Shown here: piece after piece, positions 1-64,000 of the stretch
How the letters are laid out: the number at the start of each line of letters is the position of its first letter
How positions within the stretch are numbered: the first letter of the stretch is position 1
From: Humulus lupulus
Lineage: Eukaryota > Streptophyta > Magnoliopsida > Rosales > Cannabaceae
Assembly: GCF_963169125.1 (NCBI RefSeq)
Contig: NC_084802.1
Span: forward strand, 29,827,107 to 29,891,106
Direction of reading: 5' to 3'
Length of the DNA: 64,000 nt
Notes under the pieces: model-generated
Told to the model about the DNA's origin: nothing
Databases searched by the model: none
Seen by the model: only the letters and a program-made list of their open reading frames with translations
Translations under genes and position numbers: made by a program

Positions 1-189
1 GAGCCTGCCTCCCCAATTTCGGCCTAGCTGCTTCCCTACAAGGCCCACGCCTGCCACAGCCCACCTACAGCAACCAACAAGCCCCTTTGTTCTTCTTGAG
101 CCCAACAAATGCCTCAATGTCCCTTTATGTCTAAAAATGCCATTTTTTACCCAACTTTTCTACACATTTCACCATAAAATCATCATTAC
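1..189 (-). repeat. LTR fragment of element X, split from its other half
   Basis: This stretch is the reverse complement of 14758-14960 inside the LTR of element X, with only scattered mismatches. It stops abruptly at ...ATTAC, where the LTR of T1 begins at 190. The other part of the same LTR copy lies at 17729-18815 and also ends at GTAAT. The two parts were one LTR interrupted by T1 and later separated by an inversion. About 617 bp of this LTR copy should lie just left of the window, judging by the complete copy at 13694-15577. Confidence 0.88.
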
Positions 190-1159
190 TATAATGACCC
201 AAATTTCCTAATAAGTTTTAGGACCTTGATTAGGAGGCCGGGAGGGCCATAATTGATTTATTACGCCATTAAATGATTATATGCATGATTATGTGAATTG
301 TATTATTATATGATGATAAATGCATGCATATGGGTCCACTTTTCATTATAAGGGCATTTTGGTAATTTAGCTCGTTGATGGCATATTTGTATATTTTCAT
401 GCATGTTGGTGAATTATGAATAATACCACATTATAATGTGGATTTGTTCGAGCCATTCGGCATGAGACGATCTTTGAATGCAAGTTATCAGTCTGGTCAT
501 AACGGTGTTAATTTCGGGGCTCGGGATGAGTCTCGGTGTAATTTGAGGATTAGACCATTACCGAGGATTAAAGGGTAATGGGATATGATTTATTATCATT
601 TGAGAATATTGGGAATAACGAGAATTGGAAGGTGTTAATTATGATTAACGAGATAGGCGAGAAAGGACGATTTTGCCCTTCGTGGCTGTTAAGGGTTTTA
701 AATAGGCTTGGGGCATTTTGGTCTTTTGACCTTAAGGATTTATATCAACTTGAGAAGCTGTAGAAGGCTGTAGAAAATAGAGCCTCTTTCTTCTTCAATC
801 ATTCATCATTTTCTCTCCTTCTTTCTTTGAATTTTGAAGCTCCATTTGAGGAACCAAGCTTTGATGATCTAAGGTTATGTTCTATCATTGAAGAGGGTGT
901 GATTCTGAGATTAAGGTGAGTTTCTAGCCATTAAACTTTGGTTCTTGCTCTGTTTTCTTATTGCGTTTAAGTTGAGATTTTTGGCTTGAAAGTTGAGAAG
1001 TCAATGGGGTTTTTGGAAAAGTTTGGTTAGGTTATGATGCCTAGGACTTGTGTTTATGGTTTTGGGGTTCATTTGGGAGTTTAAAAGAGGTTTGGAAGCT
1101 TGTTTTGAAGGTTGGAAATGGAGGAGTCGAAGGAGGGAAAAACCAGGGTTGAAAACCCT

Positions 1160-1250
1160 GCAGCGCCCAGCTATGGGCTATAGCGCTAGCCAAGGGCATT
1201 TTGCCCTGCTTGTAGTGCTGGGACACTAGGGGGTAGCGCTGTAGCGCTAT
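1160..1250 (+). other. AGCGCT palindrome cluster in T1 5' LTR
   Basis: Four or more copies of AGCGC or AGCGCT occur within 90 bp, including TATAGCGCTA and GTAGCGCTGTAGCGCTA. The 3' LTR has the matching cluster at 7611-7698, also with TAGCGCTATAGCGCTA. CG dinucleotides are scarce in most of this AT-rich LTR, so the cluster stands out. It begins about 970 bp into the LTR, downstream of the probable transcription start, so it would be in the RNA. Confidence 0.8.
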
Positions 1251-1953
1251 CGTACATTTCCTGATGCATGTTTTGGGAACTTTTGAGGGTTTTTGGCTCG
1301 GGGTTTCAATTCCTAAGGCTCGGGATCGAATCTACTCACCGTTTGAGTACAATTTGGGATTTCGGGATTGAGGTTTAGGTCAAGAACCTTTTATTGTTGA
1401 TTTCATTAATTGGATTCCATATTTGGTTATGAATATGTGACCGCTAAGGGATTAAAGGATTGATCATTCTCAAGGGTCGCTCTTAACGTATTTCTCGCTC
1501 GAACCAGAGGTAAGAAAAATGCACCCTATATGTGACATGCATGGTTATTAATGAGGCATGTTGAGTTTTTAAAGGTGGACATTGATTGCATATCAAATGC
1601 TTAGCAAGTCTTGCTTACTTGTGAATGGCACTGACTTATTAGTCAGAATCGGCAATGGTGTCGGTATTAACTATGAAGCTTGACTTGCTAGTCAAGTTCG
1701 ACAGTAGTACCGAGTACTGGTCGTATGGGATTGGCTTATGAGTTAAGAACGGTATTAGCGTGTTTAATGCAAGCCGAAAAGATTAGATCTAGTCGACATA
1801 AGCATTATCATCAGAAGCATGAAATGCTTGACCGACCTTAAGTTCGATGAAAACCAAAAGTGCTTGTCTAGTCTAAAGGCTAGTTATTTAGAGCCAGAGC
1901 CAAAAGGCTAAGGTGACCTACACGTCACATGGCTAGGAGGGTATGGGACCTTA

Positions 1954-2165
1954 GAGATAGACTTATTAGTCATCTGATCGAGAAAGACTTATTAGTCATC
2001 TGACCTAGGTAGACTTATTAGTCTTCTGATTGAGATAGACTTATCAGTCATCTGACCGAGATAGACTTATCAGTTATCTATTTAAATAATGACTTATTAG
2101 TCCTCTACCTCAGAGAGACTTATTAGGCATCTACCTCAGAGCAGGAGACTTATTAGTAGTCTAGT
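1954..2165 (+). repeat. Minisatellite of about 26 bp in T1 5' LTR
   Basis: About eight imperfect tandem units of the type GAGATAGACTTATTAGTCATCTGACC. Each unit has GACT-TATT-AGTC, a 4 bp inverted repeat around a 4-base loop. Related single copies upstream have longer stems (CTGACT/AGTCAG near 1630, CTTGACT/AGTCAAG near 1680). The 3' LTR has the same array at about 8378-8580 with a different set of unit variants. Confidence 0.88.
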
Positions 2166-2274
2166 TAGAGCACAGGACTTTACAAACATTTATTTGTACC
2201 TGCTTCCATGCATGAATAGGGTTATTATTGTTAGGCATGCACATTATGATTTTGTAACATGTTATTGAATTTTC

Positions 2275-2322
2275 TTGTTGGGCTTCGGCTCACGGGTGCT
2301 ATGTGGTGAAGGTAAAGGCAAA
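2275..2322 (+). promoter_or_regulatory. Conserved LTR box with splice-donor-like site
   Basis: The motif GGGCTTCGGCTCACGGGTGC is followed by ATGTGGTGAAGGTAAAGG. The copy in the 3' LTR (near 8716-8758) reads GTGCAGGTAAAGG, a good plant 5' splice donor. The same box occurs on the minus strand in the LTRs of T2 (26883-26930) and T3 (52110-52157), each time about 350-415 bp from the LTR 3' end. A leader intron ending before gag (CAGCAG at 3152-3157) is possible. The box is seen; the splicing is inferred. Confidence 0.6.
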
Positions 2323-2674
2323 AGAAAGCTAGACCATCCTTAAGTTAGAGAGCTTAGGTGACGACGTGTACATATGCAGCTGCTCGACCGCCACGGCTGA
2401 GGGTTGAAAGAGGAACTAGGGTTAAACCTTATTTTGCCGCCTAGGACGGCTGGTTGTAAATATTTTCTTGTAATTAACCTTTAAATTATATTTTTGGGAT
2501 CTCAATGTATATGGTAAATGTTTTAATGAAATGTTATAACTTAACAAAAAATTTAACCCTAAATCGCTAATCATACTTAGTTACACGATTATGGCCAAAT
2601 GACTCGATTAACGAGTTTAGCACTGTTTAAAATGCACACCATAATGGTCCCTGGAGTTTAGGGCATTACAAACT

Positions 2675-2690
2675 TGGTATCAGAGCGAGC
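2675..2690 (+). other. Primer binding site of T1 (initiator tRNA-Met)
   Basis: TGGTATCAGAGC begins four bases after the end of the 5' LTR and is complementary to the 3' end of plant initiator tRNA-Met, the usual primer for Ty3 chromoviruses and Ty1/copia elements. Confidence 0.93.
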
Positions 2691-3159
2691 CAAGGTTAAG
2701 GGTTCCTGAAGACAAGCTGGGCATGTACACTCATCATCAAAGAAAGCTTCACTCAGGGAATGGTAACTATTTTTGTAGTTATGTGCTTAACTGCTTAAAT
2801 AGAATGTAAATGATTTACCTTCACATTATATTAGGGAGCATGAGATTCTGATAGAGCCTGGCTCTTGCCTATTAAATGATTATATGATTACATGCTCTGT
2901 GAACATATATGAATGTGATTATATAATTACCTGCTCCGTGATTATATAAATGTGATATTCTCATGCTGGAGTTTGAGGCATGGTGTGAATGTTGGAAGAG
3001 CAGGGGTTATGAATTGATGAATAAATGTTATGGGCATGTGTTTAGCACTACAGTGGTTTGTGAATGTAGTGTGGTAAGACTTTTTCTGTGGGGAAAGCTC
3101 TTGATATGCTCATCATGTTTAATGGGTCAAGTTATTGACTTCAGATTCAACCAGCAGGT

Positions 3160-4197
3160 ATGTATCCAAGGCAGATAATGAGACCTGGTGGTGATTATAC
3201 AGAGGCTGGGAGTTACAACCAAGGTTTGAGTTCTTCATCTGCCCCTCAGAATTTTCAGCAAATGTTTATAGATTTGCAATTAAGATTGCAGAGGCAAGAG
3301 GAAGAGATCAAGTGTTTGAAGCAACAGCGAAACCTGTCGAGGAACACCTCTTCCTTTGATATGCCAGGAGTGGCACCAGATTTGGCTCAGCCTAGGGTTG
3401 AGAACAGATGGGAATTCCTTTGTGGAAGATTCCAGGAGTATTACCCTCCAGTCTTTGAGGGAGGCCTGGATCCATTCAGAGCTGAGCAATGGATGGGCAT
3501 GATCAATTTCATTCTTGATAGTATGGGGCTGGTAGGTCACAATAGGGTGATTTGTGCTACATACGTATTGCGGGATAATGCCCGGACATGGTGGGAAGTA
3601 GTATCCCAGACACGAGATACAGTTGTGATGGACTGGAAAGAATTTAGGCAGCTGTTTAATGAAAGATATTACTATGATGCAGCCAAGACTACTAAGATGA
3701 ATGAGTTTCTGAACCTCGTTCAGGGAAACACAACAGTAACCGATTATGTTAACAGATTTGATGGGTTGTCCAAGTTTGCTTTTGATTTGGTACCCACGAA
3801 TGTAGCTAGGAAGGAAATGTTTATCCAGGGATTGAATCTCAGAATAGCTCAGGGCATTAGAGTTTCCCCAGTGCATGAAATCTCTACCTGTGGTCAGGTG
3901 GTAGGGAAGGCTCTTGTTGTTGAGAGCACAGGAAATCAAACCGAAAAGGAAAGTTTTGGAGAGGATGGAGCTTAGATAGTGACACCTCCATTTATTGGAG
4001 CGAGCAAGAAAAAGAACTGGAGGACTTATCCAATATGCGCTCGGTGCAAGAGGCGTCATTTGAAGGGGTGTCGGCCAAAGACATGTTTCTTATGTGGAAT
4101 GGTTGGGCATATCAAGAGGGATTGTCCAAGACGAGGAGCAGATGAGAAAAAGGGGATGGACAGCTCGACTCCAGCTCGAGTGTTCATTCCAAGGTAG
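3160..4197 (+). pseudogene. T1 gag, interrupted by two TAG stops
   Basis: This codes for the capsid-nucleocapsid protein of a Ty3/gypsy chromovirus. The first 271 codons are open and hold the Retrotrans_gag fold, around residues 85-230, with landmarks such as ARTWWEVV, FRQLFNERYY and NRFDGLSKF. An in-frame TAG at 3973-3975 follows. The same frame then runs on through a zinc knuckle with CX2C-X4-H-X4-C spacing (CFLCGMVGHIKRDC) and meets a second TAG at 4195-4197. Both stops are one transition from CAG (Gln). The ATG at 3160 lies just after a possible splice acceptor, CAGCAG at 3152-3157. A 259-codon open frame on the other strand across the same DNA is a shadow. Confidence 0.9.
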
Positions 4198-4257
4198 TCA
4201 GAGTCAGAGATTGAGACTGAGACTGAGGCTGGTTCCTCAGGGGTGGCAGGTCAGCTT

Positions 4258-6596
4258 TCTAGTTTTTATTTTTGTGTTGTGCTGACTGATATTGGTGCCA
4301 GGTTGCTCTTTGCTTGTTGCATATAGAGAAGCATAGATTTGTTATGCATATTGCATGATTATGTGGTGATGAATTAGATTATGGTGAAGAGAAGACTCAT
4401 CATTTGATATGATAAGGTTGGTTATGAATGACTTCGGGATGATTCTGAATTTGGATTGGTTAGCCAAGTGTGAGGCAATGATAGCTTGTAAGGAAAGGAT
4501 AGTAACTCTTGGGTTTAAGAGTGGGAAACCTTTGTGATGGTTGGCACTGTGCATGGATTTTATATTGTGATAACAGTTGTATTTAGAGCTAGAGATCTAT
4601 TGCATGAGGGTGCATAGAACTCCTAGCGAGTGTGGTGGATACCACTTAGGTCGTGCCAGTGGGATCAGGACAGATTGGATTAGTCTGTGAGTTTCTAGAT
4701 GGATTTCCAGGGGATTTTTTAGGATTATGTTTACATAAAAAGGATAGAATGGTGATTGGATTGGTGCTAGGGATGGAATCAGGTCTAGGGCACTGTATGG
4801 AATGACTTCAGTAAAGTTGTAAGACCTAAAAGCTCAATTGTTGGATAAGGTGGTATTCTCCAAGGTGGATCTTTGATCTGGTTAGTACCAGTTGAAGATC
4901 ACGGAAAAGGATATGCAGAAGACTGCTTTTTATATCAGATAAGGGCACTGGGAGTGCTGAGTTATGTTCTGCGAATTTGGTTAATGCCAAGCTGTTTTGA
5001 TGGATTAGATGATCAGAGTATTCAAAGGTTATCTGAATTGAATTTGTGATTGTTTTGATCGACGGTATTATGGTATACTCTCAGTTGGAGATTTGCCAAG
5101 GTCAAGGAATGCCTTAGAAGGCATGAGTTTCCTTGGACGGGCAGGATATTACATATGTGCTTTGGGAAAGAGTTCTGAGTCTTCTTGCATATCAGAACCA
5201 GTTTGTAGGTTGTTATGACACCTCAGTGACATGGAAAAAGGGATTGCCTATGCATCATGTTGGTTAAAGGATCTTACCAGAACTAGAGTAGAGTTTCTGG
5301 TGGGCCAGGTGGCCAACAGTACACTTGAGTTTACTCTTTCAGAGAGAATCAAGGGAAAGACAGTTATGTGAACCACATATAAGAAAATTGAGGAGAAAGT
5401 CTTAGCTGGATTAGCTAAGGATTATACAGTGTCAGGTATGAGTTTATTGTGGTATAAGGATCGGATTTGGAATCTGATGGACACTGGGATTAAATGGGAG
5501 ATTCTGGATGAATCTCATATTATTCTATTTTTCTCTACATCCAGGCATCATGAAAATATACCAGAGTTTGAAAGCTTTATATTGGTGGCCTGGGATGGAG
5601 AGGGACATAATGGAATACGTGGCAAAGTTCTTAACCTGTTAGCAGGTCAAGACAGAGTATCAGAAACCAGTAAGACTATTGTAGCCTTTGAGTATTCCAC
5701 AGTGGAAATAAGGAAACATCGCGAGAGGTTTCGCAGTGGGACTGCCCAAGATAATGGGTCAACGTGATTTTGATTGGGTCATTATGGACCAGTATTTAAA
5801 GTGAGGCCACTTCTATCAGTAAGGACAAGTAACACAACTGATCAATATTCAAATCTTTGTGTGAGAGAGGTAGTATGCCTTCATGGAAATTCAAGGTCCA
5901 TCTTATCAGATGAAGACTCTATTGCTACTTCCAAGTTTTGGAAGGGTTGTAGAAGGTGATGAATATACAATTGGAATTTAACACAGTTTATTACTCTCAG
6001 ACTGATGGTAAATCAGAGAGAGAGTTATCCAGTCATTGGAAGGGCATCTTATGAGATGAATGAGATATTATATCTGGATAGTTCAGGGGACCATTGAGGT
6101 TATTGAAAAGGTTAGAGCTTGGATGCTCACTTATCAAAGTAAATGGAAAAGTTATATTGATTTGAGATGCAGGAACATGGAGTTTGTATCTTCCTTAAAG
6201 TAACACCATGGAAAGGGGTGAGGAGATAAGGGCAAGTTGAACCCTAAATTAATTTGACCATTTGAATCCTAGATAGGATCGGTCAGGTTGCCTTTGGATT
6301 GGCCTTATCTTTGGCACTGTCAGTTGTACACAGTGTATTTTATATTTCCAGGTTGAAGACATGGGTTAGAAGAAACTCATGTGTTAAGTTATGAGACTCT
6401 GGAGATTGAGGGTAAGTCATCCTTTGAGGAGTAGCCAGTTCAGATTTTAATAGAAAGAATAAGGTTCTGAGGAACAAAGCTATACCTTGAGTTAAGGTAT
6501 GTTACAGAAACAGTGAGGTTGAGGGAACGACCTGGGAAACTAGAATTAGTTGTGTGGAATTTATATTTCGAGCGGTTCAGATAAATTTCGAGGACG
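4258..6596 (+). pseudogene. T1 pol remnant: protease, RT, integrase, chromodomain end
   Basis: The order of pol domains can be followed but no long frame survives. A retropepsin active site (LTDIGAR, expected D-T/S-G) is near 4279, and the protease flap end (LNLDWLAK) is near 4445. An RT palm segment resembling FSKVDL-SGYHQLKI, with a stop in it, lies at 4855-4905. Integrase-like remnants follow, and near 6150-6330 a stretch resembles the integrase C-terminal GKL-P-IGPF region. The last part, about 6390-6590, resembles the tail of a chromodomain. Frameshifts and stops are frequent throughout. The assignment rests on short motifs in fixed order between the primer site and the polypurine tract. 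Confidence 0.78.
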
Positions 6597-6620
6597 AAAT
6601 TTCTGTAAGGAGGGGATAGT
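6582..6620 (+). other. CGAGGACGAAAT box and polypurine tract of T1
   Basis: AAATTTCGAGGACGAAATTT is followed by the purine run AAGGAGGGGATAG directly before the 3' LTR. The run primes plus-strand DNA synthesis. The first box is typical of the end of Tekay-type elements and recurs on the minus strand in T2 (near 28867) and T3 (near 54003). Confidence 0.9.
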
Positions 6621-9105
6621 TGTAATGACCCAAATTTCCTAATAAGGTTTAGGACCTTGATTAGGAGATCGGGAGGGGCATAATTGATTTATTATGCCAT
6701 TAAATGATTATATGCATGATTATGTGAATTATGTTATTATATGATGATAAATGCATGCATATGGGTCCACTTTTCATTATAAGGGCATTTTGGTAATTTG
6801 GCCCGTTGAGGGCATATTTGTATATTTTCATGCATGTTTGTGAATTATGAATAATACCACATTATAATGTGGATTTGTTCGAGCCATTTGGCATAAGACA
6901 ATCTTTGAATGCAAGTTATCGGTCTGGTCATAACGGTGTTAATTTCGAGGCTCGGGGTGAGTCTCAGGGTAATTTGAGGATTAGAACATTACCGGGGATT
7001 AAAGGGTAATGGGATATGATTTATTAGCATTTGAGAATATTGGGAATAACGGGAATTGGAAGGTGTTAATTATGATTAACAAGATAGGCGGGAAAGGATG
7101 AGTTTGCCCTTCGTGGCTGTTAAGGGTTTTAAATAGGCTTAGGGGCATTTTGGTCTTTTGACCTTAAGGATTTATATCAACTTGAGAAGTTGTAGAAGGC
7201 TGTAGAAAATAGAGCCTCTTTCTTCTTCAACCGTTCATCATTTTCTCTCCTTCTTTCTTTGAATTTTGAAGCTCCATTTGAGGAACCAAGCTAGGGAACC
7301 AAGCTTTGATGATCTAAGGTTATGTTCTATCATTGAAGAGGGTGTGATTATGAGATTAAGGTGAGTTTCTATCCATTTAAACTTTGGTTCTTGCTCTGTT
7401 TTCTTATTGAGTTTCAGTTGAGATTTTTGGCTTGAAAGTTGAGAATTCAATGGGGATTTTGGCAATGTTTGGTTAGGTTATGATGCCTAGGACTTGTGTT
7501 AATTTTTTTGGGGTTCATTTGGGAGTTTAAAAGAGGTTTGGAAGCTTGTTTTGAAGGTTGGAAATGAAGGAGTCGAAGGAGGGAAAAACCAGGGTTGAAA
7601 ACCCTGGTTGTAGCGCTACAGCACTAGCCAGGGGCATTCTGTCTTGCTTGTAGCGCTGGGCACTAAGGGGGTAGCGCTATAGCGCTACCCTGCTTTTCCT
7701 AATGCATGTTTTGGGCACGACTCGGGGTTTCAATTCCTAAGGCTCGGGATCGAATCTACTCACCGTTTGAGTACGATTCGGGATTCCGGGAGTGAGGTTT
7801 AGGTCAAGAACCTTTTATTGTTGATTTCATTAATTGGATTCCATATTTTGTTATGACTAAGTGACCGCTAAGGGGTTAAAGGATTGATCGTTCTCAAGGG
7901 TCGTTCTTAACATATTTCTCGCTTGAGCTAGAGGTGAGAAAACTGCACCCCATATGTGACATGCATGGTTATTGATGAGGCATGTTGAGTTTTTAAAGGT
8001 GGACATTGATTGCATATCAAATGCTTAGAAAATCTTGCTTACTTGTGAATGGCACTGACTTATTAGTCAGAATCGGCAATGGTGTAGGTATTAACTGTGA
8101 AGCTGTGACTTACTAGTCAAGTCAGTAGTAGTACCGAGCACTGGTCGTATGGTATTGGCTTATGAGTCAAGAACGGTATTAGCGTGTTTAACGCAAGCTG
8201 AAAAGATTAGATCTAATCGACATAAGCATTATCATCAGAAGCATGAAATGCTTGACCGACCTTTAGTTTGATGAAAACCAAAAGCACTTGCCTAGTCTAA
8301 AGGCTAGTTATTTAGAGCCAGAGCCAAAAGGCTAAGGTAACCTACACGTCACATGGCTAGGAGGGTATGGGACCTCAGAGATAGACTTATCAGTCATTTG
8401 ATCGAGATAGACTTATTAGTCATCTGACCTAGATAGACTTATTAGTCATCTGGCCTAGATAAACTTATGAGTCAGAGATAGACTTATCAGTCATCTGACC
8501 GAGATAGACTTATTAGTTATCTATTTAAAGAATGACTTCTTAGTCATCTACCTCAGAGCAGGAAACTTATTAATCGTCTACTCAGAGCGCAGGACTTTAC
8601 AAATATTTATTTGTACCTGCTTCCATGCATGAATTGGGTTATTATTGCTAGGCATGCACATTATGATTTAGTAACATGTTATTACTATTCATGAGCATAT
8701 TGAGTTTTCTTGCTGGGCTTCGGGTCACGAGTGCTATGTGGTGCAGGTAAAGGCAAAAGAAAGCTAGACCATCCTTGAGTTGGAGAGCTTAGGTGACGAC
8801 ATGTACATATGCGGCTGCTCGACTGCCACAGCCAAGGGTTGAAAGAGGAACTAGGGTTAAACCCTATTTTGCCGCTTAGGTCGACTAGTTGTAAATATTT
8901 TATTGTAATTAACTTTTAAATTATATTTTTGGGATCACAATATATATGGTAAACGTTTTAATGAAACGTTATATCCTAACAAAAATTTTAACCTTAAACC
9001 GCTAATGATACTTAGTTACACGATTATGGTCAAATGACTCAATTAGTGAGTTTAGCACTATTTAAAATGCATAATGTAACGGTCTCTGGAGTTTAGGACG
9101 TTACA
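6621..9105 (+). repeat. 3' LTR of T1
   Basis: Runs from TGTAATGACCC to GGACGTTACA, about 2485 bp, colinear with the 5' LTR. It has its own palindrome cluster (7611-7698), minisatellite (about 8378-8580) and conserved box (near 8716-8758). Its last seven bases, CGTTACA, are the inverse of the first seven of the Cassandra LTR at 18816. It is followed by TATCC, which does not match the ATTAC before the 5' LTR. Confidence 0.93.
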
Positions 9106-11090
9106 TATCCTATATTATTAATTTTTTTATCAAAAAAAATATATATGTATTTATTAAAAATATAATATGCCTATTATTTAAAAAATAAGGATATATTTGT
9201 CAAAAGACAATTCATTCATTTGTCTTCCAAGCTTCCATTCCAAGGTTTTATCAAACAAATATTCCTCTTTCTTTTTCTTACCATTCGTGTTGCCATTCTT
9301 GTTCCTATTACTTCAATTTTATTCAAATTAACCAAACGCCACCTTAGATAAGCGAAAACTCTTAATAAGGTAATGTGGTCAATGAAAGATCAACATTTAA
9401 TATATGCTAATCCATTAGATTTTCCAATTTCATGATTCTAGTCCTATAACAACAATAATCACTCCCAAATATGTCACCAGATATTCTCAACATCACATAG
9501 TAAATAATTGGGCATCAACCCTATTATACAGAAATCTCAAGCACAACCATCGTTTCATAAAACTAGCTCGAGTGGAACCTATCAGTTGGAGGATAACGCA
9601 TATTAAAAAATATGTAAAGGCACATAAAATCATCTCAGCTTCTAGTTAGAAATCAGCTCGACATAAGACAAAGACTGAACTGATTTACAAAAACCACACC
9701 AGTAAGAAACAATCACTACACGAGTAATAAATAACCTAAACAAAGTACAGTTCACGAAATGATAGCTCACAAGCCCATGTCAAGCTCAGACAAACACCGC
9801 CTGAATCCATGCAATAAATATCAAATCAGTATATGAAATGAGCACTAGTTTTTTTAGGTCAATGATTCTGTCGCTCGGATAGAATCAATCACACCAATTA
9901 AGGGATTGAATATCTCAAATTTTTAGGGAGCATTCAAAGCCAATTACCTTCATAAATAGAGGTAATTCCCCAATGTGAGGGTGACAAAAAAAGAAAGAGA
10001 AACTTATGATTCTCTGATAGGGAAAACCATTTGTAATCTGAAAAAATCCATTAGAGAATGAATAAAAGCTACAACGGAGGCAGGTCACATTCTTGGTTCA
10101 ACCACTATATACCTTGAGTATCTAAGTGAGTGCAACAAAAGAATATATCTCATACAAAAATATCTGAAAGTATTGCTATTTTAGTTTTATAAAAATAATT
10201 AACTTAATTAATTAATCTTTATTTTATTTAAAATAAAAATGATCAATTATAATCTATTTAATTATTTAATTTGAATCATATCTAAAAAGAATAATTAAAT
10301 AAACAAATAAATTTGAAATTCAAAATTCAAAATCCCAAGGATAGAAAATATCATTGTGTGGCGCCACTCACTATACAATACAGTGAGTGGTGTGAGCATT
10401 TCCTTAATTTTCTCATGTATTTGTTTAATCAATATTTAAGACAATATATTTATCCCAAAATAAATATCAATTTTAAATAAATAAATATCTTATTATAAAT
10501 AAGATAATAATTAATCCATCTCTTTAATTCAAACATGATTAACATATAGTTTTTCAAAATAAAAATAATATAGTTAAATAATTAATTAATTGTCCATAAC
10601 TATCACATAATTATTTCCTAACACTGAAAAATTAATTCATTTGCAATTAAGTCATTCTTTCTACAAATCTTTCTTTTGACATCCTTACCCTTGACAGTGT
10701 AAGACAAAGGTGATCTAGGGACCATTGACCTATAATTCGAATCTCCAATAAACTAAATTATTAATTAAACTATTTAATCTAATAATATTATTTATTAATT
10801 ACATGATTATTCCACTATAAATATGGAATTTCACTCTAAGTATTTATATAATTATATTTACAGAGTTTTCTCTTATAGTCCATTGATATAATAAATGTAG
10901 TTTTGTCCTTCATTTATTGGTTCGTTAGTTAGAGCTAGTCAAGATTACTGTTTTACCCTTCTAATTACCTTTTGTTCCTTAAGTACCATTAATTCACTAG
11001 CGAATAATTAATCTATAATCAAATTATAGATTTTAGCTCAATAACTATTTAGTTCCAGAATTAACCCTTATGTTATCCCTTAAATATCAA
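9106..11090. other. AT-rich stretch without a gene
   Basis: No coding signal on either strand. It contains a strong small hairpin at 10364-10390 (CCACTCACT, 9-base loop, AGTGAGTGG). The part from about 10620 to 11090 reads like repeat-derived sequence, but I cannot assign it to a family. Its left edge is an inversion breakpoint and its right edge is the start of element Y. Confidence 0.7.
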
Positions 11091-11930
11091 TGTAATGACG
11101 TGGCAATTTGAGGTGACAGGTGGCAATGCATTTATACCAGGTGGCGCATTGATGATCAAAAATGTGCCGACCAGAGGGAGTGTAAAGGATTAGGAAATGA
11201 CCTACTAGGCAGAGCTTATATTGCATCACTGGTTGGAAAATCACTGACCAGTGATGGCAAGTATGGTTGCATCATTGGTCGAAAAATCATTGACCAGTGA
11301 TTGTAAGTATAGTTGCCTCTGGTCGGGAAAAAGTCGACCAGAGACTTCAAAAGAGCATCTCATAGAACAGGCCGACCAGAGACTTCAGAATCTCAGGAGC
11401 TTACTGACCAGTAACCTCTTTAGCAGAATCTCAGCAATGTCTTCAACAAAAAATGTCCGTAACTGTCATGGGATCTTTCGCATATATCCCGAAATAATAG
11501 CCCATTTTGTTGTATTTGGAAATTGATTAATATTTTGAATAATTTTATTAATTAAAGGTAGTTGAAACAGCTGATGACTGATTCAAGACTCATGGCCTTT
11601 TGTATAAGATCCATGAGCCTATAAATAGAGGACTCATGACTTCATTTAGGGGACTTTTAGATTTTTAGACTTTGGAGATGTAATTTAATTCCCTAGAGAC
11701 ATTCTGTCAAAATATTCCCTGTTTACACTTGAGAAACTCAGTTGGCCAAGGTTAATCTGATCTTAAGTGTAGGTTGGCATATATAAAAACATCAAGTGGA
11801 TTAGGCTATTACCAATTCTTTGGGGCTGAACCACTATAAAACTCTTGTGTCATTTATTTTATATTCAATGTTATTTTAGTTTATGTCATTTTTTGCATCT
11901 ACTCGTCATTGGACAAAATGGTGGTCAACA
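11091..11930 (+). repeat. 5' LTR of Y
   Basis: Starts TGTAATGACG and ends GGTCAACA. A good TATA box, CTATAAATAG at 11619-11628, lies between the U3 part and the leader. The phrase GGGGCTGAACCACTATAAA near 11820 is shared with the Tat-B LTR at about 46129, which supports a Tat-type LTR. The exact ends are inferred from the TG...CA rule and the shared ending GTCAACA. Confidence 0.75.
11226..11343 (+). repeat. Three consecutive hairpins in the U3 of Y
   Basis: Three inverted repeats in a row: TCACTGGT with ACCAGTGA (11226-11254), TCATTGGTC with a near-matching GACCAGTGA (11272-11300), and CTCTGGTCG with CGACCAGAG (11317-11343, perfect 9 bp stem). All are built on TGGTC/GACCA. They lie about 280-390 bp upstream of the TATA box, where enhancer or factor-binding sites would sit. 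Confidence 0.8.
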
Positions 11931-11994
11931 TTTTTTATGCTTTCGTTGACAGCCTGAATAGAAAAAGCACACTAGAATTCCCATCCTACTCGTT

Positions 11995-13693
11995 ATGGCA
12001 CCCAGGAAGCCCAATGCATCGACTGCAAAAGAAACCATCAGACCAGAAGATCTTGATACACCTGAAAATCTTGAAAATGAGCCTAGAGTCACTCTTGAGG
12101 AGATAACACCAGAAATGGAACAACTTTAGGAGGCAATGGGAGTTTTCCAAGAGTAGATGATGCAGTTCAATGCCCGACAGGAGTCGTTTGCTGAAGAAAT
12201 GACTAGGTAGAAGGTCGAGTTCAAGCAGCAAAAACGAGACATGGATGCAAGGAATGAGGAAATCAGACTAAGGAAAGAAAAGGCTGACCGACGACATCAC
12301 AAGGAGGCGCTCGCTCTAGAAGCAGCTACCCAGTTGGCCCAGGCAAATGCCCAAGCTGTGGCGCAAAATGCTGCCCAGGGAGCTCGAAATGACTACACTG
12401 GTCGAAAGCCACCTGCTGGAAGGACAAACTCTTCAGGACCTGATCGAAGTCAAAGTAATCAGTCTGGTCAAATGAATGATGACCTCCACTCTAGAACTAC
12501 GTCCACGCAGAGAGAAAATTCTAGAACCCCTTTGAGAAGTCACCAGTTAGAAACTCCCCGGTCAGGAAGTCACCGATAGGGTAGTAATCAAGCCCCTCCC
12601 GGAAACAAACAAACCAAGGCTCCTAAGTCTCCTCGAGATAAAAAAACTCCTGGGTACAAAGACGATCATGGTCGAGATGAGGCTGATAGTCATCAAACTG
12701 ACCAGTCAAAGTATCGAAAGGGCAATTGCCAAAAGGAAGGAGAAGACTGCCCGATTCGTCCTGAAGAGCCACCTCGACATCCCAACCAGTAGCCTAGTGG
12801 AAAAGAGCAGGCCTCACGTAATAAATCGTCTGATAAGGAAAGATAAAAAGCACAATATTCGACCGGATAGGAGGACATGCTACCTGGAAGGATTTACGAG
12901 ATGTCATCAGCAATAAGAATAAGACCGCCCAAGTCGAAGGGCAATTTCTTGCCCGCCTTGACGATCAAGTAGAAATACTTGATGGAAGTGCACCAGTTGG
13001 AAATGTCGACCAGGAGGTCAAAATACTGGAAAATCATCAGTAGCACCGGTCATTCAAGCTAGCTCGATGCACTAGCAACTGCAGTACAGGGTTTGTCTAA
13101 ACGATCTACCGAGTTGGATGAAGTAGATCATAGGAGTGGTAGTCCCTTTTGTGCTCGGATCAGAGCAGCCAAGCCACCTGCAAAATATAAAGCTCCAGTG
13201 CTACCGATGTATTCAAGGAAAGAGGAACCGCTCAGGCATGTCGGAAATTTTTAGGATCAAATGGAACTTCTCGGAGTGAGCGGTGATTATCGATGCAAAG
13301 TTTTCCTGACCACATTGTCGGATACTGCCCAGGAATGGTATTGGAAATTCAAACTGGATTCCATTATCTCATGGAACATGTCCAGGAAGGAATTTTGTCG
13401 ACAATTCAGTGCTGCCCAGACCCCTCTAGTCTATGCAAATCACCTGGCAGATATCAAGCAAGGAAAGGTCATCTCATGGCAGTACGAGCTGGAGTATTGT
13501 CAGGGAGTCCCCTTTGGGATGACATGCAAAGAAAACCCGTGAGGATGATAACTGAGTTCAACACTCGGGCTCAAAGGTTCATCAATGTAGAAGAGGCGAG
13601 GTCAGCACTAAAGCTAACTTCTCAGCCCATAATAACTACAATGACAAACGTTAACTCGGCCTCGACCTCGACTATGCCTTCCACATCGTGGCC
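11995..13693 (+). pseudogene. Y gag (Tat-like), many stops, truncated
   Basis: The frame from the ATG at 11995 can be read through in-frame TAG codons at 12127, 12154, 12208, 12577 and 12790. It first encodes a Glu/Lys/Arg/Ala-rich helical segment (12241-12400), then a hydrophilic linker. After frameshifts, a Retrotrans_gag capsid domain appears at about 13255-13600, with landmarks VFLTTLSDTAQEWYWK and FCRQFSA and then HLADIKQGK. The tail moves to another frame near 13480-13520 (RMITEFNTRAQRFINVEEA). The gene ends where X is inserted. The TAG stops are each one transition from CAG. Tat/Retand-type gag is the best fit. Confidence 0.82.
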
Positions 13694-15577
13694 TGATGGA
13701 CCCAAAATGGGTATGTTTTAAATATTTATATCACAAGCGCACGATTCGTTCATATAGAATAGTGATCGTGTAAGAAAGGATGTCGAACCCAAATGAGTTG
13801 TCTAAAATCAAAAAGAAAACTATTTTAAACCAAAATTAATAAATTCCAACATAGTTCCAAAGATTGATGAGATTTTTGTATTAAGAAAATAAAATAAAAA
13901 GATAATAATAAAGATATTAAAGACAATATATATAACTAAATTAATAATTGTAAACAAGATGGTAGAAGAAAGATTATTAAGATAATAGAATCCACAAAAC
14001 ATAAGTTCAATAATATTTATAAGCACATTGATTCCCAAGTTTTAGTAATAGTAGAAATTAATCAAACCATCACTTATTCAAATTAGATATTCTATTTAAG
14101 CACAAGTTATTTTAGAAATATAGGAATTATCTTCACTTTTTGAGATATAATTTCAAAGTATTTAGTGTGAATCAATCTAAAGAAACAACAAATAAATCAA
14201 TGAATATTATTTATAAGGAAAAACATAATATTTTTGTTCTAAGCATTTGATGTGCACAATTTAATGGCACACCTTAATCAAATAATATTATGATTTTGCA
14301 CTAATGAAGAACAAAGTGTAAATATGTGCTAACAATAAAAAATACATGATATTTAAGATGAAAGAAGATATTTGAAGACGAAAAATCCATAAACTTTGTT
14401 GCACAAATGGGAAATCAACATACAAAATAAATACTATCTAGACACATATTGTTTCATCATCACCTTAATAATCTCAAAAAGATTAGAAACTCATAACTAG
14501 AATAGAAATTACAAACATAAATAGGAAAATTTGGAGGAGGAACCCCCAAATTTTCCTCTAAAAACTCATAGAAAAATGACCAAAATGAAGAAAAAGATGA
14601 AGAGAATGGAGTGGTCTTGAAAGTGTAGCAATTGTGTAGTGTAACCTCTCCTCAAAAATGGTCTTCGAATCCCTTACTTATAGCCAAAAAAGAGTATTAA
14701 AATAATCAACTTAAATTAATTAAATAAAGTAAATATGACATGTAGATGTAAATTCTAGGGGTGTAATGATGATTTTGTGGTGAAATATGTAGAAAAGTTG
14801 GGTAAAAAAATGACATTTTTAGACATAAGGGGACAAGGGGACATTGAGGCATTTGTTGGGCTCAAGAAGAACAAAGGGGCTTGTTGGTTGCTGGAGGTGG
14901 GCTGTGGCAGGCGTGGGCTTGGCAGGGAAGCAGCTAGGCCGAAATGGGGGAGGCAGGCTGGGGCTTCAGCGTTGGGCCTGGCTAGGAAGGTTGGGCAGGT
15001 GTGGGTCGGGTCGACGGGTCCAGGCGGGTCAGGGGATGTGGGTCAGGCGCCTGGGGCAGCTGGAGGCGCGGGCCGGGCTGGGGTGGGCTTGGCAGAGGGC
15101 AGGCGAGCCCAGGCCGTGGGCTTCATGTCCTTGAGCTTGGAGGCTTTTCAGAAATGCCTTTTTTTCTTTCTTTGAAAATGCCATTTTTTCTTCATTTTTC
15201 TTGTTTTTCAAGAGCCAAAAAATACAACATATTTCCTATAAAATAAAACAAATTAAATTAAAACCAAATATTTTCAATAATAAAATATACAACATAAGTT
15301 CCATGAAAATACTAATTAAAACTTAATTTAATTTGACATTTAAGCTCAATAAAATCATATTTTTAACTTTTAATTCAATGACGCTAGTTTCAAATAATTA
15401 AACTATCAAATATTACAATAAAATATCTATAAAAACATATAAAAATCTAAAAAATTACAATAAGACTAATAAATTCAAAATTACTTAAAAGCTTAATAAA
15501 TTACTTAAAAACTTAAAGACTAAGCAACAATTAGCATAAAAAATGTGGTAAAATAACTCTATTTTGTAGAGTTATCA
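13694..15577 (-). repeat. 3' LTR of X (complete copy, 1884 bp)
   Basis: On the minus strand it starts TGATAACTC (from 15577) and ends GGGTCCATCA (at 13694). It contains a GC-rich, G-skewed island at about 14880-15125 in otherwise AT-rich sequence, which gives false open frames on both strands. The second LTR copy matches it from 17729 up to the GTAAT at 18811-18815, and 1-189 continues that match. Confidence 0.9.
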
Positions 15578-15596
15578 TACCCTCAAACTTAAAGTT
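15578..15596 (-). other. Polypurine tract of X
   Basis: On the minus strand CTTTAAGTTTGAGGGTA leads directly into the LTR start TGATAACTC. The AAGTTTGAGGG run before the 3' LTR is typical of this kind of plant Ty3 element. Confidence 0.75.
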
Positions 15597-16770
15597 TTGC
15601 TAGTCCTCAAGCAAAAGAAAATTAAAACACAAATTTTTTTTATGGTGATATCTTAAGTATTTCCTCAAAAATTACACAATGATAATAGTTCTCAAAAAAA
15701 TTTTATGAATATAGATTAAGCTTATCAAATAATCAATCTTGATTTCTAGGAAGATTTAAGAAATATTATTTTGCATATAAACTTATAATAAATAGAAGTG
15801 TTCTATTATGAAAAATATAAAAAAAACTTAGAAAACTTGACCCAATAATTAAAAGCTTAAGAACAATTCATATTTTTAAGAGAACCACAATTAAACATGG
15901 TTAAGGTTTTTACTTGGACATGAAAAATATCACAATTTTTTTTAATATTTTATAACAAATGAAAAACACACATAAACAAAAAGAAAATCACTTTAAACAA
16001 AAAGAAAACACACATACACACACACTACACCCCCAAACTTAAATGAAACATTGTCCTCAATGAGTAATAAAATAGAAAAAGTTAAGAACTACTCACTTGG
16101 ATGTATGCTTCCTTGATTTGGCTCATTTGTTTTCTTCTTTTTTTTTTTTCTTTTTGGGCAAGAAGTTTCCTTCAAGCTTTTAAAAATACATGAAACAAAA
16201 GCACACAACAAAAGTGAAATATAAAATGAAACATGAAAAGTATGGATTGCCTACCACAAAGCGCTTTAGTTTATAGTCTTTAGCTCGACTATATATATAT
16301 ATATATTTCTTCTAACCTACACCTAATCGATGGTGTAGAATTTCATTTGTAGGGTGAGTTATGAGTTTGATGCAAATTCCATAAATAATAATTGATAACA
16401 TTACACCTACACAAAAATTAGAAATATGCAATTTTGATGGAATATCAATGAAATGAAAAAATTGCACATCTATGTCACACTCTTTTTTATTTTGAGAAAA
16501 TATACAAATTTGTTCAATTATGAGTTCATGAGATATAATTATATTTTTTTCATTTTCCTCATGAGCCTCGAAAATTATTCCATCCAACTCTTTCGTTTTA
16601 TTAAGAGGTTGGATGCATATTACAAGTTCTTCAACAACTTCATTCTCTTTTTCACTTTCAATTTGACTATTTGGATTGGGAATGAGTTGGTTGGGATAAA
16701 CTTGTTTTTCTGACTCTATAACAGTTGCAAGTTGTCCGACTATTGTCTCAATTTTTGAGATTGACTGAAA
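15597..16770. other. Interior of X without coding signal
   Basis: AT-rich sequence with poly-A/T runs and an (AT)n tract near 16288-16306. Open frames at 16312-16587 (minus) and 16453-16713 (plus) are short, low-complexity and mutually overlapping. I see no domain in either. Confidence 0.6.
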
Positions 16771-17073
16771 CTAGGCTTGTAAGATTTGGTAGGTTGATTG
16801 CATGAACTGTTGTAGGGTATCCTCTAAAGATGGGCTCGTTTCTTGTTGAATGGGATATGATAGGTTGAATTGGGCGTGACTTTGATTTAGCATGTTGAAT
16901 TGATGCCCTTGATTCATTGGAGAATGGGTATGACTCCATGAAAAATTTGGATTATAGGCCGAGGTAAAAGGGATATCAAAGGATTCATGCATATCATTAG
17001 TTTCTTCATAATTTAAATTTGAGTGTTCATAATAGTTGTACTCAGAATTCCAGCTATAATTAAAATGATCCAT
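16771..17073 (-). CDS. Short gag-like frame in X
   Basis: A 100-residue open frame starts at the ATG at 17073 and is intact to its stop. It is rich in Asn, Tyr, Ser, His and Gln. Its end (SLEDTLQQFMQSTYQILQA) resembles the conserved SLE-x-x-L-x-x-F-MQST segment found in gag proteins of Athila/Tat-type elements. It has no capsid or zinc-knuckle domain. It may be the surviving end of a deleted gag, or a packaging remnant. Whether it is translated is unknown. Confidence 0.5.
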   Translation of the reverse strand: MDHFNYSWNSEYNYYEHSNLNYEETNDMHESFDIPFTSAYNPNFSWSHTHSPMNQGHQFNMLNQSHAQFNLSYPIQQETSPSLEDTLQQFMQSTYQILQA

Positions 17074-17189
17074 TTTAAGAGACTTTTTTAAAAAAAAAAT
17101 AATTATAACATAAATTAAGAAGAGTATTAAACACAATAATTAAGGAAAAAATGTAAAATTAAGATAACATAAAAAATATTAAGAAATGA

Positions 17190-17500
17190 AAACAAGAGTT
17201 AGGAGGCACAAGTGTCATCAACTAATAACAATATAACAAAATAGAATAAAAAGTTAGGAGGCACAAATGCCATCAACTATCACAAAATAAGAGAGAATAA
17301 CACAAGAGCTATGAGGCACAAGTACCGTCAACTATAAAAATACAACAACAAAAATAAAAAGATTACAACAAAGGTAAGGAGTCACAAGTGCCATCAACTA
17401 ACAAAAATAAAAAAAAAATTACAACAAGAGCTACAACAAGATTTAGGAGGCACAAGTGTCATCAACTATAAAGAAAAAAAAGATAGATATGAGGCACAAA
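17190..17500 (-). repeat. Minisatellite in the interior of X
   Basis: The phrase TAGGAGGCACAAGTGCCATC recurs with changes about six times at spacings of roughly 50-70 bp (near 17198, 17256, 17310, 17378, 17445 and 17490), separated by A-rich filler. The conserved part is GAGGCACAARTGYCATCAACTA. It lies between the primer binding site and the gag-like frame. Confidence 0.75.
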
Positions 17501-17703
17501 TGTCGTTAACTAAAAAAATGCAATAAATATAAATATATAAATAAATTTTTTTTATGGGTGGTAGAACCGTCCCAAATTTTATTTTTATCTTTTTTTAATT
17601 TTTATATATATTTTTGTAAATATATTTTTTTTAAATGAAAAAATTAAATAACTAGTAGAAGAATTCACTAATCTTGAGAAAAATTTCGTTTCTTTTCTTG
17701 CAA

Positions 17704-17726
17704 CTCTCCGACAATGGCGCCAAAAA
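17704..17726 (-). other. Primer binding site of X
   Basis: On the minus strand TTTGGCGCCATTGTCGGAGA follows the LTR end TCCATCA by three to four bases. It resembles the TGGCGCC-type primer sites of Athila/Ogre-like elements, usually assigned to tRNA-Asp. The tRNA assignment is from knowledge of those families. Confidence 0.75.
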
Positions 17727-17728
17727 CT

Positions 17729-18815
17729 TGATGGACCCAAAATGGGTATGTTTTAAATATTTATATCGCAAGCGCACGAATCATTCATATAGAATAGTGA
17801 TCGTGTAAGCAAGGATGTCAAACCCAAAGGAGTTGTCTAAAATAAAAAAGAAAACTATTTTAAACCAAAATTAATAAATTCTAACCTAGCTCCAAAGATT
17901 GATGAGATTTTTGTATCAAGAAAATAAAATAAAAGGTAATAATAAAGATATTAAAGACAATATATATAACTAAATTAATAATTTTAAACAAGATGGTAGA
18001 AGAAAGATTATTAAGATAATAGAATCCACAAAACATAAGTTCAATATTATTTGTAAGCACATTGTTTCCCAAGTTTTAGTAATAGTAGAAATTTATCAAA
18101 CCATCACTTATTCAAATTAGATATTCTATTTAAGCACAAGTTATTTTAGAAATATAGGATTTATCTTCACTTTTTGAAATATAATTTCAAAGTATTTAGT
18201 GTGAATCAATCTAAAGAAACAACAAATAAATCAATGAATATTATTTATAAGGCAAAACATAATATTTGTGTTCTAAGCATTTGGTGTGCACAATTTAATG
18301 ACACACTTTAATAAAAGAATATTATGTTTTTGCACTAATGAAGAACAAAGTATAAATATGTGCTAACAATAAAAAATACATTATATTTAAGATGAAAGAA
18401 GATATTTGAAGAAGAAAAATCCATAAACTTTGTTGCACAAATGGGAAATCAACATACAAAATAAATACTATCTAGTTACATAATATTTCATCATCACCTT
18501 AATAATCTTAATAAGATTATAAACTTATAACTAGAATAGAAATTACAAATCAAAAATTACAAACATAGATAGGAAAATTTGGAGGAGGAACCCCCAAATT
18601 TTCCTCTAAAAACTCATAGAAAAATGACCAAAAAGAAGAAAAAGATGAAGAGAGTGGAGTGGTCTTGAAAGTGTAGCAATTGTGTAGTGTAACCTCTCCT
18701 CAAAAATGGTCTTCAAATCCCCTATTTATAGCCAAAAAAGAGTATTAAAATAATCAATTTAAATTAATTAAATAAAGTAAATATGGCATGTAGAGGTAAA
18801 TTCTAGGGGTGTAAT
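17729..18815 (-). repeat. 5' LTR of X, 3' portion (split copy)
   Basis: Colinear with 13694-14764. A TATA box (minus strand CTATAAATAG, near 18718-18728) precedes the leader. The copy stops at GTAAT (18811-18815), where the Cassandra LTR begins. The rest of this LTR continues at 189 down to 1 on the other side of the inversion. Confidence 0.9.
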
Positions 18816-19188
18816 TGTAACGCCCCACGTCACTATGGTTGCTTCCTGGAATAACGACTGGCCCTACAAACCAACACAAGTCTTTCCAGCGTGCTTTGTC
18901 CTCACTTGCAAGCTTCCTGGGAAAACTTCCCAGGAGGTCACCCATCATAAGATTGCTCTAGGTCAAACACGCTTAACTTTGGAGTTTTCAAGTGATGGGC
19001 TACCAAAAATAAGATGCATCTTGTTGGCATAGGTGGTATTCATCAATCAATTTAAGCCCTCTTAAATTGTGTAGTCACATACCTACACAGTCTTAGAACC
19101 ATCACCTTTAACCTTCCCCAGGCAGTGTGGGATTGCATAGCTTTACCCAGTCTTTCCCCCTACGGATCACAAGATACTGACTGTCACA
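18816..19188 (-). mobile_element. Cassandra-type solo LTR carrying 5S-like sequence
   Basis: A 373 bp unit from TGTAACGCCCC to GACTGTCACA. On the minus strand it begins TGTGACAGTC and contains a clear 5S rRNA-derived part. Cassandra elements are known plant miniature LTR retrotransposons with a 5S sequence in each LTR. Only one LTR is present, so this is a solo LTR. The flanks do not match each other (GTAAT and GGATA); both match T1 flanks in reverse complement. A second copy of equal length lies at 49440-49812. Confidence 0.88.
18925..18995 (-). ncRNA. 5S rRNA-derived segment inside Cassandra LTR
   Basis: On the minus strand AAAGTTAAGCGTGT (the 5S box A region) is followed about 20 bp later by GATGGGTGACCTCCTGGG, a near-exact match to the 5S box C region. 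Box A and box C form the RNA polymerase III internal promoter of 5S genes. The intermediate segment has diverged from 5S. It is part of a transposon, not a ribosomal gene. Confidence 0.85.
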
Positions 19189-19955
19189 GGATAGATACTA
19201 TTATTTTTCATATATTATAAAAATACAATAATTATAGCTTTTTTATGAAGAGAAACAATAATTATAATAATACTATTGATTTTTTTCCCATTAATGGTTT
19301 TCGAAAGCCATTGTAGGATGATCGACAACCGAAATTCCATATCAAAATTAGTTAATTATTTAACACTATATATATAAAGCTAAATGATAATTAATCAAAA
19401 TTAGTGAGGGAAAAAATGACAAATAAAAATAAGTTTGAAAAAGAATGCATTTTGCACCTAATTTTTAGAAGAATAATAAATCCATTTTGTTGGTGAAAAG
19501 GAATTCTCTTAAGGATTCCTGAGCGAAAAGCAAAACCAAACATAATAATAAAGTAAATCCATTCTATTCTAATTGATTCATACCAACCAAATGTTACCTA
19601 AGTTTATATGCAATGTAGGATATGGTAAGAATACAATGGACCAGTGAGCAACAGAAGTTCATGATTGTGGACTGTACTGACTGAGTGTTTTATAATTAAA
19701 CAAGTGATAACTCACTCTGGTATATCTTTAGCGAACAATATTGTTAATGAGTATTAAATTATGAAAAAATTTGTAAATCGAGTTTGAAACATGTTTTTAT
19801 GAGGATTTTGCATTTAAAGAAAAGTTTTTAAATATGAGAATTTTCCACAAATAATTTTACTATTTATTTTGAAAATTTAAAGTAAAAGAAAGTTAATAAC
19901 TCTTTCTATCATATAAATTTTAATGTTTTTGTAATAAATGGGGATTGATAAATGG
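19189..19955. other. AT-rich stretch without a gene
   Basis: No coding frame or known repeat recognised. The first five bases, GGATA, are the flank that pairs with TATCC after T1. Confidence 0.6.
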
Positions 19956-20249
19956 TTTGTCTATCATATCATGTTGTTTTTCAAACTTTATTTACAAAAA
20001 TCTCCTAGAAAATTTTATTTACAAATATACCTTGTCACATCATCAAAATATACCTGAATTCACAATAATACTACTTGAAACTAGAAAAGGAGAATTTGGC
20101 CAACTTAACCTGAAAAAAGAGGCACTAATCTCACTGCTCGAATTATTATGTTTTTCTGGGTTTTCTAAAGTAACATTTTGGTTGCTTAAGATTCTGATAA
20201 AATAATGACTGGTAACTTTTTATAAAAAGCTTTATTTTTAAATCATATT

Positions 20250-20507
20250 ATTTCATATACGTTTTGGTTACCTCCAAAACCTATTTGTAGAAAATTAGTT
20301 ATTTTAAGATGCTGATTAGTTACCTTAAAAAACATAGCTTCATTTTTAGGTTATCTTATGGTATCTTATTAGTTAAGAGACTTTTACATTATCCAAAACT
20401 TATTTGTAAAAAATTAGTTATTTTAAGATACTGATTAGTTACCTTTAAAAACATGGCTTTATTTTTAGGTTATATTATGATGTACTATTATTTAAGAGAC
20501 CAAAATA
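20250..20507 (+). repeat. Two tandem units of about 125 bp in the left end of the MULE-like element
   Basis: The block containing AAAATTAGTTATTTTAAGAT, GATTAGTTACC and TTTATTTTTAGGTTAT occurs twice in a row (about 20260-20380 and 20390-20500). Diverged inverted copies occur on the right side at about 22300-22640. Subterminal repeats of this kind are common in MULE-type and other DNA transposons. Confidence 0.7.
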
Positions 20508-20512
20508 TATAT

Positions 20513-21358
20513 TGTTGGCTGGCTTTTATGTCAACAACCAAATTAATATAAAGCTTAAAGAAGAAGAAGATAAAACACGGGGATTTTATGTGGTTCAGGC
20601 TATTAATTAGCCCTAATCCATGAGTCAATTGTATTGAGGATAAAGAACTTGCAAAGCTCAAGCTCTTTAAGAATTTTGGCAGCGCTTTTGCATACACTGA
20701 AAATTTGATCCCTTTACAAGTGATGCCCTAGCCCTATTTATAGGCGGCTAAGGGGATTAAGCTCATTAATTGGAGTTGATTACAATCATTGTTCCCATAA
20801 TGGGATTAGTTATACATAAATGAAGATTTCCTATACATTAAATAAGTTGGTGGGCCCATTAGATACTTGGCAAAACCCAGTATGAGGATGTCAAGCCCAC
20901 TCCTTTACTGGGAAAAGTGCCTCCTGATACTTGTTAGAATAGTAGTTGCACGTTTTCTCATTTCAGGCGACATCGTAGGACATCCTTTTTGCTACTTGTA
21001 CAGAAGTAGCAGCACGATCTCTACAGCCACTAGGTGTCAGACCGGTGTTTGTGGTCCTACGTGTCTCTCTTGCTGAAACTTGGCAAGCGCAACCCTTCCC
21101 TGGAGGAAAGGTTCTTGAGATTTAGATAAGTTAATCACAGCTCGAGGAGTCTCAGTGGGTCACCTCCCAACTAAGTTCTCAGGAGGTGGCTCTTATTGAC
21201 AATAAGCCTGATACCTTCTCTGGGTATGACTAAATTTCCCTTAATTATAAGTAATTAAAATTAATTTGAAAAATATCCTACCACGTGTCATATTTTAATT
21301 GGTCTAACTAATAATAATTTTTAAAAATAAATATTAAAATTATAAAAAAAAAATTACA
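20513..21358 (-). mobile_element. Solo LTR, Tat-like, inside the MULE-like element
   Basis: About 846 bp from TGTTGGCTGG to AAATTACA in plus coordinates. On the minus strand it carries the TATA box CTATAAATAGGGCT (near 20730-20745) and a leader ending in GCCTGAACCACATAAA. That arrangement is the same as in the Tat-A LTR at 33153-34006, whose length (854 bp) is nearly equal. The flanks are TATAT and TATAG, an imperfect 5 bp duplication. There is no second LTR or interior. The right boundary is inferred. Confidence 0.65.
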
Positions 21359-21415
21359 TATAGCTGTCTTTTTATCATCTTAATTCCAAAAATGCTTTGA
21401 CCCATTTAATTTAAA

Positions 21416-21960
21416 TTAATACCTCTTTTTGGAAACAATATAACATTGCTTATTTCTCTCTCTTACACGTAACTGTCGACCAACGGAGAAAACCACCAGA
21501 GCCGATTTTTCGTACACACGTTGTATGTCTGGAAAGAGGAACTGCCGATGAAGCTTTGGTTTAAGTTTCATCGCCAAACGTCGTCGAACTCCACCATACA
21601 CACTGGTCAAAGGCGACGCTGATGAATTTTTTATTGGCTTTTCCGACGAACTCCGGCCATCATGGACCTCAGGGGCAACACCGTTAGATCGAGCTTTTCG
21701 AGAGGAACAAAACCCAACCACCTACTCCACTTATATTGCTGGCATTTTCTGGCAATTTTGTGGGTATTTTCGCAGGTTTATAATCTTTTTTCGGTGACAC
21801 CACCGTTTGTTTGTGCTCAAGAGTTGTACAATCGCGACCTACTCTTTGAGGGGATCATTTTGATATATGGTCAGCATAGGTTTCTTGCCGACACCAGAGA
21901 AGATGGTTGGGATGGGTCATTTTTTGTTATGTTTGAAAACTTACCAAAAAGTGTATTCTT
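21416..21960. other. Interior of MULE-like element, opposed short frames
   Basis: A minus-strand frame (21416-21721) and a plus-strand frame (21662-21973), each about 100 codons, overlap here. This part is more GC-rich than its surroundings and could be captured host sequence. I recognise no domain in either frame, so no product is proposed. Confidence 0.35.
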
Positions 21961-22960
21961 ATTTTACATTTAAAAGATATCATATGGTACTCTAAACTAA
22001 TTTAAAGTTATTTTAGAAATACTTCAAGTAACTTTTTTAAAATAGATTCCTTAGGATATTGTTTGATAACTTTTGAGTAGAACATAATAAGATTCTTTTT
22101 GGTAACTCACTAAGTTAGCTGGTTACTTTAAATTTGTATCATAGCCAAAAATTTAGTCATATATCAAAGGGTAACCAATTGATATCTTAAATGATTTTAA
22201 AAGCAATGAAAATGTAGCTTTTATAAAAGTAACTATGTAGTATACTAAATAGTATCATTTTCTAATAAGCTATTCATGGTAAATTAGAATTATAGGAGTA
22301 ACTTTTAATGCTATATGATAACTAATTAGTTTGTAAAATAGGCTTGAAGGTAACGTAAAATTATCTTAAATAATAAGACATGTAAATTTTATGAGTGACT
22401 AAGAAAGTCTATCAAAAGTTTTCATTTAAAAGTTATTGTGTAGTATACTAAATTAATTTTTATTAATAAGCTATATGGTAACTTGTTATACTATATGACA
22501 ACTCATTAGTTTATGAAATAACCTTGAAGGTTTCCAAAATGTATCTTAAATAATAAGATATCATAATATAACCTAAAAATAACTAATTGTTATATTAAGA
22601 TGTCTGCAAATAAGTTTTGGAGGTAACCAAAATGTATCTGAAATAATATGTCTAAAAATAAAGTTTTTTTTTTATAAAAAAAAGGTAACCAATTGGTATC
22701 TTATCAGTATCATAAGTAACCAATAGGTAACTTTTTACATCCCAGAAAAACAAAAAATTCGGGAAGCGAGATTTCCCTATTTTTTTTTTCAAAATTTGGC
22801 ATACCATGTTGATGTGGCACAATATATGTGTAAATAAGTTGTTTTAAGGTATTTTTTGAATTAGTTTACATTTTTAAGGTATTTGTGTAAATTTCCCATA
22901 AAAACTTTATAAACAAATTTATTTCACTAAACTCAATCAAAATAAATAAAAATAAAATTT

Positions 22961-23909
22961 CACCACTACAAAAACACCTTTTTAGGACACATTTTTAGGA
23001 CACTCACATAAATGTGAGTCCTTAAAGAATTTGTTTTAGGACTCGCGGAGCGAGTCCTAAAAACTATGTGTGTCCTAAAAGTTTGAGTTTTTTTTAAACA
23101 AACACCTCTTGGACTTTTTAGGACTCGCAACGCGAGTCCTAATAAAAGAATGTTGCGAGTCCTAAAAACTTATGTGTATCATAAAATTTTGAATTTTAAA
23201 AAACTGGGGTTTGAGTCCTAAAAACATTCTTCACGAGTCCTAAAAACTTATGTGTATCATAAAATTTTGAATTTTAAAAAATTTCGAATTCCCTCCAAAT
23301 TTTTTTAACAAAAGTTTTATTATTATATATTAAAAAAAAACAAAAAAATCACACAACCCACATTCTCACTCTCTCTCCTCAGTTCCCTCTCTCTCTCTCT
23401 CCCAAAGTTCCTTCTCTCTCTCCCTCTCTCCCGAAGTGCTAACGCCAAACGCCGCCGTCCCACCTCTGGCCACCGCCACGCATCGGACCAATGGAAGCGC
23501 AGTCCCCGAAACCACCGACTCCCGGAGATGGCGACCTCACGCGCGGCCTAAGGTCCTCAACGAGGCACTTGAAGTTCGGTTGTTCATGGGTTTCTCCCAA
23601 ACTTTCCGAGCATATTCTGACCACCTTGAACCACCACGAGCTGAACCACCACCGCCATCATACTCCTTGCTTCTTGGGCTTTAAAACCCAATAGTTTGTT
23701 TTCTGAACCACCACCTTTTAATGGTGGCACTGCCACCGTCGCCGGAGCCCCACCGCTGGATTCAAAACCCACAAATTATTTTTTTTTTAAATAAAAAATA
23801 AAAAATTTTAGGACTCGCAATGCGAGTCCTAAAAAACCCAAGTTTTTTAAGGCTCTCAAATAGAGGACTCGCACCCCGCAAGTCCTAAAAAGCCTTTTTT
23901 GTAGTAGTG
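22961..23909. mobile_element. Small non-autonomous CACTA element
   Basis: The 949 bp element starts CACCACTACAAAAA and ends TTTTTTGTAGTAGTG, inverted ends of the CACTA superfamily. It is flanked on both sides by TTT (22958-22960 and 23910-23912), a 3 bp target duplication. Perfect palindromes of the type GGACTCGC-NNN-GCGAGTCC lie near both ends. A GC-rich middle (about 23430-23760) has several overlapping open frames of 60-80 codons on both strands. No transposase is present. Confidence 0.85.
23034..23155. repeat. Subterminal palindromes of the CACTA element, left side
   Basis: TTAGGACTCGC-GGA-GCGAGTCCTAA near 23036 and TTAGGACTCGC-AAC-GCGAGTCCTAA near 23119 are perfect palindromes apart from the 3-base centre. 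A matching one near the right end, at about 23809-23833, has centre AAT. Half-sites of the same sequence are interspersed. They are candidates for transposase binding sites. Confidence 0.75.
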
Positions 23910-25150
23910 TTTAAAATCCTAAATGCAATCTAAAATTAAAAACCAATATCGCAAACACACATTTTCTCGTTCTTTTGTTCTTACTCCCCATCTCCTTCAT
24001 CCATAAATATTTACATATGAACTAGAGATATTGATAATCGTGAGGGGAAATTATGTCGTCAATAAGGGGTGACTATGGCAACAATAATGGGTGACTATGA
24101 CAGAGCATTGACACCAGCAACGAGGGCTTCCAGAGCTTGGCAACGATGGGTGACTATGGTGGACTTTAGATTTGTTCGTGAATGTTGATGAACTTTGAGG
24201 GAACTTCAAATCTATGTGTCGATGGAGTTGCGCGACATGGGCGACTAAGCTAGGCTGCAACGATGAAGGGTAAGGGCGACGACATATCTAGTTCATGGAT
24301 ATATGGGCTTAGATAATGGAGGAGAAGCTTGGGCGATGGTAGGTCTACTTTATGGAGATGGAGCTAGACCGATGGCAACTGAGGATAAGCTTGAATTGGG
24401 TTTGATTTACATATATATATATATTGATGTATAGATATGAATCTAAGACCGTATCTATTTTTTTTTCTAATTTTTATTTTGGTTTTGAGATTTTGTTTTG
24501 TGTATAATTTTGAAACAGGTTGAGGTGTTGATTTTGTTATTTTTTGCGATTTTAGTTTTGGATTTTGATTTGGGGTGTTGATTTTATTATGGATTGTTCT
24601 TTGATAGTTTGTTTTGAAAGTTTGATTAAATTTCGATATGAACTAAAGAAAAAGAATATCAAATCCAAATTTCATTAACTTTTTTTTTTTTGTGCTCTTG
24701 ATTGTTCTTGGGTGGTCTTAAGAATTTGTTTTCAAAACTTTAATTAAATTCTTATAAGAAACATAAAAAAAATATTAGCAAATCCATAATTTATTATTAT
24801 TTTTTTTGGAATTTTTTTTTGTTACAATAATTTTTATGAAATACAAAAATAAATATTTTTTGTTTTAAAATTAATTTTATAAAAAAAATTATAAGCTAGA
24901 ACAATAACAATATGACATGTGTCAAGACAATTTTTTTAAATTAATTAGTATAATTGAAGGTAATTTGGTCATATTGAAAAAAAAAATCCAAATTTGAGCA
25001 TAATGCAACATTTTATACTGATTTTATAATTACACTGTACTATGTGAGTATTATTCGTAATAGATAATACTGTACTTATACTTTCTTTAAACACAAGCTA
25101 CTAAATGAATGTATTCCCAAAATAAAAATAATTATTTATAAAAAGAAAAT
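23910..25150. other. AT-rich stretch without a gene
   Basis: Nothing coding is supported. 24040-24370 is relatively G-rich and repeats the phrase GGGTGACTATG four times (near 24067, 24089 and 24147, with a variant), which may be a degenerate local repeat. The remainder is poly-A/T-rich. Confidence 0.55.
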
Positions 25151-25159
25151 TTTCCTTTT

Positions 25160-26413
25160 AGTTTGAAGTTAATATTTCAATTGATATTTCAAAACCCTCT
25201 TCATCTAGCAATATTTTATCAATATGGTGGAAGTCATTTTGGGGAATCAAAATATCCCGTAAGATTTTACATTTTGTATGGAGATGATTCCATGAAATTC
25301 TACCTACTTTCAAAGGGTTACACCGTCGCAATATTGCCCCAAATAATAATTGTCCTTTATGTGGGTTTGGAGAGTATTCCAATGTACATGCGGTTTTTTG
25401 GTGTCCATTTTCTAAGGAAATATGAGATTATTGGGATTTTCCTTTCATGTCACGTAGAGATTAAGAAATTTCTTTCAAAAATATTATCATTTATGCGTCT
25501 GAAATTTTAGAAAATGAATCATTTCCAAACATGTTAATTGTAGCATGGATCATATGGTTTGAAAGGAATAAGAGAACTCATGGACAACCAGCAAAACATG
25601 CTCACCAAGTGTTTCAATGGGTAATTCACTATTGTGAATCAATAAAAAGTACACTAACAAAGGCTGAGAAATCTTTACCAAGTGTTCGAGCTCAGTATCA
25701 AAGAAGAGAGGAACCAGGGAACCCCCCCCCCCCCCCCCCCCCCCATTACTTTAGTGGTTGATGCTGCAATATTTACCCAGATAAAAACAGTGGGATTCAG
25801 AGCAATTATTCTTTCCTCCGAAAAACAAGTATTAACAACTTTATCAAAACCTCTAGAAGGTAAATTGGAGTTCGATTATCTTCATTTTAAACTTGTACTT
25901 AGTTTTTAGGAAATTTATGTATTTTCTCTAAGGTCTAGGGACCCTAACCAGGGAATTCACTTGTGTTAGGGTTGTTGTGCTTTGATAGTGGTCTTACTTA
26001 AATCCCTTCTCTTTTCTTATTTTTCTCATTTAGATGTTATACCTTAAACTATTTCGTTTTGTCATGTAGGGATTCTATCAGCTTTTCAAGCAGAAGATAT
26101 GGCACTACTAGTGGCACTTGTCTGGGCTCGAGGCTTAGGACTTCAATTTGATGTAGTTTCTTTTGAATCTCTATCTCTTGTAATGGCACTGAACAACAAT
26201 TTAACCAACCAAAATGAACTAAGAATAATTTTCTTCGATATAAAAACTTTATTGTCTAATTTTCCGAGGGTATCTCTATCTCATGTTGGTCTTAAATTTA
26301 ACATGACAGCTCATGGATTAGCTAAGCATGCCCTTTGGCTAGACAATGAGTTTTGCTGGTTAGAGGAAATCCTTCCCCCAATTTGTACTCTATTTCTATT
26401 GCAATCTAAATAG
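25160..26413 (+). pseudogene. zf-RVT plus RNase H-like pseudogene (LINE-derived or domesticated)
   Basis: The first part encodes a zf-RVT-type segment: ISRKILHFVWR, then a stop, then CPLCGFGEYSNVHAVFWCPF. A WIIWFERNKRTHGQ segment follows (near 25540), then the start of an RNase H fold (LVVDAAIFTQIKTVGFRAII, near 25752) and the rest of it (FQAEDMALLVALVWARGLGLQ, 26085-26400). This is the layout of the C-terminal part of plant L1-like ORF2 proteins and of related RNase H-like host genes (RVT_3). A 23-base C run breaks it at 25722. The gap 25906-26080 could be an intron, ending in TAG at about 26070. Stops and frame changes show it is not functional. Confidence 0.7.
25722..25744. repeat. Poly-C run of 23
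   Basis: Twenty-three consecutive C residues lie exactly at the Pro-rich linker that precedes the RNase H domain in this protein family. It could be slippage expansion of a short CCC run or an assembly or base-calling artefact. Confidence 0.9.
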
Positions 26414-26514
26414 AAATAAAATTCGTTATACTCATTTTTTGAGTGTCACTACCTATCAGCCCAGATCATGTCTAAGGTCCAGTCATTTGTTACTTTGTCT
26501 AATTATTGGGCCAA

Positions 26515-28846
26515 TGTAATGCTCCAAAATCCTAACCCTGAGACCTCATTAGGGTACTAGTCATTTCAAATCGTTTTAAAGCTTGAAAACTAAATGATAG
26601 TCTATATAGTGCATAAAACTTTGTTAAAAACACTCTTATTAAAAACATGCAACATTGGGATATCCGTAATTTAAAATAAAACATTTATCTTAAATGAAAT
26701 AACCAAACAAAACTATTTTTGGTCTCCATTCATAATAAAACACATTTAAAACCACATGAATAAAAAAATGTTAAATAAAGGTGTTTACGTCCCTTTGATC
26801 GTAACAATGTTGAAAGGCTCTCATGATATACATTTCCTTTCTAGATTGGACTTCACCCATCGCCACAAAACAAAACTAACATATGGCACCTGCAACATAG
26901 AGTACCCGTGAGCTAACGCCCAGCAAGAAGAGCTATGTAGGTCACAATCCCAAAGCCCAATCATAAAATATATACTAGCTCAACTATCACATCTTAATTC
27001 ATAACATATCATAAAATATTCATAATATAACATATTATAGCATAACATAATAAAATCATAATGCATGATACCAGTGTCATTCCAGCCATTTATCAATATC
27101 ATTCTAGCCATTATAACAACAAACATACCACCCTTGCAACGACCCACTGCCCTTGTGACAGCCCACTGCTCTTGCAACACTCCTTGGTTCTTACCACATA
27201 CCAAGTTAAAAGAATATGTATTACGTTGCTCTTTCCACATTTGTTGTATTCATCATAACATACTCAAAGCATGATAAAACAAATTATCATAAAGTCAATG
27301 TGAACATGCATCAATACACATAAGCATGCAATAATCGTAACTCCCATAACATATATGACAAAGCATAGTCATACACATAACATGAACAATCATAACCATT
27401 AGATCACACATATAGAACACTTGTGCACTCAAATGCACACCTTGTGTTATAGTGACCACTCTTCCTACCTCAGGTCCAGTAGCGACGCAATCACCTCCCT
27501 TCAAGTGCCTTGCCAAGTCCTAAATCCAAAACATACAGTATATGTCATTTAGAAACTCATAACTTAACCAAATATCATGAACTAATCTTACACTTTCTAA
27601 GAACCAATCACCCTTAAAGTGTCATTAAGAAAGTCCTAAAATCCTCAAACAGAACACCCTTAAACTACACCATCAAATACCCAACCAAAATCATCAAAAT
27701 GTGGAAAAAAACATGATTTTTGGGCATGTAGCGTAGTCGCGGTACCCTTTGGGCGCGGTCGTGCCCGACGGAAAACCCAGATATTGACTTTTCTTCAAAC
27801 AGTCATAACTCTCTCAATTTAATCTAATTTGAATGATTCTTTTTGTGCTTTTTTCTTCTTGAATTCCTCTATATCATCATAAAATTCTTAGATATTAATA
27901 TAATACCAAAATTCATGAGCATCCCTTAGCTCCATAACTCTAACAATCTCTTGCAACAAAACTTCTTCTTCCCCAAGCTATCTTTCCAATCTTCAAGACT
28001 AGCAATCATAACTTATTAAATTCAACCCTAAAATGTTTCTAACCATTATATATTAACAACCTAGTCTATAAAATGCATAAAAAACCAATCATCCCAACCT
28101 ATCAGGCTTTCTAATCAAATCCACCATTAACATAACTCAAAGCTTCAAGAACTATCAAAGAAACTTAAAAAGGGTGAGAAGTTCTTACCAAGATCATGTA
28201 GAGCAACCTAAGCCACAAAAATCTCCTCCCAAAGCATCATAAGAGATCCCCCACACAAGTTCCTAGTGATCCATACGTATATGAAGAGATCCTCATCCTT
28301 CTTCTTCCTTAGATCTTGAACCCTAGTCTAGAGAGAGATTTCTCTCCTTTGATCATGTGTAGAGCAGTCACCAAATTCAAATTGTGAGTCTAAACCTAAC
28401 CCTAATCTCTCACTTTCTATTTATAATGACTCACTATCACCAAATTACCATCCTACCATTGATCTAAGCCATTCTAACAATTTCATTAAACCTTTTTTAG
28501 TACTTCCCCACTAAACTATTAGTTTTCATAATCCATAATTAGCTCATTCCCCATAAGTTATCTTTATTCCATTATGACCCCACTTTCAACAATTCTTGAC
28601 AATAAAACCCCTAGCACTTGAAGGAAAATGTGATTCGTCACTTTAACACATAACTCGAGCACCCTCGATATTTTCCAACATAAAATATCTTACACAAATA
28701 TTAATATCACATAAACATATTCATCTAATCATATAACACGTAATTTCACAAAATTACAAAATTACCACTCAAGATTATTAAATACCAAATTGCCCTCACA
28801 TGCCAAAATTACCAAAATACCCATGAAATGAAAAGACGGATATACA
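26515..28846 (-). repeat. 3' LTR of T2 (about 2332 bp)
   Basis: In plus coordinates it begins TGTAATGCTCC and ends GGATATACA. It holds the conserved box at 26883-26930 (minus strand GCTCACGGGTACTCTATGTT, then GCAGGT), a short tandem repeat of about 19 bp at 27131-27180 (CCCTTGYRACRRCCCACTG), and a GC-rich cluster at about 27725-27775 (CGCGGTACC, GGGCGCGGTCGTGCCCGACG). These three features lie at the same LTR positions as their counterparts in T1 and T3. Confidence 0.87.
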
Positions 28847-31800
28847 ACTATCCAATCCTTAAAAAGAATTTCGTCCTCGAAATCCATTGTACCATACCAT
28901 CAAGGTTCTCTCCTCCTTGAGTGTCATTTATAGTTCAACCTTTCCTTGTCACCCACTTTTTATGATCATCATGAAGCTTTTTGGCGAAGCATTATAGTCA
29001 TATCCAATAAATAACATATACTTATATCCATTTTTGGGTTTTCACTACCCTTTGATCAAATTCTAACCACTTTAACCCTTATTTTACCTTCAATTCTTTG
29101 CCACTTAATATTCCTGCCACTTAGTAACTCATCAATACTGGTTCTACTTTACAGTCCATAACTATTACCATATATTCGATAGCATATATGAACACACTCA
29201 TACTATGTTTCTTCGTCTAGAATTCTTATTGGCTTGCAACATATGTACTCTTAAACCATTTTCCCTTATCAATTCAATCATCCAACCAAGAATAAAATCT
29301 GACATGTGTTCCTATAAATTTTATTTTAAGCGCCTTCTAACGTCAGATGTTGACTTATTCTTTTCAATAACACTAAGGCTCATAATGCCATACTCATTTT
29401 TCCTGCCAGCCCTTCCTATACAGGCTTTTTGTTCTCATTCTTTCAGTCTCACAATTCAATTACTCACATCCAAATGCTTAGTCCACGTGTTTGGCTTTTC
29501 CACTAACCCTTAAAAGTAGTCATTCACTTTTGACTCTTCTGAATTCCTTATTTCTGATGTGTCCTATTGAACAAGTGGATAATATCCTCCTTTTTACCCC
29601 TTCGCTTAAGATGTTGTCCAAAATTTGTCACTTGTTAGCTATAACAGTAACACAAACTCATTCAAACATATGCCATAGCCTAATACAATCCAATAACTGA
29701 CTTCGCTTTGTGTTCCTTTGAATGCGGGTCTATCATTCACTATTATTTCCATCTGAGAATGAGATTCTAAGCCACCTTTTATTCTTATATCCATTGACTC
29801 TGAAAATTATTCTTAAATCATGACGAAAGTGTTAGATCTTTTACAAATCTATCCAAATATACGGTCCTTAAGACTTAAATCATTTTTCTAATGTTTCCAA
29901 TTTCGAGATCAACCCATTGCAATTGTCTTTTTTACAGAAAATGAACCACATTAATCCATAAATCCATCCATTTTAATCACTAATTAATCTTGTTACTTTG
30001 AATCCTTTGGACTCCATCTGTATCGCATTCTAATACTTCTATGAGTTGTAACATCCCTACATGTTACTTCATAATCAAGTCCCCCCACACTGGGCTTCCA
30101 TTCTTTGAAGTGATTTAGATATCTCTATGCCTTAAAAATACCATCCATCATATCCATAAAACTATTGGTATCTTCTTCCAAATAGTGCATCGTAGAAGTC
30201 CATACTATCCAAGTATAAAACGTTTCCAAAATATATTCCTTCCTATATCATGGTTTACTAACATCTTTCTCCTTATCATAGTCCGGGCATATTCCTATAG
30301 CCTCAGATTTTCAAACACTTGCAATCACTGTGTCTTAATCAATAACTCAGCTCCTTAAAGTTCTTTGTCCATTGTTCCTACATCCATGCCTTACACTTAT
30401 TTATCCTTGTTTACTCTTCCTGGTTATGTGTTCCTCATTTATTTCTCGTCTGTAGTGAAATCTCGATGCAATCCTTCCATGTGTTCGTAGCCTCCGTCAT
30501 GCCAAGTGGAAAATGGTGCCCCTAATGTTGATTACCTTCATGTAGTCGTATCGACCATGACATGTTGTAAGTTGTAGTGTTATGCCTTACGTAGTGATCT
30601 CTCCTCAAGTATCGATATGTTATTGTCCTCATCTAGTCCATTTCATTCACCTGTGGTTGTCTGTCGTCTCCTTTGTAGTGGGCGCTTTGTGCTTTCTTGT
30701 CATCCTTTCAAGATATAGTATGTTGAATTTCCTTTAAAACCTCATAACGTTATCTTATCCTTATTGGTGAACTTATAGTACGTAAAATTTCGTCGGTGTA
30801 CTCACCAAGTACAACTTTTTTTAAAAAAAATCTAACTCCACATTCGTCGTTCTTTATAGATATCAACTTCTCCCTTGTTTTTATATTCTTTTACAATAGA
30901 GGTGTCCATTCCTCTGTCATACTTAATGTCATTCTTCGTTGGTTGATGTCTTGCTTCTCACTACGCAAAGTCCTCTAATACAAAAATTACAACCGTTATG
31001 GGGTTCTCTCTACTGTCTCCCATCACACTTGATCCTTGATTGACAGACAAAGAACTTTTAGAGTCATCTTTGTTCTTATTATTTCGTGTTGTAGTTCCTT
31101 AAAAGTGCATTCTCTGTCCACTCCATCCTTTCCTCAACATCCCAGATTTTTGCTTCTCTTTCAAAGTCGAACTTAATTGGTAACTTTGTTCCTTATCGTC
31201 ACCAAAATCCCTTATGATTCTCGGCTCGCTTCTTATATGGAGTCAAATGACTCTGGTAGTCCTACTAGATGTGCTCATCCAAGTTATTCTTAGAAACCTT
31301 CCAACTAAGCTCCGAGCTCTCTAAATCATATGCCTAAAACTTCACATAAAAATACTTATACCAAGTACTTGTTGGCTTCCCATCCGCTTTTCGTGTCGTA
31401 TCCAAGTGTGTTCCATCATCCTTTATAGTTTAGACCTTCGTGTATATTATGTGTGTGATTAGGATTTTCTTCTCCTAGCAGTCAGTCCTTGTGACGAAAG
31501 TTCATGGTTGACACCTAACCATCATACCCTTCATCGCCCAACGACTCGACTCCTTATCGAATGTTGGAGATCTTTGAATTAGAAACCTTCGCAAGTGGCA
31601 TTCAATAGTCCTTGTGGCTAGGATAATATCAATGGCATTATGATTGTGTTCTACCTATGCCCAACGTGTAGCTCGCCTCAAATGATTCCACCTCTCATTC
31701 TGAGTCCTATTAGCTCCTCAATGTCAGAACAACACCCATTTTTCCTTGGGTCTAAGAGCTAACTGATTGCCTCCTCTTCCTTCTTAAGATAACTTCTCTC

Positions 31801-32919
31801 AACCAAGACATGCTAAACTGAACACAGCATGACTCAAAAAATTGTTGATAACCAACAATCAAACATACAAAACGTTCTACCAACTAACTACACAAAAAGC
31901 TAGCGGTACAAACAAACAACAAGCATACATGCAAAAAACAGACATATAACACATATATAATACACCAAAACACTTTATAAGTGTAGGGTAATAAGGGATT
32001 ACGCTCATCCTCAAGCCAATTCAGTCAACTGGGGATATGGCTGCTTCACCACACAATTACACCGGTCTTCCCCCTTAGCATCACCTGACGCATTTATTTT
32101 TCCCATCAAATACTTACAAGTAGGCCCTCACTAATTTCTAAGCCAAAGACAATGAGTTACTATAACAAGCTTTTTTTTATTCTTCTATCCTCAATCTACT
32201 AAACTGAATTACCTTATGCTATCCCACTCAATAACCATCAAACTAGTTTCCTAGTTTGACCTACAAGCTTTTCTTGTCATTCCTTATGTACATAATCAAA
32301 CTTAATCTCATAACGTAGTCAAATCCTTATTCATAGTACAAACCCATAAATTCTAACCACTCACATGCACTTATTACCCATCATTGCATCATGAAAACAC
32401 ATCATCATTTTGACACTATACTTTTATCATTATATCATTTTGAAATTCACACTAAATATAAAATCCCAATTATAGATCATAAATGCTTACCTCACTATCA
32501 TGATACAAACATCTCTCTATCAAACCATTACAATTTTTCCTAAAAAGAAAACATAGCACAGTGTGCTAAACGTAGCACGACGCGTTAGATGCAACATAAC
32601 AGCTAAACGCAATGCAAAGTGCTAAACATAGCATGGCATGTTAAATGCAACGCCACTCGATCATATTCCACCAATCATGATACTCATTTCTCTCACTTCT
32701 AACTTCCAATCATAGTAACTTAGACCTTCATATAATCATAAAACTTAAGTCTAACCTTACTAAACCTATTAACATGCAGTAGCAAAGCGTAAAAAAAATG
32801 AAACAAAACAACTAACTTAAGAACTAAAACTTACAGTGCGATGGGTCGAGTCCTTTCCAGTCTTCATACGTATATAATGAGATATTGACGACAATACAAC
32901 CTTTGGCTCTAATATCAAT
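28847..32919 (-). other. Interior of T2, no long coding frame
   Basis: It begins (minus strand, at its 3' end) with the GGATAG tract and TTTCGAGGACGAAATT at about 28850-28882 and ends at the primer binding site. I could not place gag, protease, RT or integrase with confidence. Frames are short on both strands. Either coding sequence has decayed beyond recognition by eye, or the interior was non-coding. A small degenerate repeat of GCTAAACGTAGCA-like phrases lies at 32548-32655. Confidence 0.65.
32905..32917 (-). other. Primer binding site of T2 (tRNA-Met-like)
   Basis: The minus strand reads TGATATTAGAGCC, two transitions from the TGGTATCAGAGCC of an intact site, just inside the LTR end GGGGTGTTACA. 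Confidence 0.82.
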
Positions 32920-33152
32920 TGTAACACCCCAAAATCCTAACCCCGAGACCTCATTAGGGTATTAGTCATTTCAAATCGTTTTAAAGCTTGAAAACCAAAT
33001 GATAGACTATATAGTGCATAAAACTTTGTTAGAAACATTCTTATTAAAACCATGCAGCAATTGGATATTCGTAATTTAAATTGAAACATGTATCTTAAAT
33101 GCAAGTAACCAAACAAAACTATTTTTGGTCTCCATTCATAACAAAACACATT
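32920..33152 (-). repeat. 5' LTR of T2, truncated to 233 bp
   Basis: Matches 26515-26747 closely (TGTAACACCCCAAAATCC against TGTAATGCTCCAAAATCC). It ends at AAAACACATT, where the Tat-A LTR begins. Confidence 0.9.
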
Positions 33153-34006
33153 TGTTGCTGCGTTTTTCGCTATCAACCTTAAAACGAGAGATTAAAGAAA
33201 TAAACAACAAGAACAAAATAGTCTTTACGTGGTTCAGGCTATGAAAGAGCCCTAGTCCACGAGTCTTTGGTATTAAGAGGATTGGAAGCTTGTTGAGGCA
33301 AGTTCCAATGGTGTATTCTCAAGCAGCATTTAGATTCCTCTGAGTACAAGGTATTTTTCTCTCTAAAAAACCGAACCATTTACAATGAAACTCTCAGCCC
33401 TATTTATAGAGGATGGGGTCATTAATACTAATCATTTGTAATTAATACACATTCTTCCCATTATTGGGGGATTAATACCAATTAAATGCAATGGGCTGCA
33501 TTAAATAGAGACCACAGCCCAAGCGAGATCCGCGGGGCCCACTACAAAAAGGTACCTACTTTATGGGGAACATGCCCCAGGTACTGTCAAGGCGTCCTAT
33601 AAGTATTTTCATGTCAGACGGCATAGTGGGAGTGTGAATTATCGAGTCGTACACTCGAAAACACTATGGATAGATCGCCAAAAAGGTTTTCAGATGATCC
33701 TTTGGCGCTGCAAACCTGCACTAGCTGACACTTGGCGCCTATCTTAGGTCTGAGAACCAGAACCTCGGACCTGGGGAACGACTGAGGGAGGAGAACTATT
33801 GTCGTAGTTGCTTCACCTAGAAAACCTCCAACTTTGAGGGCAAACCTCGGAGGGTAATCTACCAACTGGCGAAGACAAATGACCTCACCTGGAAGGATCC
33901 TCACCCCAAAGAGAGACCTCGGGGGGTAACATATCCTGAAGATGTCTACGAGCATCTGAGCCAATCACTATGAGTTGCCACATGCCGAGAGGTGAAAATA
34001 CGGACA
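33153..34006 (-). repeat. 3' LTR of Tat-A (854 bp)
   Basis: On the minus strand it starts TGTCCGTATTTTCACC (at 34006) and ends AAAAACGCAGCAACA (at 33153). TATA box CTATAAATAGGGCTGAGAG (near 33403). Leader phrase AGCCTGAACCACGTAAA. Outside it, minus-strand GAGACTTGGGGGAAAAATAT (34007-34026) is the polypurine tract. Open frames within it are not genes. Confidence 0.87.
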
Positions 34007-34348
34007 ATATTTTTCCCCCAAGTCTCTACTCACCATCAGGTAGTGGAGACTTAAATTAGGAGGAGTGGTTTGAAAAAGTGGAGGGAAAAACGTTTGGGCT
34101 TTCCTCTCACATCAATTTGAAAAGTAAACCCACGTGTCAACGCCCCATTGTTGGGTCCGTTAATCTGCGTATTTAATTAGGGGTCAACTTCGCGATCCCT
34201 AACGTCCACTCTATACCCGAGACGTCTTTTCCAAAAGAAACAATGATTACGATCCACACCTTTTGAACCCTGACCGTTGGATCAATCTCATCAAGATAAG
34301 CAATCTGATGGTCGTGGGGAAATGGTTCCCCCCCTAATCTTTACTTGG

Positions 34349-34356
34349 TATAAAAC
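34349..34356 (+). promoter_or_regulatory. TATA box of the Tat-A antisense gene
   Basis: TATAAAAC follows TTACTTGG and precedes a CT-rich leader (CTCTCTTCTCTCTCGCCC). It lies outside the LTR and faces away from it. Position and leader composition fit a separate RNA polymerase II promoter for the plus-strand gene. Confidence 0.55.
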
Positions 34357-34924
34357 CCAGAAAAAACCATCTTCAGTCTTACACTAGCCATAAGAAAATA
34401 AAAAACCCTCACATAAACCTCTCTTCTCTCTCGCCCTTATCTTCAACCATTTTTTCTAGCAACCCTGGATGATTGGCATGAATCGTCATACTTCAGGGCA
34501 GACGACAGGCATTACTTCAGGGTCAAGACTCACCTCAACACTTACCTGCTTTTCATCTCGAGTAAGTGCCCTTGACCTTTTTTTTTTTTTTGTATGCTTG
34601 AGGATTTTTTATATATGTTTCGGAATGCCAATGGTATGGTATTTGAGAGTTTGTTTCTGGTTTTCACGAGTCATTTTAGGCACATTTCGATATTAAGGAC
34701 GTTCAAAATGGCCCTCAAAATTTTTTATGTCACTTGTGCATTTATGGGCCTGTGACCAAAATATGCGAAATTCCTAGATTTTGGTAGGTTCATCCCCTCC
34801 AGTCTGCCCTTAGGTGCCGAGGATACCCACATTTGCAAAACCTTCCTCTTTTCCTTGAGCATGATCCTTATAGTCATCCGTGTTTTGGCCATCTTTCTTT
34901 CGGTCAGAATACTAACTGCTTGGT

Positions 34925-37900
34925 TTTTGTCTCAGATGTCTGAGGAACTTCGACAACTACACGAACACAGATTCTACCTCTTTGACCTGGAGATTTCTGA
35001 CATGGCCAGCGAACAAGGCGCTTCCGGGGACAGTGCGAGGGTTAGAGCCCAAGAACCAACCAGGAATTTGGTCGTTCGTCCCGACAACCAAATAGTGGAG
35101 AGGCCTGAAACACTCGAAGGCAGAGGGTTGACTGTGGAAGAAGTCAACAGAGCTCCAATTCCACACCCTACTCAGACGTACGAGGGTGATGGGTTTGAAG
35201 TGGGGGATTATCATACCCTGCTCTGACACCCTGACGCCATAGAGACCATCATGAGGCACTACTCGGTTGAGGACAAGTTTCTCATCCACCTTCGTCGGGA
35301 GTCTGAAAGAGCGCATCGTAGCGTTAATGGCATGGGCGCCTGGAGCCAGGCCCACCTGATGGTTGGGGCTACCCTACCCCTCAAGAAATACTTCGTGAAC
35401 TTTTTGAAGTTCGTGGGGATAGCCCCTTTCCAGATTTCCCCCAATGCCTACAGAGTGCTCACGAGGATGTACATTTTATATTGGAAGCAGAAGTGGCCTG
35501 AGCCTTCTCCGACGGAGATCCTATATTTCTACAGCTTCTGCACCTCTCCAAGGAAGAAGTAAACCAACCGAGATGGGTACTATGCTCTGGCGAAGTATGC
35601 GGCCTCGTCTCTCGACTACAAGGCTCCTCACCACAACGAGAATCATTCTTGGGACTACGAAGACGCCTTCTTCTTCACAGATGGCTTTTTGACTCGTAGC
35701 AATCCGACCCTGATCCTCGACTTCACCAGGGTTGGTGAGTATCGTCCCAATAATTTTATTTTTCACGTTTTTAGGGCTCTTTTATGTTCTGTACTTAGTC
35801 ATTCTTCTTAATAGGCCCCTTCCACTGAACCCATTACATCCAGCTCTTCAAGGATCATCTTCAGGCGATGAAGTCTCTCCCCAACCAAGATCTGGACCTT
35901 AGCCTCCTAATGACGGAAGACAATCTCATTAGGTCAGGGATCCTCAGCGTGGAAAAAAGAATCAGGAACCAAGAGCTGACTAAGTATCGTCAGCCCAAGA
36001 AGTCTCAGGAGTTGGCGTCCCATCATATCAACTACATTGATGGGCTAGCTTGGAGGACTTTACAGAAGCGACTTGTGGAGGAATGGCTGGAGAATATGCA
36101 CGCCGTAGAAGAAGCCCGAGAAGCCTAGGAGGATCGGGAGCTTGAGGAAGAGCTTCAGGCAGGGATGGAGGCCTCTCACCTTGCTCCAAGTAAACTACCT
36201 CTCACCCTAAACTATGCTCCCCGAGTAGGGGATAGAATAAGTTTCGATCACATTTGGGCTTCCCCTACTCTCCTTCATTGTGGTCAGATTTCACATCGGC
36301 GCTGGACTAGGGAAGAATTTCAGGATTATTTAGATTTAATAGACATGTACCTCCATTGCCCAAGGAGACAGTCACTTCCTCGGGGCTTCGTATCCTTAGA
36401 CCGAGTGAAGTCTTTCAACTCTGACTGGTTTAGCCAATATGGCACCAACATGAGTTATGAGATTGGAGATAGGATAAGACACCCTCAACGCCTACACCGA
36501 GGCTCAAATTGTGGTGGTCCTCAAAGGATCTTGTGTTATTGCATTACCCTATTGTAGATAATATACACTAACTGTTGATTTATTCTTGCAGCTCATATGG
36601 GATTAGCTTATATTGCCTGGTCCACCTTGAGACTAGGAGCACCTCCAAGCTCTTTGGTGGGAGAAGGGTCATCACTTCCTCAGGAGCATCCAGAACCCTC
36701 TCCACCAGCCAAGAGGCAGAGAGTTCCTACTCCCCCTGCGACAATTCCTGTGGTCAACGTGCCCCCGGTCTTGGAGATCCCTTACTCACCCAAGCCAGAA
36801 GAGGTGGTCCAAGACTTGGAACAAGAGGCGGTGCCACCCCAAGTCTGTCTTTTGGTGTACCCCGAGAAGTACGAGGGGGACCTGGTGGAGTAATACGAGA
36901 GGATGCTTCAGCATTGCAAAGCAAGTCTGAAGGAAGGCAACAAGCCTCTCCACGAGACAAGAGAGGCCCTTCGCCAATTGAAGCCACCCCACGAGAGGCC
37001 AGTCATTCCTCCAATAGGCCAGGCTGAGCTAGAGACCTTATTCTCTTCCAAGCTAGGGGAGATTGTCGCCCCTCTCGCCGTTGAGCTCCTTCAGGGGGTT
37101 AGCTCCAATATGTGCAAGCTAACCGCCCGAAGTTTCGCACAACTAGGTGATAGAAACGAAGCTTCTCTCGTGGCCTCGTGTTGGTATGCTTCTGTCCAAG
37201 TAATTCATTCATTCTCAACGTTCTAATTTAATTCAACAATGCTTGGGGTAACCTTTTCCTTTTCTACAGTCCGCCTTTGCTTGTCAATGCTTAGGAGACA
37301 TCATCATGGAGAAGTCATATCAACTCCAGCAATCCTAGGACAAGATAATCTCCCTCAAGGAAAAGCTCCAAGGCCCTCAAGAAGAGCTCACTCGAGTTTA
37401 GGCTGCCCTGGAAGTTGAGCAAAAACACTCTCGAGAGCTTGAAGAGGCTGTCCAAAAGGCCACTGAGTACGTGCAACGGGCCCAAGAGGAAACGAAGACA
37501 GCCACAGAGGGCATGCAACGAGCCAAAGAGGAGGCAAAGAAAGCCACGACCAAGGTTGCTCAAGGGTCCTTGAAAACTCCCAGCTTCAGGAGCAGATTAA
37601 GGAGACTACCGACCGGGCCGAGCTTGGGGAGAGAAAAGCCCTCCAAGCCATGAAGATGAACAAATACTCTCAGCGTCAGGTGGATAAGCTAAAGAAGGAA
37701 GTTGAGACAATCGTTGAGGATGCCTTCTATGTGGCTGGTACCATAACCAAGACATGAGCTTGGATTTCATTGGAGAGCCTGATAAGTATAGACTCCTCTT
37801 TGAAGAACGTCTCCGAGCAACCCAGGCTGCAGAAGCTGCTTTAGTTGCTGAGGCAACCCAAGGGGTTCAAATGGAACCCAGTCTACCGAGGCCATCTAGT

Positions 37901-38055
37901 CTACTAAGGCGACCGCCTCAGCCAAGGTGGCTCAAGCAGCCGAGGCAACTCCAGCTGCCGAAGCGGCCCAAGCTGTGGTCCACCAGGCAGGGAGTGCTCT
38001 GAGAACAGACCCGGTCATCGACCTAGTGGAGGAGGTCCCAGAGGACTGTTCATAA
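34925..38055 (+). pseudogene. Tat-A antisense gene (Transposase_28-like), multi-exon, broken
   Basis: This gene runs opposite to pol, between integrase and the 3' LTR. After a splice acceptor (TTTTGTCTCAG) the reading frame runs from ATG 34925 to a donor at 35735. It crosses in-frame stops at 35224 and 35560 and includes a Transposase_28-like segment (GATLPLKKYFVNFLKFVGIA, then PFQISPNAYRVL). An 80 bp intron (35735-35814) keeps the frame. The next exon has stops at 35826 and 36126. A further exon from about 36593 holds the basic patch PPAKRQRVP. The last exons (37270-38055) encode a Glu/Lys/Ala coiled coil and FYVAWYHNQDMSLDFIGE, which needs one lost base near 37735. Its role is unknown. All stops can arise by C-to-T or G-to-A changes. 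Confidence 0.78.
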
Positions 38056-38260
38056 TTTTTTCTCTTTGAGCTAAGTAAGCATGCGTGCCATAGCTTATTG
38101 GGGTATATACTAACACGCTCGAGCCCTCGAGCATAGTTGTAATTATTTTCCCATTTAAAAACTATGCAACTTGCATTACTTTTAGACTTCTTTGATTCTT
38201 TTAGTTCGCCATAATATCGCATTCACAAGAATCAGAACCTTAGGTCCTATTTTGTTTGGT

Positions 38261-38660
38261 TTGGTTCTATGAATTCAACGTAACTTAATTGCCACGAAAA
38301 TAAGCACTCAAATCACTTTGAAAACTTGGTTCTATAAATTCAACGTAACACGACTGCCACGAGAACAAGAACTCAAACTGTTTTAAATATTTATTTGGTT
38401 TTATAAATTCAACGTAGCATGACTGCCACGAGAACAAGAACTCAAATCATTTTAAATATTTTATTTGGTTCTATAAATTCAATGTAACATGATTGTCACG
38501 AGTACAAGAACTCAAACTGTTTTAAATATTTTATTTGGTTCTATAAATTCAACATAACACGATTGCCACGAGAACAAGAACTCAAACCATTTTAAACATT
38601 TGGTTCTATAAATTCAATGTAGCCTGACTACCATGAGAACAAGAACTCAAATCATTTTAT
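38261..38660. repeat. Minisatellite of about 70 bp, six units
   Basis: Units begin TTGGTTCTATAAATTCAA and contain TGCCACGAGAACAAGAACTC, repeated about six times with length differences of a few bases. It lies just beyond the antisense gene. Tandem repeats in the pol-to-LTR spacer are common in Tat elements. Confidence 0.88.
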
Positions 38661-39695
38661 AGGTGATTCCAGTGTTTAGTGTCTCTAGTAGGCTCGTAGT
38701 CCTAGAAGTAACTTTAACGCCAAATTTATCATTGGTTTAACACAGTCAGCCTGTTGTGCCCGAACCTTTAGACATTTAGTGTTCTCAAGCTCAAATACCT
38801 CAAGTTAACTTGGTGTCCTCCTGTGTCCCCGCAATCCCAAGACTCAAGCTTTCAGGAGTCCTTGCATATCAAATTGCCTGCTCCTCGAGTATGCAATGCT
38901 CGGGAAGTCAGTCAGGGGTTTTAACCCTGCTCTCCGAGTGCATATCTCGACGCTTTTGTTCACCTTTCAAGATCGTCTCACAAATCCTCGGGCTCGATGT
39001 CCTTGGGAGGTGATGTTAATGAGGTGTCCAAGTATAAATGACCCGGGCATCCTTTCACATCTCAAAGATTAGGATCTGGTTGTTACTCCTCGGGCGCGCG
39101 CTGTCCTCAGGGGGTAACCCGAATCTCTAAGTTCGTGTTTCTAGCTATGAAATATAGTGACATTAGGGGTGCTTTGCTCGTCGACTAGCTAAGCTTCCCA
39201 TGTCACGAATTTCCCGAGACCAAGTACGAGGTACTCGGCCTTCCATTCGCATCTCGAGATCAAAAGACTTGTTCAGAACTCCTTGGGCTCGGTGTCCACG
39301 GGAGGTGACAAAGGTTTATTCTCGTGATACTAATATTATCTAGCTCTTGGGTGCTAAGCCATGTTCTGCCTGGAACAAGCTTAGTCTTCTAGGCTAGACT
39401 CGACTAGTTTCCTAGGATTTTCTATTCTCGGGGTGGTGACGCTAGGCTTACTCCTCTTGACAAGCTTAGTTTCCTAGGTCGTTCCCTGTGAGGCGTGATG
39501 GTGCCCTAACTCCATGCCCCCCAAGTGATCGGAGACCAGTCTGCGATCACTTGTCCAGGTGAGCGAGTGCTTTTACATAGCATTAATAGAATAAAGGAAA
39601 CCAAAAAAATATAAGCAGACAATCAATTTCTTACCGGGTTTTACATACACGGTTACAAGGGATTCTACATAAACAAATAAGGTTTACTGCTCATA
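38661..39695. other. Tat-A spacer
   Basis: Moderately GC-rich sequence between integrase and the minisatellite. It contains phrases rich in CTCGGG and CTCGAG and a small inverted pair, AGTGATCGGAGACCAGTCTG with GCGATCACTT near 39525-39552. No coding frame is supported. Confidence 0.6.
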
Positions 39696-40645
39696 TTATT
39701 GGAAATACTGGCGAAGATGCTCGACATTCCAGACGTGGGGAATTCCCCATTTAGTCGGGCTAACTTGTATGTTCCCGGACACAACGCTCTCGACTTGGTA
39801 TGGGCCTTCCCAGTTAGGTCTCAACACTCCTGCACCGAGGTCTCGGGTGGCCAAGAAAACTCTTTGCAACACCAAGTCTCTGACCCCAAACTTTCTATCT
39901 TTCACCTTAGAGTTGAAATACCTAGCTACCTTATGTTGGTAGGACATTACTCGAAGCTGAGAAGCTTTGCATAGCTCCTCCACGAGGTCCAGGGATTCTC
40001 GTAGTAAAGCATGGCTCGTGGTCGGGTCGTACGTATCCCATTAGTGTGTGGAGATTTCTGCCTCAACTGGGAGTATAGCCTCATACCCATAGGCCATCGA
40101 GAAGGGCGAATGGTCGGTGGAGGTCCTGGCAGTGGTGCGGTAGCTCCACAATGCTCTAGGCAACTCCTCAGGCCAAGCTCCTTTTGCCTTCTCCAGCTTT
40201 TTCTTCAAAGTGCACGTGAGTGTCTTGTTAACTGCTTCCACTTGGTCGTTTGCCTGCAGATGGACCATGGAGGAGAAGCTTTTGATAACTCCATGTCGTT
40301 GACAGAAGTCCGTGAATACTTCACTGTCAAACTGCAAGCCATTGTCGGAGACTATCTTCCCCGGGAGCCCTATCGGCAAACTATGTTCTTAATGACAAAG
40401 TCCAAGGCCTTTTTGGAGGTGATCATAGTGAATGGCTCGAACTCAACCCACTTCGTGAAGTAGTCAATGTCCACTATGGCATATTTCACTCCTCCCTTTC
40501 CTATGGGCAAGGACCAGAAAAGGTCAATGCCCCAGACAACGAAAGGCCATGGACTGGTCATTTGCGTAAGCTCATTCGAAGCCCCCCAGCATGATCTCCG
40601 CAAAAACCTTCATGTACTTCTTGGAATATCAGACTGGCTTCTTGC
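39696..40645 (-). pseudogene. Tat-A integrase remnant
   Basis: DNA integrase of a Tat-like element, which joins element DNA to the chromosome. The minus strand first shows the zinc-binding region (EVHEGFCGDHAGG, about 40630-40590). A deletion of roughly 50 codons then leads straight to TSPWPFVVWGIDLFW. In the core, the first catalytic Asp is in IVDIDYFTKW, the second in SDNGLQFDSE, and the Glu in NDQVEAVNKT. A TAA at 40041-40043 is in frame. The C-terminal domain continues to NWEGPYQVES and ends VEHLRQYFQ at 39696. The catalytic triad is present but the zinc domain is deleted, so this copy is inactive. Confidence 0.9.
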
Positions 40646-40655
40646 TTGGACACAC

Positions 40656-41557
40656 ATCGAGCAGCTCCCAATGAGTTAAAGCAGATGTAGAGCCCGTGGC
40701 CCTTTGCAGTTTGGGGAATAGATCAAATCGGATCTTTGCCCATGGGGAAAGGTGGTGTAAAGTACGCAGTGGTTTCCATCGACTACTTCACCAAGTGGGT
40801 CGAAGCTGAGCCACTCGCAACCATAACGACGAAGAAAGTACTTGACTTCGTGGTCAAAAACATTATTTGTCGCTACGAATTGCCAAAGAAGGTAGTCTCA
40901 GATAACGGCACCCAGTTCGACAGTGATCTATTCACAGATTTCTGCAAACGTCGTGACATTATTAAAAGCTTTTCTTCAGTCACTCATCCCCAGGCGAATG
41001 GGCAAGTCGAGGCAGTTAACAAAACACTGAAGGATACACTGAAGAAAAGACTTGAAGAAGCTAAGGGAGTGTGGCCAGAACAGTTGCCTGAAGTCCTCTG
41101 GTCGTACAGAACTTCCCACCGAACAGCAACAAGTCATACCCTGTTTTCCTTGGAATACGGGTATGAGGCCATGTTGCTTGTTGAGTTGGATCCGCCTTCT
41201 CACCGCAGATTAACATAGGACCAGGATTCTAACAGCCAGCTACTGATGGAATCCTTGGACTCAATTGATGAAAGGCGAGAACAAGCCTAGCTCCGAGTAG
41301 CTGCATACCAACAGAAGGTCGCCCAGTATTTCAACTCCAAAGTTCGAGAAAGAAAGTTCAATGTTGGAGACCTTGTGCTCCGAAGAGTTTTTCTTAACAC
41401 CCGCGACTAGGCTGCTGGAGTACTCGGGCCAAATTGGGAAGGGCCTTACCAGATTGATGAAGTCCTTCACCCAGGCACTTATAAACTTGCCCGCTTAAAC
41501 GGAGATCTCGTTCCTCGATATTGGAATGGAGAACACATGCGCAAGTATTATCAATGA
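40656..41557 (+). pseudogene. Tat-B integrase, four TAG stops
   Basis: The frame starts in HRAAPNELKQM, just upstream of the core, so the zinc-binding domain is missing. Core residues are all present: the first Asp in VVSIDYFTKWVEAE, the second in SDNGTQFDSD, and Glu in NGQVEAVNKT. The C-terminal domain runs through NWEGPYQIDE to HMRKYYQ and a normal TGA. The single frame is interrupted only by TAG, at 40688, 41216, 41288 and 41408, with no frameshift. All four fit CAG-to-TAG change or a single transition. Confidence 0.9.
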
Positions 41558-42224
41558 ACAATTCTTCTTAAAGAATTGGCTTGTATAAATTTTAATTTTT
41601 ACAAGTTTTGTGTAAGATCTTATTGATCACTCATAAAGACATGTTAAGTCCATTCACTACGAGAATAAAAGGGATTGTGCTCAGCCAGTCATTTCTTGCC
41701 ATCTATTGTATTTATTACAAGTATTTGCTCATTACGTGTGTTGTTTTGTTGTATTATAATTCTAATCGCATTGCTACGAGCAGTAACATTCGGGCAGGTT
41801 CTAGTCAAGGCAAGTGACCGAGGACCTAAAGCTCCCCGACCACTTGGGGGGCATACAAGGTACAAGTAAGCAAAGCATATCGTTAAAAGGTATGTAAACA
41901 CATGAGCAAAATAAGTGAAAGCATGCTAGGGCACTTAGAGTATTTTTCAAAATTTTGATATTTTGTTAAATCAAACCAAAAGTGATATGCTAAGTTCGGT
42001 CATGCAAACAATTAGATATTATAATAATATGCAAATATATTGTAATATCAAAGCGATCCTTTTACACCGCAAGCAGTAACTGCTTGGATGTAATTGTTCA
42101 AAACGAAGGTAAAAGTTGTCCGTGCAGCAAACCAAAGAAAAATTATATTGTCTTTACATCATGACCCATAGGTCGTGTAATTAAAAAAGAAATATAAAAG
42201 AAAAATCTAAGGAGCTGGAGGATC
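41558..42224. other. Tat-B spacer
   Basis: AT-rich sequence between integrase and the end of the antisense gene. It contains the short phrase CCCGACCACTTGGGGGGC (near 41837), which resembles CAACCACTTGGGGGCAGAGT in the Tat-C spacer (near 61363). No gene is seen. Confidence 0.6.
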
Positions 42225-44669
42225 CTAAGGAAGGTTCTGGTCGACAGCCTCATTGTCTACACCCTCCATCCCGGCGGCCAGCGAGATTTTGAAGGAAGCA
42301 GGGATCTTTGATCCTTCTTCTTCAGCCAGTTGAGCCGCGCAGTGAGCCAGCTCAGCTTCCTTCACATTCTCAGGGAGATAATCAAAATTGGCACCCTGAT
42401 TGTGCTTCCAGAAATCATAGAAGCACCTCAGGGTGGCATTTTTGTACCTCTCTAAGTTAGCAGCATTGGTCTTCTCCAAGTCCTTAACTCGGTCCTCCAT
42501 GTCTCTAGTTTCTAACCTGCTCGCGATCAAGTCTAGCTCGAGCTGCTTAGCCACTTTATAGTTAGAGCGGTTGGAATCCTTGTATTGGTCCCTCAGCTCG
42601 TGGGCTTTTTCCAGAGACTTCAGCTTCTCCTCCAACTCCTTAGCCAGTTGGCCCTTCTCCGCAGTCACCACTGCCAGCTGATCAGCATGTCTGGCCTCGG
42701 TAGCTTTGAGTTTGTCCTCGTGCCATTGATCCGAGGTCCTGGCCTCCTCAGTGACAGCACCCAGGTGGATGCGACCGGCAGTAAGGGTTAGCATGGCCTA
42801 CATTCAGAACAAAAATTAGACAAACAGTAAATTACCAAAGACCTGATTTCACAAGGGGAGAAAACTTACACTAGTGAACTCATTCAAGGCTCGGTTCAGA
42901 ATTGGGTCAATGTCCATCGTCTCTGTAGCCGCCATGGCCGCTCGGAAGCGTTCGTGCTTCGTGATTTTGGTGACCCTTTCCTTGATCAGCTTAAAGGCGC
43001 GACCAACCATCAAGTTCCCAGTTGAGGCAGGGTCCTCCTGCTGAGGTTGGTCAGATGGGGCATCGGGAGAAGGAGTCGGCCCGGCCGCAGCAGATGGAGT
43101 CTGCTGCTCGCGGGGGGAAGGCGGAGTCGCAGTAGTAGAGGGCCCGTCCTCCGAAGGGCCTGCATTCTGGGCCTTCTTCGCCTGAGGCTCTTTGCTACTT
43201 TCCCCAGTATGCCTCTTACTGGTTTTCTTTTTGCTTGGAGGGGCAGCAGCAGCTTCTGGGGTGCTGTAAAGGTCAAACACGTTGGTGGAGTCCATGCCTG
43301 AAAAACAATAACAAAGTCAAACAATGAGATAGCATGAATAGCCAAACACATTACATCAGAAGAAGAAAACAAAAAAGGATTGCAAAGTCCAATACCCGAG
43401 CTATTATTGCTGGTCGCTACACTACAGACTCTACTAGTCTTACACTCATTCTTTGACATGAAGAAGTCTGGCCCTAAGTGTGGAGCATATTTAAAATTGT
43501 CGTCCCCGTCGAATAGATGATAGGGAATTGGCAAATTGTTTAAAAGTGAAATTACTATACCGTTGTCATCTGACGAGTCGTCAGAGATGTCGGCAGGCTC
43601 GGTGGCCTTCTACTTTCCTTTCCCTAAGGGGACCGAGGGCCTCTCTGCTCGAGGAGTGCTAGCAGGTTCCCTGATCGTGACCCCAGTCGTTCTTCTCCGT
43701 GGAGGAGATGCTTAAGGTTACTGCTCGGGTTCTTCTTCGGCGCGAGCACTCCCTGCCAAAAGCCCCCTCGTATCCGATTGAGGGGTGCAGAGGCTAACGA
43801 ACCTAAGGTTAGCCTCTGTAACCAGGTTCTTGACACTCTTCTCAGCATCTGACATGCTGGCTAAGAGTGTCAATCTTGACTCCATTCCCAGAGTTGAGTT
43901 TGGTCGTCGCCACGGGCCTAGAAGACATCAAAAGTTTAAGACATTGTGGAGGAAAGCATTAAGTGAAGAAGTCAACCAGTAGAATGAAAGTTTTACCTCC
44001 TCGCGCGAAAGCCAGGTTGTCCGCGACCAGGTCAGCCGCAATGAAGTGCTCTTGGTAGTACCTCCCCACGTTTGAGATGTGGGTCGTGTCAGTCAGGAAA
44101 GTACGTCCATTTTCCTGATGGCAAAGGTGGAAGAACCCCGTGCCTTCATGGTTAGGGTTAGATTTGAGGTCAAACAAATAGTTGACCTCATGAGGCGATG
44201 GCACGGGCCATTTTTTCTAGCTGTACAGGATATAGAGTGCAGCAAGCATCCTATACCCATTTGGAGTAATTTGAAAGGGGGAAACTCCAAAATAGTTGGC
44301 CACCCCCTGAAAGAATGGGTGAAGAGGCAAGGTGGCCCCTGCCTCAATATGAAACCGCGACCAGGCGCTATAGGCGCCTCCAGGCATATTAGCCCTTTGG
44401 TTTGGGTTGGGCTTGACTAAGGTCACCCCCAGTAGACTGTATTTCCTTAAGTAGTTGGCGATCATTCTGACCGTCACCCTACTTTCAGAGACTACATGCC
44501 ACTCAACATCCGGCTGAATAACATGTCGAGGGCGGGCATGTCTTTGGATGTTTGGATCGGGAGCATTTTCGTCTCGACCACTGGTCGAGGGAGCATCAGC
44601 CATAGCAGCAGGTTGATGAGAAGTGTTGGAGGTTTTTCTTTTCGGGGCCTTGGTTTTGGTGCGAGCCAT
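42225..44669 (-). pseudogene. Tat-B antisense gene (Transposase_28-like), four exons, best preserved
   Basis: Read on the minus strand from ATG 44669 (MARTKTKAPKRKTS). Exon 1 (44669-43997) has the domain GGAYSAWSRFHIEAGATLPL, then HPFFQGVANYFGVSPFQI. A TAG at 44219-44217 interrupts it. Exon 2 (43917 to about 43398) has three in-frame stops. Exon 3 (about 43298-42870) holds the basic Pro/Ser-rich part (PPSKKKTSKRH, PQAKKAQ). Exon 4 (about 42795-42225) is a long coiled coil followed by FYDFWKHNQGANFDYLPE and an acidic end. Splice sites read well and phases agree between exons 1 and 2. Predicted length is about 700-760 residues. The basic patches suggest a nuclear protein. Function is unknown. 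Confidence 0.8.
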
Positions 44670-45431
44670 GTTTCGGGTCAAGACTGGGAAAGTGTTTGGA
44701 TTAATACGAGAAAATGGAATATCAAGTATCAATGTTGAGGGTTGTTCTTCATCCTCGAGCAGTTGAGCTAACAAATTGTCGTCAATGGGTCTTTCTCCTC
44801 CCCACGGGTCTTGCATATAAACTGCAAACAGACAAAGGAGGAGATAAGACGCACAGTCTGGGAGCTTATGTTGAAAGTTGGAATAACGTTGCTCGCGTCT
44901 ATCGACCAGCAGCATTCTAACCGAAACACTAAGTTTTGTGCAAACAGTTTGAAAAATGGATCAAAAAGTGGAAGTAAAAATTTTTTCTAAAAAAAAGCTT
45001 TTTCAACTCCAAAGGGGCGGGAAAACCCCAGTTTTTCAGCTAGCCTAAAAATCGAATTTTTACTTCGATTTTACACCCTAAACCCATGATCCTGACTATC
45101 AAACTGATTCCTAACTTATATAGAGAAAAAGTACACTACCCTATCAAGCATCAAACGGTATATGCAAAATCTTCACAAATTTCTACCCAAGAACACAAAA
45201 AAGTTTCAGAGCACAGAAGCAGCATGCATGGCATCTCAAAGGGTTAAATGTCGAAGAAAATTTACCTGAATGAAGATTGGAGATCCTGAAAGGGAGAAGC
45301 CTTGGGTTTGCAAGCGAGAGATCCTCGGCAAAGCGTCTGAAAACTTTAAAGTCCTGCACTCTGGAATATAGTTCTTGAGAGTTCTTGGCAAAAAGATGGC
45401 GTGTAAAGAATTAAAAGAAGAATGTGGGGAT

Positions 45432-45440
45432 TATTTATAG
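45432..45440 (-). promoter_or_regulatory. TATA box of the Tat-B antisense gene
   Basis: Minus strand CTATAAATAA, followed downstream by a possible leader and a splice donor CAG/GTAAAT near 45264. It lies just inside the 3' LTR, in the same relative place as the Tat-A promoter. Confidence 0.5.
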
Positions 45441-45654
45441 AACTGAGGTGTGCCGAAAAGGGGTAATCATGAGTTACGTTTTTCAAGGCATGGGGGAGTG
45501 TAAAAGTCGTCGGGATGGTTTCTTGAAAACTGAAAAGGCATGATTGGACGTGATTAGGTCACTGTTTTCAAGAACGCACAAGAGCTCTGACAGATTTCGT
45601 GGGGCATACGAAAAGTTATTTTCCTAAGTTTACTTATTGTTAGTCGCAATAAAT

Positions 45655-45670
45655 AAACTTAGGGAGCAAA
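45655..45670 (+). other. Polypurine tract of Tat-B
   Basis: AAACTTAGGGAGCAAA directly precedes the LTR start TGTTTATCC. It parallels the ACTTGGGGGAAAAA tract of Tat-A. Confidence 0.7.
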
Positions 45671-46257
45671 TGTTTATCCATAAATCAGCTGCTGATGATG
45701 TGGCAAGGATTTTAGGCACGTGGCGGACACGTAGCAAAGAAACGGCTCGCCTATTGACCAACATTATTTCTACACGAAGAGATCAAGTTCTACATACGAC
45801 CAACTTGATCGTATATCTCGCTCATTTATGTAAAGATCTGTACAGTTGTGGTGATATCCGAGAATATCTCTTCATTATTACCGGCAGATCCGATCATTAA
45901 GGATAGATATTATTTCTTAATTCGTGTAACTCTTCCTGAGCCTATAAATACACAAGAGATAGCTCAAGGAGGGGGATCGATCTTTTTTGCTTTGAGAATT
46001 ATATTACTATTATCCATCGTTGTATTGTTTTCTTCTTCGAAGGTCCGTGAAACTCAGGAACCCTAGTTCTTTGATCACACCTTGGGAGCTCAATATTAAT
46101 AATAGTATTAAATGGACGTAGGTCATTACCAATCACTGGGGCTGAACCACTATAAATCCCTGTGTTCTTTATCCTTCCATTAGATCATTTTCAAGCTCTA
46201 TATCATTTTCCTGTCGTTTCCTAGACTCCGTGTCGTTGACCAAAATCAGGGTCAACA
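45671..46257 (+). repeat. 3' LTR of Tat-B (about 587 bp)
   Basis: Starts TGTTTATCC and ends CAGGGTCAACA. TATA box CCTATAAATA at 45941-45950. The phrase GGGGCTGAACCACTATAAA near 46129 is shared with the LTR of Y. The following sequence is the RT of T4 in reverse orientation, so the LTR end marks the original insertion point. No matching 5' LTR is in the window. Confidence 0.78.
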
Positions 46258-48266
46258 ATACACATCTACATGCTTCCATCCTTCTTCTTCACAAATAGAA
46301 CTGGTGCTCCCCATGGCGAATGGCTTGGTCTAATGAAACCCAAATATAAGAGTTCTTGCAACTACATCTTCAACTCCTTGAGTTTGGTAGGTGCCATCCG
46401 ATATGGTGCCTTTGAGATAGGTTCGGTTCCCGTTACTAGTTCGATTGTGAAGTCAATTTCCTGAGTAGGCGGCAACCCTGGTAAGTCGTCAGGAAATATT
46501 TCTGGAAATTTCTTTATAATGCGAATGTCTCCAACCTTTAGCAGTGTTTCTTATACCACATCTGTGATGCTTGCTAAGAATGTGTGACATCCTTTCTCTA
46601 TCATCCTTTGAGGTTTGAGAGATGATATAAGCGGTGTCCGTAGTCCTAAAACATTTCCCATAAAGCATAGTTTCTGACCGTCAGGAGTTTCGAACATCAC
46701 TTGCTTACGTCGACAGTTGATGTTTGTGTAATGCCTTGCTAGCCAATCCACGCCCAGTATTATGTCGAAGTCCTTGATCTCTAGCTCTATTAGGTCTCCT
46801 TCTAGTTCTGTGCCCTCGATTTTGATCGGTACACCTCGTACTATTTGTGATGATAGGACTACTTTTCCCGAAGGCAATTCTGTCACAAACCTAGTTCTAA
46901 ATCTTTCACAAGGTTTGTCTAATTTCTCTATCATTCCTAACGAGACATACGAGTGTGTTGCTCCCGAATCAAATAATACTGAACATATATTATCGAGGAT
47001 AGGAATCTGACCTGTGACCACTTTGTTACTAGCTTTGACTTCTCCCTGGGTCAAGGCAAAGACTTTGGCTGGAACCATCCTGTTGTCCCTCTTTTCTTGT
47101 TGCTTGAGCTATGGACATTCCCTCATCCAATGACCTTCCTGGCCACAATTGTAACAACCTTTGGTGTTCGCACGACACTCCCCAAGATGTCTTTTCTGGC
47201 ATTTAGAGCACTGTGGGTATTCTACATAACCCGGCCTACTGCTTCCATTACTTGTCCGTGCTCTTTTGTCCCCATCGGCCTGCTTACTATCAGGATGCCT
47301 TCTCTTTTGCTCATTATTGTTGCTATGTTGATGGTTGTTGTTGTGGTTTCGACCATTTTGCATCTGACTTTGCTGCTTGGGTTCAGACTTACTGGCCTCT
47401 TCCTTACTAACATTTACCTAAAGCCTCTCTACCTCTATAGCCGTTTCTAGAGCATCAGCGTAAGAAGTGGTTCCAAGGTTTGCTAGCTTGACTCTTAGCT
47501 CAATCTTTGGTCTGAGTCCCCTAATGAACTTGGTGAACCTCAAGAAGTCGGTTGGAACCAATTCTGGCGCGAACTTGGCTAGTCGATCAAATTGTCGAGC
47601 ATACTCGACTACTGTAAGATTGCCCTACTTCACACTGGCAAACTCTTCTACCCTCGTAGCGATGACTGCCGAGTTGTAATACTTCTTGTGAAAGAGCTCC
47701 ACAAACTTAGTCCATGTCATGGTGATGACATTGTGAGTTTGTTGTACTAAATCCCACCAAATTCTGGCATCCTTCTTCAGAAGAGACGAAACGCAAGATA
47801 TGCGGTCAGCGTTGCCAAGGTTCATGTGTGCTAGGATCGGCTCTACATTCCTGAGCCATTCTTTCGCCTTGAAGGGGTCGGTTGTCCCTTCAAAGTTTGG
47901 AGCGTGCTGCAAATGAAAATGCTCGTAGACTGGCTCTATGTACTGTGGTTGATAAGGCGCATAGGTCACTATCGGCCATCCCCCATATGGACCTACTTGC
48001 TGGGGTGCTTGAGCCACTGGCTGAGGCTGCGGTTGTGGCTGAGGTTGGGGCAGATTTTGTTGTCGTTGTTGCTGCAGCAGTTCTTCCACTTGTTGACGTA
48101 GTTTGACAATCTCATCAGTGTTGTCAACTGGAGGTGGTAGTGCATTTCTGTTGGCAACAATATTGGTAGCACGTGTTCCCCTTCTTCGGATTAGAGGGGC
48201 TTCATTAGTCTCGTTGGTGGCGCTGGAGGCATTGCCAGTTGTGCGTGCCGACCTTCTGAGCGGCAT
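46258..48266 (-). pseudogene. T4 gag-protease-RT, one frame with six stops
   Basis: Polyprotein of a chromovirus-type Ty3 element, read on the minus strand from ATG 48266 (MPLRRSARTT). It has a Gln/Pro-rich linker, then a capsid domain with RIWWDLVQQT and FVELFHKKYY, then the zinc knuckle CYNCGQEGHWMREC, then a retropepsin with the active site LFDSGATHSYVS and flap end ILGVDWLARH, then the start of RT ([20 protein letters not shown]). In-frame stops fall after ...FASVK, EVERL, MRECP, ITDVV, KELKM and DGSM: five TAG and one TAA. No frameshift was found. RT is cut off at 46258 by the Tat-B LTR. Confidence 0.92.
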
Positions 48267-48817
48267 CTTTAGTAAAGTTCTAACAGTCGAGAAAAACATG
48301 TTAGAACTTACCCTAATAGGTTCTAAGGTAAAACTTAGTCTAAGCAAACATAACTCAGACCTATCAGTTATGATTTCTTATGAAAGATTATGTAAGCCTT
48401 CTTTATAATTAGGGTGTGTTTCTATACTTAGAAAATTTAGCCATCTTTATTATTTTCTAAGTATGTTTTTAATCATCCTATATAACTTAATTCTCAGGCT
48501 CGAAACTCGTCGTTGTTCCAAAGTTAACCATATTGAAGGAGAGCTGGGATCAGTAAAATCGTTCCCACTACTATGGCCCCCTAAACTCTCAATACAGAAC
48601 CCGGTCCATTGATTTGAATCCACCCTCACCGAACTTGGTCATTATTTATTGAATTTATTATTTATTATGATTGTAAAAAAAAATCAAACTCATACATGTC
48701 ATTCAAAATTAACAACTTTATTCATTTGGAAAAAAAGTTTTCACTAAGTACAATCATAAATGCAAAAATAAATTAAATAAAAAATAAATAAACTAAACTA
48801 ACATAACTAGGGTAAAT
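48267..48817 (-). other. Upstream sequence of T4 gag
   Basis: The gag leader with no primer binding site or LTR recognisable on its right side. The chromovirus match fades at about 48650. The 5' LTR of T4 is therefore missing or too decayed to see. Confidence 0.5.
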
Positions 48818-49294
48818 CTAAAAATCGGGATCTTCTACATCTGACCCTTCATCTAACATGTCATCATCTATTTCTTCATAATCATCAATATCTTGAGCCT
48901 CAAAACTACCTTGGGGAAGATTCATGAAGATGCTATGCTTTTGCTCATTAGTGAATTGAAATTCCAACTTAGAGGTGAACCTAAGTATGAGAAAATAATA
49001 TCTCATGGCTATCGGTAAATCATCATCATCATCATCTATAGTCTCCCATATTTCTTCTAATGTTGAAATTACAGAAGGAAAATCTTTAAAAAGCCTAATT
49101 ACTAGGACATATTATTCCGTAGCTCTCATCATAATTTGCTTAGTAGTCTGAAGGTGAACTATCTCCTTGTGGAATAAGATCAATCTATGAGTGATTCTTT
49201 CTAACACTCCTATTGTATTCCTTGGCTCTCTAATCATTTTTAATGCCTTAATGGCTCTCATGTCCTAATAGGTCAAGGCTCCATCCATTTTTAA
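48818..49294 (-). pseudogene. Unassigned reading frame with two stops
   Basis: A single minus-strand frame of about 155 codons can be followed from near 49288 (MDGALTY) to a stop at 48818. It is interrupted by TAG near 49266 and TAA near 49110. It has a helical middle (VLERITHRLILFHKEIVHLQ), an Asp run encoded by (GAT)6, and a strongly acidic tail (DIDDYEEIDDDMLDEGSDVE). A splice-acceptor-like TTATGTTTTCAG precedes it. I do not recognise the protein. It lies on the same strand as the chromodomain fragment at 49877 and could be an extra frame of that element or a captured piece. Confidence 0.4.
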
Positions 49295-49439
49295 CTGAAA
49301 ACATAATGACTAAAACGTTAGCTATAAACATAATAATCATAACATAAATACTTATATTGGCGGTTAGATCCGGAGCTTGTGCATGTGTATCAAGGAGAAC
49401 TTCATGCATATGAACTGTGTCTCTGATTCCAAAATTAAC

Positions 49440-49812
49440 TGTAATGCCCCACATCACTATGACTACTTTCTGGAATGATGACTGGCCCTACAAACCAACA
49501 CGAGTCTTTCCAACGTGCTTTGTCCTCACTCGCACGCTTCTTGGGAAAACTTCCCAAGAGGTCACCCATCTTGAGATTACTCCAGGTCAAGCATGCTTAA
49601 CTTTGGAGTTCTCAAGTGATGGGCTACCGAAAAGAAGATGCATCTTGTTGGCATAGGTAATACTCATCAATCCATTTAAGCCTTCTTCAACTGTGTAGTC
49701 TCATACCTACACTGTCTTAGAATCATCACATTTGACCTTCCCCAGGCAGTGTGGGATTGCACAGCTTTACCCGGTTTTTCCCCTTACGGATCACGGGATT
49801 CTGACTGTCACA
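49440..49812 (-). mobile_element. Second Cassandra-type solo LTR with 5S-like part
   Basis: A 373 bp unit from TGTAATGCCCC to GACTGTCACA, the same length as 18816-19188 and similar throughout. The 5S-derived boxes are on the minus strand at about 49548-49620. The flanks TTAAC and TTTAC differ at one base, consistent with a slightly mutated 5 bp duplication. Confidence 0.87.
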
Positions 49813-50010
49813 TTTACTTACCAAACAATTCCAAAATTTACTTACCAAAAATTGGCAGTCCATTCAATTCCAAAATTTACTTACCAAACAATTCCGGATA
49901 CCGTGCTAAGATGTCTTCCTCCAACTCCCACGCTGCCTCCTGTTCTAAACTATTACTCCATAAGACTTTGACTATCAGAATACTCTTAAACTATAATTCC
50001 TTCTAGACTA
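49813..50010 (-). pseudogene. Chromodomain C-terminal end of a chromovirus pol
   Basis: The minus strand encodes KVLWSNSLEQEAAWELEE followed by DILARYPELFGK and a TAA at 49877-49879, the usual last residues of Tekay-type pol. The bases after PELF (GGAATTGTTTGGTAAGTAAA) are repeated three times up to the Cassandra LTR. The fragment lies on the far side of T4 gag in the wrong order to belong to it. It meets the plus-strand Tat-C pol at about 50010. Confidence 0.8.
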
Positions 50011-50369
50011 ATTCTGAGGTCTAGAATAAGCAGCCCGTATACTATGTCAGCAAGCGGTTGGTAGACGCAAAAACCCAGTACCCTGAAATAGAAAAGTTAG
50101 CATATGCCTTGATAGTGACTTCGCGAAAGCTAAGGCCCTATTTTCACGCTCATGCTATTGAAGTGCTCACCAACACCCATTTACGTCAAGTCTTGCACAA
50201 ACCAGAGACTTCAAGAAGGTTGCTAAAATGGTCAGTTGAGTTAAGTCGGTTTGACATCATTTATACCCCGAGGACCTCGGTCAACGGGCAGGTACTTGCA
50301 CATTTTATAGTCGAGTTTGCTTACCGACCCCATAAGGAGGGAGAAATAGAAGAGAATGAACTAACGTGT

Positions 50370-50388
50370 GGGGGGGGGGGAGGGGGGG
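50370..50388. repeat. Poly-G run (11 + 7)
   Basis: Eleven G residues, one A and seven G residues lie between the first and second RNase H domains of Tat-C and disturb the frame. Confidence 0.85.
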
Positions 50389-51479
50389 AAGCAGCCTGAG
50401 GAATGGAACCTCCATGTGGATGGGGCATCCAACGAAGGAGGAGCTGGCACTGCATAGTAATGACAGGACCTGAGGGACATAAGATGTATTGTGCATTAAG
50501 ATTCAGATTTGAAGCTTCCAACAACGAAGCAGAATACGAAGCACTCCTGGCTGGCTTGCGACTAGCAGGGAGCTTAAGGTAACACATTTGCATGTCTTTA
50601 ATGACTCACAGTTAGTAGTATGTCAGGTGAAGGGTGAATATTAAGCTAGAGGCCCGAAAATGGCTGCATACATGGCCAAAGTAAAAGGGTATTTGGATCA
50701 GTTCGAAAAATACACCATAGAACAGATCCCAAGAGAGTAAAAGGCGAATGCTGATGCTCTCGCAAAACTCGCCTCTACTCGAGACGAAGACACGCTTGAG
50801 TCCATCCCTGTTGAATACCTCTCCAGGCCAAGCATAGCAGAAGAGGAGGTTCACATGGTCAATACTCCTGAGGAGTCATGGTCCACACCCATCTCGAGGT
50901 ACTTAAGTGATGGAACATTGCCTTTGGACAAAAAAGACGCCCGTAAGCTAATTTACAAAGCCGCCCAATACACCCTAGAAGATGGAGTTTTGTATAAAAG
51001 AGGCTTCTCCACCCCGCTCCTACGATGTATAGACAAAGGGGACGCTTTGAAGGTTCTACAAGAGATACATGAAGGAGAGTGTGGAAATCATGCTGGGAGG
51101 AAATCCACGGCAAAAAAGGCCATACGACAGGGGTATTATTGGCCTACCATGAAAAAGGACACGAGCGATTTCACAAGAACATGTGACAAGTGCCAACGAC
51201 ATGCAAATTACACCCAGACAGTCACCAAATGAGCTGGTGAGCATGACTAGTTTGTGGCCCTTTGTTGTGTGGGGGATTTACTTGGTTGGTGCGTTACCAA
51301 CAAGAAGGGGAGGAGCGAAGTACGCAGTTGTAGCAGTCAATTACTTTACTAAATGGGTTGAAGCAGAGCCGCTAGTCAATATAATGGCTAAGCAAATCAC
51401 CACCTTCGTCAACAAGTTCATCGTCTGCAGGTATGAAGTACCCTACAAGATAATCTCTGACAACGGGACCCAGTTTGAA

Positions 51480-51500
51480 GGGGGGGGGGGGGGGGGGGGG
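51480..51500. repeat. Poly-G run of 21
   Basis: Twenty-one G residues replace a few codons of the integrase core right after DNGTQFE. The homologous place in Tat-B and Tat-A has ordinary codons (DSDLF, DSEVF). Confidence 0.88.
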
Positions 51501-52109
51501 TATTCAACGAATATTGCTGAGAAAGGGGGATCAAGAGGAGTTTCTCCGTTGTAGTACACCCGCAAGCTAATGGACAAGTAGAGGCCATCAACAAGATCCT
51601 AAAAAGGAACCTGAAAACAAAATTGGAGAAGTTGAAAGGAGCCTGGGTCGAAGAACTACCCAATGTAATTTGGGCCTACAGGACCACCCCCCGTTCCACT
51701 ACTGAAGAAACGCCTTTCGCCTTAGCCTATGGGTGTGAGGCTATTTGTAACGCCCTACTTCCTTAGAGCCGTTACTAAGTGAGTTTTTAAGACAAAACAG
51801 TGTGCAATGAACTCGCTAACCGAGGTTTTTGAAACAAAAGTGTGACTAATTAAAAGTTAAGGCTGTAATCTTTGAAAATGCATCGTTTCATCAAAACTTC
51901 TATTATTAAACAGTTGGGATCCCAAAATAAGGTTTGAAAACTAATTACATCTTGAAATAAGGTTACAGTTTGAGAAATTATAAAATTATAGATTATTACA
52001 GCCATTTTCGAATAAACCCCCAACCAAAGCAGTCGGGCAGGCCAAACATGTACACGTCGCTTCACGCTCTCCGTACTCATGGTTGGTTGACTCAGTCATT
52101 TCCCTTACC

Positions 52110-52157
52110 TGCAACACAGAGCACCCGTGAGCCGAAGCCCAGCAAGAAAACTCATGC
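52110..52157 (-). promoter_or_regulatory. Conserved LTR box with CAG/GTAAG, T3
   Basis: The minus strand reads GCTGGGCTTCGGCTCACGGG, then TGCTCTGTGTTGCAGGTAAG. CAG/GTAAG is a consensus 5' splice donor. The matching site in the other LTR is at 58798-58845. Confidence 0.6.
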
Positions 52158-52359
52158 AGGACATAACATATGCAATGTATACAGTTTATCATAACAGATA
52201 ATCCACAATAAACAAGTCAATCATTAGACTAAGCAAACACGGCCAAGCCGCCCCAGAGCCTTACCGAAGCCTGGGGTATCGGTTCTCACCGCGAGGATAA
52301 CTCATGTATCCCTTGGGTCCCACCCTGAATATAGCATCCCATGTGCTAGGTGTTACTTT

Positions 52360-52438
52360 CGGCCCACGGCCGCCCCGGCTTACGCCGTACTCGGCCCACA
52401 GCCGCCCCGGCCTACGCCGTACTCGGCCCACGGCCGCT
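52360..52438 (-). repeat. Tandem 32 bp repeat in T3 LTR
   Basis: Two and a half units of CGGCCCACGGCCGCCCCGGC-TTACGCCGTACT. Repeated in the other LTR at 59048-59126. It is GC-rich in contrast to its surroundings. Confidence 0.88.
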
Positions 52439-52816
52439 CATTTCATCATAATCACACATATAGTACATTCGAAATAATCATTCACACACATCATGATTCA
52501 TTTAAGTTTAAACATTTGCACATAACACAATCTGGGGCCATGCCCTAACCTCGGGTGTTATAGTTTTCTTACCTGCATTCCGAGCCTCCTGATGCACTAG
52601 AGCCACGAGCACGGTCCTCAAGCACGAGCCTCACCAACAACCTAGTCACAACACACAAGAAACATCCCTCAATACTAATCAACCCAAAACCACTTCCCGG
52701 GACCAATCCCGCACTCTCGGGACCTCTAAAACCTTAAAACAACATCCCGGAGACATCCCCCGAAGCCCCGGAGCAAAGGCCTAAAATTGCCTAAAAATGC
52801 CATCCTGAAATTTGCC

Positions 52817-52902
52817 TTGTGCCGCGGCACAACTTTCTTGTGCCGCGGCACCCAGAAACCAGAGGCTCCCCGCCGCGGCAAGCAAAACCCGTGCCGCGGC
52901 AC
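52817..52902. other. CCGCGG palindrome cluster in T3 LTR
   Basis: Four palindromes lie within 86 bp: TTGTGCCGCGGCACAA (16 bp, perfect), GTGCCGCGGCAC, GCCGCGGC and GTGCCGCGGCAC. The other LTR has the same cluster at 59505-59590, with the first one damaged by the C-to-T change at 59510. The cluster starts about 1085 bp into the LTR. Confidence 0.92.
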
Positions 52903-53986
52903 GCCCTCGCAGACCCAGAATTCTGGGTTTTTCCTTCGCGTTTTCCCGAGCTTCAACCTCTCCAAATCGTCCTAAACCAATACCTAAACCCCAAAACTCA
53001 AATCCAAACTTCATATGAACATTCTATCAACCTACAAACACTAGAATCAAGATCCAAAACACACTCATACCCAAAATTCAACCCTTGATTTCTAACTTCA
53101 GAAAAACTCAAACCAAGGCATGAAACTAACTCAAGCTTTAGATCCACAACTCAAAACAGAAATCAAACTTAAATATGCACAAGATCCTTACCTCAAATGG
53201 AGAATCCACTCAAAAGCTCCCTAGATCCTCCTCCCAAGTTCCCACTTCAGCCCTTCACCCTTCTTCTTCTTTTCTCTTCACTTGCCCTAGCTCTTCTTTC
53301 TCCCCCTCTTTCTTCTCTTCAATTTCTATCAATGCCACAAGTGACCCCAAATGCCCAAACCGTACCCCCTTAGATCACAGCTGAAATTTTCATAATCCCC
53401 TTGCCAAAAGACCAAATTACCCCTTCCTATTAATCTTTCCAATCTAAACCTTCAAGGGCACTTAAGTCATTACTCTTCTATTTCATTTCTACCATTTTCT
53501 TTCTAAAACTTGTTACTCACAGCAGTAACTAATGGTTACCCAGGTTACTAAATCTCCAATAACCATTACCCACTAAATCTCAACTTAACCATAAAATTCC
53601 CGAGGTACCCCTAGGCTCCTCCCGAGCCGGGTATAGAAATCCCGTTGTGACTCTTGAGTTAACGAGCTCTCTAGAACCGTCTTGGCACGTGCATCACAAT
53701 AATACAACCACACCCACGTGGTACAATTCACAGAATACAGTTATCACATATCAATACAGTTATGCCCAACATGGCCAAAATTACAATTATGCCCTTCTAA
53801 CACGATCCGGGCCTACATGCATACTAGTAAACATAGCCATGCATCTCAGTAAAACAAATAGCCAAATAACATGCTTTAAATCATAATCATGCATTTAATT
53901 CATAAAATCACACATAAATCCCAACCTGCCCTCCTGGCACACTAATCAAGGCCCTTAAGCCTTATTAGCGAATTTGGGTCGTTACA

Positions 53987-56900
53987 ACTATCCCCTCCTC
54001 ATAAAAATTTCGTCCTCGAAATTTATCCAAACACATTAGTCAACAAACCCGCAGTTCTGACCATAACTTCCAAGGTCCACCGCCTTTACTTTACTTTTCA
54101 ACAACACTCTTACAGGAGTAACAATCTTGGCTCGCAAGATCTCGTCAAATAGCCATACTCTCGATAGCCCCTCTTTAACACCGCAACCCTGCCGAAGCCC
54201 AGGGTCTGCCTAGATTACAATGACCAATTCATTGTCTTATTCCTGATTCCATAGATACTCAAACGTCATCACCTCTACTAGGTGGGATCAGCTTGTAGGC
54301 CCCGCTGGCCTAACACCTAGTACAACTTCAAAATTTTATGTTGAATCAAGGGTCAGAACTCTCCCTTCTTTCTTTGAACGCCTCACAGATCCTCGTCTGT
54401 TATTACGCAGAGATGCAACTCTTTCTTTCCGGAGCTTTATTTCCTCATAATTTAACCATTCACAAGCTCTTTATCCTTTCAAATAGGCAGACACTGTTGC
54501 CTTAACAATTCCAACCACTTGTCTGGCTTTCACTCTGAACCAATGCCAAAACGTAGTATTCACTAACCTTTACCTCTTACCATGTCCTATGTCGTGTTTC
54601 ATTAACTAGACACCAGCAACTGCTACCACGACTAACTCATCAGGGATTACGCTTCCCTTAATACTTCCAGTATCCGCCTACTTAGCGCTCAATTCTTTAA
54701 GATGTCTGATAACTTTCAGGCTGCTATTCCACTTGCAATCAATTGATAATTCCAGGTTCCCACTCTGTTCTTTTCGTTCTCTAAGTCCATTCCAAAATTT
54801 AAACTACTAAAGGGTCTCAATTCGATATCATCGACGCTCCGTCCTGAAGCCAGTTCACTCGACCCAACCAACATTAACTCAAACAACCGAGTTAAACTTT
54901 TCATGTCCAAATACCTTACTTAAGGTCTAATGTGGTCTATTCCCATGATACACTACCACATCACCTAAACTCTGTCACCCGCTCAACCCTCCCGGTGCAA
55001 CGTACCCTAGGAGGTAGAATGATGTCCATTCAGAATCCTCATTCAAAACCATATCCTACCTGGATCCTTCACTCGATCCTGGTATCCTACTGTACCACCA
55101 TGACAGGGTCCTTCCCTGTTTCAACTCAAGTCAACACTTCGGATTCCATAGCTCAGTGACGCTCACCAGCTAACCCTTACCTATTAACATCATGCCAATC
55201 TCAGTCGTTGCTTTGACCACCCCAATACCATCTATGGCGCTATTCCCCGACTGACATGCGCCTTACCGCTAGGAGTTCCGCCTCCAATTAAATTTCCCCT
55301 CGTCCAATCGAGAACTCAAACACTGATCATCAGTCTGTTACTTTTCACCACAACTGGGCCTCAACGTTAACCTTCTTACTAATACCCAAAACTCAAGTAC
55401 CTTATGCCATACACAACAGTCGACTTAACGTTCCAAGTGTATCAACCATGATCCATTCTGTCGCCTCCCGCAAGGTTCGATCCACCCTCGCGCCAACTGC
55501 GCCTGGGCGTGCACAATCCGTGATGCACTCCCACATTTCCATAACCCTACCATGGATCAGGTCCTTTATGAAATCACTCTTTACTTAACCAAATCACACG
55601 CATACTTCCGCATTAGCAGATACTAAACAATCACACCTTGTCTTCTGAATTTTTTTCTGATTTGATACCACTCAGTCCGTCTAACCTCGAGTTTTGCTGT
55701 CCTTCTCATCTCGGATGTAGTCGTCTCCGGAGGTGCTTGTGCAATAGATGACGCGCTTACCAGTCTTGTTATGCTTTCAATTCTTCAGACGCCCTTCATT
55801 AGCTTCTTTGCGGCTTCAGATCAATTCTTCTCTTACCTGTCCTTTCTTCTTGTAGCTGTAATCTGAGAACTCCTGACGACACCCAACTAACACTCCGTAG
55901 AACCTTACCTGAGACTCTGCCTTCTGGGTACTAACGTCTTCAGCATAATAATCAGTTGCTCACCATTTCCGTCTGGGAGTAATCCATATGAACTGCTCGT
56001 GAGCTTGAAGGGGACTTGCCCACACCGTTCATGCATTCTCTGTCTAAAGAACTTACCTGTGCTGCTGCAGCTCGAACCGTTCCAGAATCCTTGCTACCAA
56101 TTCCTCACACCCTGCCCGGTGCAACCTAATCAATTCACGAAAAGTCTTTATCCTTGGTTTCCAACTGGCAATAACCAGGTCGTAGATCAACTCTTGGGGA
56201 CATCGTCCCACCTTGTATCCAACATTGTACTTTTCGTCCTATCCCGACGATACTAGCAATCCACGCAGTATAACACTCTGGCTAATCCAAGATCAAATTC
56301 CTTCGATTGCTTCAATAGAATTTCTATCGGCCAATCCGTCTTTTACAACATTCCTTATACCAATCCTATCTGTAGTCCGACCTTGAAGTATTCCCTAAAT
56401 CTTTCTTTGCATACCCACATAACTTTCCCACTAGTCAGCTCTGTCTCCTTTACGTACTCCAGATGATATCCTCAACAATCCATCTGCCAGAGTTTCTAAT
56501 TCATTCTCCATAAGTATTACTGTCCTCGGCCTCTCAAATGGCACCTTTGAGGCAACCTCTCTATGTCCATCTCCCTCTCGGAACATTCTCAACACCGAGC
56601 CCTTCTAGTTCGCTACATGCCCAAAGCACAAGCTCGCCAGTTAAATACTCATCCTTGAGGACTCAGCCTCGAACCTCGAATGTATCGGTGCATTCCAGTT
56701 CTCCGTTTCCCGCACCATGGGAAATCCATCCCAACATCTCGAGTCATTCTACGTAGAAGTCATGCCCTCACCTGACCTCCTCTCAGGTGGCATCCTCTTC
56801 CTCATATGCATACCAATTAACCTCCTGGTTCCTGTCGCCATCTCGATATCTACCTTTTCAATCAGGCTTCTTTCAAATCTCAAATTAGGTGCCCAAGCAC

Positions 56901-58433
56901 TGTCTGGGGTCCTTCTATCTCAACAATCGAGAATCCGACCTCGCTGCGTTCTATCAACAAAAGTACCGTCTTATCAGTCAGACTTTTCCCCTTTTTCTTG
57001 GCAATCCAAAAGCCACAACACTATCCGGGGTTCTTTCAACTTGATTATCACGAATCTATCTTTGCTAATTCCATCAAAGGAAGCACCGCCCTTGCGGCTC
57101 TAGCACTCATGCTCTATACATCAACCATCAGTTCCTCAAACAATATGGCCCTCTCCGCCATCCACATGCAGACAAAAACTCTTTCCTCAAAGCAGCCCAA
57201 ATGCCTTAGACTATTCCAGATCTCATGTCCTTAAATGGGTCGCCACCAATTCCAGATACATCCATCTGTATAAATTTTCGAAATGAACTATCCAATTCAC
57301 CAAACCCATTGATCTACGCTGTCGTTACCCCTAACAGTCCAAACCAGACTTAAACATTTGCCCGCCTCCACGGTTCTAATCATGTCCTTAAGATCTCTCC
57401 TAACCATTCATCATCTAGGTTCTTTCTAACCGATTAAGCGAGTACCTCAGCCCGAGTACCAAATCCAGGCATCCCTCTGCCTCAACATTTAACATAACCC
57501 TCTAATCAGGATCTCTCATCCTCTTAACCATGGGTGGAAATAACTCTGCCCGTCTATTGATAAATCCCTTGACAATCCGAATTCTCCTCAAAACCCGAGG
57601 ATAACACCCTTTAAGCCTTTCATTTAGTACCCTTATCTGACCATACTTCACGGTAAACCAACACTTAAAACCTTACTGTTAAAACATCGGAATCAGCTAT
57701 TTCCCCAGAGAAATCCGCTGTTCACTTATCCCATCTCGACTAACAAACTCCACAGCTTACCCACACACTAGCGACCCTCTGTTGCTGCTTCCAGGGATAA
57801 CTGGAGATCTAAACTCCAACCTATATCTAAAAACCCCTCTGCAAACACAATATCAGGTCCCCAAACCCTTCTAGGAACCAACAACACAATTTCACCTGTC
57901 AAAACTGACCCAACACCTGAACTCTGGGGTTCCTACTCTGAACCAAACCACCACTAGGTCCAAATATCCACAGGTATAATGCACACACAAGCATATACTA
58001 GGTCAAGTCCACAATGATATACATTTAGCTTACCAAATTTCTATCACCACTAAGTGTATCCACACTCATCATGCTTCATACAAGCCAGTAAACAGATATA
58101 ACATATGAATTTAATTCAGAAAACTAACCACATACGCTCAATATGCGAACCATTATGCCAATTTTCATCCACATGCATAATAATGTTATTCAGCACACAT
58201 TGATCTCAACATGCAACAGTCAAGGGCCAGGCCCTATCAGTATCTCATGCATATGTCATCTCATTCCTCATGCTCCATATAAATAAGCAGGCAAACAGGG
58301 CATTCAAACATATATTCAAACATGTCAATCATTCATACCAACCAACCCTGAGTCGAGCTTGTCACTGACAGCGAGCGTACATGTTCGGTCGATCTCCAGA
58401 ACCAATAAACCTTGGCTCGCTCTGATACCAAGT
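53987..58433 (-). other. Interior of T3, no long coding frame
   Basis: Starting from the 3' LTR side, the minus strand has the polypurine tract GAGGAGGGGATAGT (53987-54000) and AAATTTCGAGGACGAAATTT (about 54003-54022). At the other end is the primer binding site. Between them I found no frame above about 80 codons on the sense strand and could not place any gag or pol motif securely. The sequence is C/T-rich on the plus strand. A plus-strand frame at 56717-57103 is a shadow. Confidence 0.75.
58417..58431 (-). other. Primer binding site of T3 (initiator tRNA-Met)
   Basis: The minus strand reads TTGGTATCAGAGCGAGCC, three bases inside the 5' LTR end (CGTTACA). It is an intact tRNA-Met-type site. 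Confidence 0.93.
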
Positions 58434-60674
58434 TGTAACGCCCTACTTCCTTAGAGCCGTTACTAAGTGAGTTTTTAAGACAAAACAGTGTGCAATGAAC
58501 TCGCTAACCGAGGTTTTTGAAACAAAAGTGTGACTAATTAAAAGTTAAGGCTGTAATCTTTGAAAATGCATCGTTTCATCAAAACTTCTATTATTAAACA
58601 GTTGGGATCCCAAAATAAGGTTTGAAAACTAATTACATCTTGAAATAAGGTTACAGTTTGAGAAATTATAAAATTATAGATTATTACAGCCATTTTCGAA
58701 TAAACCCCCAACCAAAGCAGTCGGGCAGGCCAAACATGTACACGTCGCTTCACGCTCTCCGTACTCATGGTTGGTTGACTCAGTCATTTCCCTTACCTGC
58801 AACACAGAGCACCCGTGAGCCGAAGCCCAGCAAGAAAACTCATGCAGGACATAACATATGCAATGTATACAGTTTATCATAACAGATAATCCACAATAAA
58901 CAAGTCAATCATTAGACTAAGCAAACACGGCCAAGCCGCCCCAGAGCCTTACCGAAGCCTGGGGTATCGGTTCTCACCGCGAGGATAACTCATGTATCCC
59001 TTGGGTCCCACCCTGAATATAGCATCCCATGTGCTAGGTGTTACTTTCGGCCCACGGCCGCCCCGGCTTACGCCGTACTCGGCCCACAGCCGCCCCGGCC
59101 TACGCCGTACTCGGCCCACGGCCGCTCATTTCATCATAATCACACATATAGTACATTCGAAATAATCATTCACACACATCATGATTCATTTAAGTTTAAA
59201 CATTTGCACATAACACAATCTGGGGCCATGCCCTAACCTCGGGTGTTATAGTTTTCTTACCTGCATTCCGAGCCTCCTGATGCACTAGAGCCACGAGCAC
59301 GGTCCTCAAGCACGAGCCTCACCAACAACCTAGTCACAACACACAAGAAACATCCCTCAATACTAATCAACCCAAAACCACTTCCCGGGACCAATCCCGC
59401 ACTCTCGGGACCTCTAAAACCTTAAAACAACATCCCGGAGACATCCCCCGAAGCCCCGGAGCAAAGGCCTAAAATTGCCTAAAAATGCCATCCTGAAATT
59501 TGCCTTGTGTCGCGGCACAACTTTCTTGTGCCGCGGCACCCAGAAACCAGAGGCTCCCCGCCGCGGCAAGCAAAACCCGTGCCGCGGCACGCCCTCGCAG
59601 ACCCAGAATTCTGGGTTTTTCCTTCGCGTTTTCCCGAGCTTCAACCTCTCCAAATCGTCCTAAACCAATACCTAAACCCCAAAACTCAAATCCAAACTTC
59701 ATATGAACATTCTATCAACCTACAAACACTAGAATCAAGATCCAAAACACACTCATACCCAAAATTCAACCCTTGATTTCTAACTTCAGAAAAACTCAAA
59801 CCAAGGCATGAAACTAACTCAAGCTTTAGATCCACAACTCAAAACAGAAATCAAACTTAAATATGCACAAGATCCTTACCTCAAATGGAGAATCCACTCA
59901 AAAGCTCCCTAGATCCTCCTCCCAAGTTCCCACTTCAGCCCTTCACCCTTCTTCTTCTTTTCTCTTCACTTGCCCTAGCTCTTCTTTCTCCCCCTCTTTC
60001 TTCTCTTCAATTTCTATCAATGCCACAAGTGACCCCAAATGCCCAAACCGTACCCCCTTAGATCACAGCTGAAATTTTCATAATCCCCTTGCCAAAAGAC
60101 CAAATTACCCCTTCCTATTAATCTTTCCAATCTAAACCTTCAAGGGCACTTAAGTCATTACTCTTCTATTTCATTTCTACCATTTTCTTTCTAAAACTTG
60201 TTACTCACAGCAGTAACTAATGGTTACCCAGGTTACTAAATCTCCAATAACCATTACCCACTAAATCTCAACTTAACCATAAAATTCCCGAGGTACCCCT
60301 AGGCTCCTCCCGAGCCGGGTATAGAAATCCCGTTGTGACTCTTGAGTTAACGAGCTCTCTAGAACCGTCTTGGCACGTGCATCACAATAATACAACCACA
60401 CCCACGTGGTACAATTCACAGAATACAGTTATCACATATCAATACAGTTATGCCCAACATGGCCAAAATTACAATTATGCCCTTCTAACACGATCCGGGC
60501 CTACATGCATACTAGTAAACATAGCCATGCATCTCAGTAAAACAAATAGCCAAATAACATGCTTTAAATCATAATCATGCATTTAATTCATAAAATCACA
60601 CATAAATCCCAACCTGCCCTCCTGGCACACTAATCAAGGCCCTTAAGCCTTATTAGCGAATTTGGGTCGTTACA
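58434..60674 (-). repeat. 5' LTR of T3
   Basis: 2241 bp, identical in length to the 3' LTR and nearly identical in sequence. It is followed by CTATT. Confidence 0.95.
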
Positions 60675-61071
60675 CTATTCTTCCAGTAGAAATGAAAGTC
60701 AACTCCTTCCATATACAAGCATACAATGACCAGGCTAACCACGCAACATTGGCTGAAAATTTGGACCTATTGGAGGCGAGAAGAGAAAGGGCACAACTGA
60801 GCTTGGCAACGTACCAGGCTGCCAGCAACGGGCTGCAAGATACTATAACTCAAGAGTGCGAGAGAGGACGTTCAGGGTCGGAGATCTCGTGTTAAGGAAA
60901 GTTTTGCCAAACACTCATGACCCGGGTGTGGGTGTACTAGGGGCGAACTGGGAAGGGCCCTACCAAGTTGCCCAGGTGGTGCCCCCTAACACCTACAAGC
61001 TGGCACGTTTGGATGATACCATGGTACCTAGAGCGTGGAACGCAGAGCACCTAAAAAAATATTATCAGTAA
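60675..61071 (+). pseudogene. Tat-C integrase C-terminal part
   Basis: Continues the integrase interrupted by T3: LPVEMKVNSFHIQAYND joins directly to ...YGCEAI across one CTATT. One frame change near 60850-60860 leads into RTFRVGDLVLRK. The C-terminal domain follows (NWEGPYQVAQVV) and ends WNAEHLKKYYQ with TAA at 61069-61071, at the same point as the Tat-A and Tat-B integrases. Confidence 0.9.
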
Positions 61072-62070
61072 GACCTCTATGTCTGAGGCAAGAATATTAT
61101 TGCTTTGTCTAAACATGCAAGTTTAAGTGTAATAGCTATGAAGTAGAGGGCTAACTTAGACCCCCTGATATGTAGTAAGAACAAGGTCTCCATAGATAGC
61201 TATGTACTCTACTCATTTCTAATTAATATGTTTTTCTAATGAATATGTAGTAATAACTCTCGTATATGAGCAAAATAATCACACTATCTAACATTCATTT
61301 CCAATAATTATCAAAGTGCATGAGCAAAATGATCAAAGTGTCCAACGAGATAAATCTCGCCAACCACTTGGGGGCAGAGTATACAGCCAAAAAGGGTCCT
61401 AAAAGAGACCCTTACAAAAAAAGGAGAAGTAAGGAAGAAAACCTTGCAAGGCATCTATTGAGTTCACGAGGAGTAGCTACCCTTATGAACATCGAGAGGG
61501 TCAAAAGGTCCTACAGGAAGAGCCTCCTAATAAAGGTTGATACCTCCACGGGAGGAAAGGCCTCAAGAAGAGCATCCACCAATAAGCCTAGAGCGGCCAC
61601 CAAGCCGTCTAGCCAAAAAAGGGTCCTAAAAGAGACCCTTGCAAAAATAGTACTATGCATAATGACGAGAAGGACACTTCTTGCAAGAAATAACCAGCGC
61701 GCACAAAAATATATAAAAGGATGGCTAGAACCCAAAGGGTCAACATATCCTTACAAATACAATTAAGGTGCACCAAAGAGACCATCACTATTAGTCCAAA
61801 TAAAGTATCAATGAGTTATTAGGAAAAAAAAGAGACCTATCGAACCCATTTGGCTCCTGTATATAGGGGTGGGATCAAATGGACCTCAAGCATAAAGAAG
61901 CAAAAACAAATGATCACATATATATAAGAAAAAAGGAAGGTTGTGATAATATTACAAGATAAAATTGACATCAGCCACAGCAGAACTTATAAAAGTTCCC
62001 AAAAAAAATGAGGTTCAAATGAGCATACAACCAAATCGAATTAAAAGGTAAAAGGTGTAGAAGCAAAATC
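61072..62070. other. Tat-C spacer with a hairpin-bearing direct repeat
   Basis: The phrase GCCAAAAAGGGTCCTAAAAG followed by AGACCCTTRCAAAAA occurs at about 61387 and again at about 61611. Each copy contains AGGGTC with GACCCT as an inverted pair. A Lys/Arg-rich open frame (61320-61766) spans both copies, but its composition and repeats suggest chance. Confidence 0.55.
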
Positions 62071-64000
62071 TCATGGTCTCCCACCACGAGCATTCCACTC
62101 GGCCACCTTGGCAACGGCATGGTCACCAAAGGAGGAGAAATCGAAGCTAGGATTCTGCCTCCACATTCCATAGAGGGTGTGCTCTATGGACTTGTACTCG
62201 ACCTCAGCCAAATTAGCCTCCAGGAGAGTAACCCTCTCCTGCAACATCGCAGCCTTGGCTTCCACTCTCCCCAAATCAGCCTCCAAGAGAGTGACCCACT
62301 CCTGCAACATCGCAGCCTTGGCTTCTGCTCTCCTCTTCTTTTTTGACGATGAAGAGGCCTTCGCCAGCGCTTTCTCCAGCTTAAACTTGGTGTTAGTAAG
62401 ATGTCCCTCGAGCTCTTGAACTTTGACCACTAGATGGTCCCTTTTAGCGTTCGATGAAGAGAGGTCATGTGTCGAGTCTGCAAAAAGAAAAAAATGAGCA
62501 AATAAAGAACCCAAAAAAAAAACCAATGTAAGACGCATGAACTCACCCAGGTTGTGGAGTGCACAAGGGTCTCCCCAAGCTCCGCCATGATAAATTCTTG
62601 AGACCTCTCCACTCGGTCTTAAGAATACCCTCGACGACTCGGGTGTACCTTTGCACGTAAGGGGCTGCCATGCGACCCACCCAGGATGTCCCCTCCAAAT
62701 CAGGGGTGCCCGAGTGAGCAGAAATAGATGACCCACTCACCGAGGGAGGAGGAGGCACAGGAACATCAAAAAAAGGGGGCCTTTAAGGGCCATGATTAGT
62801 GGGAACGTAAGGAAGATTATCATAGTCCTTGGAGAAAGGCACAACGAAGCACCCTGGCATGGTTTGTGGACCGCGGGAATGAGAGGCCATGTCGCAGTCC
62901 GTAGGGACAAAATCAGGGCACCCCCTGGGGGACAGAGATGACCGGGCTAGATGCCTAGATTCTAGGGAAACCTCCCCAGGCACCCATTCCATATCACCCC
63001 CATCCGAGTGAGGCTCGGCTAGAGTCTTCTTCTTCTTTCGCTTGAAAATATGCCACAGCAGGTCGGGCTTCGAAACCCTGGATAAACCATAGCGATTAAG
63101 GTTGGCCACAGTGAAGAGACGGGCGGCCATTTTTATAGCAGGGTCGGCATCGAGAAAGATGTCTACTGGTGCTGCCTCCGACTCAGGAACGTCGGAGGTA
63201 CTGAAGCTCTCTGAACAATTAACTCAGTTATCAATATGAGTATAAGTTCCAAAATAGCAAATTCAATGTAAAAGGAAAAAGCTTGAAGTACTTACTTGGG
63301 GATGAGCGAAAATGTTCACAGACGGAAAAGGGACATTTCACAAAGAAAAAGTCCTGCTTCTAGGAACTCGGGTTAGACACGAAACCCTCTATCAGGGAGA
63401 CCTGAGAATTGGCTTTTTGTAGGAAATAGAAGCCTTTGGACTTAGGGGTGGGCATGAGATTGTACATAAAATGCACCTCTTGGGCCGTAGGAGCACGACC
63501 ATTAAGCTCCACAAATGTCATATATAGGCAGCTTAAAGTCAACCAGCTGTTAGGTGCCAATTGAAGCGGAGCAAGGTCGAAATGGTTGAGGACCATTATG
63601 AAGAACTGGTGTAAGGGAATGGTCCCACCCACCTTCAAGATGTGTTCGCTCATGGCCACGTAGCCTTGGGAGGGGGGGATTATCGGCCCGACACTTGTTG
63701 GAGGGTACGTATAGCTTGTACTCTTTGCCAATGTGATACTTCTTGGATAATTCTAACAACTGATTTTCCAAAACTTTGGACACGATGGTGGACACCAACA
63801 GAGGACCAAAATCTGGCTTCTCGAGAGCCACCTGTCGTTGCATTCTCTTTGACATATCTGCAAAACCCAAGGAAAAAGGTGAGGTCAAAACAAGGCACTT
63901 TACCCTCCATTTTTTCCTTCTTGCGAGAGTTTTGCACCGAGGCATTGAGTGTGGAAGCATCAAACACGGGTGGATTGAAGACAAGGATTGAGGGGAACCA
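62071..64000 (-). pseudogene. Tat-C antisense gene (Transposase_28-like), partial
   Basis: Minus strand, with its 5' end beyond the window. An exon starting near 63853 (MSKRMQRQV) has the Transposase_28-like domain (GGTIPLHQFFIMVLNHFDLA, then PLQLAPNSWLTL). A frameshift sits in a C run at about 63673-63680, and a TAG at 63360-63362 precedes a donor near 63298. The next exon (from about 63213) has the basic patch IFKRKKKKTLAE and a TAA near 62782. The last exon (62477-62071) is a coiled coil containing a 21-residue segment repeated in tandem (EAKAAMLQEWVTLLEADLGR), then LYGMWRQNPSFDFSSFGDH and a normal stop. Exon order and domain order match Tat-A and Tat-B. Confidence 0.78.

What the first reader, a model, noticed from the sequence alone, without database searches (positions are those of the whole stretch)
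9106..18815. A 9.7 kb inversion proved by swapped target-site duplications
T1 is flanked by ATTAC (185-189) and TATCC (9106-9110). The Cassandra LTR is flanked by GTAAT (18811-18815) and GGATA (19189-19193). Neither element has matching flanks, but each flank of one is the reverse complement of a flank of the other. Inverting 9106-18815 on paper gives T1 the pair ATTAC/ATTAC and Cassandra the pair GGATA/GGATA. It also joins 1-189 to 18815-17729 as one continuous LTR of X, matching the intact copy at 14758. Three independent repairs from one operation make chance very unlikely. The inversion happened after both insertions.
Basis: seen in the sequence. Interest (0 to 1): 0.88.

Follow-up and report, generated by a model that had tools for sequence, protein, structure and literature searches.

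The report
Small inversion between unrelated retrotransposon ends
In this plant-like DNA a 9.7-kilobase stretch appears to have been flipped exactly between the ends of two different jumping elements, as their swapped insertion footprints show; it is a clean fossil of a known kind of rearrangement with an unusual pair of partners.

Summary
T1 (190-9105) is flanked by ATTAC/TATCC, a Cassandra solo LTR (18816-19188) by GTAAT/GGATA. The two pieces of X's 5' LTR, aligned separately to X's 3' LTR, overlap by exactly GTAAT at 14763-14767. Chance is remote: 2 of 2,000,000 random flank quadruples. An inversion is the best reading.

Corrections: (1) The footprints do not say what turned: inverting 190-19188, with Cassandra in X and T1 outside, repairs both pairs equally. 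I prefer 9106-18815 because the facing ends share TGTAACG (7 bp; 9 of 10), against at most TGT in the other model; this is moderate evidence, as such ends are common here. (2) "After both insertions" is not shown: two co-integrating elements with mixed end pairing would leave the same footprint in one step. (3) The X and T1 repairs share one junction.

T1 inside X looks older than X (6.67% against 4.46% substitutions, P=0.008), but not on transversions or non-CG/CHG sites. Exchanged footprints are known for same-family elements (Galileo); here the families differ and the breaks sit at LTR ends. Reads, relatives and the own genome were out of reach.

The parts
1..189 (-). Part of the 5' LTR of element X, outer side of the T1 insertion; cut off by the start of the window
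   Evidence: rc(2-189) aligns to 14763-14959, 180 identities, 8 mismatches, 9 gap positions
185..189 (+). ATTAC, target-site duplication copy left of T1 (site A, in X)
190..9105 (+). Element T1: LTR retrotransposon, LTRs 190-2670 and 6621-9105, primer-binding site from about 2674, gag ORF 3160-3975
9099..9105 (+). CGTTACA, 3' terminus of T1; inverted 7-bp match to the left end of the Cassandra LTR; breakpoint 1 lies here or at 9105/9106
9106..9110 (+). TATCC, exchanged duplication copy of site B
9106..18815 (.). Segment read as inverted in the preferred model
13694..15577 (-). 3' LTR of element X (1884 bp), holding an unoccupied copy of T1's target, GTAAT at 14763-14767
15578..17728 (-). Internal region of X (2151 bp), with a primer-binding-site-like stretch beside 17728 and an unassigned ORF at 16771-17136
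   Evidence: the ORF has no Pfam match
17729..18815 (-). Part of the 5' LTR of X, inner side of the insertion
18811..18815 (+). GTAAT, exchanged duplication copy of site A
18816..19188 (-). Cassandra solo LTR (373 bp) with degenerate 5S-type boxes at 18936-18978, minus strand
18816..18822 (+). TGTAACG, left terminus of the Cassandra LTR (its 3' end if the boxes give its sense); breakpoint 2 lies here or at 18815/18816
19189..19193 (+). GGATA, duplication copy of site B right of Cassandra

Best explanation
Relative to its ancestral order, 9106-18815 is inverted. Shown: T1 and a Cassandra LTR carry each other's 5-bp duplication, and the X 5' LTR is split exactly at one of them. Inferred: T1 had inserted into X at ATTAC and Cassandra at GGATA about 9.7 kb away; later the chromosome broke or switched template at the two facing, oppositely oriented LTR termini, which share TGTAACG, and the ends were joined crosswise with no base lost or gained. 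The exchange lies inside those 7 bp or at their outer edge. The elements stayed outside the turned segment, so both remained complete while their outer and inner flanks were parted. It is a passive scar; no function is implied.
For: Exchanged flanks; X halves overlapping by exactly the T1 duplication, with an unoccupied copy of the site in X's other LTR; random quadruples 2 of 2,000,000 and 1 of 3721 offsets; rc of T1's 3' end TGTAACGTCC against Cassandra's left end TGTAACGCCC, 7 bp in a row and 9 of 10; the facing ends of the rival geometry share TGT at most. T1's LTR divergence is compatible with its lying inside X once CG/CHG sites or transitions are set aside (4.24% against 4.09%, P=0.86; transversions 50 of 2430 against 26 of 1256, P=1.0). 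Microhomology-mediated break repair is proposed for many rearrangements of maize centromere 10 (PMC4806543, passages).
Against: Two breaks exactly at LTR ends with no base lost is more precise than ordinary end joining usually is (general knowledge). Shared TGTAAYG ends are common here: T1 and Cassandra share them with element E3 too (5-10 bp among their U5-type ends), so 7 bp may be no more than these families usually share. On all substitutions T1 looks older than the X that holds it (6.67% against 4.46%, P=0.008), which by itself favours the rival geometry. Site B has no unoccupied homologue in the window; it rests on 5 bp.
Confidence: 0.55

Rival explanations
1. Mixed-end integration. T1 and Cassandra cDNAs were present together; one integration complex joined T1's left end and Cassandra's left end into X at ATTAC, another joined their right ends at GGATA, and the DNA between was inverted in the same step. 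The 'swapped' duplications are then the ordinary 5-bp duplications of two mixed complexes.
For: It needs no secondary break and explains why both breakpoints are exactly at LTR ends (1 of 3721 offsets). If the 5S boxes give Cassandra's sense, each mixed complex holds one U3 and one U5 end, as a normal one does. T1's and Cassandra's U5 ends are alike, as expected if one integrase can use both; T1's primer-binding site contains the TGGTATCAGAGC given for Cassandra in PMC7215508. Host inversions after one-ended integration are known in retroviruses (PMC5041404, passages).
Against: I found no report of it for LTR retrotransposons in searches (listings, plus passages of eight papers). The retroviral cases have one aberrant, often truncated end, unlike the clean ends here. 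Simultaneity is untested: the solo Cassandra LTR cannot be dated, and its divergence from the second copy (25 of 318 non-CG/CHG sites) only suggests an older common source.
Confidence: 0.2
2. The other geometry: Cassandra, not T1, was inside X (ATTAC/ATTAC), T1 stood at GGATA, and 190-19188 (elements included) was inverted, with breaks at T1's left and Cassandra's right end.
For: It repairs both duplications as well as the preferred model, and lets T1 be older than X, as all substitutions suggest.
Against: The facing ends share TGT at most (T1's 3' LTR start TGTAATGACC against TGTGACAGTC; the present 5' LTR start is TATAATGACC); the age excess disappears on transversions and non-CG/CHG sites.
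Confidence: 0.1
3. Assembly error: a contig bounded by the repeats T1 and Cassandra was placed in the wrong orientation.
For: Misassemblies tend to end at repeat edges (general knowledge), exactly where these breakpoints are.
Against: No N anywhere in the 64,000 bases. A flipped contig should leave overlaps or a gap, yet both joins are seamless to the base. Between 7000-9300 and 17500-20500 there are only 7 shared inverted 12-mers, none at either junction, so no long inverted repeat exists to mislead an assembler.
Confidence: 0.1
4. Chance: unrelated flanks and unrelated pieces of X.
For: Site B alone rests on a 5-bp match, which random pairs reach at about 0.0013.
Against: 2 of 2,000,000 random quadruples and the X halves meeting at exactly that 5-bp site.
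Confidence: 0.01

Closest known systems
Inversions by ectopic recombination between transposon copies (Galileo, Drosophila buzzatii 2z3; PMC2775673, passages and section 10 part 1)
   Same: Two elements at the two breakpoints with exchanged target-site duplications and no flank lost.
   Different: Galileo copies are homologous and chimeric, with the crossover inside them. T1 and Cassandra show no BLAST match to each other, and the exchange is at their very ends.
Hybrid-element or alternative transposition (described in PMC2775673; Ac/Ds in PMC8225341 and PMC3470690, seen as search listings with abstract starts only)
   Same: Two ends from different elements act together and an inversion results.
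   Different: Those are cut-and-paste DNA transposons; these are LTR retroelements that do not excise.
LTR elements or solo LTRs with unlike duplications after inter-element recombination (maize: PMC2686159 and PMC4806543, passages)
   Same: Mismatched flanks record a rearrangement.
   Different: There, recombination is between like LTRs; here two families and a reciprocal pair within 19 kb.
Aberrant retroviral integration with host inversions (PMC5041404, passages)
   Same: Host DNA inverted at an LTR end.
   Different: One end is aberrant and often truncated; here all four ends are intact, each next to a 5-bp duplication copy.

Membership tests
Inversion by ectopic recombination between homologous elements | Two homologous copies in opposite orientation at the breakpoints | tested here: not met
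   No T1-Cassandra match in the window self-BLAST at E<=1e-10; only the 7-bp termini are shared
Inversion by ectopic recombination between homologous elements | Exchanged target-site duplications | tested here: met
Inversion by ectopic recombination between homologous elements | Chimeric element copies | tested here: inconclusive
   T1's LTR mismatches are not clearly clustered (155 of 2000 shuffles reach the observed maximum); no parental copies at hand
Cassandra | 5S-type box A and box C, 18 nt apart, in the LTR | tested here: met
   1 mismatch at 18936-18978; perfect in the copy at 49560-49602
Cassandra | PBS TGGTATCAGAGC inside the 5' LTR | not testable with these tools
   Only one LTR remains; no second Cassandra LTR lies nearby
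Mixed-end integration (hypothesis) | Both elements inserted at the same time | not testable with these tools
   A solo LTR cannot be dated; no relatives at hand
Ty3/gypsy (T1) | Ty3-type gag, and pol with the integrase after the reverse transcriptase | tested here: inconclusive
   Retrotrans_gag E=1.8e-17, Ty3_capsid E=4.7e-06 but below its cut-off; no open frame beyond 278 aa in 2671-6620; pol domains not searched

The most novel reading that the evidence does not exclude
One-step inversion by mixed-end integration: two different non-autonomous-looking LTR elements served by one integrase swapped ends between two integration complexes 9.7 kb apart, so insertion and inversion were one event. 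If general, pairs of different LTR families with similar termini and reciprocal duplications should be findable in large plant genomes.
Probability: 0.2. Interest if true: 0.7.

Novelty: new variant of a known kind. Interest (0 to 1): 0.36.

Why it matters
Reciprocal duplications let a small inversion in old, repeat-rich DNA be read from one genome without a relative. If unrelated LTR families can exchange flanks at their termini, screens that look only for same-family pairs miss a class of rearrangement, and elements discarded for 'mismatched TSDs' hold usable information. It would also make it testable whether integrase complexes can pair ends of different elements.

Tried and rejected
A T1-family chimera as cause (recombination between two T1 copies): rejected because the partner site holds Cassandra, which does not match T1, and T1's LTR mismatches are not clearly clustered (155 of 2000 shuffles). 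The age paradox as proof of the other geometry: weakened, because the excess is in transitions and CG/CHG sites. Dating Cassandra from its second copy: not decisive (25 of 318 non-CG/CHG sites differ; CpG decay 5 against 4). Rfam and tRNA scans of the whole window gave nothing at the gathering threshold or from ARAGORN. The protein search with T1's gag gave 5 proteins; the only one with a source name is Humulus lupulus (62% identity over 34% of the query), a hint of a plant and no identification of the species.

Full report
What is there. T1 spans 190-9105, with LTRs 190-2670 and 6621-9105 (90.1% identity with gaps), the primer-binding site TTGGTATCAGAGCGAGCC just after the 5' LTR and a gag ORF at 3160-3975 (Retrotrans_gag, E=1.8e-17). 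A 373-bp LTR lies at 18816-19188; with the box A + 18 nt + box C pattern of PMC7215508 (passages) it matches on the minus strand with one mismatch, so it is a Cassandra solo LTR. Rfam's 5S model finds the same place below its gathering score. A second Cassandra LTR at 49440-49812 has perfect boxes. Element X lies on the minus strand: 3' LTR 13694-15577, internal part 15578-17728, and a split 5' LTR.

The footprints. T1 has ATTAC/TATCC and Cassandra GTAAT/GGATA; by eye each pair agrees at 2 of 5 positions. Crosswise, each is a perfect reverse complement. For comparison, element E3 (51746-60674) has CTATT/CTATT, and the second Cassandra LTR TTAAC/TTTAC, 4 of 5. The piece 17729-18815 ends, and the piece rc(2-189) begins, on the same five bases of X's 3' LTR, GTAAT at 14763-14767. 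That LTR is thus an unoccupied copy of the insertion site. Random quadruples fit both swaps in 2 of 2,000,000 draws, and only the zero offset of 3721 fits.

Which part turned. Two inversions restore both duplications: 9106-18815 (T1 in X, Cassandra outside) and 190-19188 (Cassandra in X, T1 outside). This favours the first, moderately: E3, T1 and Cassandra all have TGTAAYG-type U5 ends, and of 7 CGTTACA sites in the window 6 are LTR termini and the seventh lies 24 bases inside T1's 3' end (positions compared by eye; 3.41 sites expected, 8 of the shuffles reach 7).

Age. T1 differs between its LTRs at 162 of 2430 sites, X at 56 of 1256 (P=0.008), although in the preferred model T1 sits inside X. 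Transversions are equal (50 of 2430 and 26 of 1256, P=1.0), and so are sites outside CG/CHG contexts (91 of 2148 and 50 of 1223, P=0.86). Faster decay of methylated cytosines is the likely cause (inference). T1 then entered X soon after X inserted.

Mechanism. No long inverted homology exists at the breakpoints: 7 inverted 12-mers are shared between 7000-9300 and 17500-20500, none at a junction. So classical ectopic recombination between like elements, as for Galileo (PMC2775673), does not apply. Most likely the 7-bp inverted termini mediated a reciprocal exchange by break repair or template switching (0.55). The boldest reading is that T1 and Cassandra integrated together with mixed end pairing (0.2). 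It gives exact LTR-end breakpoints without any secondary break and, if the 5S boxes give Cassandra's sense, keeps one U3 and one U5 end in each complex. An assembly error keeps 0.1: repeat edges are where such errors fall, but there is no N in the window and both joins are seamless.

Literature. Nine answered searches and passages of eight papers (of PMC2775673 also part 1 of section 10) showed me no inversion with exchanged duplications between different LTR families. Search 23, the most direct one, returned 0 papers. The library holds open-licence papers only, and most of the listed papers were seen only as listings, so this is weak evidence of absence.

Limits. The own genome did not complete (eleven identical requests), no plant collection is offered, and the window cuts X's 5' LTR. 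Site B rests on five bases.

Noticed in passing
51746-60674: Element E3: a young-looking LTR pair (99.9% over 2247 columns) with matching CTATT duplications; on the minus strand by its primer-binding-site-like stretch.
   Followed up: partly
49440-49812: Second Cassandra solo LTR, perfect 5S-type boxes, duplications TTAAC/TTTAC (4 of 5).
   Followed up: partly
190-9105 and 13694-18815: T1, nested in X in the preferred model, looks older than X on all substitutions but not on transversions or non-CG/CHG sites: a caution for LTR dating.
   Followed up: yes
13293-13721: A 142-aa frame runs from flanking DNA into X's LTR at 13694; it looks like a retroelement remnant that X entered, but has no Pfam match.
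   Followed up: no
26515-26747 and 32920-33153: A 91% direct repeat whose copies begin near TGTAATGCTCC and TGTAACACCCC; perhaps LTR starts of another element, borders unresolved.
   Followed up: no
38260-38659: A tandem array, copies about 83% alike.
   Followed up: no
9075-9105: TGTAACG and CGTTACA form a short inverted repeat in the last 31 bases of T1's 3' LTR; the 5' LTR has CATAATG and CATTACA there.
   Followed up: no
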